Below the pieces are notes generated by a model. It was given only the letters and a program-made list of their open reading frames with translations, did not search any database and had not been told where the DNA came from. 64,000 nucleotides of DNA, taken from Lampris incognitus. Its lineage: Eukaryota; Chordata; Actinopteri; Lampriformes; Lampridae. Positions 1-64,000 of the stretch are shown piece after piece (positions within the stretch are counted from its first letter, which is position 1; the number at the start of each line of letters is the position of its first letter). The stretch covers positions 35,915,327-35,979,326 of the forward strand of contig NC_079222.1 in the NCBI RefSeq assembly GCF_029633865.1, read 5' to 3'. The position numbers and the translations under genes were made by a program.

Positions 1-1
1 G

Positions 2-1015
2 TTGAGTGACACACGGTGGGCTTCCAGATGTTATGCCTGCCGTAATTTGTGGGGTAGGCTGCCAGCTGTAGTGAGAGTGCTTGAGGAACTGGGTGATGAG
101 AACAGTGGTGACGGGTCAATAGGTGCCAGGGGCCTTTCGCCTCAAATTGATCCGCAATTCGTTGTATTTCTCGCCATATTTAAGAAACTTTGGGGAGATG
201 CAAAATTACTGTCAGAGTTGCTCCAGTCTTCGTCACTTGATTTGGCCAGAGCAGTAGATCTTCTGGAGGCACTAATTAGTACTTTTGAATCTTATAAGAG
301 TCCGCAGGTGTTTGATGATTTGTGCAACACTGTTTTGGATGTTGCTATGCAATGTGGTGTCTGTACAGACACTGCTCCAAAACGGGAGAGAACACTTGGT
401 TCAAAGCTGGAGGCCCACCATGTTCTGTCTACTGTGGGCAGCCACGCAACAGACAATAGCAAAGACTATTTCAGGACAGGGGTCTTCTACCAGGTTTTGG
501 ACAGGATGCTGGGTGAGATCAGGGACAGATGTTCACCTCAGGATTGTGACGTAATGATTGGGATACAAGCTGTGCATCCTAACAGCAAAACCTTTTGTGA
601 CAGGGATAACCTATTTGCATTTGCCAAGATACACGAACGTGGCCTTGAAGACCTAGAGCAGGAGCTCTACCGAGTCAAAAGAGTTTTAGAGCGAAAGGTC
701 CAACAAGGGATGCAGAGGCCGTCTACAGTTGTAGCCTTGGCAGGTTTTTATCAAACCATACAAGGAAGTTTTCCATGCTTTCTTCAGGCTTTGCAACAGT
801 GTGCTGGCAATACCGGTCAGCACAGCTGCCTGTGGGTGCAGCTCTTCCTGCCTGGAGCTCATTAAAACCCACCTCAGAACTACCATGGGAGAGGATCGGC
901 TCAGGCATCTCGGGGTGGGGAGCATAGAGTACAGGAGGGCAGCCACCTGAAATCTAGACGAGTTTGTGGGTAAGTTTGCACGAAACCACCACAACCGGAG
1001 AATACAGCTGTTGTA
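2..1015 (+). pseudogene. hAT-family transposase, C-terminal part, frameshifted and cut by the window edge
   Basis: The open frame from position 2 to 865 begins with the DTRWASR-type motif found in the catalytic region of hAT/ZMYM1-like transposases and continues through the helical part of that family. After about 830 the reading frame shifts. The dimerisation-domain sequence (ELIKTHLRTTMGEDRL, then NLDEFV and FARNHHNRR) continues in another frame from about 856 to 1015, with an in-frame stop. Known of the family: this C-terminal region folds with the RNase-H-like core and mediates dimerisation. The 5' part lies outside the window. With a frameshift and a stop it should be inactive. A 5' half of the same broad transposon type occurs at 23.3-25.2 kb, but the two pieces do not join into one protein. 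Confidence 0.75.
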
Positions 1016-1959
1016 AACTGTGTTGTAACTGAGGTTAAAGGTCGTATCAGCGATAGCTGCTGGATGTTGTGTTTGTTTATGTTTGTGTTTATGTTCAAAT
1101 AATTTTATATTTTACCTGAGGACCCAGCAACAAGACATGCAGGAGAGACAGGCAGCTCACCCCTACATTCAGTATTATCTGGGGGGGGGGGGGGACCCCA
1201 CACAGTGTTTTGGTGTTGTTATGTGGAGCTAGGCCCACCTGCCCCACATGTTTTGAGGGCAGTTTATGGCGCCTGGGCTGCGTAAAACCACCAGACTTGT
1301 CTTTGTACAGCGCACGTAGGGAATGTGGAGCTAGCAGATCATGAGGAGATATTAGCTGAACATTATAAAAAGTGGGACGTGTTTACAAGACGCCCAGGAC
1401 TGCTGATACAACCTTTAAACTGGACTGACTCTGTCTGTGGACTGTTGGGGTTTATGTGGGGTGGAGGAGAGAGTGGAAACGCCACATGTGCTCACTGCAC
1501 CTGATGGATATGGGCTTTTAGGAAAGGGGTGGATGACAGGGACATTCTTGGTGCCTAAATGTGTGTGTGTCTGTGTGTGTGTGTGTGATACTCCTGGTGA
1601 CATGTTTCATCCACACATCCAAATGGAGGAAAGTGAAAACCCCTCTCTTCTGTTTTCACCAGGAACCTTGTGGACAATCATCTCATCCTCAGAGCTTTGA
1701 GACTAATGGACAAAAAAACAAAACATGCAAAATCTCTCCTCAGAGCTAATTAAGATCTGGAAATATCTGAGGACCTCGAGAGCAACTATGAAAAAGTGCA
1801 GACGTATTAACTTTGATTTGTTTTATCTATTATGTTTTTATTCTCTATCATTTATGTTGCATATTTTATTTTGTTGAAGTTATCTGTCTTACCTCAGGTG
1901 TCTTGTATGTTGAGAGATGCTCACTGTCATGGTTTGTACGCCCTTATGTTTTATAAATG
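1016..1959. other. Intergenic stretch without a recognised gene
   Basis: This region holds a homopolymer G run near 1182-1195 and a short GT microsatellite at 1560-1588. No conserved protein was recognised in either strand; the short open frames here look random. It ends where the segmental duplication begins. Confidence 0.5.
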
Positions 1960-2999
1960 AACCACTTTCAATAAATAAATACAAAATATCATAGGAGTGA
2001 ACAGGCGCCATTTCTAGACCCGGTATCCAGTTCTACTCTATTACATCCATGCAGGGGACAGACTTAAGAAGTCCATCACCAACACAAATGTGGTTTATAC
2101 ACACATACTTGACAAAACAACAACAACAACAACAAAACACGAATGGGACTTTTCTAATTCAGCGTCTTTACTGATGTGAGCACATGAAATTAAAGTACAT
2201 TTAATAAGGAAGTACAGTCCACAGTACTGGAAACATGGCAGACGTGCTGCTGTTACTGGGACATATTAACACATGAGTGAAGCCACTAATACAAACCTAC
2301 ACACATGTTCACCTGCACAACATGTACATGGATGCACACAGGTGAGACACAACCACTTCTGTCTCTCTCTCTGTCACACAGACACACACACACGGAATAA
2401 AACATAGCTTTTATTTACAGGTGATCAGGAACAAAACACCACTTTATTTGACACCACACAGAAACCATCAATAAACAGGAAGCTGACTCGTATATTCTTA
2501 AAGTCGCACATATCATCAACATTTCTCTACAACACACAATCATAAGGTGAGTCCAGTAAATCCTACAGCAGGGAGAACAGGGGCAAGCAGGGCACCATGG
2601 ATGTCCATCCATCCAGCCATTATCTACATGTAGAGCTAACTAGTTTGATTTCCTTCGCCTCGCTCTTCCATAACAACCAGCATCTTTACTAAGACTACAA
2701 AAAGCTTTAAAACTGCCTTTATTTATCAGTCTGTGTGTGTGGGGCTGAATTAACCTTCCTTCACTCTCACTTTGATCAAACCACATCCATCAGCTGCTGC
2801 TTTTTAGCGCCCGTTTGGTCCCCCTGGATAAGAACTGAGACTCTTTTGAAAACCACACAAAGAAATGAAAGTGGTGAAAGAAACCCGTTCACCAAACACG
2901 TCTTCCTCTGAGGACAGCTCTGCCCTTTCCACTCGTCAGCTATTCCCAATCATATATTTCAAACGCAGAACAAATCCTGACACGTAACCGAGATCTTCC

Positions 3000-4694
3000 C
3001 TACCAGACCTTCATCACCTCTGCAACCGCTCCATCACACCACCACAGTCCAAGTCCAGGATAGAGAGGCTGAGTGAAAGTGGTGTTGACTTTGTGGAGGA
3101 GGGTGGTTGTGTCAGAGACGCTGTAGAAAGACAAAACACCTGCCTCGTGGTCCAGGAACACTCCTACTCTGGAGGAGGAAGGACCTGACACCTCTGTTAC
3201 TACACTATTGTGTGTGAACCAGTAACGACCCCCAAAGCAGATTAACATCCAGGACTTGTCATCAGAACCAAATGCTGAGTCACCTGATGATCTCTTGATG
3301 TCTTTGTATGACACTGCTATACCAACACCACCACTTAATGTCACCTCCCAATAACAGCGTCCAGATAAGCCCTCCTTGCACAGCACTTGGCTATAGTCAG
3401 TAAACCTGTCTGAATGAGGAGGATAATTCAAGTCTCGTGGTGTCAGCGTCACCTTCCTGTTGTCCTCTGACAGGGAGACACGTTGATGGGCAGAGTTCAC
3501 ATCCAGCGTGAGAGGACGACAATCTGAAAGAACAGAAGTATTAATGTCAAACTGCTGTCCTTTACTTAATAATTGTTGTATTTGTGTGTTGCAGTGTTTT
3601 GCTTACACAGTAAACAGTCTTCTCTGGTCTCTGGTTCTGGTGGCAGTAAGACATCTACAGCAGACGCTGCAACGAAAAGCACAACAAATACAACACGTTT
3701 ATAAACTAGATGAGACTGCAAGTGTACAGGGAGGTTTTTCTGTGTGTTAGTGTGTGTTTTTCTCTATACTCGATATTCCTTTCAGCTACCTGCAGATGAA
3801 ATCCTGGGCCATGTGTGTGTCATGATGTGTTCTAGTTTGTCTCTGAGGACAGACACAACATCAGTCACATCTCTGAAGTAACGCAGAGGACGCACAACAA
3901 TGCTCGGTGAGTCCAGAGAACCAGCCGGGAGGGAGAGAGACTTGAATTTCTGGACTGAGAGAAAGAGAGACAGAGAAAGACAGACAGAGGAAGAGGAAGA
4001 GAGGAAGAGAGACAGAGGAAGACAGAGAAAGACAGACAGAGAAAGAGAGACAGAGGAAGAGAAAGAGAAAGAGAGAAAGAGAAAGAGAGAAAGAGAAAGA
4101 GGAAGACAGACAGAGGAAGAGGAAGAGAGACAGAGAAAGAGAGACAGAGAAAGAGAGAAAGAGGAAGAGGAAGAGAGACAGAGAAAGAGAGACAGAGAAA
4201 GAGAGAAAGAGGAAGAGGAAGAGAGACAGAGAAAGAGAGACAGAGATAGAGAAATAGAGAAAGAGGATGTAGTTAAATTGTGTGTCTCCAACACAGGACG
4301 TCTCATCAAACACGTCTCTCACTAAACCCTCTCCATCTGGCTGTGTGGGTCAGTGAGCTGACTAGGACACCAAGTACAGATTGTGGCTCATCACCTTTAC
4401 TACAAATCCTTCCCCATCTTTCCTGAAACTCTCCACAGAACAACCAGAAACAGAAGAAGAGTTACGTTTGTACCAAGAATCACTATTATTTCATGAAAGA
4501 TAAAAGTCCCACACAACCATCGGCGTCGCCAGGTCATCTTGCCGGGGCTTCAGCCCCAACGTTTTGAGCGTCGCCCCGAATATCATTTTAAATGTGAGCC
4601 TATGTGAAGCCCGACACCACACGTGACATGTGGGAATGTCCCATAGTCTTCGTCACGTAACAGCCTGTCAGAATAAATGCTGGTCTCTAAACTA

Positions 4695-4731
<37 letters not shown>

Positions 4732-7700
4732 GAAAGATAATTTAATATTCCAGGAAACTAATGTTAACATAAATACATGTATCTTTTTTCTCTCGTCTGG
4801 TACTGTAGCATGTCAATCAATGTTTACCATAGCAGTTGTGAGGTATTCTGCTTCTACTCAATACTACTACTAATTACTAACAACTGCTAATATTTTAACA
4901 CCACAAGTCATAATTAATCTGGGGTTAAACAGCACCTGAAGGAAATGGATGTGGTCGTCAGTGTGTGACAGCTGCTCCAGCTCAGAATCGCTCCTCCTCC
5001 ACTCTTCCATCTCCTCCTGCAGCTGCAGGAGAAGCTCTTCAGCCTGACTGACTGCAGTCTTCTCCTGGGCTCTGATGAGCTCCTTCACCTCGCTGCGCCT
5101 CCTCTCAATGGAGGCCATCAGCTCAGTGAAGATCCTCTCACTGTCCTCCACTGCGGTCTGTGCAGAGCTCTGTCAGTAGAAAGATACAAACACCTGCCTG
5201 GTAAAGAAGCTGCATTTCATTTAAGAAGAAGGACCAGATGGATCCTAAATGTACATGTGACTAATATGAACTTCTATTCCAGTCCTTTCTTCCACCTCTG
5301 ATGCATTTTAAGCTGTGTTAGTATCACACTTTATTTAAATAGATAGTTACAAATCCCTTAGCAAATAAACTCAACCGCTGAAAATAAGACAATAAAACAA
5401 AAAGGGTGAGATAGGGTGAAAGATAAAACGTGGCAAAACACCTTGTGCAACTACTGGGCTGCGAACATTGTAAAACTTTCCCATTGGGCATTTACATATG
5501 AGAATCAACAGGGCACAGATTGGGTTCACATGGAGCTCTTATCCAATCCTTTAGCGGTATTCACCTCTCCACTACCACATAATCCTAACATACAAATAAC
5601 AAACCCGGTGGTTAAAGCTTCACTTAGGATAGGGCTCCAGTTTAGGAGGCATCTTGGATTAAAGCCTGCCAGCGGTCTTTTCCCAGCAGCAAATAATCAG
5701 TTCTTCTCGCCATGTGTGTTAGATAAGGCATTTCAACATTGGCATAGACATGGACTGGTGTTTTTCTGGGATGTATTTAAAGACGGAACATTCACCTCAT
5801 TTGAAACACTTACCAAAGACCATAACATACCCACATCCCATTTTATTAGACACCTTCAAATCCGTAGTTTTGCCAAGAAAGTGTTCCCCTCATTTCCGTA
5901 TCTGCCACCCAGGAGCCAATTAGATGTTATTCTAGAGATGGATCCCTTTGGGGGAAAACGGGTCTCTATAATTTACACACTGATCCAGGGATTGAAACAG
6001 ATATCCTGGGACAAAACAAAGACTGCATGGGGGAGAGAGCTGGGTGTAGAGCTTTCTGAGGAGGCATGGCGGGACAGCTTCCCTCGTATACATACGTCCT
6101 CATTGTGTATACCACATGGCTTCATTCAGTTTAAGGTGCTTCACCGTCTTCACTACTCGGGGGACAAGCTTGCCAGAATCTTTCCCACCACACACCCTGG
6201 CTGTCCGAGGTGCAGCCATAGTCCAGCCTCGGTGGGACACATGTCCTGGGCATGGCCCTCCCTCAACAGTTATTGGGGACAGATATTCAATGTATTCTCA
6301 CATGTCTGTAAACACACCATAACCCCTGATTTTCACACATCCATCTTTGGCATACCGCCCCTTACCTGTAAGGTGGCAACTTTGCCTCATTACTAGCACG
6401 CAGACTGATCCTATTTAACCGGAAGTGGAATAAAGCTGCATCGTTTTTAGTAGTGCATAGTCCTTTTGTTTCTTTTCTTTTCTTTTTTCTTTTTTTGAGC
6501 CTTGGGGGGAGGGGGGTTCCTACACATTTCTTTTTTGTTGTTGTTGTTGTTCGTGTGCCTTGTATACCTGTTCCAAAAAAACTTGAAAATGGAAAATAAA
6601 GTTTTTAACAAAAAAAAAACCACCTTGTGCAAACATTTAGTTCAAGGTGGGACTCTCCTCAGCCAACAGAATATATCTGATCCATCATCTCTGCCAACCC
6701 TCGCTAGGAGAGAGGCCAACATGCTCATTTGTCACTTTACCAGACAAACAACAGCACACACTTTAGTCCATTTTCTTCACCTTCAGATCCTCCACAGCCT
6801 GTCTCAGCTTCTTAATCTCCTTTTCTCTCTCCTTGACTCTCTGCTGGGCTTTCTGGCGACGAACATCCAGCCGTTTCTGGAAGAAAACATACCAAAACAT
6901 TGCAGCTGGGCAAAGGGAGAATAAAGAGGGAAGCATTTCGGTGTCGGTCAGCAGTTTTTAAGGTAACACAGGGAGCCTCGGCTTTTAGATGTGCTGAATA
7001 TTCTGTGTTGAGAAACTGAAGGTTTTCCATATACAAACCAAACCTATTCTGCATGTAACCTCACAGGACTGCCTCTTGTTTGTTGGTGATAAACAAGTTG
7101 TGGTGGTCCTACCTGTATCTCAGCCCTTTCTGCTGCAGCCGACACTGTATCGTGGCCCTTATGTTCATCCATGGTACACAGATAGCAGATACACTGCTGG
7201 TCTGTACGACAGTACACCTCCATCAGCTTGTCATGACTGGAGCACATCTTCTCCTGCAGTCGGGCCGTGGCAGAGACCAGCTTGTGCTTCTTCAGCACAG
7301 GAACAGTGTAGTGAGGCTGGAGGTGAGTGGAGCAGTAGGAGGCCAGGCACGCTGAACAGGTCATAAGGGCTTTGTGGGGTCGAGTCCCTGTGCAGAAATC
7401 ACAGGCCACATCTGTGGGGCCAGCATAGGACACATCTGCAGAGGGAGAGGCCTGCTGGTTCCCTGTTGTCTTCAGATTCTCCACAATCTGAAATATTAAA
7501 ATCCTGTCTTAAAGGAATTATCTGCTGTGGTCATGATAAAATGGACTACTGCTACGATCACTACTTATGGTGATAATAATGATAAGAAAGAAAATCAACA
7601 TCACTACAATGTTGATGTTAAGTTAGAATGAAGTGAGGAACAAAACAGAGAAACATGTCAGTAATAAATAAGATATGGGAAAACAGTAATATAAGAATAG

Positions 7701-8570
7701 GAGTAAAATAGTGTGGAGAACATATATGAAAATAACAAAATGAAAGCCACTTTATTTGACATTGTATTCTTACAACGAATTGTATTCTCACAATGAATGT
7801 GTTGTCTGCATTTAACCCATCCTATTGTCTAGGTGAAGTGGACGACTCCAGTTCTTCTTTCCATCGCCTTGCTCAGGGGCACAGACAGGAGTATGAACCC
7901 TAACACGCATGTCTTTTTGATGGTGGGAGGAAACCGGAGCACCCAGAGGAAACCCACACAGACATGGGGAGACCATGCAAAGTCCACACAGAGAGGACCT
8001 GAGAAGGCCTGGGGTTCGAACCCGGGGCCTTCTTGTTGTGAGGCAACAGTGCTAACCACTGGGCCACCATATATTCAAAATATATGTAAAATGAGTTGAG
8101 ATAGGAATGAAATCAACAGAATAGCCCAAGGATCTAGAACCTCATTTGGGATTGTCCTCCTGGGGTAACAGAACTGAAGGCTAGTCCAACACCTCAATAA
8201 TAATATTACATTTCAATGGATTGAAGCTACAAACTACTAAAATGTGACCACGAGTATTTCTTTTGCCAGCAGCACAATAACTGCCACATCTGCCTCTTAT
8301 AAATGACTTTTCTCTTCCTGTCAGTCTCACCTGAGCCAGCATGGTGTTCTTCACAAGGGCAGGCCTCGGACTGAAGGTCTGTCTGCACTGAGGACAGCTG
8401 TACACTCCCTTCTCTTCATCCTTGTCCCAGCAGCTCTCTATACAGTCTCTACAGTAACTGTGTCCACACTGAAGACCGACTGGCTGGTTGAGGAGGTCCA
8501 GACAGATTGAACAACACAACTGATCTCTGTCCAGCAACAACCCCTGCTGCTGCTGCTGCTGCTCAGCCAT
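3000..8570 (-). CDS. TRIM family E3 ubiquitin ligase, copy A (RING, two B-boxes, coiled coil, PRY-SPRY)
   Basis: Seven coding exons join in frame to 562 codons: 8331-8570, 7113-7487, 6781-6876, 4936-5169, 3790-3949, 3607-3666 and 3000-3523, all with AG/GT introns. Internal exon sizes of 96, 234 and 60 bp are the usual TRIM ones. The start MAEQQQQ lies in a good context (aaaATGG). The C3HC4 RING uses C20, C23, C35, H37, C40, C43, C59 and C62. Two B-box zinc fingers lie at about 108-195, the coiled coil at about 205-315 and PRY-SPRY at about 389-562. Family knowledge: RING TRIMs ubiquitinate targets bound by SPRY; fish TRIM25/TRIM16-like and finTRIM proteins are expanded and often antiviral. 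No lesion was seen. Possible minus-strand poly(A) signals lie at 2443-2448 and 2410-2415. Product family is firm; target and exact orthology are unknown. Confidence 0.9.
3957..4265 (-). repeat. Pyrimidine (CTCTTTCTCTGTCTC-type) array abutting the TRIM exon 5 acceptor
   Basis: On the minus strand this is about 310 bp of almost pure CT with regular G positions. It ends within about 10 bases of the 3' splice site ccag|AAATTC at 3950/3949. It serves as the polypyrimidine tract of intron 4. The copy B counterpart is about 540 bp long. Confidence 0.85.
4700..4728. repeat. GT microsatellite in TRIM intron 4
   Basis: A run of about 14 GT units. The same site in copy B (28999-29097) carries about 50 units. 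Confidence 0.9.
5451..6620 (+). mobile_element. 5'-truncated L1-like LINE, reverse-transcriptase C-terminal end, in TRIM intron 3 (copy A)
   Basis: Flanked by a 12-bp target-site duplication (CACCTTGTGCAA at 5439-5450 and 6621-6632), with an A-rich tail before the right copy. The open frame, ending near 6396, contains the C-terminal region of an L1/Tx1-like ORF2: the stretch [20 protein letters not shown], then a CPRC zinc-knuckle-like pair and a final cysteine-poor tail. The polymerase catalytic domain is absent because of 5' truncation, so it cannot move by itself. It lies antisense to the TRIM gene, inside the intron between exons 3 and 4. Copy B has the same insertion, so it predates the duplication. 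Confidence 0.88.
7749..8070 (-). mobile_element. tRNA-headed SINE (family 1) in TRIM intron 1, copy A
   Basis: Read on the minus strand it starts with a tRNA-like head (GGTGGCCCAGTGGTTAGCAC, then a B-box-like GGTTCGAACCCC) followed by a body shared with 49047-49427 and 58451-58829. The tail on the + strand side is the AT-rich part around 7749-7800. The corresponding copy in B is 32078-32399. Confidence 0.7.
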
Positions 8571-9342
8571 TTTACTGACAGCCTCTCTCACACTGACGGA
8601 AAAGAGCAGACAACAGTTTCGTTTTCTCTGAAAACACGCTGGAGACTGAATGGGAGGGACTTCCTTGTTCTGTCCAGAGGGAGGAGCTTTACAGGAGAAC
8701 AGGGGGGAGCAATGAGTTACAAAGTCCAACACCCACAAACATGTTGTTGATACACACCGACAAAACACAACAGACAGGAAGTTACAGACAAGAAGTGTAA
8801 TTAAGACATTAAAATGGTCTTAAGGAGTCCGTTATATTCACGTGCCCAACGTTTATCTGTCCCCGTGCAGATCTTTTATTGTTGCTCTATAAAGACGGTC
8901 ACTTATCACTGATCAGCTTAATCAATAATGCTGCTCATGCCATGTGTCAGTACTGTCTAATGGGCTTAAGCAACGGTAGTAATGACACACTGTGTACTGT
9001 ATGTAAACATTACAATATTTTGTTTATCACAAACATTGACTATATGATTATAACTACTTTAATTACATTATATATTATTAAATAATTATTTTATTGACGT
9101 CATTATATTACTGTTAAAATATTATCATATTTACTATCATATTTATTACTGTTTTCATATTATTTACTATTATTATTGTGATAAAGAAATAGCCTTCATT
9201 TAGCAATTAAAAGATAAATGTTGTGTAACTTACATTTCCTGGTTGTGATGTGTGAAACAATAGGAAATCTTTTGTTCTTAGAGAATTACGTGTTGTATAT
9301 ATATTGTATTTAAATGAAAAAGGACACTTTTGTTTTGAGTCA
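8571..9342. other. Sequence upstream of TRIM copy A
   Basis: The first 250 bases hold the 5' untranslated and presumed promoter region of the TRIM gene. I could not place a TATA box or an interferon-response element with confidence. From about 9000 it becomes very AT-rich with no recognisable coding sequence. It is nearly identical in copy B (32903-33678). Confidence 0.45.
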
Positions 9343-9356
9343 TATTAATCGAATTT

Positions 9357-9781
9357 TTTATTTTATTTTTATAAATATATTTCTAGTTTTTCCCCTGGCT
9401 CACGTTTCCACAGGAAGGAGATAGTTGTAACACCAGCTTCCTTCAAACTCGTGTCGGCTGCTCTCGCCATTTTACACGCTGAAGCCTCGCATGGATTGCA
9501 TCACCTTCAGGCCGCGAAGGAGGCGTAGGGAGAATGCTTTCGGTTGCTTGGCGACAGGCGCCCGGGTGGGCCAGAGGGGTCGCTGGAGAACGACGAGTTC
9601 CCGAACAGTACACCGATCTACACCCACTATCCCTCGGGTAAGGGTGGCCTAATGAAGGCCTGACCCCGTGGACGCTCTGGCCGTGACCGGTTACGGCGAG
9701 TCTGGGATACCAACCTCCCAGCCACGTGACGAGCGGACTGCAAGAACGGCGGTTTATTCCGCTCCGCCACCAGAGCGGCCC
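9357..9781 (-). mobile_element. tRNA-derived SINE (family 3), copy A
   Basis: Flanked by a 14-bp direct repeat (ATTAATCGAATTTT at 9343-9356 and 9782-9795). On the minus strand it begins with a tRNA-like head containing an exact A box (TGGCGGAGCGG), then a looser B box (GGTTGGTATCC), and ends in an A-rich tail next to the left repeat. That is the structure of a complete SINE insertion. The head is GC-rich against an AT-rich neighbourhood. Confidence 0.75.
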
Positions 9782-9895
9782 ATTAATCGAATTTTATTAT
9801 TAGGAAATAAAAACAGTGCAATAATAAAATCAGTGCAATCAGTGGGTATTAATTTAGATCAAATAAACATATTGTAACGTACATGAATCAGTAGA

Positions 9896-10020
9896 CACGT
9901 TGGCCCTTGGCTAACGGGTCGAACCCTTTAGTCGACTGGTTAACGTTGTCGCTTGCAGAGTGGGAGATACGGGTTCGCGTCCCGGCTGTGGCGACGGTCT
10001 CCCAGACTGCCCCCCGTATT
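9896..10020 (+). mobile_element. tRNA-derived SINE fragment (family 4), copy A
   Basis: Begins with a leader like that of the 46.5-kb hairpin (CACGTTGGCCCTTGGCTAAC) and contains an A box (TAGTCGACTGG) and a B box (GGTTCGCGTCC) about 45 bases apart. Not an intact tRNA gene, because the stems do not pair and the leader is part of the repeat. Confidence 0.6.
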
Positions 10021-10940
10021 CACTACAATATGTATACATGTAAACAAAAAATCAGTTATCTATTATCTATCTATCTAATCTATTATTATTAGAGTAATAT
10101 ATACAAGTACACAATATAATGTGCTCATAATCAGGGTGGAGCATCTTTCTTTTTGCCATACCTCTGGGCTTCAAGTGCAGCCCTCCACTCAGCCAGAGTC
10201 ATGGTGGCTGTGGCCTGGCAGTACCAATTACCAAAGTCCTGCCTGTGGGTGGCAGGGTGCCGCTCCCTCTGCCACTGCTTGCAGGGTGTCGAGAATCACC
10301 TTCGTGGTCCTCGTCCCCGAGTCCGTTGATGTGAAGAAAACAGCCACCACGTCTTAGGAGATTAAAACTATTTTATTGAGTACAGATCTGGAGACACACT
10401 CTTTGTGTGTGAGCTTCTTTATATGCTAAACCTCCCTTGTTCATTCATCACACATGACCTTGATTTTCCTGTCCACTATGTTTGGTCAATGCTCCCTTTC
10501 ATGGTTGAGCTTTAGGGAGTGCTCATCCTGTCCGGACCTGTAACTCTTAAGCGGGGGCCCTCCTTGCACCAGACACGGTATCTCTCCCAAGGCCTCAGAG
10601 GAGGGGAACCCCACACATTCCGTGCGAGGCATGCAATATATTTTATCGACATGAATGTGTCTTTCTTCACCCTCTGTTCTGGTTGCACACATTGGTTACA
10701 TACAGAGTAATACAAATAATACCTTGGTTACATACATAGTGATACAAATACACTCGGGTTATATGTAATATCAATCAACAAGGGGATGGTGTCGCTCTTC
10801 CTTGTGTAGTTCCTTTTCTTTCTTTCTTTTGTTGCCACTCTGCTCCTCCTCTCGTCTTTTCTTCTTGTGATAGTGCTGGGTGGTATAAGGCACATCTGCA
10901 GGTGGTCCTGCAGGTCTGGAAAGAACCACAGGAGCCAGAG
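10021..10940 (-). other. Gene-free stretch with Pol II-like signals on the minus strand (possible solo LTR or decayed exon)
   Basis: On the minus strand a TATA-like CATATAAAG at about 10418-10426 is followed some 50 bases on by CAATAAAATA (about 10370-10380), the spacing seen in a retroviral-type LTR. I could not define TG...CA ends, a primer-binding site or a target duplication, so the LTR reading is only an inference. No known protein was recognised. Copy B carries the same stretch at about 34356-35276. Confidence 0.3.
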
Positions 10941-11928
10941 ATTGGGAGGCAGGCAGGAGAGGTTGGGAGGCAGGCAGGAGAGGTTGGGGTGCAGGTTGGA
11001 GAGGTTGGGACACAGACAGGAGAGGTTGGGGTGCAGGCTGGAGAGGTTGGGGTGTAGGTTGGAGAGGTTGAGTGCAGGGTGGAGAGGTGGGGACACAGGC
11101 TGGAGAGGTTGGTGTGCAGGTTGGAGAGGTTGGGACACAGACAGGAGAGGTTAGGGTGCAGGTTGGAGAGGTGGGGACACAGGCTGGAGAGGTTAGAGTG
11201 CAGGTTGGAGAGGTGGGGACACAGACAGGAGAGGTTGGGGTGCAGGCTGGAGAGGTTGGGGTGCAGGTTGGAGAGGTTGGGGTGCAGGTTGGAGAGGTGG
11301 GGACACAGGCTGGAGAGGTTGGGTGCAGGTTGGAGAGGTTGGGGTGCAGGTTGGAGAGGTTGGAGTGCAGGGTGGAGAGGTGGGGACACAGGCTGGAGAG
11401 GTTGGTGTGCAGGTTGGAGAGGTTGGGACACAGACAGGAGAGGTTGGGGTGCGGGTTGGAGAGGTGGGGACACAGGCTGGAGAGGTTGGGGTGCAGGTTG
11501 GAGAGGTGGGGACACAGGCTGGAGAGGTTCGGGTGCAGGTTGGAGAGGTTGGGACACAGACAGGAGAGGTTGGGGTGCAGGCTGGAGAGGTTGGGGTGCA
11601 GGTTGGAGAGGTTGGGGTGCAGGGTGGAGAGGTGGGGACACAGGCTGGAGAGGTTGGTGTGCAGGTTGGAGAGGTGGGGACACAGGCTGGAGAGGTTGGT
11701 GTGCAGGTTGGAGAGGTGGGGACACAGGCTGGAGAGGTTGGTGTGCAGGTTGGAGAGGTTGGCACACAGACAGGAGAGGTTGGGGTGCGGGTTGGAGAGG
11801 TGGGGACACAGGCTGGAGAGGTTGGGGTGCAGGTTGGAGAGGTGGGGACACAGGCTGGAGAGGTTAGGGTGCAGGTTGGAGAGTTGGGGACACAGGCTGG
11901 AGTGGTTGGGGTGCAGGTTAGAGAGGTT
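10941..11928. repeat. 21-bp minisatellite, copy A (about 47 units)
   Basis: The unit is of the type GGTTGGAGAGGTTGGGGTGCA with variants (TGGGGACACAGGC, TGTGCAGG). Because 21 is a multiple of three and the unit has no stop in any of the six frames, long open frames run through it on both strands: VGEVGVQ and RLERLGC on +, PTSPTCT, QPLQPAP and NLSNLHP on -. Occasional 20-bp units shift the frame, so the frame is not conserved, which argues against a selected protein. Confidence 0.93.
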
Positions 11929-12251
11929 GAGGGGCTGGTTTTGGTTGCCTGGAGAGGCGGTGTGAGAGCTATAAGGACAGGCAAGCTAAGACCAGCAGAT
12001 GGAGCCACTGGCAGGCTATGTCTCTGCTTCCGTTGGGACGTCCCTGCAGTGTTAGGGGGCAGAACAAAGACATGGGGATTTGCCACACTGCCGCTAGGCA
12101 CACAGGGTTGGCCTTTCCTCTTAACTGCAGTAGGCAGGCTCTCTGGGCCTCAAGTTGGTGGTGTTTGGAGTAGAGATGCCTTGCTCCAGCACACTCTTCT
12201 TCTGCGTTCTTTCACGTCCGCAGTAGCTAAAAATATTCCAAGCAGTATGTT

Positions 12252-13105
12252 TTATATACATTACATTACAGTCATTTAGCCGACGCTTCTATCCCAAGCC
12301 ACTTGCAATAAGTGCATCGTTTAGCATGGGAAATCAGGAGAACTACTAGTCATCAGAGGTCATAAGGGCATCTTCTCTCTAAACAAGCATTAAAGAGCAA
12401 AACCAGTGCTAAAGTAAAAGTGCAAGAAAGAGATTTTTTTTTTAAATGAGTGAATACAATAAGTGCTAAGAACAAGTAACAGGGTAGTAGTTCTTAAAGA
12501 GGTGAGTTTTCAACCTGCGCCGAAAGACATCAGTGGGGAGTTCGTTCCGCCACTGTGGGGCCAGGACAGAACCGAGCCGCGACCGGGTCGATCGGCAGCA
12601 GGGGCCTCTGAGCGACGGGGCAACCAGCAGAGCAAAGTGGTCGGGCGGGGGTGTAGGGCTTGACCATGGCCTGGAGATAGGAAGGAGCTGTTCCTTTCAC
12701 TGCCCTGTAGGCTAGCACCAGAGTCCTAAACTGGATGCGAGCAGCTCCTGGGAGCCAGTGTAGGGACATGAGAAGGGGAGGTGTGTGGGAGAACTTAGGG
12801 CGGTTGAACACCAGACGAGCTGCAGCTTTCTGAACAAGCTCCAGAGGTCTGATGGAGGACGCCGGGGCGCCAGCAAGGAGGGAGTTGCCGTAGTCCAGCC
12901 GGGAGATGACCAGAGCCTGGATGAGCACCTGTGCCATCTCGTCGGTGAGGAATGGGCGAATCCTCCTGATGTTATAGAGGAGAAATCTGCAGGAGCGAGC
13001 AACCCATGCATCGTTTGCAGCAAACGACAGTTGGTCGTCCAGGATCACACCCAGATTCCTCACAGTCCGAGTTGGCGTCACCACGGCGTTGTCAGACCGG
13101 TCGCC
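12252..13105 (-). mobile_element. L2-type LINE 3' end, copy A
   Basis: The minus-strand frame from 13084 to 12530 encodes the C-terminal part of an L2/CR1-group reverse transcriptase (NLGVILDDQLSF, ARSCRFLLYNIRRIRPFL, ISRLDYGNSLLAG, AAARLVF, LHWLP). A 3' untranslated tail follows and ends near 12252 in ATGTAATGTA-type repeats after the AAATGACTGTAATG motif typical of fish L2 ends. The 5' part with endonuclease and polymerase active site is missing, so it is a dead truncated copy. It is shared with copy B. Confidence 0.85.
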
Positions 13106-14083
13106 TCCTCTTTACGCGTCTATGGACACGCTTCTGCAAGTCACTTATACGTGTTCATTGACACGTATCTCGCAGATGCCGCTAGGGGGCGCCCTGTAGC
13201 CTACTAGGTCTGTCATGACCAGGGTCATGACGCAATAGAATGTCAAAAATATTGAACAAAGATGGCGGAGCGATGCGAAGCGAAGCGAATCTTCTTAATA
13301 TGTGAGTCGTAGCTAAATTTGCTATCTTCAGATTATTTTTTGACTCATATTAACGTTATATGCGAGTGGATACTATATTTACATTGAATGAATGTAAGCT
13401 AAATGAACGAAGTGTCAATGCAATCTCAATAAATTAGTCCCCACAATTTTGCATGCGATTTACCGAAAAACAATCGGAGTCTGGTAATGAGGAGTTTGTA
13501 ATCCGGTAAAATGGCGCGCAAATCTCGCTATGGGGCAACAGCCAACTCTATGAAAAGGATGTCTAAATTAACATTTTACTTAAATATGTACTAGATGTAA
13601 CATTACCTTGTGTGGTGGAGAAATTGTGGTGAATCCCGACCGATACAGCTCTGCCTAGACCTAGAAGACAGGATTGCGCCCCCAGTGGCCAGAAGACGGG
13701 ATTGCGGCCCCAGTGGCAACTAATACGTGTCCATATACACGTATTTCGCTCTCGCAAAAACGTGTCCTCTGACACGTACGTATTGTGATGTAGTGTTGTT
13801 TACATGCGCTAGAACCCGCTAACAAACAGCGAGCGGGGCGTTACAGTGGCGGACCTTATGATCAAATTACCAAAAACAAAACTTGCCAGTCGCGATATAA
13901 AGTTTCAAATCAAGGGCCACACATGTCGCCCTTTGCTCAGCGATTGATTCAGAACCGCCCAACTAATCTCTCTCCAAATACAACGGCCTCAACATCAGTG
14001 CACAACACAACGCATAGGCCTACGTTCAAAAGGTAAAGAGGGCGCTCTTAAATAAAGTATAACCAGTGCAGCACAGCAGTCAC
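13106..14083. other. About 1 kb of non-coding sequence at the right end of copy A, with repeated small palindromes
   Basis: Contains palindromic motifs of the form TACGTGT..ACACGTA near 13152-13172, 13730-13752 and 13765-13785, and AT-rich sequence between them. No protein was recognised. The homologous stretch in copy B is interrupted by an RTE LINE at 39525-42650; the empty target site here is at about 13490-13505. It may be a decayed non-autonomous DNA element, but ends were not defined. Confidence 0.4.
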
Positions 14084-14255
14084 TGTTGTAGGGTAATGTT
14101 ATGCAGCCAACAGCTCCCCCTGGGGGCACTGATGGATATATACTTGCCCTGTGTAACATGCCTCAGTTCTGTTATGGGCCCAGCCGGTGAATACATGTTA
14201 CTAAGCGACACAGCCCGACTCTGTCTGTTATTCATATGCAGCTACACTTGCAACA
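14084..14255 (+). repeat. 5' LTR of the Gypsy element
   Basis: 172 bp, TG...CA ends, nearly identical to 18456-18627. It should carry the element promoter; no TATA box was assigned. Confidence 0.92.
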
Positions 14256-14273
14256 TGGTGTCAGAAGCTGTAT
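14256..14273 (+). promoter_or_regulatory. tRNA primer-binding site of the Gypsy element
   Basis: TGGTGTCAGAAGC begins directly after the terminal CA of the LTR, the standard place and form of a minus-strand primer site. The tRNA species was not determined. Confidence 0.7.
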
Positions 14274-14389
14274 TGGAACCCAACGTGAGTCTTACGTTGC
14301 CTGTTGCTTGAACAGCGAGCGTTTATTTTTTTACTAAGCGTAGCTAGAAGTTTCAGTTAGCCTGCTAGCATTAGCATCGAGCCAAGACG

Positions 14390-15244
14390 ATGGCTTCCAA
14401 TATTCCGCCGCCGGAGCCCATGAAGATGACTGGGGATCTTCACAGCAACTGGGCTAGCTTTCGATCAGAGTTTGAGGATTATGTGCTTGCGACCGGGATC
14501 GACAAGGCAGAGAAGCCGGTGCAGGCAGCGACGCTCTGGAGGCTAATGGGGAAGGAAAGCCTCCATGTTTACGTGCACAACCTGGGACTCACAGCGGAAG
14601 AGCAGAAAGACGCCGGAGCGATACTCGACAAACTGGGGGAATACTTCACACCTACCAAAAACGTCATCTTTGAGAGGTATGTTTTTGGCAACCTTAAACA
14701 AGAGGAAGGAGAACCTGTGGATGCTTTTGTCACGAGACTGAGAGAAAAGGCTCCCACATGTGAATATGGAGCTATAAGAGACGAGCTTATAAGGGACCGG
14801 CTTGTTCTTGGAACAACTGATGAGGGCGCCAGACGACGCATGCTAAGAGAAAAGGAGCTTAAGTTGGAGGGAGCTATTGACATTTGCCGTGCAGCGGAGG
14901 TGTTGGACAATAAGTTAAAATCCATGTCACTTAGCAGCTCTGTGACTGCGGAGAGCATCGATGTAGCACATGGACAGCGACCAGGACGGAGACCTACCAG
15001 CAGGCCATCCGAGCCCACCAACACATCTGCACAGCCACAGAGGGGCACAGGTGAATGCAAGTACTGTGGCACACCGCACAGACGGGGGCGAGACCTGTGC
15101 CCCGCATTTGGAAAGTCATGTCGCTTGTGTGGCACTGCTAATCACTTTGCCAAAGTATGCATGAAAAGAGGCCAGCAAGCACGTCAGTTGAACGCTGTGG
15201 ATGACCCGCCGCTAGGGGGACCCGGAGGACAGCGACCGCGATGA
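14390..15244 (+). CDS. Gypsy element Gag
   Basis: 284 aa starting MASNIPPPEP. The first two thirds resemble a retrotransposon capsid: LHSNWASFRSEFEDY near residues 17-31, then FVTRLREKA and IRDRLVLGT. Near the C terminus (about 224-256) are two cysteine knuckles, CKYCGTPHRRGRDLC and CRLCGTANHFAKVC. Gag packages element RNA in cytoplasmic particles. The frame is intact. Pol follows in another frame after a few bases, so a frameshift or reinitiation would have been needed for expression. Confidence 0.88.
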   Translation: MASNIPPPEPMKMTGDLHSNWASFRSEFEDYVLATGIDKAEKPVQAATLWRLMGKESLHVYVHNLGLTAEEQKDAGAILDKLGEYFTPTKNVIFERYVFGNLKQEEGEPVDAFVTRLREKAPTCEYGAIRDELIRDRLVLGTTDEGARRRMLREKELKLEGAIDICRAAEVLDNKLKSMSLSSSVTAESIDVAHGQRPGRRPTSRPSEPTNTSAQPQRGTGECKYCGTPHRRGRDLCPAFGKSCRLCGTANHFAKVCMKRGQQARQLNAVDDPPLGGPGGQRPR

Positions 15245-15251
15245 GAGGGAT

Positions 15252-18025
15252 GTGTACACGGCTGAGGGCGTGGGGGCTGTGAACACTCAAAGGAAAAAGT
15301 GGTTTGTAAACCTGCCACTGCACAGAGGGGTCCAGAGGTGCCAGCTTGACTCTGGAGCCACCTGCAACGTGATGAGCTTGAAAGACAAGATGAGACTGGC
15401 GCCTAGAGTGCCTCTTCAGAAAAGTCTCACCAGGCTGAGACTCTACAACAGTGAGTGGATGAGCTCAATGGGCGTGTACAGCACATAGTGTGTCATCAGG
15501 GGCAAGACGCACAGACTGGACATTGAGGTCGTGCGCACCAGCCAGAAGCCCTTGCTTTCAGGGGAGACATGCGAGAGACTTGGCTTGATACGCTTCACCA
15601 TTCCCGAAGAGCTGAATAAAGTGGAGCACTGTAAGACAGGTGAGCTAACCAAAGGCTGTCTCATTAACACTTACAATGACGTGTTCACCAGCCCAGTCGA
15701 GTCACTGCCGGGTGATGTTCACTTCGAGTTGGATAGCACTGTGGCCCCTGTCCAGTGCGCACCAAGAAATGTCTCGGTGGCCCTCAAGGCAGCTGTTAAG
15801 GCGCAGCTGGACCAATATGAAAAGGATGGACACTTAACCACAGTCACTCAGCCCACAGACTGGATTAGCAATCTGGTCATAGTGAGAAGCCAGACAAAGT
15901 GAGGCTTTGCATCGACCCCAAGCCACTTAACCGAGCCCTGAAAAGGTCCCATTACCTCATGCCCACTTTAGATGACGTGCTGTACAAGCTGCCTAAGGCT
16001 CGTGTCTTCACCCTGGTGGATGCGCGCGACGCATTCTTGCAGTGTCGCCTTGAAGAGGAGAGCAGCCTGATGACAACGTTCTGGACGCCGTGGGGTAGAA
16101 AGCGATGGCTGAAGCTCCCTTTCGGCGTGTCAGTCGCACCAGAGCTGTACCAGAGGAAACAACATGAGCTGCTGGCCGGTTTGAAAGGAATTGAGCCCAT
16201 AGCCGATGACATCCTCATAGTCGGCTGTGGGGACACGGAGGAGGAGGCCGTTCGCAACCACGACGCAAACCTCATTGCTCTGATGGACAGATGCAGGGAA
16301 GTGAAGCTGAGGCTGAGCATAAAAAAGCTACAGTTTCGTGTGAGGGAGGTCCGCTTCCACGGCCACATACTGTCGGTGGAGGGCCTCAAAGCTGATCCCG
16401 AGAAGGTCAGGGCAGTCCTGGACCTGCCAAACCCCACGGATGCAAAAGGCGTTCAGCGGTGTGTCGGCTTCGTTAACTATTTATCGAGGTTCATGCCCCG
16501 CTTGTCAGAGGTGTGTGAACCGCTGAGAAGGTTGCTGGACAAAGGTGTGCTGTGGCACTGGTTGCCCAAACATGATGCTGCTATGAAAGAAATCAAGACG
16601 CTGGTCACGGCGGTGCCAGTACTACGTTACTATGATGTCAGCAAGCCAGTCACCATACAGAGCGACTCCAGTCAGACCGGTTTGGGCCGCTGCCTGCTTC
16701 AGGGGGGACAGCCGGTCGCGTTCGCCTCCCGCGCGCTGAACCAGACGGAGCAAAACTATGCACAGATTGAGAAGGAGTGCCTGAGCATCGTATTCGCTTG
16801 TCAACGCTTCCACTACTACCTATATGGGAGGGGTGATGTGACTGCAGAGACCGACCACCGCCCGCTGGTGTCGATCTTCACTAAGCCCCTTCTCAGTGCA
16901 CCAAAGCGCCTTCAAAGCATGCTCCTCACACTTCAGACCTACTGCCTCACGGTGATGTACAAGCCAGGCCCTGAAATGTACATCAGTGACACGCTCAGCA
17001 GAGCCACCACCCCGCCACAGAGAACGGACACTCAGTACAGACGTGAAATGGTCTGCAGCATGCAGCAGGTGCAGTACGACACGGCAGCCATTCAGCAGGC
17101 AGACTATCTAAACGTCACCAGCCAACGCCTCGCACAGATTCGAAAACACACAGAGGAGGATGTGTGTCTTCAAACACTCAAGTCGGTCGTGCTGGAGGGA
17201 TGGCCAGAACACAAAGAGGAGAGCCCCATAGCCGTCAGAGAATACTGGGCCATCAGAGATGAAATAAGCCCACAGGACGGTGTGCTTTTTAGGAGCCAGC
17301 CTGTCATCATTCCGAAAGCTATGCGTCCTGAGATGCTGAAACGGATCCACTACAACCACGTGGGGGGTGAGGCTTGTTATAGACAGGCCCGGGATACTCT
17401 CTACTGGCCAAATATGCAGGGGGAAATCAAAGACTATGTGCAGCAGTGCTCAGTGTGTAACGAGTATGCACACGAGCAACAAAAAGAGACTAAGATGTCA
17501 CACCCGCTCCCCACACGTCCCTGGCAGCTGGTGAGCATGGACTTGTTCAGCTACGCAAGGCAGGACTTCCTGCTCATGGTGGATCACTATTCAGACTTCT
17601 GGGAGATTGATCTACTCCCAGACCTGTCGGCAGAAACGACCATCCGAAGGTGCAAGGCGCAGTTTGCACGGTACGTATCCCTGACCGGGTCATTTCCGAC
17701 TGCGGAGGTCAGTTTGATTGTGGAGAGTTTCGGGCGTTTGCGATGCCTGCAGCAGGTGGGACCGCGGTCCTATCTCGTCAACGTGGAGGGAACCACGTAC
17801 CGTCGCAACAGGGTTGATCTCCGACCAGCGGAGGTTGCCCCTCCACAGCCGTCAGCCCACACAGAACGGCCACCGGAGCAGCCTGTGGGCGCGTGTGCAG
17901 CTGAAGGGGGCCATGTGGGCGGGGGCAGCATGGAGAGTCGTCAGCAGCCCTGTAATGTCTCCAAGGTCGTCAGCCCCGAGGTCGCCGCCATCTCCCCCAC
18001 AGGCTGTGACCACACCATGCCGTGA
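15252..18025 (+). pseudogene. Gypsy element Pol (protease, RT, RNase H, integrase), disrupted
   Basis: Protease motif LDSGATCN lies at about 15340-15365. A stop interrupts the frame at 15486-15488. The reading frame changes near 15880, between NLVIV and VRLCIDPKPL. RT shows LVDARDAF and IADDILI in place of YVDD; RNase H shows SDSSQTGLG and TDHRPL; integrase shows the HHCC finger (H..H in HYNHVG, then CSVCNEY) and MDLFSYARQDF. After ARY at about 17670 the frame shifts. The second integrase aspartate (SDCGGQFD) is visible in another frame, and the rest of the core through the catalytic glutamate is deleted before VGPRSYLVN. Four lesions make it non-functional. Order protease-RT-RNaseH-integrase defines it as Ty3/Gypsy. 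Confidence 0.88.
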
Positions 18026-18117
18026 GTTACAGGGCCGGGCCTTCTCCCGGAGCGGGAGGCAGATTAAGCCTCCAGAAAGACTTGACCTCTAGGTCATACA
18101 CTGTACTGAGATTGACA

Positions 18118-18128
18118 CACACACGCTC

Positions 18129-18180
<52 letters not shown>
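18118..18180. repeat. AC microsatellite before the 3' LTR
   Basis: About 30 AC units between the end of pol and the 3' LTR, inside the retrotransposon. Confidence 0.95.
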
Positions 18181-18182
<2 letters not shown>

Positions 18183-18440
18183 GACTGTGGACATTAAAAA
18201 AAAAACACAAAAAAAACGAAACAAAAACTGATGTTCACTTCTAATGTTCTTATTCAGTGGTCTTGTGGATGTTCTGATGCTACCATTTTGTCGTTATTGT
18301 TCTGTAGAGGTTTTGGTTGATATTGACTTGCTGTTCCTTCTTGATGCACTATTTCCAATGCACTACTTTAATATTGGGATATGAGCACTAATGTTCTAAT
18401 GGCTAATACTATCCATTATATTACTTAGTATTGTATTCTA

Positions 18441-18455
18441 CGAAAGGAAGGGAGA
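18441..18455 (+). promoter_or_regulatory. Polypurine tract of the Gypsy element
   Basis: CGAAAGGAAGGGAGA lies directly against the 3' LTR, the expected plus-strand primer position. Confidence 0.75.
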
Positions 18456-18627
18456 TGTTGTAGGGTAATGTTATGCAGCCAACAGCTCCCCCTGGGGGCA
18501 CTGATGGATGTATACTTGCCCTGTGTAACATGCCTCAGTTCTGTTATGGGCACAGCCGGTGAATACATGTTACTAAGCGACACAGCCCGACTCTGTCTGT
18601 TATTCATATGCACCTACACTTGCAACA
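18456..18627 (+). repeat. 3' LTR of the Gypsy element
   Basis: 172 bp, nearly identical to the 5' LTR; preceded by the polypurine tract. Confidence 0.92.
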
Positions 18628-19144
18628 AGGACTTTTAGCCATTTAAAAACGGCCAACGGTGCATTTTCCAAGTTTAGGCAGCTACCGAGCCAGCTCATCT
18701 TGTCGAAGTTCGGCGTTTGCTAATCGGGCTAGCTAGCTTTTCATGACGCTAAAGCGGGCTCGTTTTGTCCTGTTCACAACCAGCAATGTCACCCGGAGCC
18801 TTGGGTCGGGGTTTAAGGTCTACGTGTTGACACAGCTCAACTTCACTTCTCTTGATCAACATGGTGAGCTTGGCCTGCCAGCTAACTGGTTCAGGCGCTG
18901 TCTGCGGTGCCTGCGGAAGTGTGTGAGCGCCCTCAAACCCTCCCTGAATATCCGCTAGTCGAGAATGTGGCTGCAGAACCTCTTTGTTCTGGCTAAAGGA
19001 AGAGGCACATTTTCCCCGTTGCTAGGAGACCTGCTGATCTGGGCGGTACCGTTAAAACATGTCCGTCGTGTTGCACCTCGGAAAAGATTTACTCGCTAAA
19101 ATTGTCTTAACACGTGTAGGCCACGCCCCCTTTCTGTAACCTCG
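18628..19144. other. Intergenic, no recognised gene
   Basis: Moderately GC-rich sequence with a 71-codon open frame (18743-18958) that matches nothing I know. It does not match the sequence to the right of copy B. Confidence 0.4.
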
Positions 19145-19370
19145 CTTACAAAATAAAAAACAGTATACTTGAAGTTTATTTTATTAAGTAAACTTCAAGT
19201 CAAGTTCCAGTTCGTTTACTAGTAGTATACTTGTAAGTATACTTAAGTATAATTTTGTTTAGTATATCTCTGATAAGTACTTAAAAAGTAAACTGAAAGT
19301 ATACTCACTGTTTTCTTGTTTAAAATAAGTATACTAATAGCAAACTTGAATAAACTACTTTTTTTGTAAG
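19145..19370. mobile_element. Probable MITE with CTTACAAAA terminal inverted repeats
   Basis: Left end CTTACAAAATAAAAAACAG and right end (reverse complement) CTTACAAAAAAAGTAGTTTA form inverted termini. The interior is built of palindromic AAGTATACTT-type motifs. No coding capacity. A target duplication was not evident, so the ends are approximate. Confidence 0.45.
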
Positions 19371-20979
19371 GACTAACTACATACACACCCACAGAGTTGT
19401 AGTTATAAAAGATGGTCAAACCAAATTCAGCGGTCCAGTCATCTGGTCTTTAGCTGTCTCTCACATGTTTGATGTAGAACTTCCTATATCCCTGCTCAAC
19501 TTCCATGCACACAAGTATCCAGTTTTGAATGGGAGCCGGCTGTCCAGTCGCCGCTGTCCAGCGCCTGTAAATGCTGCACCTCCTCGGTGGTAGTCATGGT
19601 GCGTCTGAAACGGCGGCTGTACCCACACATGTTGGAAATAACACCTGAAAAACAAAACGGAAAACACATGTTGCTAATCTAACAAACCTAACAAGGCCTA
19701 TAAAACGTGAAATGTAAAAAAAAGAAGTCAACCTTGCGAAGGAAAGGACGCGACCAACACACATCATAGGGACATGGCGCGCACGATGACGCGCGGTCAT
19801 TTTGACCGCTCATGGTCGTTTTTACATCTTATAACTTTTTTTGTGCAATTGATCTAAAAGTCTTTTTAATGCAATTATATACAATTTTAGGAGCATCCAG
19901 GTAGCGGTAGGTCTGTATCTTTTTCCCCCCACAAAGTTATTAAACTTTGAAAATCCAAAACAGTCAAAATGACCCCCATGGTCGTTCTAGTAGTTTTTAA
20001 CGTTTAAAGTGTTAAAGTAAACAATTGTGTTACACAACAAGAAAAGATGGCAAAAAATGTTGTTAGAACTTTTGCACATGCATTAGGTTTGAATACGTGC
20101 CTTGATAATGCCAAAATGTTGGGCCTAGTTCTTAACATACATGAAAAATAGAGAACTGCGATGGTGTTTTGTGTCTTGCTTACCAAGGCGTCCAAATCCT
20201 GGGCCCTGAATCATGAGACGTATTGAACCGTGAAATTAGTGAATCGCCCAACCCTAGTAAATATATAGTGTGTACTTCTGGTACATCAGATATTATGGTG
20301 TAATATAATGGGAGTATATAGCATTGTATATGGGCGTGATGGGTCGTGGTATTGGTAATATGGTATAGTGTATGGGCCGTATCGTATATAAGCAATATGG
20401 TATAATATATGAGCATAGGTTGATTACTCAACCATAACAAAACTCTGTATTGCAGCGCCACACCTATATTACATACACGCTTGTCTCCAGTGTCCTGTTG
20501 TTGTTCCATTTATTTCTTCTGTTTTTTTGTTTTGTTTTGTTTTGGGGTTTTTTGTGTGAGTGATTTCTGCAAGTGCTAGAAGATGCTGTGTACTGGAGTC
20601 AAATTCCTCGTGTGCATAGGCACACTTGGCCAATAAAGAAACACATCAGACAATTTATTAAGTCAAGCAGAGCATTTTATGTCTTACAACATGACTGGAG
20701 GGGGACTTGAAGCTGTGATCATGTACAGAAATCTGTCAGCTCTTGTCAACGCCAGGAGGGTCAGGGTCTGTGTTTGTAGCTGCGTACTACACCTAATACA
20801 GTTTGTGCACCAGATAGCTACTTGTTACAGACAGCTAGCTGGTTTTGATGAGAAAGCCCCCAATATCTGCCCTTACTGGACATCAGTGTCAGCAGCCTTC
20901 TTCCTGTCTTCACTGTTTCATGTTGTCCGCTGAGTGATTTTTGATCTCTGCTTATTTTTGGTCTTTGTCTTTCATCTAG
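19371..20979. other. Intergenic, upstream of the lectin exon
   Basis: Contains low-complexity AT-rich sequence, a piece near 20560-20640 resembling the AATAAAG-type 3' end of a fish LINE, and a palindromic GCGGTCATTTTGACCGC near 19785-19801 that has a diverged relative at 47470 and 47870. An upstream exon of the lectin gene should lie in this region. An ATG-led frame at 20679 (MSYNMTGGG...) is a candidate but offers no donor in the required phase. Confidence 0.35.
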
Positions 20980-21829
20980 ACATATAAGTGATGAGTGGTG
21001 TCCAGAAGAGGTTAATCCACAAGACAAGCACAACACAAACCAGGAGTCCCAGCAGTGGAGAGAAGAGCGACGCAGGGAACGATGCTGCAAAATTATATTT
21101 GCAGTTCTGATCACCCTCTTTGTTGGGGCTGTGCTTGCTCAGGCCACATTTCTCCCAGCTCTGGTGGCAGAATATAAAATTCTTAATCTAGAGATAGAGA
21201 GAGATGACACCATCCACCGGGTGAACCTGACATCCACCCAACAGAAACTAGAACTCTGCTCAACATCAAAAACAAATGTTGCAGCAGAGGCCAGACAACT
21301 GAGGACCATCCTTTCTTTAAAGGAAGTGCCTCTCTGTGATCTGGACACCCTGCAGTGTAGGCGCTGCCCATTAGGCTGGGAGGAGCACAGATCACAATGC
21401 TACATCCTTTCCCTGCACACCAAAAACTGGCAAGCCTCTCGCAGGGAATGTCTGGACATGGGGGCAGACTTGGCAGTAATTAGGGATGAGGAAGATCAAG
21501 TCTTCCTTATCAATTTTACTGTCCAGTTCTACCAGCGCCGCCCCGAGCTGGGCTTTCTGGGGGCGTGGATTGGCCTGCAGGACCTGGTCCAGGAAGGGGA
21601 GTACATGTGGGTCAATGGGCAAGGTCTCCACCCGCAGCATATCTACTGGAGGACGAGGGAGCCAAATAATTATGTTGCGGACTGGGATGAAGACCAGGCT
21701 GGACAGGACTGTGTTAGCTTTGTCACGCTAGGGGAGAGGAACGTGGACAAACCACTCAACACCTGGGATGACGTTGTCTGTGCTGGCGGACGTCATTTTA
21801 TTTGTGAGACACCCGCACTTGGTCTGTAA
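20980..21829 (+). CDS. C-type lectin-like type II membrane protein, main exon (5' exon not found)
   Basis: A splice acceptor (ttcatctag) precedes an open stretch of 282 codons to TAA at 21827-21829. Order: hydrophilic cytoplasmic part with many charged residues ending RERCC, a membrane anchor (IIFAVLITLFVGAVLA), a short stalk with an N-glycosylation site (NLT), then a C-type lectin domain from CPLGWEEHRSQC to HFICE. The domain shows the WIGL motif (AWIGLQD), a mannose-type EPN motif and WDD where WND is usual. Known of the family: EPN binds mannose-type sugars through calcium; CD209/ASGR-like fish lectins act in pathogen recognition. The whole lectin domain sits in one exon, whereas many relatives split it into three. 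Poly(A) signal at 22196-22201. The first exon is unresolved. Confidence 0.8.
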
Positions 21830-22215
21830 CTCAGGTCACGACAGACCAAGGTGGCTTAGAGGGTCAAAATCAACCCCCCTCCCGTTTTTTTCTGTTTTTT
21901 TTGTTGTTGTTGTTTTGTTTTGTTTTTTCTGTTTTTTCCCTTTCCCCCTTCATCTTTCCTTCCTTTTGTTTGAATAATTAATACAGTTCTTTGATAACTT
22001 GTGTTTTCCCTTCTTTACCTAAATGTATTCTGTAACCTGTGATCCTATGAGTGGGTGGGTGGGTGGGTAGTGATGGGAATGGGGTTTTCAGTTTGTTAAT
22101 ACATGTGATGAATAATACTTTGTATCTGGGGATGAGTAGCTGATTTGATGTTATACATGTTTTGTAATTCTTGTGGGATAAAACAATTGAAAATCAATAA
22201 AATATATTTACAAAA
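21830..22215 (+). other. 3' untranslated region of the lectin gene
   Basis: T-rich region with TTG and GGGT tracts ending in CAATAAAATA at about 22195 and an A run at about 22213. The A run directly after the signal could also mark a retroposed tail. Confidence 0.5.
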
Positions 22216-22663
22216 AAAATCACTTTCACAGAACACTCATTTATCATCAGTTTCTACTTTACATCTACTTGCAGTTCCCTGGGTAAACTCTAGGGTTCAT
22301 CTTGAGTGCAACTTCTTTGACCTTCTTAGTTATACAGTATTTATATATTAATACTTTTTATATACTATTTATATATATCTATAGTATACAGTATTTTGTT
22401 GTTTAAAGGGAGCAGGAGTATGGTAAAATGTATGTTTTCCTTCATCGTGTTTTTATCATGATACTTGGTGTTACTAGTAATGTGCATTTTAAAAGCCAGG
22501 CTGTGTACAAACTGTTTTCCAGTGCCGATGTTTAAAATGACAGTTTGTCTGATCGCCGGTGCTGATACCGATGGTTTGTGTTTGTTTGTTTGTTTTGTTT
22601 TTGTTATTTATTCTCCCTTTTGTGCCAAGGAAACAAATACATTTTTATAAAAACTCCCCACGC
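22216..22663. other. AT-rich intergenic, nothing recognised
   Basis: Short T- and TTTG-rich runs only; no homology recognised. Confidence 0.4.
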
Positions 22664-23263
22664 GGCCGATATGTTCTTTCACTTGTACTTTAAAACAAAC
22701 CGCACATGCGCACAGCGCCTACTGCCCGCTTACGTCATGCCAGCGTGTGTCCAGCCAATGGCTGTTATGGGCGGTGTTATAGTGCCACCTACTGGATCTT
22801 CTCAGATCGCATATAACCAACACATTTAGCCTGCGCAAAATGGATGCGCCCCAACAGATAAACATCGGCCGCTGCGGGAGCCGCCAGCGGAAGCCGAGGG
22901 TGTAAGACGCGTGTCCTTATCGCTCCTGAGTCAGTGACCGGATTTATATATTGAACCTTGCAATATCTTACATGTCTTCATGTGGTTGGACGTCCGGCGG
23001 GACCTCTTTGCTTAATTCTACGATGACGTCGACTCGACCAAAAACGGAGTCTACCAGAGGAGGCCGCAATAAGCCTGTGCCCTCTGCTCGCCACCGGATG
23101 CTGCAGCTAATGTGGACCCCACGGGAACAGTGACTGTGGCGCTGTTACCGTCCATGATGGGCTCTCTCAAATCCCACATTTTCGGTAAAATAGACTCTCT
23201 CTCCACCAATACTAGATCAGAAATGTTATTGATTAAAGACGAGCTCAAAAAAAATCTATTGAG
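22664..23263 (+). mobile_element. L1-like LINE 5' fragment (5' region and start of ORF1)
   Basis: A GC-rich leader is followed by an ATG at 23023 (MTSTRPKTESTRGG...). The frame stops at about 23131, and coding sequence continues in another frame with a coiled-coil-like stretch (FGKIDSLSTNTRSEM, DELKKNLL) as in ORF1 of fish L1-type elements. It is cut at 23263 by the hAT element, or ends there. The left boundary is approximate. Confidence 0.5.
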
Positions 23264-25240
23264 CAGGGGCGTGGCCACGTGGGGGCCAAGGGGGGCACGA
23301 CCCCCATTGGTCAGAGCACGGCCCCCCGCTTGCGCTCCCGCCCCGCCCCCTTCCCCTGTCTCGAGTGGGTAAAAAAAACATACCTGCACAGAATCAGTCA
23401 AATGGAAGCTGAAATACATGCATTATTATTATTAGCCTATTATAATTAAGTCTTGTCCTTTGCCACTAAAGTTATGAGCCCAATGGGCTGATTTTAAGGG
23501 ACCACCCACTGAGCCGCACGGAATGTTCAGTGTGTCAACAGCTTGGGGCACAGCGCGACACTCTGACAAGCCCTTGGAAGCTAGGATACCTTACCAAGGC
23601 AACAGGTGAGCTGGTGGTACATGGTACTTGAAATGATTCTTGAACTGATAAGGTTATATAAAGTTATTTCCACACTTCATTCAATGTGCTAGAATGTGTC
23701 GACATTGTGGAAATTGAGCAGAGTGAGCTGAGTTTAGTTGGGCTGCAGTTAGCTTTGCAAGCTTGCAAGATAGCTAACCTCTGACTAGCAAGCTAACGGT
23801 GAATTTGCAGGTGATATCACGTACAATAACACATACTGTCACTAATTTACACTTGGTTAATGTTATGTAAAACTTTTCTTTAAAGATGACGCAGTGAAAA
23901 GGATAACAGGGAGGGAGAGAGGAAAGTTGATGCATTTTTTTTGCCAGCACCAGAAGAAGTGAGGCAACAAGAGCAGCAGAAAATGACAGGGGAGCAGAGA
24001 AAACATCTCATGTTAACGAGAGAGATAAAGAAGTGTCAGCTGCAGTCAAAGAAACGGAAGGAGCAAGTGGAGGCTTTACTACAGATGCAGAAAGGGAAGG
24101 AGCCAGTGACATGTCATCTACAGACACAGAATGGTCAGGAGCAAGAGTCCCGTTATTAGCAGAGAGAGAGCATGAGGAGGAGGAGAGTGAGTCTGGAAGA
24201 GAGCACATGCAGCCAGAGACCAATGAAGGCACACGTGATAGAGGTTGTCCTCCAGGTACGTGCTTATCAGAGTAGCCTAAGCTGTGCAGTGTGCAAATCA
24301 TTGATCTGGATCACGTGTCAAACTCAAGGCCCAAATTATTTTCGCATAAATTCCATCATATTATATACCGATACATCACATACTACATCTGGAGAGGGGA
24401 CGAACAACATGCAGAATTTAAGCCAGGGTTTTGTTTTTGGTTTTTTTACCCGGCCCTAGACTTGGATCATGTTTTTAATTTCGGCCCAGTGCTTATTTGA
24501 GTTTGACACCCCTGATCTGGATGGTTTTTAAGACGTCTATGGTGCAAATATCTGAAGTTTTATGTGTTTCAAGAGCACATCACAATGGGAAATTAAACCA
24601 AGCAGTGGTATAACATAGGCCATTTAACTATAATACAAGTGTATGTTTAATCAATCTGTAAAATGTTAATGATTGCATGTTTAATATTAAAAAAGCAATA
24701 TAAAACAAAATCTAAAAGTGGGTAGCATTTATGTTAATAGTTGATACTAATGGAATTCTTTGGTGTTCTGCAGACATTTTAAAGTCCAGGGGTGAAGCTC
24801 CAGCGCAACCTCAACTTAAGCATTTCCCCAAGACACTCCAGGGAGACCGAAACAGGAGCTTCAAGAGTGAGTGGTATTCAGTCCACCGCTGGTTAGAATA
24901 CTCCATAAGTGCAGACTCTGCCTTCTGTTATGCTTGCAGGCATTTCAGTTTACCTGGCCAGGTAGAGTCAACATTTACTTCAGGTTCAGGTTTCAAAAAC
25001 TGGAAGAAATCTACTTATACAGATGGAGGGTTTGCTGCACATAGCAGACCTGGGCATCATAACAATGCTATGCTAGCATGGAAAGATTATCAAATGGCAG
25101 AAACCAATCAGGAATCTCTAATGGCACAATTAAACAAAGAGTACCACAGAATTGTAGGATTGTTTAACCAGCCCCTTACACCCTTCCATACTGACGACGT
25201 GCAGGCTTGCTCTTCCAAAACAAAACTCTCCAAAAGTTAA
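23264..25240 (+). mobile_element. hAT transposon 5' half with TTF-type zinc-finger transposase N-terminus
   Basis: Starts with a hAT-like terminus, CAGGGGCGTGGCCACG. From about 24770 an open frame encodes the TTF-type zinc-finger region of ZMYM1-like hAT transposases: SEWYSVHRWLEYS, SAFCYACRHF, a GSGFKNWKK motif, H at GHHNNAMLAW and LNKEYHRIV. Upstream coding traces are broken (23887-24160). After about 25170 the protein similarity is lost, and the catalytic core and 3' end are missing. A 203-bp MITE is inserted at 24311-24513. The transposase is therefore incomplete and inactive. Confidence 0.72.
24311..24513. mobile_element. hAT-type MITE with a perfect 8-bp target duplication
   Basis: Flanked by GATCTGGA at 24303-24310 and 24514-24521. 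Termini are inverted: TCACGTGTCAAACTCAAGGC on the left, and AGGGGTGTCAAACTCAAAT as reverse complement of the right. The 8-bp duplication and the GTGTCAAACTCA terminus identify a non-autonomous hAT element. It has no coding capacity and lies inside the larger hAT fragment. Confidence 0.85.
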
Positions 25241-25716
25241 CGGATCACTTTTAGCGACCTAGACGACATCTATGCACCAGACTAACACTTGGATGCTCAT
25301 ACAGCGTCTTCCTCCGTGTCCAGCCTATCCGTGCGTCGCCACGCAGCTCCAGCTAATAGCAAAAGTTAACAGTATTTCAATGCGATACTCGCGCTCGCAC
25401 TAGCGAAGCAAACGAAACCACCTACGTCATCACGTTACTGGTGTCCAAAGCGTCACCGCCTATGAGCGCTTGATAAGGTTTTAACATGAATCCGTTCTGC
25501 ACAGCAGTAGAGCTCATCCGCCACGAGCGCTCCGTCCACGCTGCTCGTGCTCTCCCTCTCTCGCGCCTTTCGTTTCTTCGTGCGCGTTCATGTGTCTTAA
25601 AGGTGCAGTCAACATTTCTACCCGCTACATTAGTATAGCAGATTTATTAAAATATTAGTTTTTTCTTTTCAATATGGAGAATATCATATGATACTGTAGT
25701 GGTTATGGGGATACAT
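25241..25716. other. Spacer between the hAT fragment and copy B
   Basis: GC-rich first half without recognisable coding sequence, then AT-rich sequence including a piece near 25600-25640 that resembles a common fish repeat (TTAAAGGTGCAGTCAACATT). Ends at the start of copy B. Confidence 0.4.
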
Positions 25717-27079
25717 AACCACTTTCAATAAATAAATAAAAAATATCATTGGAGTGAACAGGCGCCATTTCTAGACCCGGTATCCAGTTCTACTCTATTA
25801 CATCCATGCAGGGGACAGAGTTAAAAAGTCCATCACCAACACAAGTGTTGTTTATACACACATACTTGACAAAACAACAACAACAACAACAACAAAACAC
25901 AAATGGGACTTTTCTAATTCAGCGTCTTTACTGGTGTGAGCACATGAAATTAAAGTACATTTAATAAGGAAGTACAGTCCACAGTACTGGAAACATGGCA
26001 GACGTGCTGCTGTTATTGGGACATATTAACACATGAGTGGAGCCACTAATACAAACCTACACACATGTTCACCTGCACAACATGTACATGGATGCACACA
26101 GGTGAGACACAACCACTTCTGTCTCTCTCTCTGTCACACAGACACACACACACGGAATAAAACATAGCTTTTATTTACAGGTGATCAGGAACAAAACACC
26201 ACTTTATTTAACACCACACAGAAACCATCAATAAACAGGAAGCTGACTCGTATATTCTTAAAGTCGCACATATCATCAACATTTCTCTACAACACACAAT
26301 CATAAGGTGAGTCCAGTAAATCCTACATGTGAAGCTAAAGGGGATTCCAGAGAGGAAGAGAGAGAAGGGGTAAACTAATAGCAGGGTGAAGTCTTGTAAC
26401 ACCTCATCTGATCCATCGAGGTTTGTGCTGTTCTGATGTGGATGTTATCATTCAGCGTCTATCTATTAAACATCAGCCACACACAATCTTCCATCTGGGT
26501 GTTTACACACCATGTTTTTACCTCCCTGTCTGTCTGAAACACATTCTGCTGATCTGAGCAACAACAAACAAGCTGTGAGTCGCTAAACAACATCCATTTA
26601 ACGTGTACTCCTTTCACACGTTGTGATTTTCACACTGTTATCTGACAAGAATGAAAAGAAAACAGCATCCTGACTACACAATGTGCTGCAGGATGAAGAA
26701 GTTACAATATCCATCATCACTAGTTTGATTTCCTTCGCCTCGCTCTTCCATAACAACCAGCATCTTTACTAAGACTACAAAAAGCTTTAAAACTGCCTTT
26801 ATTTATCAGTCTGTGTGTGTGGGGCTGAATTAACCTTCCTTCACTCTCACTTTGATCAAACCACATCCATCAGCTGCTGCTTTTTAGCGCCCGTTTGGTC
26901 CCCCTGGATAAGAACTGAGATTCTTTTGAAAACCAGACAAAGAAATGAAAGTGGTGAAAGAAACCCGTTCACCAAACACGTCTTCCTCTGAGGACAGCTC
27001 TGCCCTTTCCACTCGTCAGCTATTCCCAATCATATATTTCAAACGCAGAACAAATCCTGACACGTAACCGAGATCTTCC

Positions 27080-32902
<5,823 letters not shown>

Positions 32903-33692
32903 TTTACTGACAGCCTCTCTCACACTGACGGAAAAGAGCAGACAACAGTTTCGTTTTCTCTGAAAACACGCTGGAGACTGAATGGGAGGGACTTCCTTGT
33001 TCTGTCCAGAGGGAGGAGCTTTACAGGAGCACAGGGGTGAGCAATGAGTTAAAAAAGTTCAACACCCACAAACATGTTGTTTATATACACACCGACAAAA
33101 CACAACAGACAGGAAGTTACAGACAAGAAGTGTAATTAAGACATTAAAATGGTCTTAAGGAGTCCGTTATATTCACGTGCCCAACGTTTATCTGTCCCCG
33201 TGCAGATCTTTTATTGTTGCTCTATAAAGACGGTCACTTATCACTGATCAGCTTAATCAATAATGCTGCTCATGCCATGTGTCAGTACTGTCTAATGGGC
33301 ATAAGCAACGGTAGTAATGACACACTGTGTACTGTATGTAAACATTACAATATTTTGTTTATCACAAACATTGACTATATGATTATAACTACTTTAATTA
33401 CATTATATATTATTAAATAATTATTTTATTGACGTCATTATATTACTGTTAAAATATTATCATATTTACTATCATATTTATTACTGTTTTCATATTATTT
33501 ACTATTATTATTGTGATAAAGAAATAGCCTTCATTTAGCAATTAAAAGATAAATGTTGTGTAACTTACATTTCCTGGTTGTGATGTGTGAAACAATAGGA
33601 AATCTTTTGTTCTTAGAGAATTACGTGTTGTATATATATTGTATTTAAATGAAAAAGGACACTTTTGTTTTGAGTCATATTAATCGAATTTT

Positions 33693-34116
33693 TTATTTTA
33701 TTTTTATAAATATATTTCTAGTTTTTCCCCTGGCTCACGTTTCCACAGGAAGGAGATAGTTGTAACACCAGCTTCCTTCAAACTCGTGTCGGCTGCTCTC
33801 GCCATTTTACACGCTGAAGCCTCGCATGGATTGCATCACCTTCAGGCCGCGAAGGAGGCGTAGGGAGAATGCTTTCGGTTGCTTGGCTACAGGCGCCCGG
33901 GTGGGCCAGAGGGGTCGCTGGAGAACGACGAGTTCCCGAACAGTACACCGATCTACACCCACTATCCCTCGGGTAAGGGTGGCCTAATGAAGGCCTGACC
34001 CCGTGGACGCTCTGGCCGTGACCGGTTACGGCGAGTCTGGGATACCAACCTCCCAGTCACGTGACGAGCGGACTGCAAGAACGGCGGTTTATTCCGCTCC
34101 GCCACCAGAGCGGCCC
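33693..34116 (-). mobile_element. tRNA-derived SINE (family 3), copy B
   Basis: Orthologous to 9357-9781, with the same 14-bp flanking repeats at 33679-33692 and 34117-34130. Confidence 0.75.
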
Positions 34117-34232
34117 ATTAATCGAATTTTATTATAAGGAAATAAAAAACAGTGCAATAATAAAATCAGTGCAATCAGTGGGTATTAATTTAGATCAAAT
34201 AAACATATTGTAACGTACATGAATCAGTAGAC

Positions 34233-34355
34233 ACGTTGGCCCTTGGCTAACGGGTCGAACCCTTTAGTCGACTGGTTAACGGTGTCGCTTGCGGAGTGGG
34301 AGATACGGGTTCGCGTCCCGGCTGTGGCGACGGTCTCCCAGACTGCCCCCCGTAT
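34233..34355 (+). mobile_element. tRNA-derived SINE fragment (family 4), copy B
   Basis: Orthologous to 9896-10020; A and B boxes retained. Confidence 0.6.
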
Positions 34356-35276
34356 TCACTACAATATGTATACATGTAAACAAAAAATCAGTTATCTATT
34401 ATCTATCTATCTAATCTATTATTATTAGAGTAATATATACAAGTACACAATATAATGTGCTCATAATCAGGGTGGAGCATCTTTCTTTTTGCCATACCTC
34501 TGGGCTTCAAGTGCAGCCCTCCACTCAGCCAGAGTCATGGTGGCTGTGGCCTGGCAGTACCAATTACCAAAGTCCTGCCTGTGGGTGTCAGGGTGCCACT
34601 CCCTCTGCCACTGCTTGCAGGGTGTCGAGAATCACCTTCGTGGTCCTCGTCCCCGAGTCCGTTGATGTGAAGAAAACAGCCACCACGTCTTAGGAGATTA
34701 AAACTATTTTATTGAGTACAGATCTGGAGACACACTCTTTGTGTGTGAGCTTCTTTATATGCTAAACCTCCCTTGTTCATTCATCACACATGACCTTGAT
34801 TTTCCTGTCCACTATGTTTGGTCAATGCTCCCTTTCATGGTTGAGCTTTAGGGAGTGCTCATCCTGTCCGGACCTGCAACTCTTAAGCGGGGGCCCTCCT
34901 TGCACCAGACACGGTATCTCTCCCAAGGCCTCAGAGGAGGGGAACCCCACACATTCCGTGCGAGGTATGCAATATATTTTATCGACATGAATGTGTCTTT
35001 CTTCACCCTCTGTTCTGGTTGCACACATTGGTTACATACAGAGTAATACAAATAATACCTTGGTTACATACATAGTGATACAAATACACTCGGGTTATAT
35101 GTAATATCAATCAACAAGGGGATGGTGACACTCTTCCTTGTGTAGTTCCTTTTCTTTCTTTCTTTTGTTGCCACTCTGCTCCTCCTCTTGTCTTTTCTTC
35201 TTGTGATAGTGCTGGGTGGTATAAGGCACATCTGCAGGTGGTCCTGCAGGTCTGGAAAGAACCACAGGGGCCAGAG
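34356..35276 (-). other. Gene-free stretch with Pol II-like signals, copy B
   Basis: Matches 10021-10940, including the TATA-like CATATAAAG and the CAATAAAATA motif on the minus strand. The same uncertainty applies. Confidence 0.3.
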
Positions 35277-37976
35277 ATTGGGAGGCAGGCAGGAGAGGTT
35301 TGGAGGCAGGCAGGAGAGGTTGGGGTGCAGGCAGGAGAGGTTGGGAGGCAGGCAGGAGAGGTTGGTGTGCAGGTTGGAGAGGTTGGGACACAGACAGGAG
35401 AGGTTGGGGTGCGGGTTAGAGAGGTGGGGACACAGGCTGGAGAGGTTAGGGTGCAGGTTGGAGAGGTGGGGACACAGGCTGGAGAGGTTAGGGTGCAGGT
35501 TGGAGAGGTGGGGACACAGACAGGAGAGGTTGGGGTGCAGGCTGGAGAGGTTGGGGTGTAGGTTGGAGAGGTTGAGTGCAGGGTGGAGAGGTGGGGACAC
35601 AGGCTGGAGAGGTTGGGGTGCAGGCTGGAGAGGTTGGGGTGTAGGTTGGAGAGGTTGAGTGCAGGGTGGAGAGGTGGGGACACAGGCTGGAGAGGTTGGG
35701 GTGTAGGTTGGAGAGGTTGAGTGCAGGGTGGAGAGGTGGGGACACAGGCTGGAGAGGTTGGTGTGCAGGTTGGAGAGGTTGGGACACAGACAGGAGAGGT
35801 TGGGGTGCGGGTTAGAGAGGTGGGGACACAGGCTGGAGAGGTTGGGGTGCAGGTTGGAGAGGTGGGGACACAGGCTGGAGAGGTTAGGGTGCAGGTTGGA
35901 GAGGTGGGGACACAGACAGGAGAGGTTGGGCTGCAGGCTGGAGAGGTTGGGGTGCAGGTTGGAAAGGTTGGGGTGCAGGTTGGAGAGGTGGAGACACAGG
36001 CTGGAGAGGTTGGGTGCAGGTTGGAGAGGTTGGGGTGCAGGTTGGAGAGGTTGGAGTGCAGGGTGGAGAGGTGGGGACACAGGCTGGAGAGGTTGGTGTG
36101 CAGGTTGGAGAGGTGGGGACACAGGCTGGAGAGGTTAGGGTGCAGGTTGGAGAGGTGGGAACACAGACAGGAGAGGTTGGGGTGCAGGCTGGAGAGGTTG
36201 GGGTGCAGGTTGGAAAGGTTGGGGTGCAGGTTGGAGAGGTTGGAGTGCAGGGTGGAGAGGTGGGGACACAGGCTGGAGAGGTTGGTGTGCAGGTTGGAGA
36301 GGTTGGGACACAGACAGGAGAGGTTGGGGTGCGGGTTGGAGAGGTTGGGACACAGACAGGAGAGGTTGGGGTGCAGGTTGGAGAGGTGGGGACACAGACA
36401 GGAGAGGTTGGGAGGCAGGCAGGAGAGGTTGGGGTGCAGGTTGGAGAGGTTGGGACACAGACAGGAGAGGTTGGGGTGCAGGCTGGAGAGGTTGGGGTGT
36501 AGGTTGGAGAGGTTGAGTGCAGGTTGGAAAGGTTGGGGTGCAGGTTGGAGAGGTGGAGACACAGGTTGGAGAGGTTGAGTGCAGGTTGGAGAGGTGGGGA
36601 CACAGGCTGGAGAGGTTGGGGTGCAGGCTGGAGAGGTTGGGGTGTAGGTTGGAGAGGTTGAGTGCAGGGTGGAGAGGTGGGGACACAGGCTGGAGAGGTT
36701 GGTGTGCAGGTTGGAGAGGTTGGGACACAGACAGGAGAGGTTGGGGTGCGGGTTAGAGAGGTGGGGACACAGGCTGGAGAGGTTAGGGTGCAGGTTGGAG
36801 AGGTGGGGACACAGGCTGGAGAGGTTAGGGTGCAGGTTGGAGAGGTGGGGACACAGACAGGAGAGGTTGGGGTGCAGGCTGGAGAGGTTGGGGTGTAGGT
36901 TGGAGAGGTTGAGTGCAGGGTGGAGAGGTGGGGACACAGGCTGGAGAGGTTGGGGTGCAGGCTGGAGAGGTTGGGGTGTAGGTTGGAGAGGTTGAGTGCA
37001 GGGTGGAGAGGTGGGGACACAGGCTGGAGAGGTTGGTGTGCAGGTTGGAGAGGTTGGGACACAGACAGGAGAGGTTGGGGTGCGGGTTAGAGAGGTGGGG
37101 ACACAGGCTGGAGAGGTTGGGGTGCAGGTTTGAGAGGTGGGGACACAGGCTGGAGAGGTTAGGGTGCAGGTTGGAGAGGTGGGGACACAGACAGGAGAGG
37201 TTGGGGTGCAGGCTGGAGAGGTTGGGGTGCAGGTTGGAAAGGTTGGGGTGCAGGTTGGAGAGGTGGAGACACAGGCTGGAGAGGTTGGGTGCAGGTTGGA
37301 GAGGTTGGGGTGCAGGTTGGAGAGGTTGGAGTGCAGGGTGGAGAGGTGGGGACACAGGCTGGAGAGGTTGGTGTGCAGGTTGGAGAGGTTGGGGTGCAGG
37401 TTGGAGAGGTTGGAGTGCAGGGTGGAGAGGTGGGGACACAGGCTGGAGAGGTTGGTGTGCAGGTTGGAGAGGTTGGGACACAGACAGGAGAGGTTGGGGT
37501 GCGGGTTGGAGAGGTGGGGACACAGGCTGGAGAGGTTGGGGTGCAGGTTGGAGAGGTGGGGACACAGGCTGGAGAGGTTGGGTGCAGGTTGGAGAGGTTG
37601 GGACACAGACAGGAGAGGTTGGGGTGCAGGTTGGAGAGGTGGGGACACAGGCTGGAGAGGTTGGGTGCAGGTTGGAGAGGTTGGGACACAGACAGGAGAG
37701 GTTGGGGTGCAGGTTGGAGAGGTTGGGGTGCAGGTTGGAGAGGTCGGAGTGCAGGTTGGAGAGGTGGGGACACAGGCTGGAGAGGTTGGTGTGCAGGTTG
37801 GAGAGGTTGGGACACAGACAGGAGAGGTTGGGGTGCGGGTTGGAGAGGTGGGGACACAGGCTGGAGAGGTTGGGGTGCAGGTTGGAGAGGTGGGGACACA
37901 GGCTGGAGAGGTTGGGGTGCAGGTTGGAGAGGTGGGGACACAGGCTGGAGTGGTTGGGGTGCAGGTTAGAGAGGTT
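35277..37976. repeat. 21-bp minisatellite, copy B (about 129 units)
   Basis: Same unit as 10941-11928 but 2.7 kb long. Blocks of several units recur (for example the order VGEVGTQTGEVG, VRVREVGTQ on +), so part of the growth was by duplication of multi-unit blocks. A 1012-codon open frame on the minus strand (38149-35111) runs through it only because no frame of the unit holds a stop; the reading switches between PTSPTCT, QPLQPAP and NLSNLHP phases. Confidence 0.93.
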
Positions 37977-38299
37977 GAGGGGCTGGTTTTGGTTGCCTGG
38001 AGAGGTGGTGTGAGAGCTATAAGGACAGGCAAGCTAAGACCAGCAGATGGAGCCACTGGCAGGCTATGTCTCTGCTTCAGTTGGGACGTCCCTGCAGTGT
38101 TAGGGGGCAGAACAAAGACATGGGGATTTGCCACACTGCCGCTAGGCACACAGGGTTGGCCTTTCCTCTTAACTGCAGTAGGCAGGCTCTCTGGGCCTCA
38201 AGTTGGTGGTGTTTGGAGTAGAGATGCCTTGCTCCAGCACACTCTTCTTCTGCGTTCTTTCACGTCCGCAGTAGCTAAAAATATTCCAAGCAGTATGTT

Positions 38300-39130
38300 T
38301 TATATACATTACATTACAGTCATTTAGCCGACGCTTCTATCCCAAGCCACTTGCAATAAGTGCATCGTTTAGCATGGGAAATCAGGAGAACTACTAGTCA
38401 TCAGAGGTCATAAGTGCATCTTCTCTCTAAACAAGCATTAAAGAGCAAAACCAGTGCTAAAGTAAAAGTGCAAGAAAGATATTTTTTTTTTAAATGAGTG
38501 AATACAATAAGTGCTAAGAACAAGTAACAGGGTAGTAGTTCTTAAAGAGGTGAGCTTTCAACCTGCGCCGAAAGACATCAGTGGGGAGTTCGTTCCGCCA
38601 CTGTGGGGCCAGGACAGAACCGAGCCGCGACCGGGTCGATCGGCAGCAGGGGCCTCTGAGCGACGGGGCAACCAGCAGAGCGAAGTGGTCGGGCGGGGGT
38701 GTAGGGCTTGACCATGGCCTGGAGATAGGAAGGAGCTGTTCCTTTCACTGCCCTGTAGGCTAGCACCAGAGTCTTAAAGCCAGTGTAGGGACATGAGAAG
38801 GGGAGGTGTGTGGGAGAACTTAGGGCGGTTGAACACCAGACGAGCTGCAGCTTTCTGAACAAGCTCCAGAGGTCTGATGGCGGACGCCGGGGCGCCAGCA
38901 AGGAGGGAGTTGCCGTAGTCCAGCCGGGAGATGACCAGAGCCTGGATGAGCACCTGTGCCATCTCGTCGGTGAGGAATGGGCGAATCCTCCTGATGTTAT
39001 AGAGGAGAAATCTGCAGGAGCGAGCAACCCATGCATCGTTTGCAGCAAACGACAGTTGGTCGTCCAGGATCACACCCAGATTCCTCACAGTCCGAGTTGG
39101 CGTCACCACGGCGTTGTCAGACCGGTCGCC
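38300..39130 (-). mobile_element. L2-type LINE 3' end, copy B
   Basis: Orthologous to 12252-13105. A deletion removes about 23 bases near 38779 and joins LHWL to FKTLVLAYRAVKG out of register, so this copy is further decayed. Confidence 0.85.
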
Positions 39131-39524
39131 TCCTCTTTACGCGTCTATGGACACGCTTCTGCAAGTCACTTATACGTGTTCATTGACACGTATCTCGCAG
39201 ATGCCGCTAGGGGGCGCCCTGTAGCCTACTAGGTCTGTCATGACCAGGGTCATGACGCAATAGAATGTCAAAAATATTGAACAAAGATGGCGGAGCGATG
39301 CGAAGCGAAGCGAATCTTCTTAATATGTGAGTCGTAGCTAAATTTGCTATCTTCAGATTATTTTTTGACTCATATTAACGTTATATGCGAGTGGATACTA
39401 TATTTAAATTGAATGAATGTAAGCTAAATGAACGAAGTGTCAATGCAATCTCAATAAATTAGTCCCCACAATTTTGCATGCGATTTACCGAAAAACAATC
39501 GGAGTCTGGTAATGAGGAGTTTGT
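39131..39524. other. Non-coding right-hand part of copy B, left of the RTE
   Basis: Matches 13106 to about 13505 of copy A. The last 16 bases (39509-39524) are the left target-site duplication of the RTE insertion. Confidence 0.6.
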
Positions 39525-42500
39525 CTACTACTACTACTTTCGGCTGCTCCCGTTAGGGGGCGCCACAGCGGATCATCTGTTTCCATTTCTTCCTGTCTTC
39601 TGCGTCTTCCTCTGTCACACCAGCCACCTGCATGTCTTCCCTCACTACATCCATAAACCTCCTCTTTGGCCTTCCTCTTCTCCTCTTCCCTGGCAGCTCC
39701 ATATTCAGCGTCCTTCTCCCAATATACTCAGCATCTCTCCTCCACACATGTCCAAACTATCTCAATCTTGCCTCTCTTGCTTTGTCTCCAAACCGTCCAA
39801 CCTGAGCGGTCCCTCTAATATAATCGTTCCTAATCCTGTCCTCCTTCATCACTCCCAATGAAAATCTTAGCATCTTCAACTCTGCCACCTCCAGCTCCGC
39901 CTCCTGTCTTTTCGTCAGTGCCACTGTCTCCAAACCATATAACATAGCTGGTCTCACAACCATCTTGTAAACTTTCCCTTTAACTCTTGCTGGTACCCTT
40001 CTGTCGCAAATCACTCCTGACACTCTTCTCCAACCACTCCACCCTGCCTGCACTCTCTTCTTCACCTCTCTTACTTTGGACAGTTGACCCCAAGTATTTA
40101 AACTCAGATGTCTTTGTCACCTCCACTCCTTGCATCATGACCATTCCACTGTCCTCTCTCTCATTCACGCATAGGTATTCCGTCTTGCTCCTACTGACTT
40201 TCATTCCTCTTCTCTCCAGTGCATACCTCCACCTCTCCAGGCTCTCCTCAACCTGCACCCTACTCTCACTACAGATCACAATGTCATCCGCGAACATCAT
40301 CGTCCATGGAGACTCCTGCCTGATCTTGTCCGTCAACCTGTCCATCACCATTGCAAACAAGAAAGGGCTAAGAGCCGATCCTTGATGTAATCCCACCTCC
40401 ACCTTGAACCCATCTGTCATTCCAACCGCACACCTCACCATTGTCACACTTCCCTCATACGTATCCTGCACCACTCCTACATACTTCTCTGCAACTCCTG
40501 ACTTCCTCATACAATACCACACCTCCTCTCTCGGCACTCTGTCATAAGCTTTCTCTAAATCTACAAAGACACAATGTAACTCTTTCTGGCCTTCTCTATA
40601 CTTCTCAATCAACATTCTCAAAGCAAACATCGCATCTGTGGTGCTCTTTCGTGGCATGAAACCATACTGCTGCTCGCTGATCGTCACCTCTCCTCTTAAC
40701 CTAGCTTCTATTACTCTTTCCCAAATCTTCATGCTGTGGCTGATCAACTTTATACCTCTGTAGTTGTTACAGTTCTGCACATCTCCCTTGTTCTTGAAAA
40801 TCGGTACCAGTATGCTTCTTCTCCACTCCTCTGGCATCCTCTCACTTTCCAGGATTGTGTTAAACAATCTAGTTAAAAACTCCACTGCCATCTCTCCTAA
40901 ACATCTCCATGCCTCCACAGGTATGTCATCAGGACCAACTGCCTTTCCATTCTTCATCCTCTTCATAGCTGCCCTCACTTCCTCCTTGCTAATCCGCTGA
41001 ACTTCCTGATTCACTATCCCTACATCATCCAACCTTCTCTCTCTCTCATTTTCTTCATTCATCAGCCCCTCAAAGTATTCCTTCCACCTTCTTAGCACAC
41101 TCTCCTCGCTTGTCAGCACATTTCCATCTCTATCCTTGATCGCCCTAACTTGCTGCACATCCTTTGCAGCTTGGTCCCTCTGTCTAGCCAATCGGTACAA
41201 GTCCTTTTCTCCTTCCTTAGTGTCTAATCTGTCATACAACTCACCATACGCCTTTTCCTTTGCCTTTGCCACCTCTCTCTTTGCTTTACGCTGCATCTCC
41301 TTGTACTCCTGTCTACTTTCTTCATCTCTCTTACTATCCCACTTCTTCTTTGCCAACCTTTTCCTCTGTATAATTTGCTGTACTTCCTCATTCCACCACC
41401 AAGTCTCCTTGTCTTCCTTCCTCTGTCCTGATGACACACCAAGTACCTTCCTAGCTGTCTCCCTCACTATTTCTGCAGTGGTTGTCCAGCCATCCGGCAA
41501 CTCTTCACTACCACCCAGTGCCTGTCTTAACTCCTGCCTGAACTCCACACAACAGTCTTCCTTCTTCAACTTCCACCATTTGATCTTCGGCTGTGTCTTC
41601 ACTCGCTTTCTCTTCTTGGTCTCTAAAGTCATCCTACAGACCACCATCCGATGCTGCCTAGCTACGTTCTCCCCTGTCACCACCTTGCAGTCTCCAATCC
41701 CTTTTAGATGGCGCCTTCTACATAAGATATAGTCCACCTGTGTGCACTTTCCTCCACTCTTGTACGTCACCCTGTGTTCCTCCCTCTTCTTGAAATATGT
41801 ATTCACCACAGCCATTTCCATCCTTTTCGCAAAATCCACCACCATCTGTCCTTCCACATTTCTCTTCTTGACTCCATACCTTCCCATCACCTCCTCATCA
41901 CCTCTGTTCCCTTCACCAACATGTCCATTGAAGTCGGCTCCAATCACCCCTCTCTCCTCCTTGGGTACCCTCTCCACCATGTCGTCCAACTCATTCCAGA
42001 ATTCTTCTTTTTCATCCATCTCACACCCCACTTGCGGGGCATATGTGCTGATAACATTCAGCAATAAACCTTCAATTTCCAGCTTCATACTCATCACTCT
42101 GTCTGACACTCTCTTCACCTCCAGCACGCTCTTGACATACTCTTCCTTCAGAATTACCCCTACCCCATTTCTCCTCCCATTCACACCATGGTAGAAGAGT
42201 TTGAAGCCACCTCCGATACTCCTGGCCTTACTCCCCTTCCACCTGGTCTCTTGCACACACAGTATGCCTACCTTTCTTCTTTCCATCATGTCAGCCAGCT
42301 CTCTCCCTTTACCAGTCATAGTGCCAACATTCAAAGTTCCAACTCTCACCTCCACATGCCTACCCTTCCTCCTCTCTAGCTGCCTCTGGACATGCTTTCC
42401 CCCTCTCCTTCTCCTTCGCCCAACAGTAGCATAGTTTCCACCGACACCCTGCTGGTTAACAGTACCGGTGGCGGTCGTTGTTAACCCGGGCCTCGACCGA

Positions 42501-42650
42501 TCCGGTATGTAAGTCTTATTTATGATCCGCATATTTGATTTGGCAAAGATTTTACGCCGGATGCCCTTCCTGACGCAACCCTCCCCATTTGTCCGGGCTT
42601 GGGACCGGCACTAAGGATGCACTGGCTTGTGCATCCTCAGCGGCTGGGTT
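39525..42650 (-). mobile_element. Near-full-length RTE-type LINE, present only in copy B
   Basis: 3126 bp flanked by a 16-bp target duplication, GTAATGAGGAGTTTGT (39509-39524 and 42651-42666). Copy A has the empty site with a single copy of these bases. On the minus strand it starts with a short 5' region, has one long ORF and ends in CTA repeats (TAG repeats on its own strand), as RTE elements do. A second, severely truncated member of the same family is at 48412-48766. Confidence 0.93.
39541..42532 (-). pseudogene. RTE LINE polyprotein (APE endonuclease and reverse transcriptase), one frameshift and one stop
   Basis: The frame 42532-39980 gives 850 aa. N-terminal apurinic-type endonuclease: VGTLNVGTMTGKG, CVQETRWKG, IGADFNGHVG, and the final histidine in ARQHRMVV. 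Reverse transcriptase: PVEAWRCLGE, YRGIKLISH, FVDLEKAYDRV, GLHQGSALSPFLF and the catalytic FADDIVI. Near 40060 a one-base shift moves the frame to VKKRVQAGWSGWRRV (to about 39757), and a TAG then separates it from [15 protein letters not shown] (39747-39553), where the related copy at 48.7 kb has a tryptophan codon. Otherwise the element is intact, so the insertion is young relative to the duplication. Not a host gene. Confidence 0.9.
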
Positions 42651-42666
42651 GTAATGAGGAGTTTGT

Positions 42667-43250
42667 AATCCGGTAAAATGGCGCGCAAATCTCGCTATGG
42701 GGCAACAGCCAACTCTATAAAAAGGATGTCTGAATTAACATTTTACTTAAATATGTACTAGATGTAACATTACCTTGTGTGGTGGAAAAATTGTGGTGAA
42801 TCCCGACCGATACAGCTCTGCCTAGACCTAGAAGACAGGATTGCGCCCCCAGTGGCCAGAAGACGGGATTGCGGCCCCAGCGGCAACTAATACGTGTCCA
42901 TATACACGTATTTCGCTCTCGCAAAAACGTGTCCTCTGACACGTACGTATTGTGATGTAGTGTTGTTTACATGCGCTAGAACCCGCTAACAAACAGCGAG
43001 CGGGGCGTTACAGTGGCGGACCTTATGATCAAATTACCAAAAACAAAACTTGCCAGTCGCGATATAAAGTTTCAAATCAAGGGCCACACATGTCGCCCTT
43101 TGCTCAGCGATTGATTCAGAACCGCCCAACTAATCTCTCTCCAAATACAACGGCCTCAACATCAGTGCACAACACAACGCATAGGCCTACGTTCAAAAGG
43201 TAAAGAGGGCGCTCTTAAATAAAGTATAACCAGTGCAGCACAGCAGTCAC
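42667..43250. other. Non-coding right end of copy B
   Basis: Continues the match to copy A (about 13506-14083). Ends at GCAGTCAC, the same bases that precede the Gypsy LTR in copy A. Confidence 0.6.
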
Positions 43251-43593
43251 CTCAGATCGCCATCAGCTCATCAGGCTAGTGAACAGTATGGACCAGCAGC
43301 CATCACATGAAGTTAAAGAAATATGTTATCTTGCTGCACTTGAACACGAAACCCAGGCGTCTCTCCTTGCGAATGAACGCCTCCTGTGAAAGTCTCCCGC
43401 TTGTTGGAGTTTGGAAAGTCTCTCCTTCTCAACCGAAACCAGGGCCAGCGATGAAAGGCGTCCTTGTCCGGTGCGATTTCGACTGAGGGGGTCTTCACTC
43501 TCTTCATCGCTGAAAAGGACCTCTCAACAGATACCGTTGTTGCTGGTATAGTTAAGGCTAGTTTTAGCAACTTTGTTGCCTCGGGAACGGGTT
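43251..43593 (-). pseudogene. hAT transposase dimerisation-domain fragment
   Basis: The minus strand from 43593 reads PVPEATKLLKLALTIPATTV, then SVERSFSAMKRVKT. This is the hAT C-terminal dimerisation motif. Similarity is lost after VKT. It is a third hAT piece, on the opposite strand to the other two, and too short for activity. Confidence 0.7.
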
Positions 43594-44182
43594 AAATAGA
43601 ATAGAATAGAATAGAATAGAATAGACTACACTTTATTTGTCATTTGTGCATGCATACAATGAAATGCACTCTCTGCATTTAACCCCTCCTAGCTGTGTAG
43701 CTAGGAGCAGTGGGCAGCCGCCGTGCAGCGCCCGGGGAATGGTTTACCCTTTCCGGGTACTGACAGCTGGGTAGACTGTGCCCGGGGATTTGAATTCAGA
43801 GTTTCCTTCTCCTAGCCTTCGCCTAAAGAGGCATCAACCCACAAGGCAGCAGGTGGATTTGAAATCACAGTTCCCCTCTCCTATCCCAATGTGTGGGCTG
43901 GACTGGGCACCATGGGCAGTACCACACAGGCATGCAGGAGGATCAGATCTATCAGTGAGGACGTCGTCCTTAGCCAAAGGGCCCTTGCTGAGGTAAGGTG
44001 CTACCCCTCTACAGCCTGCGGTTGCAGTTTAGCGTCTTACCCAGGACGTAAACCAAATCATGCTGAATGAGCCATCCACGTGTCACACTTTGCAATGAGG
44101 TGAATGAGTTCCGCGTAGTCACCACGGCTGAAAGAGTCCTTGCCTTCCTCACCGCCCCGAAATGCTATTTCTTGCTAAGCTA
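43594..44182. repeat. SINE-type tail and other repeat-like sequence
   Basis: AGAAT pentamer repeats (43597-43625) lead into the tail region of SINE family 1 (CATTTGTGCATGCATACAATG, GCATTTAACCCCTCCTAGC). The rest up to the gap shows no gene. Up to about 44180 short matches suggest a decayed interspersed repeat of unknown type. Confidence 0.5.
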
Positions 44183-44382
44183 NNNNNNNNNNNNNNNNNN
44201 NNNNNNNNNNNNNNNNNNNNNNNNNNNNNNNNNNNNNNNNNNNNNNNNNNNNNNNNNNNNNNNNNNNNNNNNNNNNNNNNNNNNNNNNNNNNNNNNNNNN
44301 NNNNNNNNNNNNNNNNNNNNNNNNNNNNNNNNNNNNNNNNNNNNNNNNNNNNNNNNNNNNNNNNNNNNNNNNNNNNNNNNNN
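44183..44382. other. Assembly gap (200 N)
   Basis: Exactly 200 undetermined bases, probably a fixed-size placeholder, so the true distance is unknown. Confidence 0.99.
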
Positions 44383-44404
44383 CTCGCTCCCGTTTGCATT
44401 GTTA

Positions 44405-44615
44405 AAAGTTACTGCGTAAAAATTCTGTTGGTACATATATCTGAAAGTTACTGAATACATATTCTGTTTGTTACATATATCTGAAAGTTACTGAATACAT
44501 ATTCTGTGTTGTTACATATATCTGAAAGTTACTGAATACATATTCTGTGTTGTTACATATATCTGAAAGTTACTGAATACATATTCTGTTTTGTTAACTA
44601 TATCTAAGTTACAAC
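44405..44615. repeat. Tandem repeat of about 41 bp, four to five units
   Basis: Units of the form CTGAAAGTTACTGAATACAT + ATTCTGTGTTGTTACATATAT. It starts just after the assembly gap, so a collapsed longer array may explain the gap. Confidence 0.88.
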
Positions 44616-45299
44616 TGAAAGCTCTTATTTTTGCCCCAAAGAGTGAATAAATGCTATAATGCAATTTAAAATGCAGTTTCTACCGTTTCTATCAAATTGC
44701 AACCCCCCTCCCCCAAGATCAGGTGGAGGGGTCCTCAGGGTAGATCAAAAATACGCAGGGGGTCCAGGACCCCAAAAAGGTTGAGAACCACTGGTCTAAG
44801 TGAAGAAGGGAGGTTGGGGGGGGGGGAAATACACGTCAGATCGGATACCATCACAGAGGTTGCACCACACTTGGAGGGGGAAGACGGATCTCATTCTGGA
44901 CTCTGCGCCGTCTTGGACCGAAGAACCCCAACCGTCCTGGACAGATCATCATGCAGTTCAGTGGCAGGCACTACAGGGATGGACTCTGGCGAACCACCGA
45001 GCATCAGCCCATCTGCACGAAAAGCTGTATGGCCGAAAGTTGTACAAGCAAGGAAGGCAGGTCTCGAGACCATGTTCCGGGGCCCTTATGCTTTCGTCAA
45101 TGGACGCGTCACTCCACAGCCAGAATTAACCTGGGATTTGAATCCTACGAGCAAGTGAGTTTTGATTAGGAAAATTAACAAGCTCAAGGTTTTGCTACCA
45201 TAAAAAAACAGTATCTATTAGGTAAAACAAAAACTTTATTCTTGTTGTATAACAGTTCCGGTAATTCATCTTCATTTTTTTGTGTTTTGTGTTATATGT
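44616..45299. other. No recognised gene
   Basis: Contains a GGTTGAGAACCACTGG motif, as seen at ends of common vertebrate hAT repeats, and a 153-codon open frame (44697-45158) with no similarity I can name. Confidence 0.4.
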
Positions 45300-45625
45300 T
45301 TCGTTTAAAAAAAACGACATCTCTCTTCTATCTGTTAATGCAAGGGGTCTAAGACATAACAAAAAGAAAAAGCTTTTTTTTTGTTCTGTAAAGGGGAGCA
45401 TGCTAATGTTGTTTTTCTACAAGGAACGCATTCTTGATTTGGAGGTATTAATTTTTGGTCTAAACAATGGGGAGACGAAGCTTCCATGGCGCCTCAAGAT
45501 CAGCAGGGGTCGCCATCCTTCTGAAAAACTTCAAGGGTCAGATTAAACATCCCTTAAGGCAGATGTTAATGGTCATCGGCTGCTTCTTATCCTGACCCTA
45601 GACAATTGGAAATTCATTCATAATC
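45300..45625 (+). pseudogene. L1-like LINE ORF2 fragment, endonuclease start
   Basis: Reads DISLLSVNARGLRHNKKKK, the usual beginning of the endonuclease domain in fish L1-type ORF2. After frame changes come WSKQWGDEAS, VAILLKNFKGQI-like and TLDNWKFI segments. At least three frame breaks; inactive. It precedes the AP-3 remnant by about 200 bp. Confidence 0.6.
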
Positions 45626-46501
45626 TCATTTACACAACAGGAAACTTTTTGTAAATAGTTTTGAGCAACGGAATTAAGCACAATGCCTAATAGTCTGTTG
45701 TTGAAGCAGAGTAGAAACAGAGCCTTTGTAAATAACTGCAGTCGTGATATGACTCTAAAACCGTTTGAGTCAAAATTCACGACTCCAGTGTCTTGTCATA
45801 TCGCACCATGGAACAACACTTGGGCATAATGTGTCTCCCTAGGAACGAGGCTCTTAAAGAGATGCGCGAGAGCAACAAGGAATTGCTGAAACTGGAGGCG
45901 ATGAAAAGCATTGTTGGGGTGAGTAGACTGGGGACCTTACAGAATGGACAAAAATGGTGTAGGAACACACGCAAGGATTAGTTCATTGCCTTTGATACAG
46001 TTTCATACCCCCCCTCCCCCAAAAAAGTCTGTTTAATATAGAAACAGAGCATGACTGATAAGAGGTCTAATTTTTGTTATAAATCTTTTTTTCTTCTTCA
46101 GTTGATCGCTAAAGGGAAATGCGTCTGAGTTGTTTCCAGCTGCTGTGAGGAACGTTGCCAGTAAGGACACTGAGGTAAGTCATCAACAGGAAATGCAGCC
46201 CTGCGGTCCTATGTGGTAAGTCCTCTGATTACTAAAAGTTAAAATAATCGTTGATTATAGGATGCACCTTGCAGACATCTCTTATGAGAGACAAACTCAC
46301 ACCCGGGACTGATTAGCTTGATGTGCCAGTGAAAGGAAATTATTTAAAATAGTTTGATGGGATATCGGTATCAGGGGTTGGACTTCTGATGTTGGATTAC
46401 ATTTTCTGTCAATTCACAGCACATAGCTTGCTTCCATTATGGCTCTATTATGTACGCCGTTGATATCTAGCTATTCGAGTATAAGAGGAGGGCTTGTGAG
46501 T

Positions 46502-46771
46502 ACTAGTGTAAACTACTAATAAGACACGTTAGCCCCTAGCTAACGGGCCTGACCCTTTAGCCGAGCAGTTAGTGATGTCGCCTTGTGGTGCAGCACACCC
46601 CGTATCGAATCCCGCACCGGGCAAGAAAATAACCGGTTACATTCTTGCAAGAATGTAACCGGTTACATTCTTGCAAGAATGTAACCGCAAGGCGACATCA
46701 CTAACCGCTCGGCTAAAGGGCCAGACCCGTTAGCTAGGGGCTAACGTGTGTTATTAGTAGTTTACACTAGT
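46502..46771. mobile_element. Foldback pair of tRNA-derived SINE (family 4) heads with 84-bp arms
   Basis: Left arm 46502-46585 and right arm 46688-46771 are near-perfect reverse complements. Each contains the leader ACGTTAGCCCCTAGCTAACG and the tRNA-like A-box segment TAGCCGAGC. Between them are one B-box half (CGAATCCCGCACCGGG) and two tandem palindromes of ACCGGTTACATTCTTGC type. It lies in an intron of the AP-3 remnant. Confidence 0.85.
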
Positions 46772-48399
46772 GATGGTTTAAAAGCATCAATACAGACAGA
46801 TCTCCGTTACACCCAGAGTAAATTGGTCTTTGAAATTATTTTAAATGGCTTCCTTTTATTTTTTTGGTTTCCCATATTTTCCTAATTATGAGTAAAATAG
46901 TCCGTAGTTCATTTTACATAGCATTGTGGACTACATTGTAACACCACTAACTGTTATTACGGAATAGTCAGAAGGGCCTTTACTGCCTCATTAATACCTA
47001 ACCTACTCCACAAAATAATGTATAAGTGTGGGACACGGTCTTCATGGACTCGCTCACACACAGTTCCGTACTGAGAATGACCCCACTCTCAACAACAGCG
47101 CGATGGGGGCTGCCATACCCAAGCCTGTGAATATTGATTGGCGGCAGCGGAGGCAACAGGAAGTATGAGGGGCAGGCTGAAGCCAGGCGCTGTGTGCAAG
47201 GCCCGCAGCGGAAGCAGCTCGTGGCTGGGTACCGGGAGCAGGCGGGTGGATGTAATTGGCAGAAGAAAGCCCACAGTCACGTCTCCTCTCTCAACACCAG
47301 CTGCTAAGGTAGCGTCAGGTCTCCGGCTGCCATTTCTCCTTCTCTTCCGAGCCAACCCATTCTCTTCATCTGTATCTTGGTGAAAAATGCCCTCCCTTCA
47401 CGCCCTTTCTCCCAAATTCCACATCAATTGCACAAAAATGTTATGATAAGATCTACCTAAAGCGACCGTGAGCGGTCAGAATGACGGCTAGTAATTCGTG
47501 CGTGATCGCGCGCGTCATGTCAGTATTTATGACGTGTGTAAGTCGCATCATTTCCTTGGTGGTGTTCGTTGCTCTGTTCCAGAAACACACTAGCGCCCCC
47601 CAGTGCACAGAACTAGTCTAAACTTGATGTGTGATGAGGTCCAACATGTCTGGTTACAGACGCACCATGACCACCACCGAAATGTTGCAGTGTTTACAGT
47701 CGTTGGACAGCGGCCATTTTAAATTGTTTAAAAAACAGTATTAAAGTTGTTAAAATGTTAATTTTGCTGTCAGCTAGTTTCATAACAGACACACTAACAT
47801 ATGTAATGCATTAATATCTCAGCTAGGTATTGATCTTGATAGAATATGGAGTTTAAAAATCGGCGGTCATGCTGACCGCCTATGGTCGTTTTAGGTAGGA
47901 GTGAAATCCCGGTCGTTCTCTGACCTCTTCACTCATTCATTATTATTTTGTGCCGTTATGTGTTCTTTTATTCTCTGTAGACAGGAATCACCTCTGCTTT
48001 TCCGCCCTTCCCCACCTGGATAACTGTAAGTACGCAGAGGACTGACCTCTCCTGCTCAGTTTCCACCGGTATTTCACAAGCAGAGAAAATATTAGTTCAG
48101 GCTTTCCTGTGAAAAGACAGGGGAAGTTGGAAGTCAGGGCACAGAATGGGGGGCAGATAACAATGGTCATCTGTCAAATCCAATAGCGCTCATAAGCTCA
48201 CTGCCTGAAATAACTCTGGATTTGGACTGCAGCTCGTGATGTCAGACAGGAACGATCGGGGTTTCAATACTCGCTTCCTTTCTACCCTTTAAAAACAACA
48301 AACTCAAGTCGGGGCTGCGTGTTTTCTTGCACATAATGGTTCAATTTTCTCCTTCCAAAGAAGTTTATTATGTCTTCCAGTAGGTGGGGAAAAAAGCAG
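46772..48399. other. Interior of the AP-3 remnant, no further exon recognised
   Basis: A GC-rich patch at 47090-47350 has open frames on both strands but no known domain. Two short segments at 47470-47490 and 47868-47890 contain GCGGTCA..TGACCGC palindromes related to one near 19790, perhaps the ends of a non-autonomous DNA element of about 420 bp. Otherwise nothing recognised. Confidence 0.4.
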
Positions 48400-48411
48400 C
48401 AAGCCCTGCAG

Positions 48412-48414
48412 TAT

Positions 48415-48447
<33 letters not shown>

Positions 48448-48766
48448 TCGGCTGCTCCCGTTAGGGGGCGCCACAGCGGATCATCCGTTTCCATCTCTTC
48501 CTGTCCTCTGCATCTTCCTCTGTCACACCAGCCACCTGTATGTCCTCTCTCACCACATCCATAAACCTCCTCTTTGGCCTTCCTCTTCTCCTCTTCCCTG
48601 GCAGCTCCATATTCAGCATCCTTCTCCCAATATACCCAGCATCTCTCCTCCACACATGTCCAAGCCATCTCCATCTTGCCTCTCTTGCTTTGTCTCCAAA
48701 CCGTCCCACCTGAGCGGTCCCTCTGATGTAATCGTTCCTAATCCCGTCCTTCTTCATCACTCCCAT
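48412..48766 (-). mobile_element. 5'-truncated RTE LINE 3' end
   Basis: Flanked by the 12-bp duplication CAAGCCCTGCAG (48400-48411 and 48767-48778). Starts with a CTA microsatellite of about eight units, then encodes the last part of the RTE protein ([35 protein letters not shown]) on the minus strand. Same family as 39525-42650. Confidence 0.9.
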
Positions 48767-49046
48767 CAAGCCCTGCAGGATAAACAGCATATTTTACGTA
48801 GCCCATTCGTGTCCCTACGTTGTTTTCTCGATGTGCATGAGTGTCACTTCACGGAGTATTTCAGTTTTCTGCTGTTGGATTGTCTTTCGCAGCTCAAGAA
48901 GCTTGTATATGTTTACCTGGTGGGGGATGCAGAGGAGCAGCAGGACCTGGCTTTGCTGTCTATCAGCACCTCTCAGAGGGCCCTCAAGGTAGTATGTCCA
49001 CACTCCTAGTTGTTGACTATCTCTCTCCATCCCCAAGAGTTACAAA

Positions 49047-49427
49047 GAATACAATTCAATACAATACAATACGATACGATACAATACAATACACTTAATT
49101 TGTCATTTGTACATACTTACAATGAAATTCACTCTGCATGTAACCCATCCTATTGTATAGGAGCAGTGGCCAGCTGCAGCACCTGGGGACCAACTCTAGT
49201 TCTTCTTTCCACTGCCTTGCTCAGGGGCACAGGCAGGAGTATTAACCCTAACATGCATGTCTTTTTGATGGTGGGAGGAAACCGGGGCACCCGGGGGAAA
49301 CCCACCGCAGACACGGGGAGAACATGCAAACTCCACACAGAAAGGAACCGGGATGGCCCGGGGTTCGAACCCAGGACCTTCTTGCAGTGAGGCAACAGTG
49401 CTGACCACTGGGCCACCGTGCCGCCCA
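49047..49427 (-). mobile_element. tRNA-headed SINE (family 1)
   Basis: On the minus strand it starts GGGCGGCACGGTGGCCCAGT, has the B-box-like GGTTCGAACCCC, and ends in ATTGT/ATCGT pentamer repeats at 49047-49095. It lies where AP-3 exons would be expected. Confidence 0.75.
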
Positions 49428-49820
49428 TACACACGACGTTTTGAATATGGTTGCATGTGCCTACCTGCTTCACATCATTGGTGTATGTCAGCATGCTGAG
49501 TCATTGAGATAGTGTGGTGCTATAGGAAACATCGTTTGTTGCATGCTCAGGTATATTCCCCCCCCCCTTTTCTCCCCAATTGTGTCTGGCCAATTACCCC
49601 ACTCTTCATATCCCTTCTATGTACTTTGTATGAATACACAGAAGGGGTATGCTTTAATTCCCAAGTCCACCGTGTTTCCGTGTCAGGTAAATAAATGCTG
49701 TATATTGGGCGCCAGTTTTCTCTTAAAGGCTTTTCTCTGGTCTGTAGCTGTGATCCAGACCAGAAGGAAGAGCTCACTGAAGCGATCGATAAACTACTGA
49801 AAGACAAAAGCACACTCAAG

Positions 49821-50938
49821 TATAAACAGACCACGACAACAGCTTTACTTTGGACGCGCTCACGTCTCTGAGTATATGCACCGCTAGAGGGCGCCACAGT
49901 CAAGCGCTTGACTCCTAGCCCTCCACCTCTCAGCTCATTCAGCAATGCCATGGTTTGTTAACACCCACTTAAACCCACACGTCTTCACATGCTCCTTGTT
50001 AAGTGCCCATTTAGAGGGCATTTTCCTACAGGGGCACGTGGCATCTGAATGTTCTCCAAGGCTCATTTCTCTTCAGCCCCCCCCCCCCAAATTGTCTGGT
50101 AATGAGGTAGATCCCCAAATTCTGTTTTTTAAGGTAGTCATAGATACAGTACAGATTGCTGTTTAGATTGTCAGTGAGCTCCACGTTGGTTTAAGGAGGT
50201 CACAGTGAATGCTATTACGTGTGCTTAAATGGCGGTTTCACGTGGGAGGGGGGGGGTGGCTTATTTAATGTAGAGGTACGGGAGAGTCCTGCGCGCGTGT
50301 TTGTAATTATGCATCTCCCAGCAAACACCTGTCATTTTAGAAACGCGGCCTATCAGTTCAGACCGAGGGGTGAGACAGTTCACCGCCAGATATGAAGCAT
50401 ATTTAGCCAAAGACACTAAGGGAGACAGATGACTCCTTTGTTAGTGCAGCTCCCATTCACACACTGAGGACGAGGAGGACGGGCGTTACCGTTACACACA
50501 CCTACCAGCGGCCCAGCACAATTGATAAATGGAGAAGACAGAGAAGAACATAGTTAATAGCTCTCTTGCAAACAGTTTAATAATGCCAGGATTATTCTGT
50601 CTAGTGAGGTGGCGTAACCGAGGTCCTCCTCCACGTCTCCACATCTCCGCTCTCTGACGGTGATAACGCGATGGGGGGGCGCGTTGCAGGAAGGTTGAGA
50701 GGAAATTTGCACCTTATCGCCTCTTATTTCACCTGCATATATGCAATTCTTGTGTATATATGTGAAGACTGTTGCGTTGTGGTGTTGTGATTCTGTGTTA
50801 AGTGCACCGAGAGAGCCACGAACCCGGAGTCACATGACATGTATATACGTGCAAACCAATAAACACGACTCTGGTCTGTGATTTCAGAATGATGATAAAC
50901 ATGAATCTGAAATCACACCTGAAGTATTCGCGGCACGT
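49821..50938. other. Gene-free stretch with a candidate conserved non-coding segment
   Basis: The part from about 50290 to 50640 has mixed composition, few repeats and homeobox/POU-like AT motifs (TTGTAATTATGCAT, AATTGATAAATGG) and no open frame. That look is typical of vertebrate enhancers but is only an impression. The rest is low-complexity or AT-rich. Confidence 0.3.
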
Positions 50939-53053
50939 TATGTTTTCCTAATGATGTAAGTCCTACAGTGTTTATGTTTTCCTAATGATGTAAGTCATAC
51001 AGTGCTTATGTTTTCCTAATGATGTAAGTCCTACAGTGTTTATGTTTTCCTAATGATGTAAGTCGTACAGTGTTTATGTTTCCTAATGATGTAAGTCCTA
51101 CAGTGTTTCTGTTTTCCTAATGATGTAAGTCGTACAATGTTTATGTTTTCCTAATGATGTAAGTCGTACAGTGTTTATGTTTTCCTAATGATGTAAGTCG
51201 TACAGTGTTTATGTTTTCCTAATGATGTAAGTCATAGTGTTTCTGTTTTCCTAATGATGTAAGTCCTACAGTGTTTATGTTTTCCTAATGATGTAAGTCG
51301 TACAGTGTTTCTGTTTTCCTAATGATGTAAGTCGTACAGTGTTTATATTTTCCTAATGATGTAAGTCGTACAGTGTTTATGTTTTCCTAATGATGTAAGT
51401 CATACAGTGTTTATGTTTCCCTAATGATGTAAGTCCTACAGTGTTTCTGTTTTCCTAATGATGTAAGTCCTACAGTGTTTATGTTTTCCTAATGATGTAA
51501 GTCGTACAGTGTTTATGTTTCCCTAATGATGCAAGTCCTACAGTGTTTCTGTTTTCCTAATGATGTAAGTCGTACAGTGTTTATATTTTCCTAATGATGT
51601 AAGTCGTACAGTGTTTATGTTTTCCTAATGATGTAAGTCGTACAGTGTTTATGTTTTCCTAATGATGTAAGGCGTACAGTGTTTATGTTTCCTAATGATG
51701 CAAGTCGTACAGTGTTTATATTTTCCTAATGATGTAAGTCCTACAGTGTTTATGTTTTCCTAATGATGTAAGTCCTACAGTGTTTATGTTTTCCTAATGA
51801 TGTAAGTCCTACAGTGTTTATGTTTTCCTAATGATGTAAGTCCTACAGTGTTTATGTTTTCCTAATGATGTAAGTCGTACAGTGTTTATGTTTTCCTAAT
51901 GATGTAAGTCGTACAGTGTTTATGTTTTCCTAATGATGTAAGTCATAGTGTTTCTGTTTTCCTAATGATGTAAGTCGTACAGTGTTTATATTTTCCTAAT
52001 GATGTAAGTCGTACAGTGTTTATGTTTTCCTAATGATGTAAGTCATACAGTGTTTATGTTTCCCTAATGATGTAAGTCCTACAGTGTTTATGTTTTCCTA
52101 ATGATGTAAGTCGTACAGTGTTTATGTTTTCCTAATGATGTAAGTCATAGTGTTTCTGTTTTCCTAATGATGTAAGTCGTACAGTGTTTATATTTTCCTA
52201 ATGATGTAAGTCCTACAGTGTTTATGTTTTCCTAATGATGTAAGTCCTACAGTGTTTATGTTTTCCTAATGATATAAGTCCTACAGTGTTTATGTTTTCC
52301 TAATGATGTAAGTCCTACAGTGTTTATGTTTTCCTAATGATATAAGTCCTACAGTGTTTATGTTTTCCTAATGATGTAAGTCGTACAGTGTTTATATTTT
52401 CCTAACGATGTAAGTCGTAGTGTTTATGTTTTCCTAATGATGCAAGTCGTACAGTGTTTATATTTTCCTAACGATGTAAGTCGTAGTGTTTATGTTTTCC
52501 TAATGATGCAAGTCGTACAGTGTTTATGTTTTCCTAATGATGTAAGTCCTACAGTGTTTATGTTTTCCTAATGATGTAAGTCATACAGTGTTTATATTTT
52601 CCTAATGATGTAAGTAGTACAGTGTTTATGTTTTCCTAATGATGTAAGTCATACAGTGTTTATGTTTTCCTAATGATGTAAGTCGTACAGTATTTATGTT
52701 TTCCTAATGATGTAAGTCGTAGTGTTTATGTTTTCCTAATGATGTAAGTCATACAGTGTTTATGTTTTCCTAATGATGTAAGTCCTACAGTGTTTATGTT
52801 TTCCTAATGATGTAAGTCATACAGTGTTTGTATTTTCCTAATGATGTAAGTCGTACAGTGTTTATGTTTTCCTAATGATGTAAGTCGTACAGTGTTTATG
52901 TTTTCCTAATGATGTAAGTCGTACAGTGTTTATGTTTCCTAATGATGTATAAGTCCTACAGTGTTTATGTTTTCCTAATGATGTAAGTCGTAGTGTTTAT
53001 GTTTTCCTAATGATGTATAAGTCCTACAGTGTTTATGTTTTCCTAATGATGTA
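50939..53053. repeat. 34-bp minisatellite, left block (about 62 units)
   Basis: Unit of the type TGTTTTCCTAATGATGTAAG + TCGTACAGTGTTTA. Variants differ mainly at the base before TACAG (CTACAG, GTACAG, ATACAG) or lack ACA. Interrupted at 53052/53053 by a Tc1-type element. Confidence 0.96.
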
Positions 53054-53431
53054 CACTACCGTTCAAAAGTTTGGGATCACCCAAACAATTTTGTGTTTTC
53101 CATGAAAAGTCACACTTATTCACCACCATATGTTGTGAAATGAATAGAAAATAGAGTCAAGACATTGACAAGGTTAGAAATAATGATTTGTATTTGAAAT
53201 AAGATTTTTTTACATCAAACTTTGCTTTCGTCAAAGAATCCTCCATTTGCAGCAATTACAGCATTGCAGATCTTTGGCATTCTAGCTGTTAATTTGTTGA
53301 GGTAATCTGGAGAAATTGCACCCCACGCTTCCAGAAGCAGCTCCCACAAGTTGGATTGGTTGGATGGGCACTTCTTTGAGCAGATTGAGTTTCTGGAGCA
53401 TCACATTTGTGGGGTCAATTAAACGCTCAAA

Positions 53432-53719
53432 ATGGCCAGAAAAAGAGAACTTTCATCTGAAACTCGACAGTCTATTCTTGTTCTTAGAAATGAAGGCTAT
53501 TCCATGCGAGAAATTGCTAAGAAATTGAAGATTTCCTACCCCGGTGTGTACTACTCCCTTCAGAGGACAGCACAAACAGGCTCTAACCAGAGTAGAAAAA
53601 GAAGTGGGAGGCCGCGTTGCACAACTGAGCAAGAAGATAAGTACATTAGAGTCTCTAGTTTGAGAAACAGACGCCTCACAGGTCCCCAACTGGCATCTTC
53701 ATTAAATAGTACCTGTTAG
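53432..53719 (+). pseudogene. Tc1-type transposase N-terminus, left arm
   Basis: 95 codons starting MARKRELSSETRQS with the paired HTH DNA-binding region (YSMREIAKKLKIS, GVYYSLQR, GRPRCTT, RLTGPQLASSLN). The DDE catalytic domain (residues about 120-340 in the family) is missing where the palindrome turns. It could at most make a DNA-binding fragment. Confidence 0.88.
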
Positions 53720-53870
53720 AGCCTGTTTGTGCTGTCCTCTGAAGGGAGTAGTACACACCGGTGTAGGAAATCTTCAATTTCTTAGCTATTTCTCGCATGG
53801 AATAGACTTCATTTCTAAGAACAAGAATAGACTGTCGAGTTTCAGATGAAAGTTCTCTTTTTCTGGCCAT
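53676..53870 (-). pseudogene. Tc1-type transposase N-terminus, right arm (inverted)
   Basis: Same start on the minus strand, with EVYSMREIAKK and ISYTGVYY. It runs about 52 codons before crossing the palindrome centre, after which the sequence is unrelated. Confidence 0.88.
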
Positions 53871-54249
53871 TTTGAGCGTTTAATTGACCCCACAAATGTG
53901 ATGCTCCAGAAACTCAATCTGCTCAAAGAAGTGCCCATCCAACCAATCCAACTTGTGGGAGCTGCTTCTGGAAGCGTGGGGTGCAATTTCTCCAGATTAC
54001 CTCAACAAATTAACAGCTAGAATGCCAAAGGTCTGCAATGCTGTAATTGCTGCAAATGGAGGATTCTTTGACGAAAGCAAAGTTTGATGTAAAAAAAATC
54101 TTATTTCAAATACAAATCATTATTTCTAACCTTGTCAATGTCTTGACTCTATTTTCTATTCATTTCACAACATATGGTGGTGAATAAGTGTGACTTTTCA
54201 TGGAAAACACGAAATTGTTTGGGTGATCCCAAACTTTTGAACGGTAGTG

Positions 54250-55616
54250 TAAGTCGTAGTGTTTTTGTTTTCCTAATGATGTAAGTCATACAGTGTTTAT
54301 GTTCTCCTAATGATGTAAGTCGTACAGTGTTTATGTTTCCTAATGATGTAAGTCGTACAGTGTTTATGTTTTCCTAATGATGTAAGTCGTACAGTGTTTA
54401 TGTTTCCTAATGATGCAAATCGTACAGTGTTTATATTTTCCTAATGATGTAAGTCCTACAGTGTTTATGTTTTCCTAATGATGTAAGCCCTACAGTGTTT
54501 ATGTTTTCCTAATGATATAAGTCCTACAGTGTTTATGTTTTCCTAATGATGTAAGTCGTACAGTGTTTATATTTTCCTAACGATGTAAGTCGTAGTGTTT
54601 ATGTTTTCCTAATGATGCAAGTCGTACAGTGTTTATGTTTTCCTAATGATGTAAGTCGTACAGTGTTTATATTTTCCTAATGATGTAAGTCGTACAGTGT
54701 TTATGTTTTCCTAATGATGTAAGTCGTACAGTGTTTATGTTTTCCTAATGATGTAAGTCGTACAGTGTTTATGTTTTCCTAATGATTTAAGTCGTACAGT
54801 GTTTATGTTTTCCTAATGATGTAAGTCCTACAGTGTTTATATTTTCCTAATGATGTTAGTCCTACAGTGTTTATATTTTCCTAATGATGCAAGTCCTACA
54901 GTGTTTATATTTTCCTAATGATGCAAATCGTACAGTGTTTATTTTTTCCTAATGATGTAAGTCGTACAGTGTTTATGTTTTCCTAATGATGTAAGTCGTA
55001 CAGTGTTTATGTTTTCCTAATGATGTAAGTCGTACAGTGTTTATGTTTTCCTAATGATGTAAGTCGTACAGTGTTTATGTTTTCCTAATGATGCAAGTGG
55101 TACAGTGTTTATGTTTTCCTAATGATGTAAGTCGTACAGTGTTTATGTTTTCCTAATGATGTAAGTCGTACAGTGTTTATGTTTTCCTAATGATGTAAGT
55201 CGTACAGTGTTTATGTTTTCCCAATGATGTAAGTTGTACAGTGTTTATGTTTTCCTAATGATGTAAGTTGTACAGTGTTTATGTTTTCCTAATGATGTAA
55301 GTCGTACAGTGTTTATGTTTTCCTAATGATGTAAGTCATACAGTGTTTATGTTTTCCTAATGATGCAAGTGGTACAGTGTTTATGTTTTCCTAATGATGT
55401 AAGTCGTAGTGTTTATGTTTCCTAATGATGTAAGTCATACAGTGTTTATGTTTTCCTAATGATGTAAGTCATACAGTGTTTATGTTTTCCTAATGATGTA
55501 AGTTGTACAGTGTTTATGTTTTCCTAATGATGTAAGTCGTACAGTGTTTATGTTTTCCTAATGATGTAAGTCATACAGTGTTTATGTTTTCCTAATGATG
55601 TAAGTCATACAGTGTT
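54250..55616. repeat. 34-bp minisatellite, right block (about 40 units)
   Basis: Continuation of 50939-53053 on the other side of the Tc1-type insertion; the interrupted unit resumes with AAGTCGTAG. Confidence 0.96.
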
Positions 55617-55732
55617 GGTTTACAATACGTTACTGGTGCGGTGGGCGTCTGTTGATTATGTTGAACGTGCAGTATGAATGTCATCATTGGGTCAGTATGT
55701 ACTAAATCCCCACCAATGACAATTACTTTTTG

Positions 55733-56080
55733 GGGGGAATTCCCCCCCTTTTCTCCCCAATTACCGTCCCGGTCACTGCTCCACCCCCTCTGTGGAGTCG
55801 CCAGCCGCTTCTTTTCACCTGACAGTGAGACGTTTCACCAGGGGGACGTAGCGCATGGGAGGATCACGCTATTCTCCCCAGCTCCCCCTCCCTCGACTGA
55901 CCAGAGGAGGCGCTAGTGCAGCGAGCAGGACATATACCCACATCCGGCTCCCCAACCGCAGACACGGCCAGTTATGTCTGTAGGGACACCCGACCAAGCC
56001 GGAGGTAACACGGGGGATTCGAACCAGCGATCCCGTGTCGGTAGGCAACGGAATAGACCGCCACACCACCTGGACGCCCC
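55733..56080 (-). mobile_element. tRNA-derived SINE (family 2)
   Basis: On the minus strand it starts GGGGCGTCCAGGTGGTGTGG (tRNA-like head with A box), has B box GGTTCGAATCC, and ends in a GGGGAGAAAAGGGG tail. Internal deletion relative to the copy at 60.6 kb. Other copies: 57407-58240, 59600-59866, 60612-61045, 63060-63258, 63678-63745. Confidence 0.78.
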
Positions 56081-57406
56081 CAACGACACTTACTAAGGTA
56101 TAGAGGTTTGTTTTATATTGAAAACACTAATTATTTAAATGTCGATGCACGCATATTCCAAACTGTGATCGGGTTATTTGGTTGCCTGCAGAGAAATGGG
56201 TGGAAGGTACAATCACAATATTTAATAGCGTAAAGACATCTGTAGGTTGTTAACACTCGAGATTTTTTCTGCCTACGAGGTTTATAAATCAATTCATCAC
56301 CAAATTAGTAACCCCCAACCCCCCCCCCACAGGTAATTACTGTGTAGTTTATGTCACCGTGTTGGCTGTAGAAAAAAGGAAGCGTTCAGTTATCCTTCAG
56401 CCCGTGTCGTTGTCCGAGCCTGCAGACGTTTCCCTTTAAAGACGTGTTCCTGGGACTAAATAGCTGTGACACACAAAGGCCTGCTTACAGGCAGGACGGC
56501 TTAAAGACAAGATGGGGGGCGGGGGGGGAGGGTAGGAGGGGGTGACAGAGACGACGTAGGAGTTTGTGCAGCTGTTTTACCGTGATGGATCTATTATCCA
56601 GCCATTACAAGATAAATGATCGATCCCTCCCATCCTCCGCCCTACTCCTTCTGCAAAATTGAAATGAGAACAGAAAGGAGGGGCACGACGGTGGGGAGGG
56701 GGGGTACTATGATTAGGGGCTAGGTGAGATGCCCATTAATTTAAGAGAAAAGGAGGGAGGAGAGAAAGAGGGATCCGAGGGGAGGGTAGGCCAGCCCCAC
56801 AACGGGCCATCAATCAAAAAGGCGCATGTTGTCTCTGGCGTGATGACCCAGCACTCTCTGCCTCCCTGCTACCCTAATTAGAATTCATAGCAAAATAGAT
56901 GCAAGGAAACGGTTTGGACCCTTCATAATTTTATAGGAAATTTATTGTTATTAGAAGAACCATTTGCTTAGTGTGATTTTTCCATTACCGGCTTGTCACG
57001 CGGGGTAGATAATATGGCCGAGATGGAAGAGGAGGGGGAGGAGGCGCATGAACTCCGTAGATTGGGGTGTCAGTTTTGTTGATGGTGCATATAGTTTACC
57101 TTGGAGCTGCGTCTAATGGGGGAAGTTTGTGGAGAACGTGCAGCGCCGGAGAGCAGAGACGCACCTGCCCGGAGACACAGCTGACTGCAACGGCCTTGGA
57201 GACAGGAAAGACCCGGGGGAGACACACGAGGAAAACGGCACATAACCACACAGCCAGTGGAAAGCGTGCGTTAGCGTACCCCCCTGAAGGAGGGCCGTCC
57301 GTGATAGACTGCTTAAAATAGGAGCCACGTTATGCAACGAGCAGCTGTGCGTTTGCAGACCACCTGCGAAAATGATTAAACATTTTGAATTAACTTGCGT
57401 CACAAT
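56081..57406. other. Gene-free stretch with a second candidate conserved non-coding segment
   Basis: G-rich purine runs at 56510-56545 and 56690-56780. From about 56800 to 57010 there is AT-rich, repeat-poor sequence with homeobox-like motifs (CCTAATTAGAATTCATAGC, TTTATTGTTATTAG). No exon was recognised. Conservation cannot be judged from one sequence. Confidence 0.3.
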
Positions 57407-58240
57407 TGTCTCCCTTTTGCGCTCCAGTTGTACCCGGCCAATTACCCCACCCTTCCGAGCCGTCCCGGTCGCTGCTCCACCCCCCCTCTGCCGATCCGGG
57501 GAGGGCTGCAGACTACCACATGCCTCCTCCCATACGTGTGGAGTCGCCAGCCGCTTCTTTTCACCTGACAGCGCAGCCCAGTATCACGCCAAAGCGTGTA
57601 ATACACACGCCGGTCCAGACGTGTCATTGTCACGGTTTGCCTCGCTCAGGCGTGAAAAGTACACGCCTGTATGAAGGCGCCGTGCTATCTCTGATTGGCT
57701 AACCCTATCCCTAACCCTAACCTTAACCAACCTAACCAACGGAGGTAACGAGTACTAGCCAATCAGAGAATGAGTTCCCGAAAAACGGGTATGAAAAAAA
57801 AATCACGCAACCCCCCTAACCCTAACCTGCCCTCACCTCTTAATCGTCGCCCCCTGCTGGCACTGCACCTTCATACAGGCGTGTACTTTTCACGCCTGAG
57901 CGAGGCAGACCGTAACACTGACACGTTTGGACCGGCGTGTGTATTACACGCTTTGGCGTAATACCGGGTTGGACAGTGAGGAGTTTCGCCAGGGGGATGT
58001 GGCGCGTGGGAGGATCACGCTACTCCCCACCAGTCCCCCCCCGAACAGGCGCCTCGACCGACCAGAGGAGGCGCCAGTGCAACGACCAGGACACATACCC
58101 ACATCCGGCTTCCCACCCGCAGACACGATCAGTTGTGTCTGTAGGGACGCGCGTCCAAGCTAGAGGTAATAGGGGGATTCGAACCAGCGATCCCCATGTT
58201 GGTAGGCAACGGAATAGACAGACACGCTACCCGGACGCCC
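57407..58240 (-). mobile_element. tRNA-derived SINE (family 2), split by a MITE
   Basis: Left part 57407-57571 is the SINE tail and body; right part 57972-58240 is the head with B box GGTTCGAATCC on the minus strand. The 400 bp between is the MITE at 57572-57971, so the SINE is older. Confidence 0.8.
57572..57971. mobile_element. MITE with terminal inverted repeats of about 95 bp and internal telomere-like repeats
   Basis: Inserted in a SINE with a 5-bp duplication GACAG (57567-57571 and 57972-57976). Both arms contain ACGCCAAAGCGTGTAATACA, ACGCCGGTCC and AGGCGTGAAAAGTACACGCC in opposite orientation. The centre holds CCCTAACCCTAACC-type sequence at about 57708-57735 and 57815-57830. No coding capacity. 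Confidence 0.82.
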
Positions 58241-58450
58241 TCTTGGTACCTTACAAAAATATGACAACATCAGCTAGAGTACTGTCGTATGAGAGTCGAC
58301 TAATAATAATGTGTCTGAATCAGTGGACACATAAAAGGAAGTAGACAATAACAGGAAGTACTTGTGATTTAGATATTTGTCTGTCTTGGTTATTAACATT
58401 CTTTATCACGTCGGAAATACTTACGATCATAAGGTTCCTGCAGCATCACT

Positions 58451-58829
58451 ATTTTATTTTATTTTTTGGATTTTGAGATACTTCATTGAAATTCCTCTCT
58501 GCATGTGACCCATCCTAGCTGTGTAGCTAGGAGCAGCGGGAAGCCGCCGTGCAGGACCCGGGGACCACCTCCATCCAGCTCGTGTTGCCCTGCCTCGGTC
58601 AGGGGCACAGGCAGGGGTATTAACCCCAGCATGCGTGTCTTCTTGGTGGTGGGGGAAACCGGAGCGCCCGGAGAAACCCCACCGCAGGCGCGGGGAGAAC
58701 ACGCAAACGCCACACAGAGGACGACCCGGGATGACCCCCCCCCCCCAGGACTGGACAACCCCGGGGTTCGAACCCAGGACCTTCTTGCTGTGAGGCGACG
58801 GCGCTAACCCCTGCGCCACTGTGTGCCGC
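58451..58829 (-). mobile_element. tRNA-headed SINE (family 1)
   Basis: Minus strand starts GCGGCACACAGTGGCGCAGG and has B box GGTTCGAACCCC. The body matches 49047-49427, with a C run at 58736-58748. Confidence 0.75.
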
Positions 58830-59599
58830 GACCCCACTATCGCGTTGGCAGTACTCTGTAAGTACTCACTGATGGCTTGTATGACTGCATAGAGTGTAAC
58901 GACGCTACTACGTACTCGTACCCAGACTCCTGTACAGGTGATGCAGTAAATCTAACTTGAAAACACCGCCGTGAGGGCATAACGTGTTCCAGTGATTTCC
59001 TACAATTCATCTTTTTTTGAAATTTCCGAAGCTCTGTAGATGTCAAAGAAGCTAATCATCGCTTGGATTTAAGATCCACAATTGCCAATGAAACTATAGA
59101 CAACACGCGCACGCGCGCACGCGCGCGCGCACGCGCACAAAATCAATGCAGGCTCATGGCAGGGTTGATGGCTAAACGCACAGGGTTCCCAGAGGGGCCA
59201 CCAGAGGCCCGTCTGCTCTAATTGGAGATGCTGGATTCTGCTCCCTTCCCCTTCTTCTCCCCCCTCCGTTTCCCGCCGTGTCCCCACGTTAATGCGCTTT
59301 GCATATTAATACACGGCCGTGTCAGTCAGTCAGTCAGTCAGTCAGTCAGTCAGTCAGTCAGTGAGCCAGCAGGCAGTTTGGAGGGAACATGCAACAGCAA
59401 ATGGGTTTTTTCTTCTACCAGAGTTGATTCTTGGCGCCCCCGGCTGGTTCTGCCTCCCCTCTCCCTCCGTCCTCCTCTCTCATGGATGGGACATTAATTA
59501 AATTAAAATATCAGTGGTGGTAAAACCTAGCTGCACACGTTTTATTGGTGCATTTCTTGCACAGTGCTTTATGAAATTTGTTAACAAAAAAACATAAAA
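58830..59599. other. Gene-free stretch with simple repeats
   Basis: Contains an alternating purine-pyrimidine run (GCGC/GCAC) at 59105-59140 and about ten GTCA units at 59320-59361. No gene was recognised. Confidence 0.5.
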
Positions 59600-59866
59600 T
59601 GATGGGTGTCCGGGTATGCGGGTCTAATCTGTTGCCTACCAACACGCGGGCTCGCCGGTTCGAATCCCCGTGTTACCTCCGGCTTGGTTGGGCGTCCCTA
59701 CAGACACAACTGGGCGTGTCTGCGGGTGGGAAGCCGGATGTGGGTATGTGTCCTGGTCGCTGCACTAGCGCCTCCTCTGGCTAGTCGGGGTGCCTGTTCA
59801 GGGTTGGAGGGGAGAACCGGGGGGAATAGCGTGATCCTCCCACACGCTACGTCCCCCTGGTGAAGG
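59600..59866 (+). mobile_element. tRNA-derived SINE (family 2), 3' truncated
   Basis: Starts GGGTGTCCGGGTATGCGGGT with B box GGTTCGAATCC and breaks off in CTGGTGAAGG, where a family 1 SINE begins. Confidence 0.75.
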
Positions 59867-59869
59867 CAG

Positions 59870-60200
59870 GGCGGCACGGTGGCGCAGTGGTTAGTGCGGT
59901 CGCCTCACAGCGAGAAGGTCCAAGGTTCAAACCCCGTGGTTGTCCGACCTTGGGGGTCGTCCCGGGTCGTCCTCTGTGTGGAGTTTGCACGTTGTCCGCC
60001 TGGGTGCTCCGGTTTCCTCCCACAGTCTGAAGACATTTAGGTCAGGTGACTCGGGCGTATACTAAATTGTCCCTAGGTGTGTGTGTGTGTGGGCCCTGAG
60101 ATGGCGTGGTGGCCTGTCCAGGTCTCCCCACCTGCCGCCCAATGACTGCTGGGATAGGCTCCAGTATCCCGGATAAGCGGCTTGGATAATGGATGGATGC
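59870..60200 (+). mobile_element. tRNA-headed SINE (family 1), forward orientation, joined to family 2
   Basis: Begins GGGCGGCACGGTGGCGCAGT, with an exact A box TGGCGCAGTGG, B box GGTTCAAACCC, then the GGTGCTCCGGTTTCCTCCCA body and a tail ending GGATAATGGATGGATG. Confidence 0.8.
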
Positions 60201-60611
60201 ATTACAAGTGGTGTCACTGAAAACAGTACACCTACCACCGTCCGCCTTCCCCAGGAACTGACCCCCGCTTACAGGGTAGCTAGTCACTTTTATAAAGCAC
60301 TTTCATTTAGCTGTTAGCTTTCCTAAAGTAAAAACAAAAACAAACAAACAAACAAAAAACAAAAAACCTACACTTCAGTCTGAACCGTTAAACTTGACCG
60401 TTGACAGAGAGTACAGCAGTGTGACCAAAACAGCCCAGAGTGGTTTGGTAAGACAGAGACCCTCTCCAAGACCCTCTCCAAGACCCTCTCCAAGAGAGCT
60501 AGCTAACTGTAGGTGATATGTGACAACACATTATATGGCGTATTACAGATGAATGGCAATGCTAAATGCTAGCTTTCATTGACTTACAGACATAGACTAC
60601 TGTTTATTTTT
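60201..60611. other. No recognised gene
   Basis: Includes a CAAA-rich run at about 60331-60366 and three 14-15-bp repeats of AGACCCTCTCCA at 60460-60495. Nothing else. Confidence 0.5.
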
Positions 60612-61045
60612 TTAGAATTTGCCCCCCCTTTTTCTCCCAATTGTATCCGGCCAATTGCCCGACTCTTCCGAGAGCATCCCGGTCACTGCTCCGCCCCCTC
60701 TGCCGATCCGGGGAGGGCTGCAGACTACCACATGCCTCCTCCGATACATGTGGAGTCGCTTCTTTTCACCTGACAGTGAGGAGTTTCACCAGGGGGCATG
60801 TAGCGCGTGGGAGGGTCACACTATTCCCCACAGTTCCCGCTCCCCCCCTGAACAGGCGCCCCGACCAACCAGAGGAGGCGCTAGTGCAGCCACCAGGACA
60901 AGTACCTACACCCGGTTTCCCACCCGCAGAAACGGCCAATTGTGTCTGAAGGGACGCCCGACCAAGCCAGAGGTAACGGAGATTCGAACCAGCGATCCCT
61001 GTGTTGGTAGGCAACGGAATAGACCACCACGCTACCCAGACGCCA
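60612..61045 (-). mobile_element. tRNA-derived SINE (family 2), the longest copy
   Basis: Minus strand: GGCGTCTGGGTAGCGTGGTG head, B box GGTTCGAATCTCC, full body with GGATCGGCAGAGGGGGCGGA, and a GGGAGAAAAAGGGGGGG tail. This is the best reference copy in the window. Confidence 0.8.
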
Positions 61046-61239
61046 ATAGACAATTGTTTTACATTGATAATCATGTTTTTATTAGGTTGCCCCATTGTCT
61101 TCGACAAGGTGCCATGAACCTGTAGATCATAAGCATTTTGCAATCCATAAACATACTTATTTGTTTGAAATTAAAACGTGAGAGTCACTCTATATGGTGC
61201 CCATTATGATTGAACAGTTTTGTCTGCCACCTCTGGTAT

Positions 61240-61580
61240 TGCATGTTTACCCCTGTTGGCCTGGGATTTGGTCCCACCAGGAGCTTTCTCCTGAGTGTAC
61301 TTGCTCTAGCTCCTGGATCGCCACCTTGCCGTTGTGGAGAAGCTTGCGTGTACCAATGACCCCAAGAGCTATGCCCTCCGGAGCTTGGATCCTGGTAGGG
61401 TCACCCAAGGCGGATAGGTCAAGAGGGAGGTTCCAGACGAAGCATGATCTAACAAAGACCTCAACGGCGGAACTGGTGGAAGATGTCTTCAGGTCACAAT
61501 GCCAGTGAAGGTGGACGAAGGCTGCAACAGAGGGTGGTCCCCAATCATCTTGGATCTCCATGCCATTGGACTCTATCATG
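61240..61580. repeat. Interspersed-repeat-like segment
   Basis: The block beginning CTCCTGGATCGCCACCTTGC and including GGTAGGGTCACCCAAGGCGG resembles the 5' region of a fish non-LTR element, from memory of similar repeats. No protein domain is visible, so the class is uncertain. Confidence 0.35.
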
Positions 61581-63059
61581 CGCAGGTGTCCTCACGGGAC
61601 AGTCATACTCAACCCCAAGTGACTGCCGATGATGATCTCCCACTCACCGTTCCTATTCCTTTGCTGAATGAAAAAAGCTCAATTTTTAAACATCTTTTGG
61701 AGAGGAAAAATTACCATACTTGAGGGTAGAGGTTTTCAAATTACCGTAACAACATGGTAAACATGGCAGTAGTTCAGCCATGTTTGGATGGTGTCATCAT
61801 CATGGACATTTTATCACAGCTTTCTGCATTGGTGTGTGTTTGCATTGTGTTTCAGGGTGCTGAGTTTGATGAAACTTGTTAACAGGTATTCTATGACTCT
61901 TGACAACAAGAAGAAAGACCATGTGGAGGCCAAGCCCAGACCACAGAACGACACCAAACCTCTACTTCAGAGTAGGAACACTGCTATAAGTTGGGCAGGC
62001 AACCAAAACATACATCCATCCTTCCATTATCTATACCTGCTTATCTTGGTCATGGTTGCAGGGTGTTGGAGCCTGTTTCAGCATGCATAGGATGCAAGTC
62101 AGGCTCAACCCCTGGACAGGACGCCAATCCATCATAGGGTGCAACCAAAACATAAACCTACATGACTATCTCAAAGACTTTTGAGATAGTCACCCTTTCC
62201 TTTATCACCCTTTCCAAGGGTGATAAAATGCATTGTGGGTAATCCAATCAGAACCTGCAACCCTGAAATTAAGCTTAAGGGAAAATGTTGCAGTGCAGTT
62301 CAAACAAATGTAATACAGGTGTGTTGAACCTACTGACACACAAGCAGCCTTGAAGAGGGCAGGAGCGGTGTCTCGCGGCTGTCTCAGAAATCAAGGCTGC
62401 ATGACAAATGATGTTTTTACTGCCCTCTGTCGAGGCACCCGTACGCACACAGAAACACACAACCCGCTTACTCCTGTAACGGGGGGCAATAATGTACTCC
62501 ACAAATCACGTTTGTATACCAACACAAAACATGTGGAGACAGGACACACACATACCTCCCAGAGAAATCCCCAAGATTGGAAAATAAATAAGTGTGTAAG
62601 ATAAAGAAGAGAGGGGATGCAGGTTTCCATCATCCGAGGGTCTCAAGGTTTCTGTCGCTGTGCAGCAGCAGGAGGATAAATGCCCCTAAATGAACGTGTT
62701 GATTAAGATGTGCCATGCTGTGTTTATACCGGAGAGAACCCAGCGACACCTTCCATCTTCATACACTCCCCAGTTCTCCGGGTCCAGCTGCCGCTGCAGA
62801 CCCGGCTCCTCCTGCCTTCCCAGGTGTTGATGAAAAATGTCCATTTAGAGTTACAAATTCTTTGGAGCCCTAAGTGATTGTAAGGGTAGGATTTTTTTTT
62901 TTAGCTTGCACAGACAGGCATACCTCTTAAAAGATCCAGTCACAGACCACAACGTGGATTATAAAAGGCACAACAACAAGCCACTGAAATTACATTCATC
63001 AGTTCATTCAATAACTGAAAACATGAAAAAGCAAATTTGGTTAAAAAATTAAAACTTCT
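61581..63059. other. Mostly unassigned; one repeat fragment
   Basis: At 62006-62150 a minus-strand fragment resembles the tail of family 1 repeats (CATCCTTCCATTATCTATAC, GGACAGGACGCCAATCCATC). A short inverted pair at 62163-62226 (ACTATCTCAAAGACTTTTGA, ACCCTTTCC) forms hairpins. No gene was recognised. Confidence 0.4.
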
Positions 63060-63258
63060 GGGAATCCGGCGTGGTGGTCTGTTCCGTTGCCTACCTACAC
63101 AGGGATCGGCGGTTCGAGTAGCCGTGTTGCCTCCGGCTTGGTCGGGCGTCCCCTACAGACACAACTGGCGGTGTCTGCGGGTGGGAAGCCGGATGTGGTT
63201 ATGTGTCCTGGTCGTTGCACTAGCGCCTCCTCTGGTCGGTCACTGGGGGGAATACCGT
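63060..63258 (+). mobile_element. tRNA-derived SINE (family 2), partial
   Basis: Head GGAATCCGGCGTGGTGGTCT to CGCCTCCTCTGGTCGGTCAC; the second half is missing. Confidence 0.72.
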
Positions 63259-63475
63259 GGCCGGCTAAGAACACTCACACTTAGTTATACACGCAAACCA
63301 CTGGGCACCACACATAGTTTATTCACAAATCCCACTAACAGAACGTTTTTTGCACCATACATTCCCCTCAAAACCGCCTTTTTGGATTTTGAAGTCCTCC
63401 GGTGTCTGTCTGCCTTGGGTTTCGCCACACGGGTCGGGTTCTGGTGCGCGAGCATAACAGAACGTCGGAGCCATT

Positions 63476-64000
63476 ATGGACCCAGGCAAACCCAAGGGGC
63501 AGACGGTCCCTGTGACACCCCCGACCCGTAAGCCCCAGAGCCCCGTCCCCCTAGAGGCAGTAGTAAGAAGTCACAGCTGCCAACTTGACTCTCTCCACTC
63601 AGAGCTCACTACTGCCCTCACCCATGTCACCGGAGAGATCAGCGATCTTCAGTCCGGCTCCCAGGCCGCGACGAGCCAATTGTGTCTGTAGGGACACTCA
63701 ACCAAGCCGGAGGTAACACGGGGATTCGAACCGGCGATCGCTGCACTCACAACAGCGGTCTCCAGGATGAGCGCCCACCCTGCTCTGGCCCCGGTCCCTG
63801 CCCCCAGCTCGGCCTCCGGATTCCCCATTCCTGGTCCCGACGTTCCTCCTCCTCCGAGTCAACCCCCACTGGACCCCCGGTTCGAGCCTAATCTTCCCTG
63901 CCCCAAGGCCTTCGGTGGGGAGATCGAGCTGTTCGGGGGTTTCCTTGGTCAGTGTGAGCTCCTGTTCAAACACCAGCCATCCAGGTATAGGACAGGAGAG
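63476..64000 (+). pseudogene. Ty3/Gypsy gag, interrupted by a SINE fragment and running off the window
   Basis: ATG at 63476 opens MDPGKPKGQTVPVTPPTRKP. After LQSGSQAATS the frame enters a 68-bp reverse-oriented SINE family 2 fragment (63678-63745) that brings a stop. Gag sequence resumes in another frame with LTTAVSRMSAHP, a proline-rich linker and PKAFGGEIELFGGFLGQCEL plus FKHQPSRY, the start of the capsid region of PEG10/RTL1-like Gypsy Gag. The sequence before 63476 may be the 5' leader; no LTR was delimited. It is a different family from the element at 14-18.6 kb. Confidence 0.65.

Follow-up and report, generated by a model that had tools for sequence, protein, structure and literature searches.

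Across 12 copies of a TRIM gene in this genome, apparently that of a fish to judge from the first-pass annotation and the kinship of the domain, the PRY-SPRY domain changes its amino acids several times faster than silent and noncoding sites change, mostly at a small set of codons. Two of these genes, copies A and B, lie in the window, by which we mean the whole 64-kb stretch of DNA analyzed here (C15: 35915327-35979326), and they belong to a tandem array of at least eight copies on C15. We consider it very likely that copies A and B are open members of a tandem finTRIM/TRIM25-like array in which the PRY-SPRY domain has been diversified by positive selection and recurrent point mutation, possibly together with short-tract exchange between copies.

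Copies A and B and the array around them

Rebuilt from splice sites and reading frames, copies A and B are seven-exon TRIM genes on the minus strand, each with 562 codons open from start to stop and with GT/AG at all introns (Table 1). In the exons of copy A, Pfam recognized a RING, a B-box and a TRIM coiled coil; PRY and SPRY were matched in both copies. These domains stand in order in a single open gene, which is the class IV TRIM layout. NCBIfam gave no match for the genes, and a tblastn search with the copy A domain as query found no further B30.2 exon in the window. For the whole domain, the closest TRIM in the PDB is TRIM25. The best PDB sequence matches of the copy A PRY-SPRY exon are two stonefish toxin subunits, followed by TRIM25, TRIM14 and TRIM16. 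Two small differences between the copies were also seen. The RING exon reads VGLQCGH in copy A and VTLHCGH in copy B; we take the copy B motif to be nearer the usual RING pattern, and copy A may be the changed one. Near the acceptor of exon 5, an additional AG lies upstream in copy A (CTCAG, 3950-3959); copy B lacks it and has CTCAC there (28027-28036).

Table 1. Positions in the window of the two TRIM genes, their exons, the hypervariable stretch and the duplicated units
Feature	Positions	Strand	Basis
Copy A codons 469-492, hypervariable stretch	3213..3284	-	alignment, codon comparison, predicted model
Copy B, matching 24 codons	27290..27361	-	alignment, codon comparison
Copy A exon 7, PRY-SPRY/B30.2, 524 bp including stop	3000..3523	-	Pfam, splice sites
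Copy B exon 7, PRY-SPRY/B30.2, 521 bp including stop	27080..27600	-	Pfam, splice sites
Copy A exon 6, 60 bp	3607..3666	-	splice sites/frame
Copy A exon 5, 160 bp	3790..3949	-	splice sites/frame
Copy A exon 4, 234 bp, TRIM coiled coil PF25600	4936..5169	-	splice sites, Pfam
Copy A exon 3, 96 bp	6781..6876	-	splice sites/frame
Copy A exon 2, 375 bp, B-box PF00643	7113..7487	-	splice sites, Pfam
Copy A exon 1, 240 bp, start codon and RING	8331..8570	-	splice sites, Pfam
Copy B exon 6, 60 bp	27684..27743	-	splice sites/frame
Copy B exon 5, 160 bp	27867..28026	-	splice sites/frame
Copy B exon 4, 234 bp	29306..29539	-	splice sites/frame
Copy B exon 3, 96 bp	31107..31202	-	splice sites/frame
Copy B exon 2, 375 bp	31439..31813	-	splice sites/frame
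Copy B exon 1, 243 bp	32660..32902	-	splice sites/frame
Duplicated unit with copy A	1953..14083	.	comparison of the two units
Duplicated unit with copy B, enlarged by LINE and longer minisatellite	25711..43250	.	comparison of the two units

A DNA search of the 1.48-Gb assembly with 911 bases around copy B exon 7 gave at least 41 matches; 40 of 62 candidates were scored, and the counts are lower bounds. At 87-100% identity there were at least 22 pieces at 21 or more loci, with at least eight on C15, four on C124, five on C3 and four on C26. The C15 copies, at least eight, all share a single orientation and are spread over about 208 kb; among the matches listed, six of them lie in line at lower coordinates than copies A and B, with a spacing of 24-34 kb. 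Exon 7 is open in 16 of the 17 C15, C124 and C3 copies and broken in one C3 copy. A search for the SPRY family as a whole gave at least 147 matches in the genome (150 of 227 candidates scored). Among the matches listed, copy A exon 7 is closest to L018 on the small contig C124 (96.9%) and copy B exon 7 to L013, about 84 kb away (97.3%), while A and B are 95.6% identical to each other in this exon. In the exon 7 tree, copy B groups with C15_5 (support 81); a tree of noncoding sequence did not fix the order within the array (support 5-86 among array copies). Beyond the genome, no relatives were found in viral contigs or phages with copy A as query, or in bacterial and archaeal genomes with copy B as query, and a literature text search for six short motif peptides had no match.

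The contig C124 is 95 kb long and carries four copies (L015-L018). In exon 7, L018 differs by 0.6% from C15_2, and the other three are at least 2.9% from any C15 copy; C124 may be another haplotype or a missing piece of the array. In three copies (L009, L011 and L018), 84 bases of exon 3 were matched instead of 96, a difference that would keep the frame.

Could copies A and B be two haplotypes of one gene misplaced in tandem? Their noncoding divergence of 1.28% is, in our judgement, within reach of heterozygosity. Both copies, however, lie in a stretch without Ns (the sole N run is at 44183-44382), a LINE with a 16-bp target duplication is present in the copy B unit alone, and six further copies stand in line beside them, so that we give this idea next to no credence.

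The window holds several other elements. The LINE of the copy B unit (39525-42650) contains an open frame of 876 codons with matches to endonuclease and reverse transcriptase families. A minisatellite of units of about 42 bp occupies about 1.0 kb in the A unit (10937-11940) and 2.7 kb in the B unit (35273-37988); several of its frames are open, one over 1028 codons. The region between the units contains, at 14384-18025 and 20945-21829, a retroelement that matches reverse transcriptase, RNase H and integrase zinc-binding domains, as well as an open frame in which a C-type lectin domain was recognized. Satellite arrays of about 34 bp (50938-53053 and 54248-55616) flank two inverted arms (53052-53594 and 53710-54251), each of roughly 540 bp, 98.5% identical and about 115 bp apart.

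Replacement and silent change in exon 7

The first-pass annotation had reported that copies A and B differ at 10 positions within 72 bases of exon 7 and that all eight codons affected change the amino acid. Alignment of 2639-3962 with 26719-28045 and comparison of the codons reproduced this exactly. In 5000 shuffles of the 123 differences over 8418 aligned sites, none placed 10 in any 72-site window. A second 72-site window with 10 differences (6571-6642) was rejected, as it is an A-rich indel stretch of intron 3 with an unreliable alignment; the noncoding divergence between the units is 86/6732 sites (1.28%) with this window and 76/6660 (1.14%) without it. At 1.14% neutral divergence, less than one replacement change would be expected in the 24-codon stretch (hereafter the loop), against the 10 observed; its replacement rate of 0.175, over about 57 sites, is about 15 times the noncoding 0.0114 (P = 3.8e-9). 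That none of the differences is silent is weak evidence by itself because the loop has only about 14 silent sites, and we dropped it as a main argument: Among 10 random changes, silent codons would be absent with a probability of 0.12-0.19. The signal in the pair is the density of replacement differences, not the absence of silent ones.

The comparison with noncoding divergence, which had been proposed as a check, was carried out with site counts for exon 7 and for exons 1-6. In exon 7, 19.5 replacement differences over 394.5 sites stand against 1.5 silent differences over 121.5 sites, a ratio of 4.1. With counts rounded to 20 and 2, the replacement rate is 4.4 times that of noncoding sequence (P = 3.1e-7) and the silent rate about equal to it (1.4 times, P = 0.41); a binomial test of replacement against silent change reaches only P = 0.027. 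Beside the loop, differences cluster at codons 415-433 (seven) and at codons 548-554 (three and a one-codon indel). Exons 1-6 have 13 replacement and three silent changes. Since their replacement rate is about that of noncoding sequence (ratio 1.25, P = 0.27), they too are without strong conservation. In the pair, exon 7 does not differ significantly from them by a Fisher test (P = 0.63), because they are likewise poor in silent changes.

The case becomes stronger when more copies are compared. Our array rates were obtained from 12 copies (eight on C15 and four on C124), to which a 16-copy set adds four from C3; the broken C3 copy (L048) and the four C26 copies (L045-L047 and L049) were left out of the codon counts. 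Neutral rates were taken from the 12 C15 and C124 copies only, because the noncoding sequence of the C3 and C26 copies is poorly aligned or missing: The 3' flank of two C3 copies is misaligned (13-21%), and introns are wholly or partly missing in three of the four C3 and all four C26 copies. Noncoding sequence here means introns 5 and 6 and the start of the 3' flank. The rates are counts that treat sites as independent, the sequences are paralogues within one genome, and the copies are non-independent if conversion shuffles them.

Among the 12 copies, the mean noncoding difference is 0.92% (range 0.35-1.6%). Silent sites of exon 7 differ by 0.98% and replacement sites by 4.83%; in the loop, the values are 0.32% (counted through intermediate codons) and 13.1%. 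The amino acid varies at 14 of the 24 loop codons, and synonymous variants occur at none of them and at only four codons in the whole of exon 7; comparable synonymous change in the same stretch, which the first-pass annotation had said would refute its reading, was thus not seen. Minimal-change counts gave 65 replacement to 4 silent changes for exon 7 (P = 8.9e-5), 28 to 0 for the loop (P = 0.0022) and 37 to 4 for exon 7 outside the loop (P = 0.018). In the 16-copy set, the corresponding counts are 100 to 15, 30 to 2 and 70 to 13, the pairwise replacement/silent ratios are 2.45, 4.9 and 2.0, and the 16 copies have 16 different loop proteins.

Within the 12 copies, 27 codons hold 89% of the replacement differences of exon 7. 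Replacement sites differ there by 27%, an excess that is partly a selection artefact because the codons were picked for their high replacement diversity, and silent sites by 3.0%, a value that comes from few silent sites counted through intermediate codons. The other codons of exon 7 are young and little changed, with 0.65% replacement against 0.62% silent difference and so no sign of stronger constraint. In exons 2-5, compared in 9-12 copies each, replacement differences are 1.1-2.2% and silent differences 0-2.0%; in exons 4 and 5, replacement (1.2%) exceeds silent (0 and 0.4%) but is near the neutral level. The replacement excess is strongest in the loop, spread through exon 7, and small or absent elsewhere. 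By these counting methods, the replacement rate is above both the silent and the noncoding rate and the excess is concentrated in part of the domain, the pattern taken to mark diversifying selection on a B30.2 domain. The earlier proposal of positive selection on the B30.2 domain finds support, on firmer ground from the 12 copies than from the pair, but each of the two scenarios it offered is too simple, and in place of a fresh, isolated pair there are two array members.

Relaxed constraint or decay after duplication might be suspected from the near-noncoding replacement rate of exons 1-6 in the pair and from the C3 copy that is broken in exon 7. Relaxation, however, should not raise the replacement rate to 15 times that of noncoding sequence, and both genes are open along their whole length. 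If a mutation hot spot lay behind the loop instead, synonymous variants would be expected, and the 12 copies have none there. We regard relaxation, decay and a hot spot as highly improbable.

Origin of the loop states

Five of the eight loop codons that differ between copies A and B reflect changes that are found nowhere else in the 16-copy set: the A state is private at codons 475 and 476, and the B state at 469, 483 and 487. At codons 472, 481 and 492, both states are present in the 14 other copies and could have arisen by recurrent mutation, exchange or descent. Outside the loop, the B states at codons 415, 418, 432 and 433 are all present together in C15_5, a sharing that may be due to descent or conversion.

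The joint presence of these four states in C15_5 is one of the points that speak for gene conversion, by which the loop of A or B would have been imported as a block from a diverged TRIM. Tests on nucleotides point the same way, with PHI at P = 0.006-0.015 in 12 copies, 0.005-0.025 in 11 and 0.001-0.08 in 16, and a run-length test at P = 0.10, 0.03 and 0.03, respectively. When codons are the characters, PHI in the 12 copies is 0.0125 between adjacent codons and 0.13-0.34 over wider spans; in the 16 copies, it is 0.025 between adjacent codons, 0.0285 at k = 3 and 0.165-0.47 otherwise. These values count against block import. The first-pass annotation had suggested a search of other TRIM genes for the copy B loop. 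Among the 19 places that match each loop (its own included), none other is identical; over 91 bases, the closest other match is 94% for A, on C3, and 97% for B, in C15_5. A tract from a diverged TRIM should also carry silent changes, and the loop has no synonymous variants in 12 copies. Because no identical donor is among these places and silent sites in exon 7 have diverged no further than the noncoding sequence, block import of the whole loop is unsupported, and we think it very unlikely. Short-tract exchange is at most possible, with weak support from these tests.

Alternatively, the loops could be old and diverse, with concerted evolution homogenizing their flanks so that the genes look young. 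The noncoding sequence is indeed homogeneous among the 12 copies, and 12 of the 25 codons that vary in both the C15/C124 and the C3 groups share at least two codon states between them (one of the 12 silently). The silent sites of exon 7, however, are as young as the flanks, and unless the exchanged tracts were only a few bases long, old loops should bring linked silent differences with them, where exon 7 has just the four codons with synonymous variants. Old loops are thus improbable in our view, and we retain diversifying selection on recurrent point mutations as the better account.

The variable residues and known counterparts

Where do the variable residues sit? In the 16 copies, codons 481, 483, 485, 488, 490, 492, 495, 497 and 499 vary; codons 484, 489, 491, 493, 494 and 496 are invariant; and codons 482, 486, 487 and 498 have one deviating copy each (482 is L in 15 of 16). 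An AlphaFold2 model, made from two window sequences, places strands at codons 479-485, 488-493 and 496-500 and a two-residue turn at 486-487; the model is poor, with a mean pLDDT of 47.2 and 62-66 over residues 91-150 (codon = residue number + 389). In a hairpin of this kind, the pairs 485/488, 483/490 and 481/492 would face one another on one side. Because the variable residues alternate along the predicted hairpin, the stretch probably consists of a single sheet face together with a loop. The term loop, used since the first-pass annotation, is apt for codons 469-475, which precede the hairpin, and not for 479-485 and 488-493, which this low-confidence model predicts to be strands. From alignment to TRIM25, codons 469-475 would form the last part of the first variable loop in the SPRY domain, the selection hot spot of finTRIMs and TRIM5. 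W381 and W383 of TRIM21 would, presumably, line up with codons 483 and 485.

We propose that the B30.2 domain, judging from its domain family, would be the target-recognizing part of the protein. Recurrent point mutations fixed by diversifying positive selection would make the differences between copies, with a possible contribution from short-tract exchange. Variable residues sit on a probable hairpin face (481/483/485 opposite 492/490/488), in the loop at 469-475 and in the patches at 415-433 and 551-554, which may together form one contact surface; the remainder of the protein is near-identical. Target recognition is the function we infer for this variable patch, and copies may be kept because their patches bind different things. 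A more far-reaching idea is that the copies together form a germline repertoire of modules for recognition, in which one TRIM chassis is present at least 12 times with some two dozen freely changing codons whose states are mixed across copies and contigs. Its design would be comparable to that of leucine-rich-repeat receptors, in which variable residues also alternate. We put this forward tentatively, as something that may well prove wrong.

Several features of the array recall published B30.2 systems. Positive selection on fish TRIM B30.2 domains, which had been brought up as prior knowledge, is indeed on record for zebrafish finTRIMs (van der Aa et al. 2009, PMC2657112). Predicted variable loops hold fourteen of the sites reported in that study, which also found one recombination point and a strongest site class (M2a) with dN/dS of 2.99 over 15.6% of sites; the variable loop is named there as a selection hot spot of finTRIM and TRIM5. 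The array genes are like finTRIMs in their one-orientation clusters, in their exons of 96, 234 and 60 bp, and in the selection on B30.2, with finTRIM sites concentrated in the beta2-beta3 loop (PMC2657112). They differ in that finTRIMs have the RING and B-boxes in a single exon of 555-594 bp, whereas here there are two (240 and 375 bp in copy A, 843 bp apart). Exon 5 has 160 bp here and 154 bp in finTRIMs, and the last exon 521-524 bp here and about 545 coding bp there (PMC2657112). We do not file the genes as finTRIMs, because the single RING/B-box exon is absent. Unlike the families of the finTRIM study, the C15 and C124 copies are alike enough for the excess to be set against near-identical introns (PMC2657112). 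In our literature search for positively selected B30.2 beta-strand residues in finTRIMs, only PMC2657112 came up, the excerpts of which do not use the word "alternating"; this is no proof of novelty.

In zebrafish NLR-B30.2 genes, positive selection was found and gene conversion was proposed to spread and recombine substitutions, with a median dN/dS of 1.4-1.7 within groups 1, 2a and 3a and of 0.5 in 3b (PMC4852459). The array resembles them in the positive selection on B30.2; unlike them, it has the domain on a TRIM, a replacement/silent value of about 5 and weak evidence of conversion (PMC4852459). The zebrafish btr and trim35/hltr genes, other TRIM families than the array genes, also have positively selected B30.2 sites, several in the beta2-beta3 loop, with recombination detected in btr and none in trim35/hltr (PMC3137616). 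Like the array genes, young primate TRIM genes are recent duplicates under positive selection; they show a phylogenetic breakpoint and 10 selected residues, in the coiled coil and B30.2 among others (PMC3228819). In TRIM21, whose PRYSPRY is an antibody Fc receptor, W381 and W383, which are two positions apart, are among the residues that contact Fc (PMC6722209).

Diversifying selection is therefore an already known mechanism for fish TRIM B30.2 domains, and the array is a sharp new case, a particularly clear one because its neutral divergence is so low. With about 1% noncoding difference against 13% replacement difference in the loop and no synonymous variants there, the selected residues can almost be read by eye; in more diverged families, they are harder to pick out. 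The pattern suggests that selection acts on a strand face as well as on loops. The array also supplies natural variants that share a single backbone and are ready for use in the search for binding partners of these domains.
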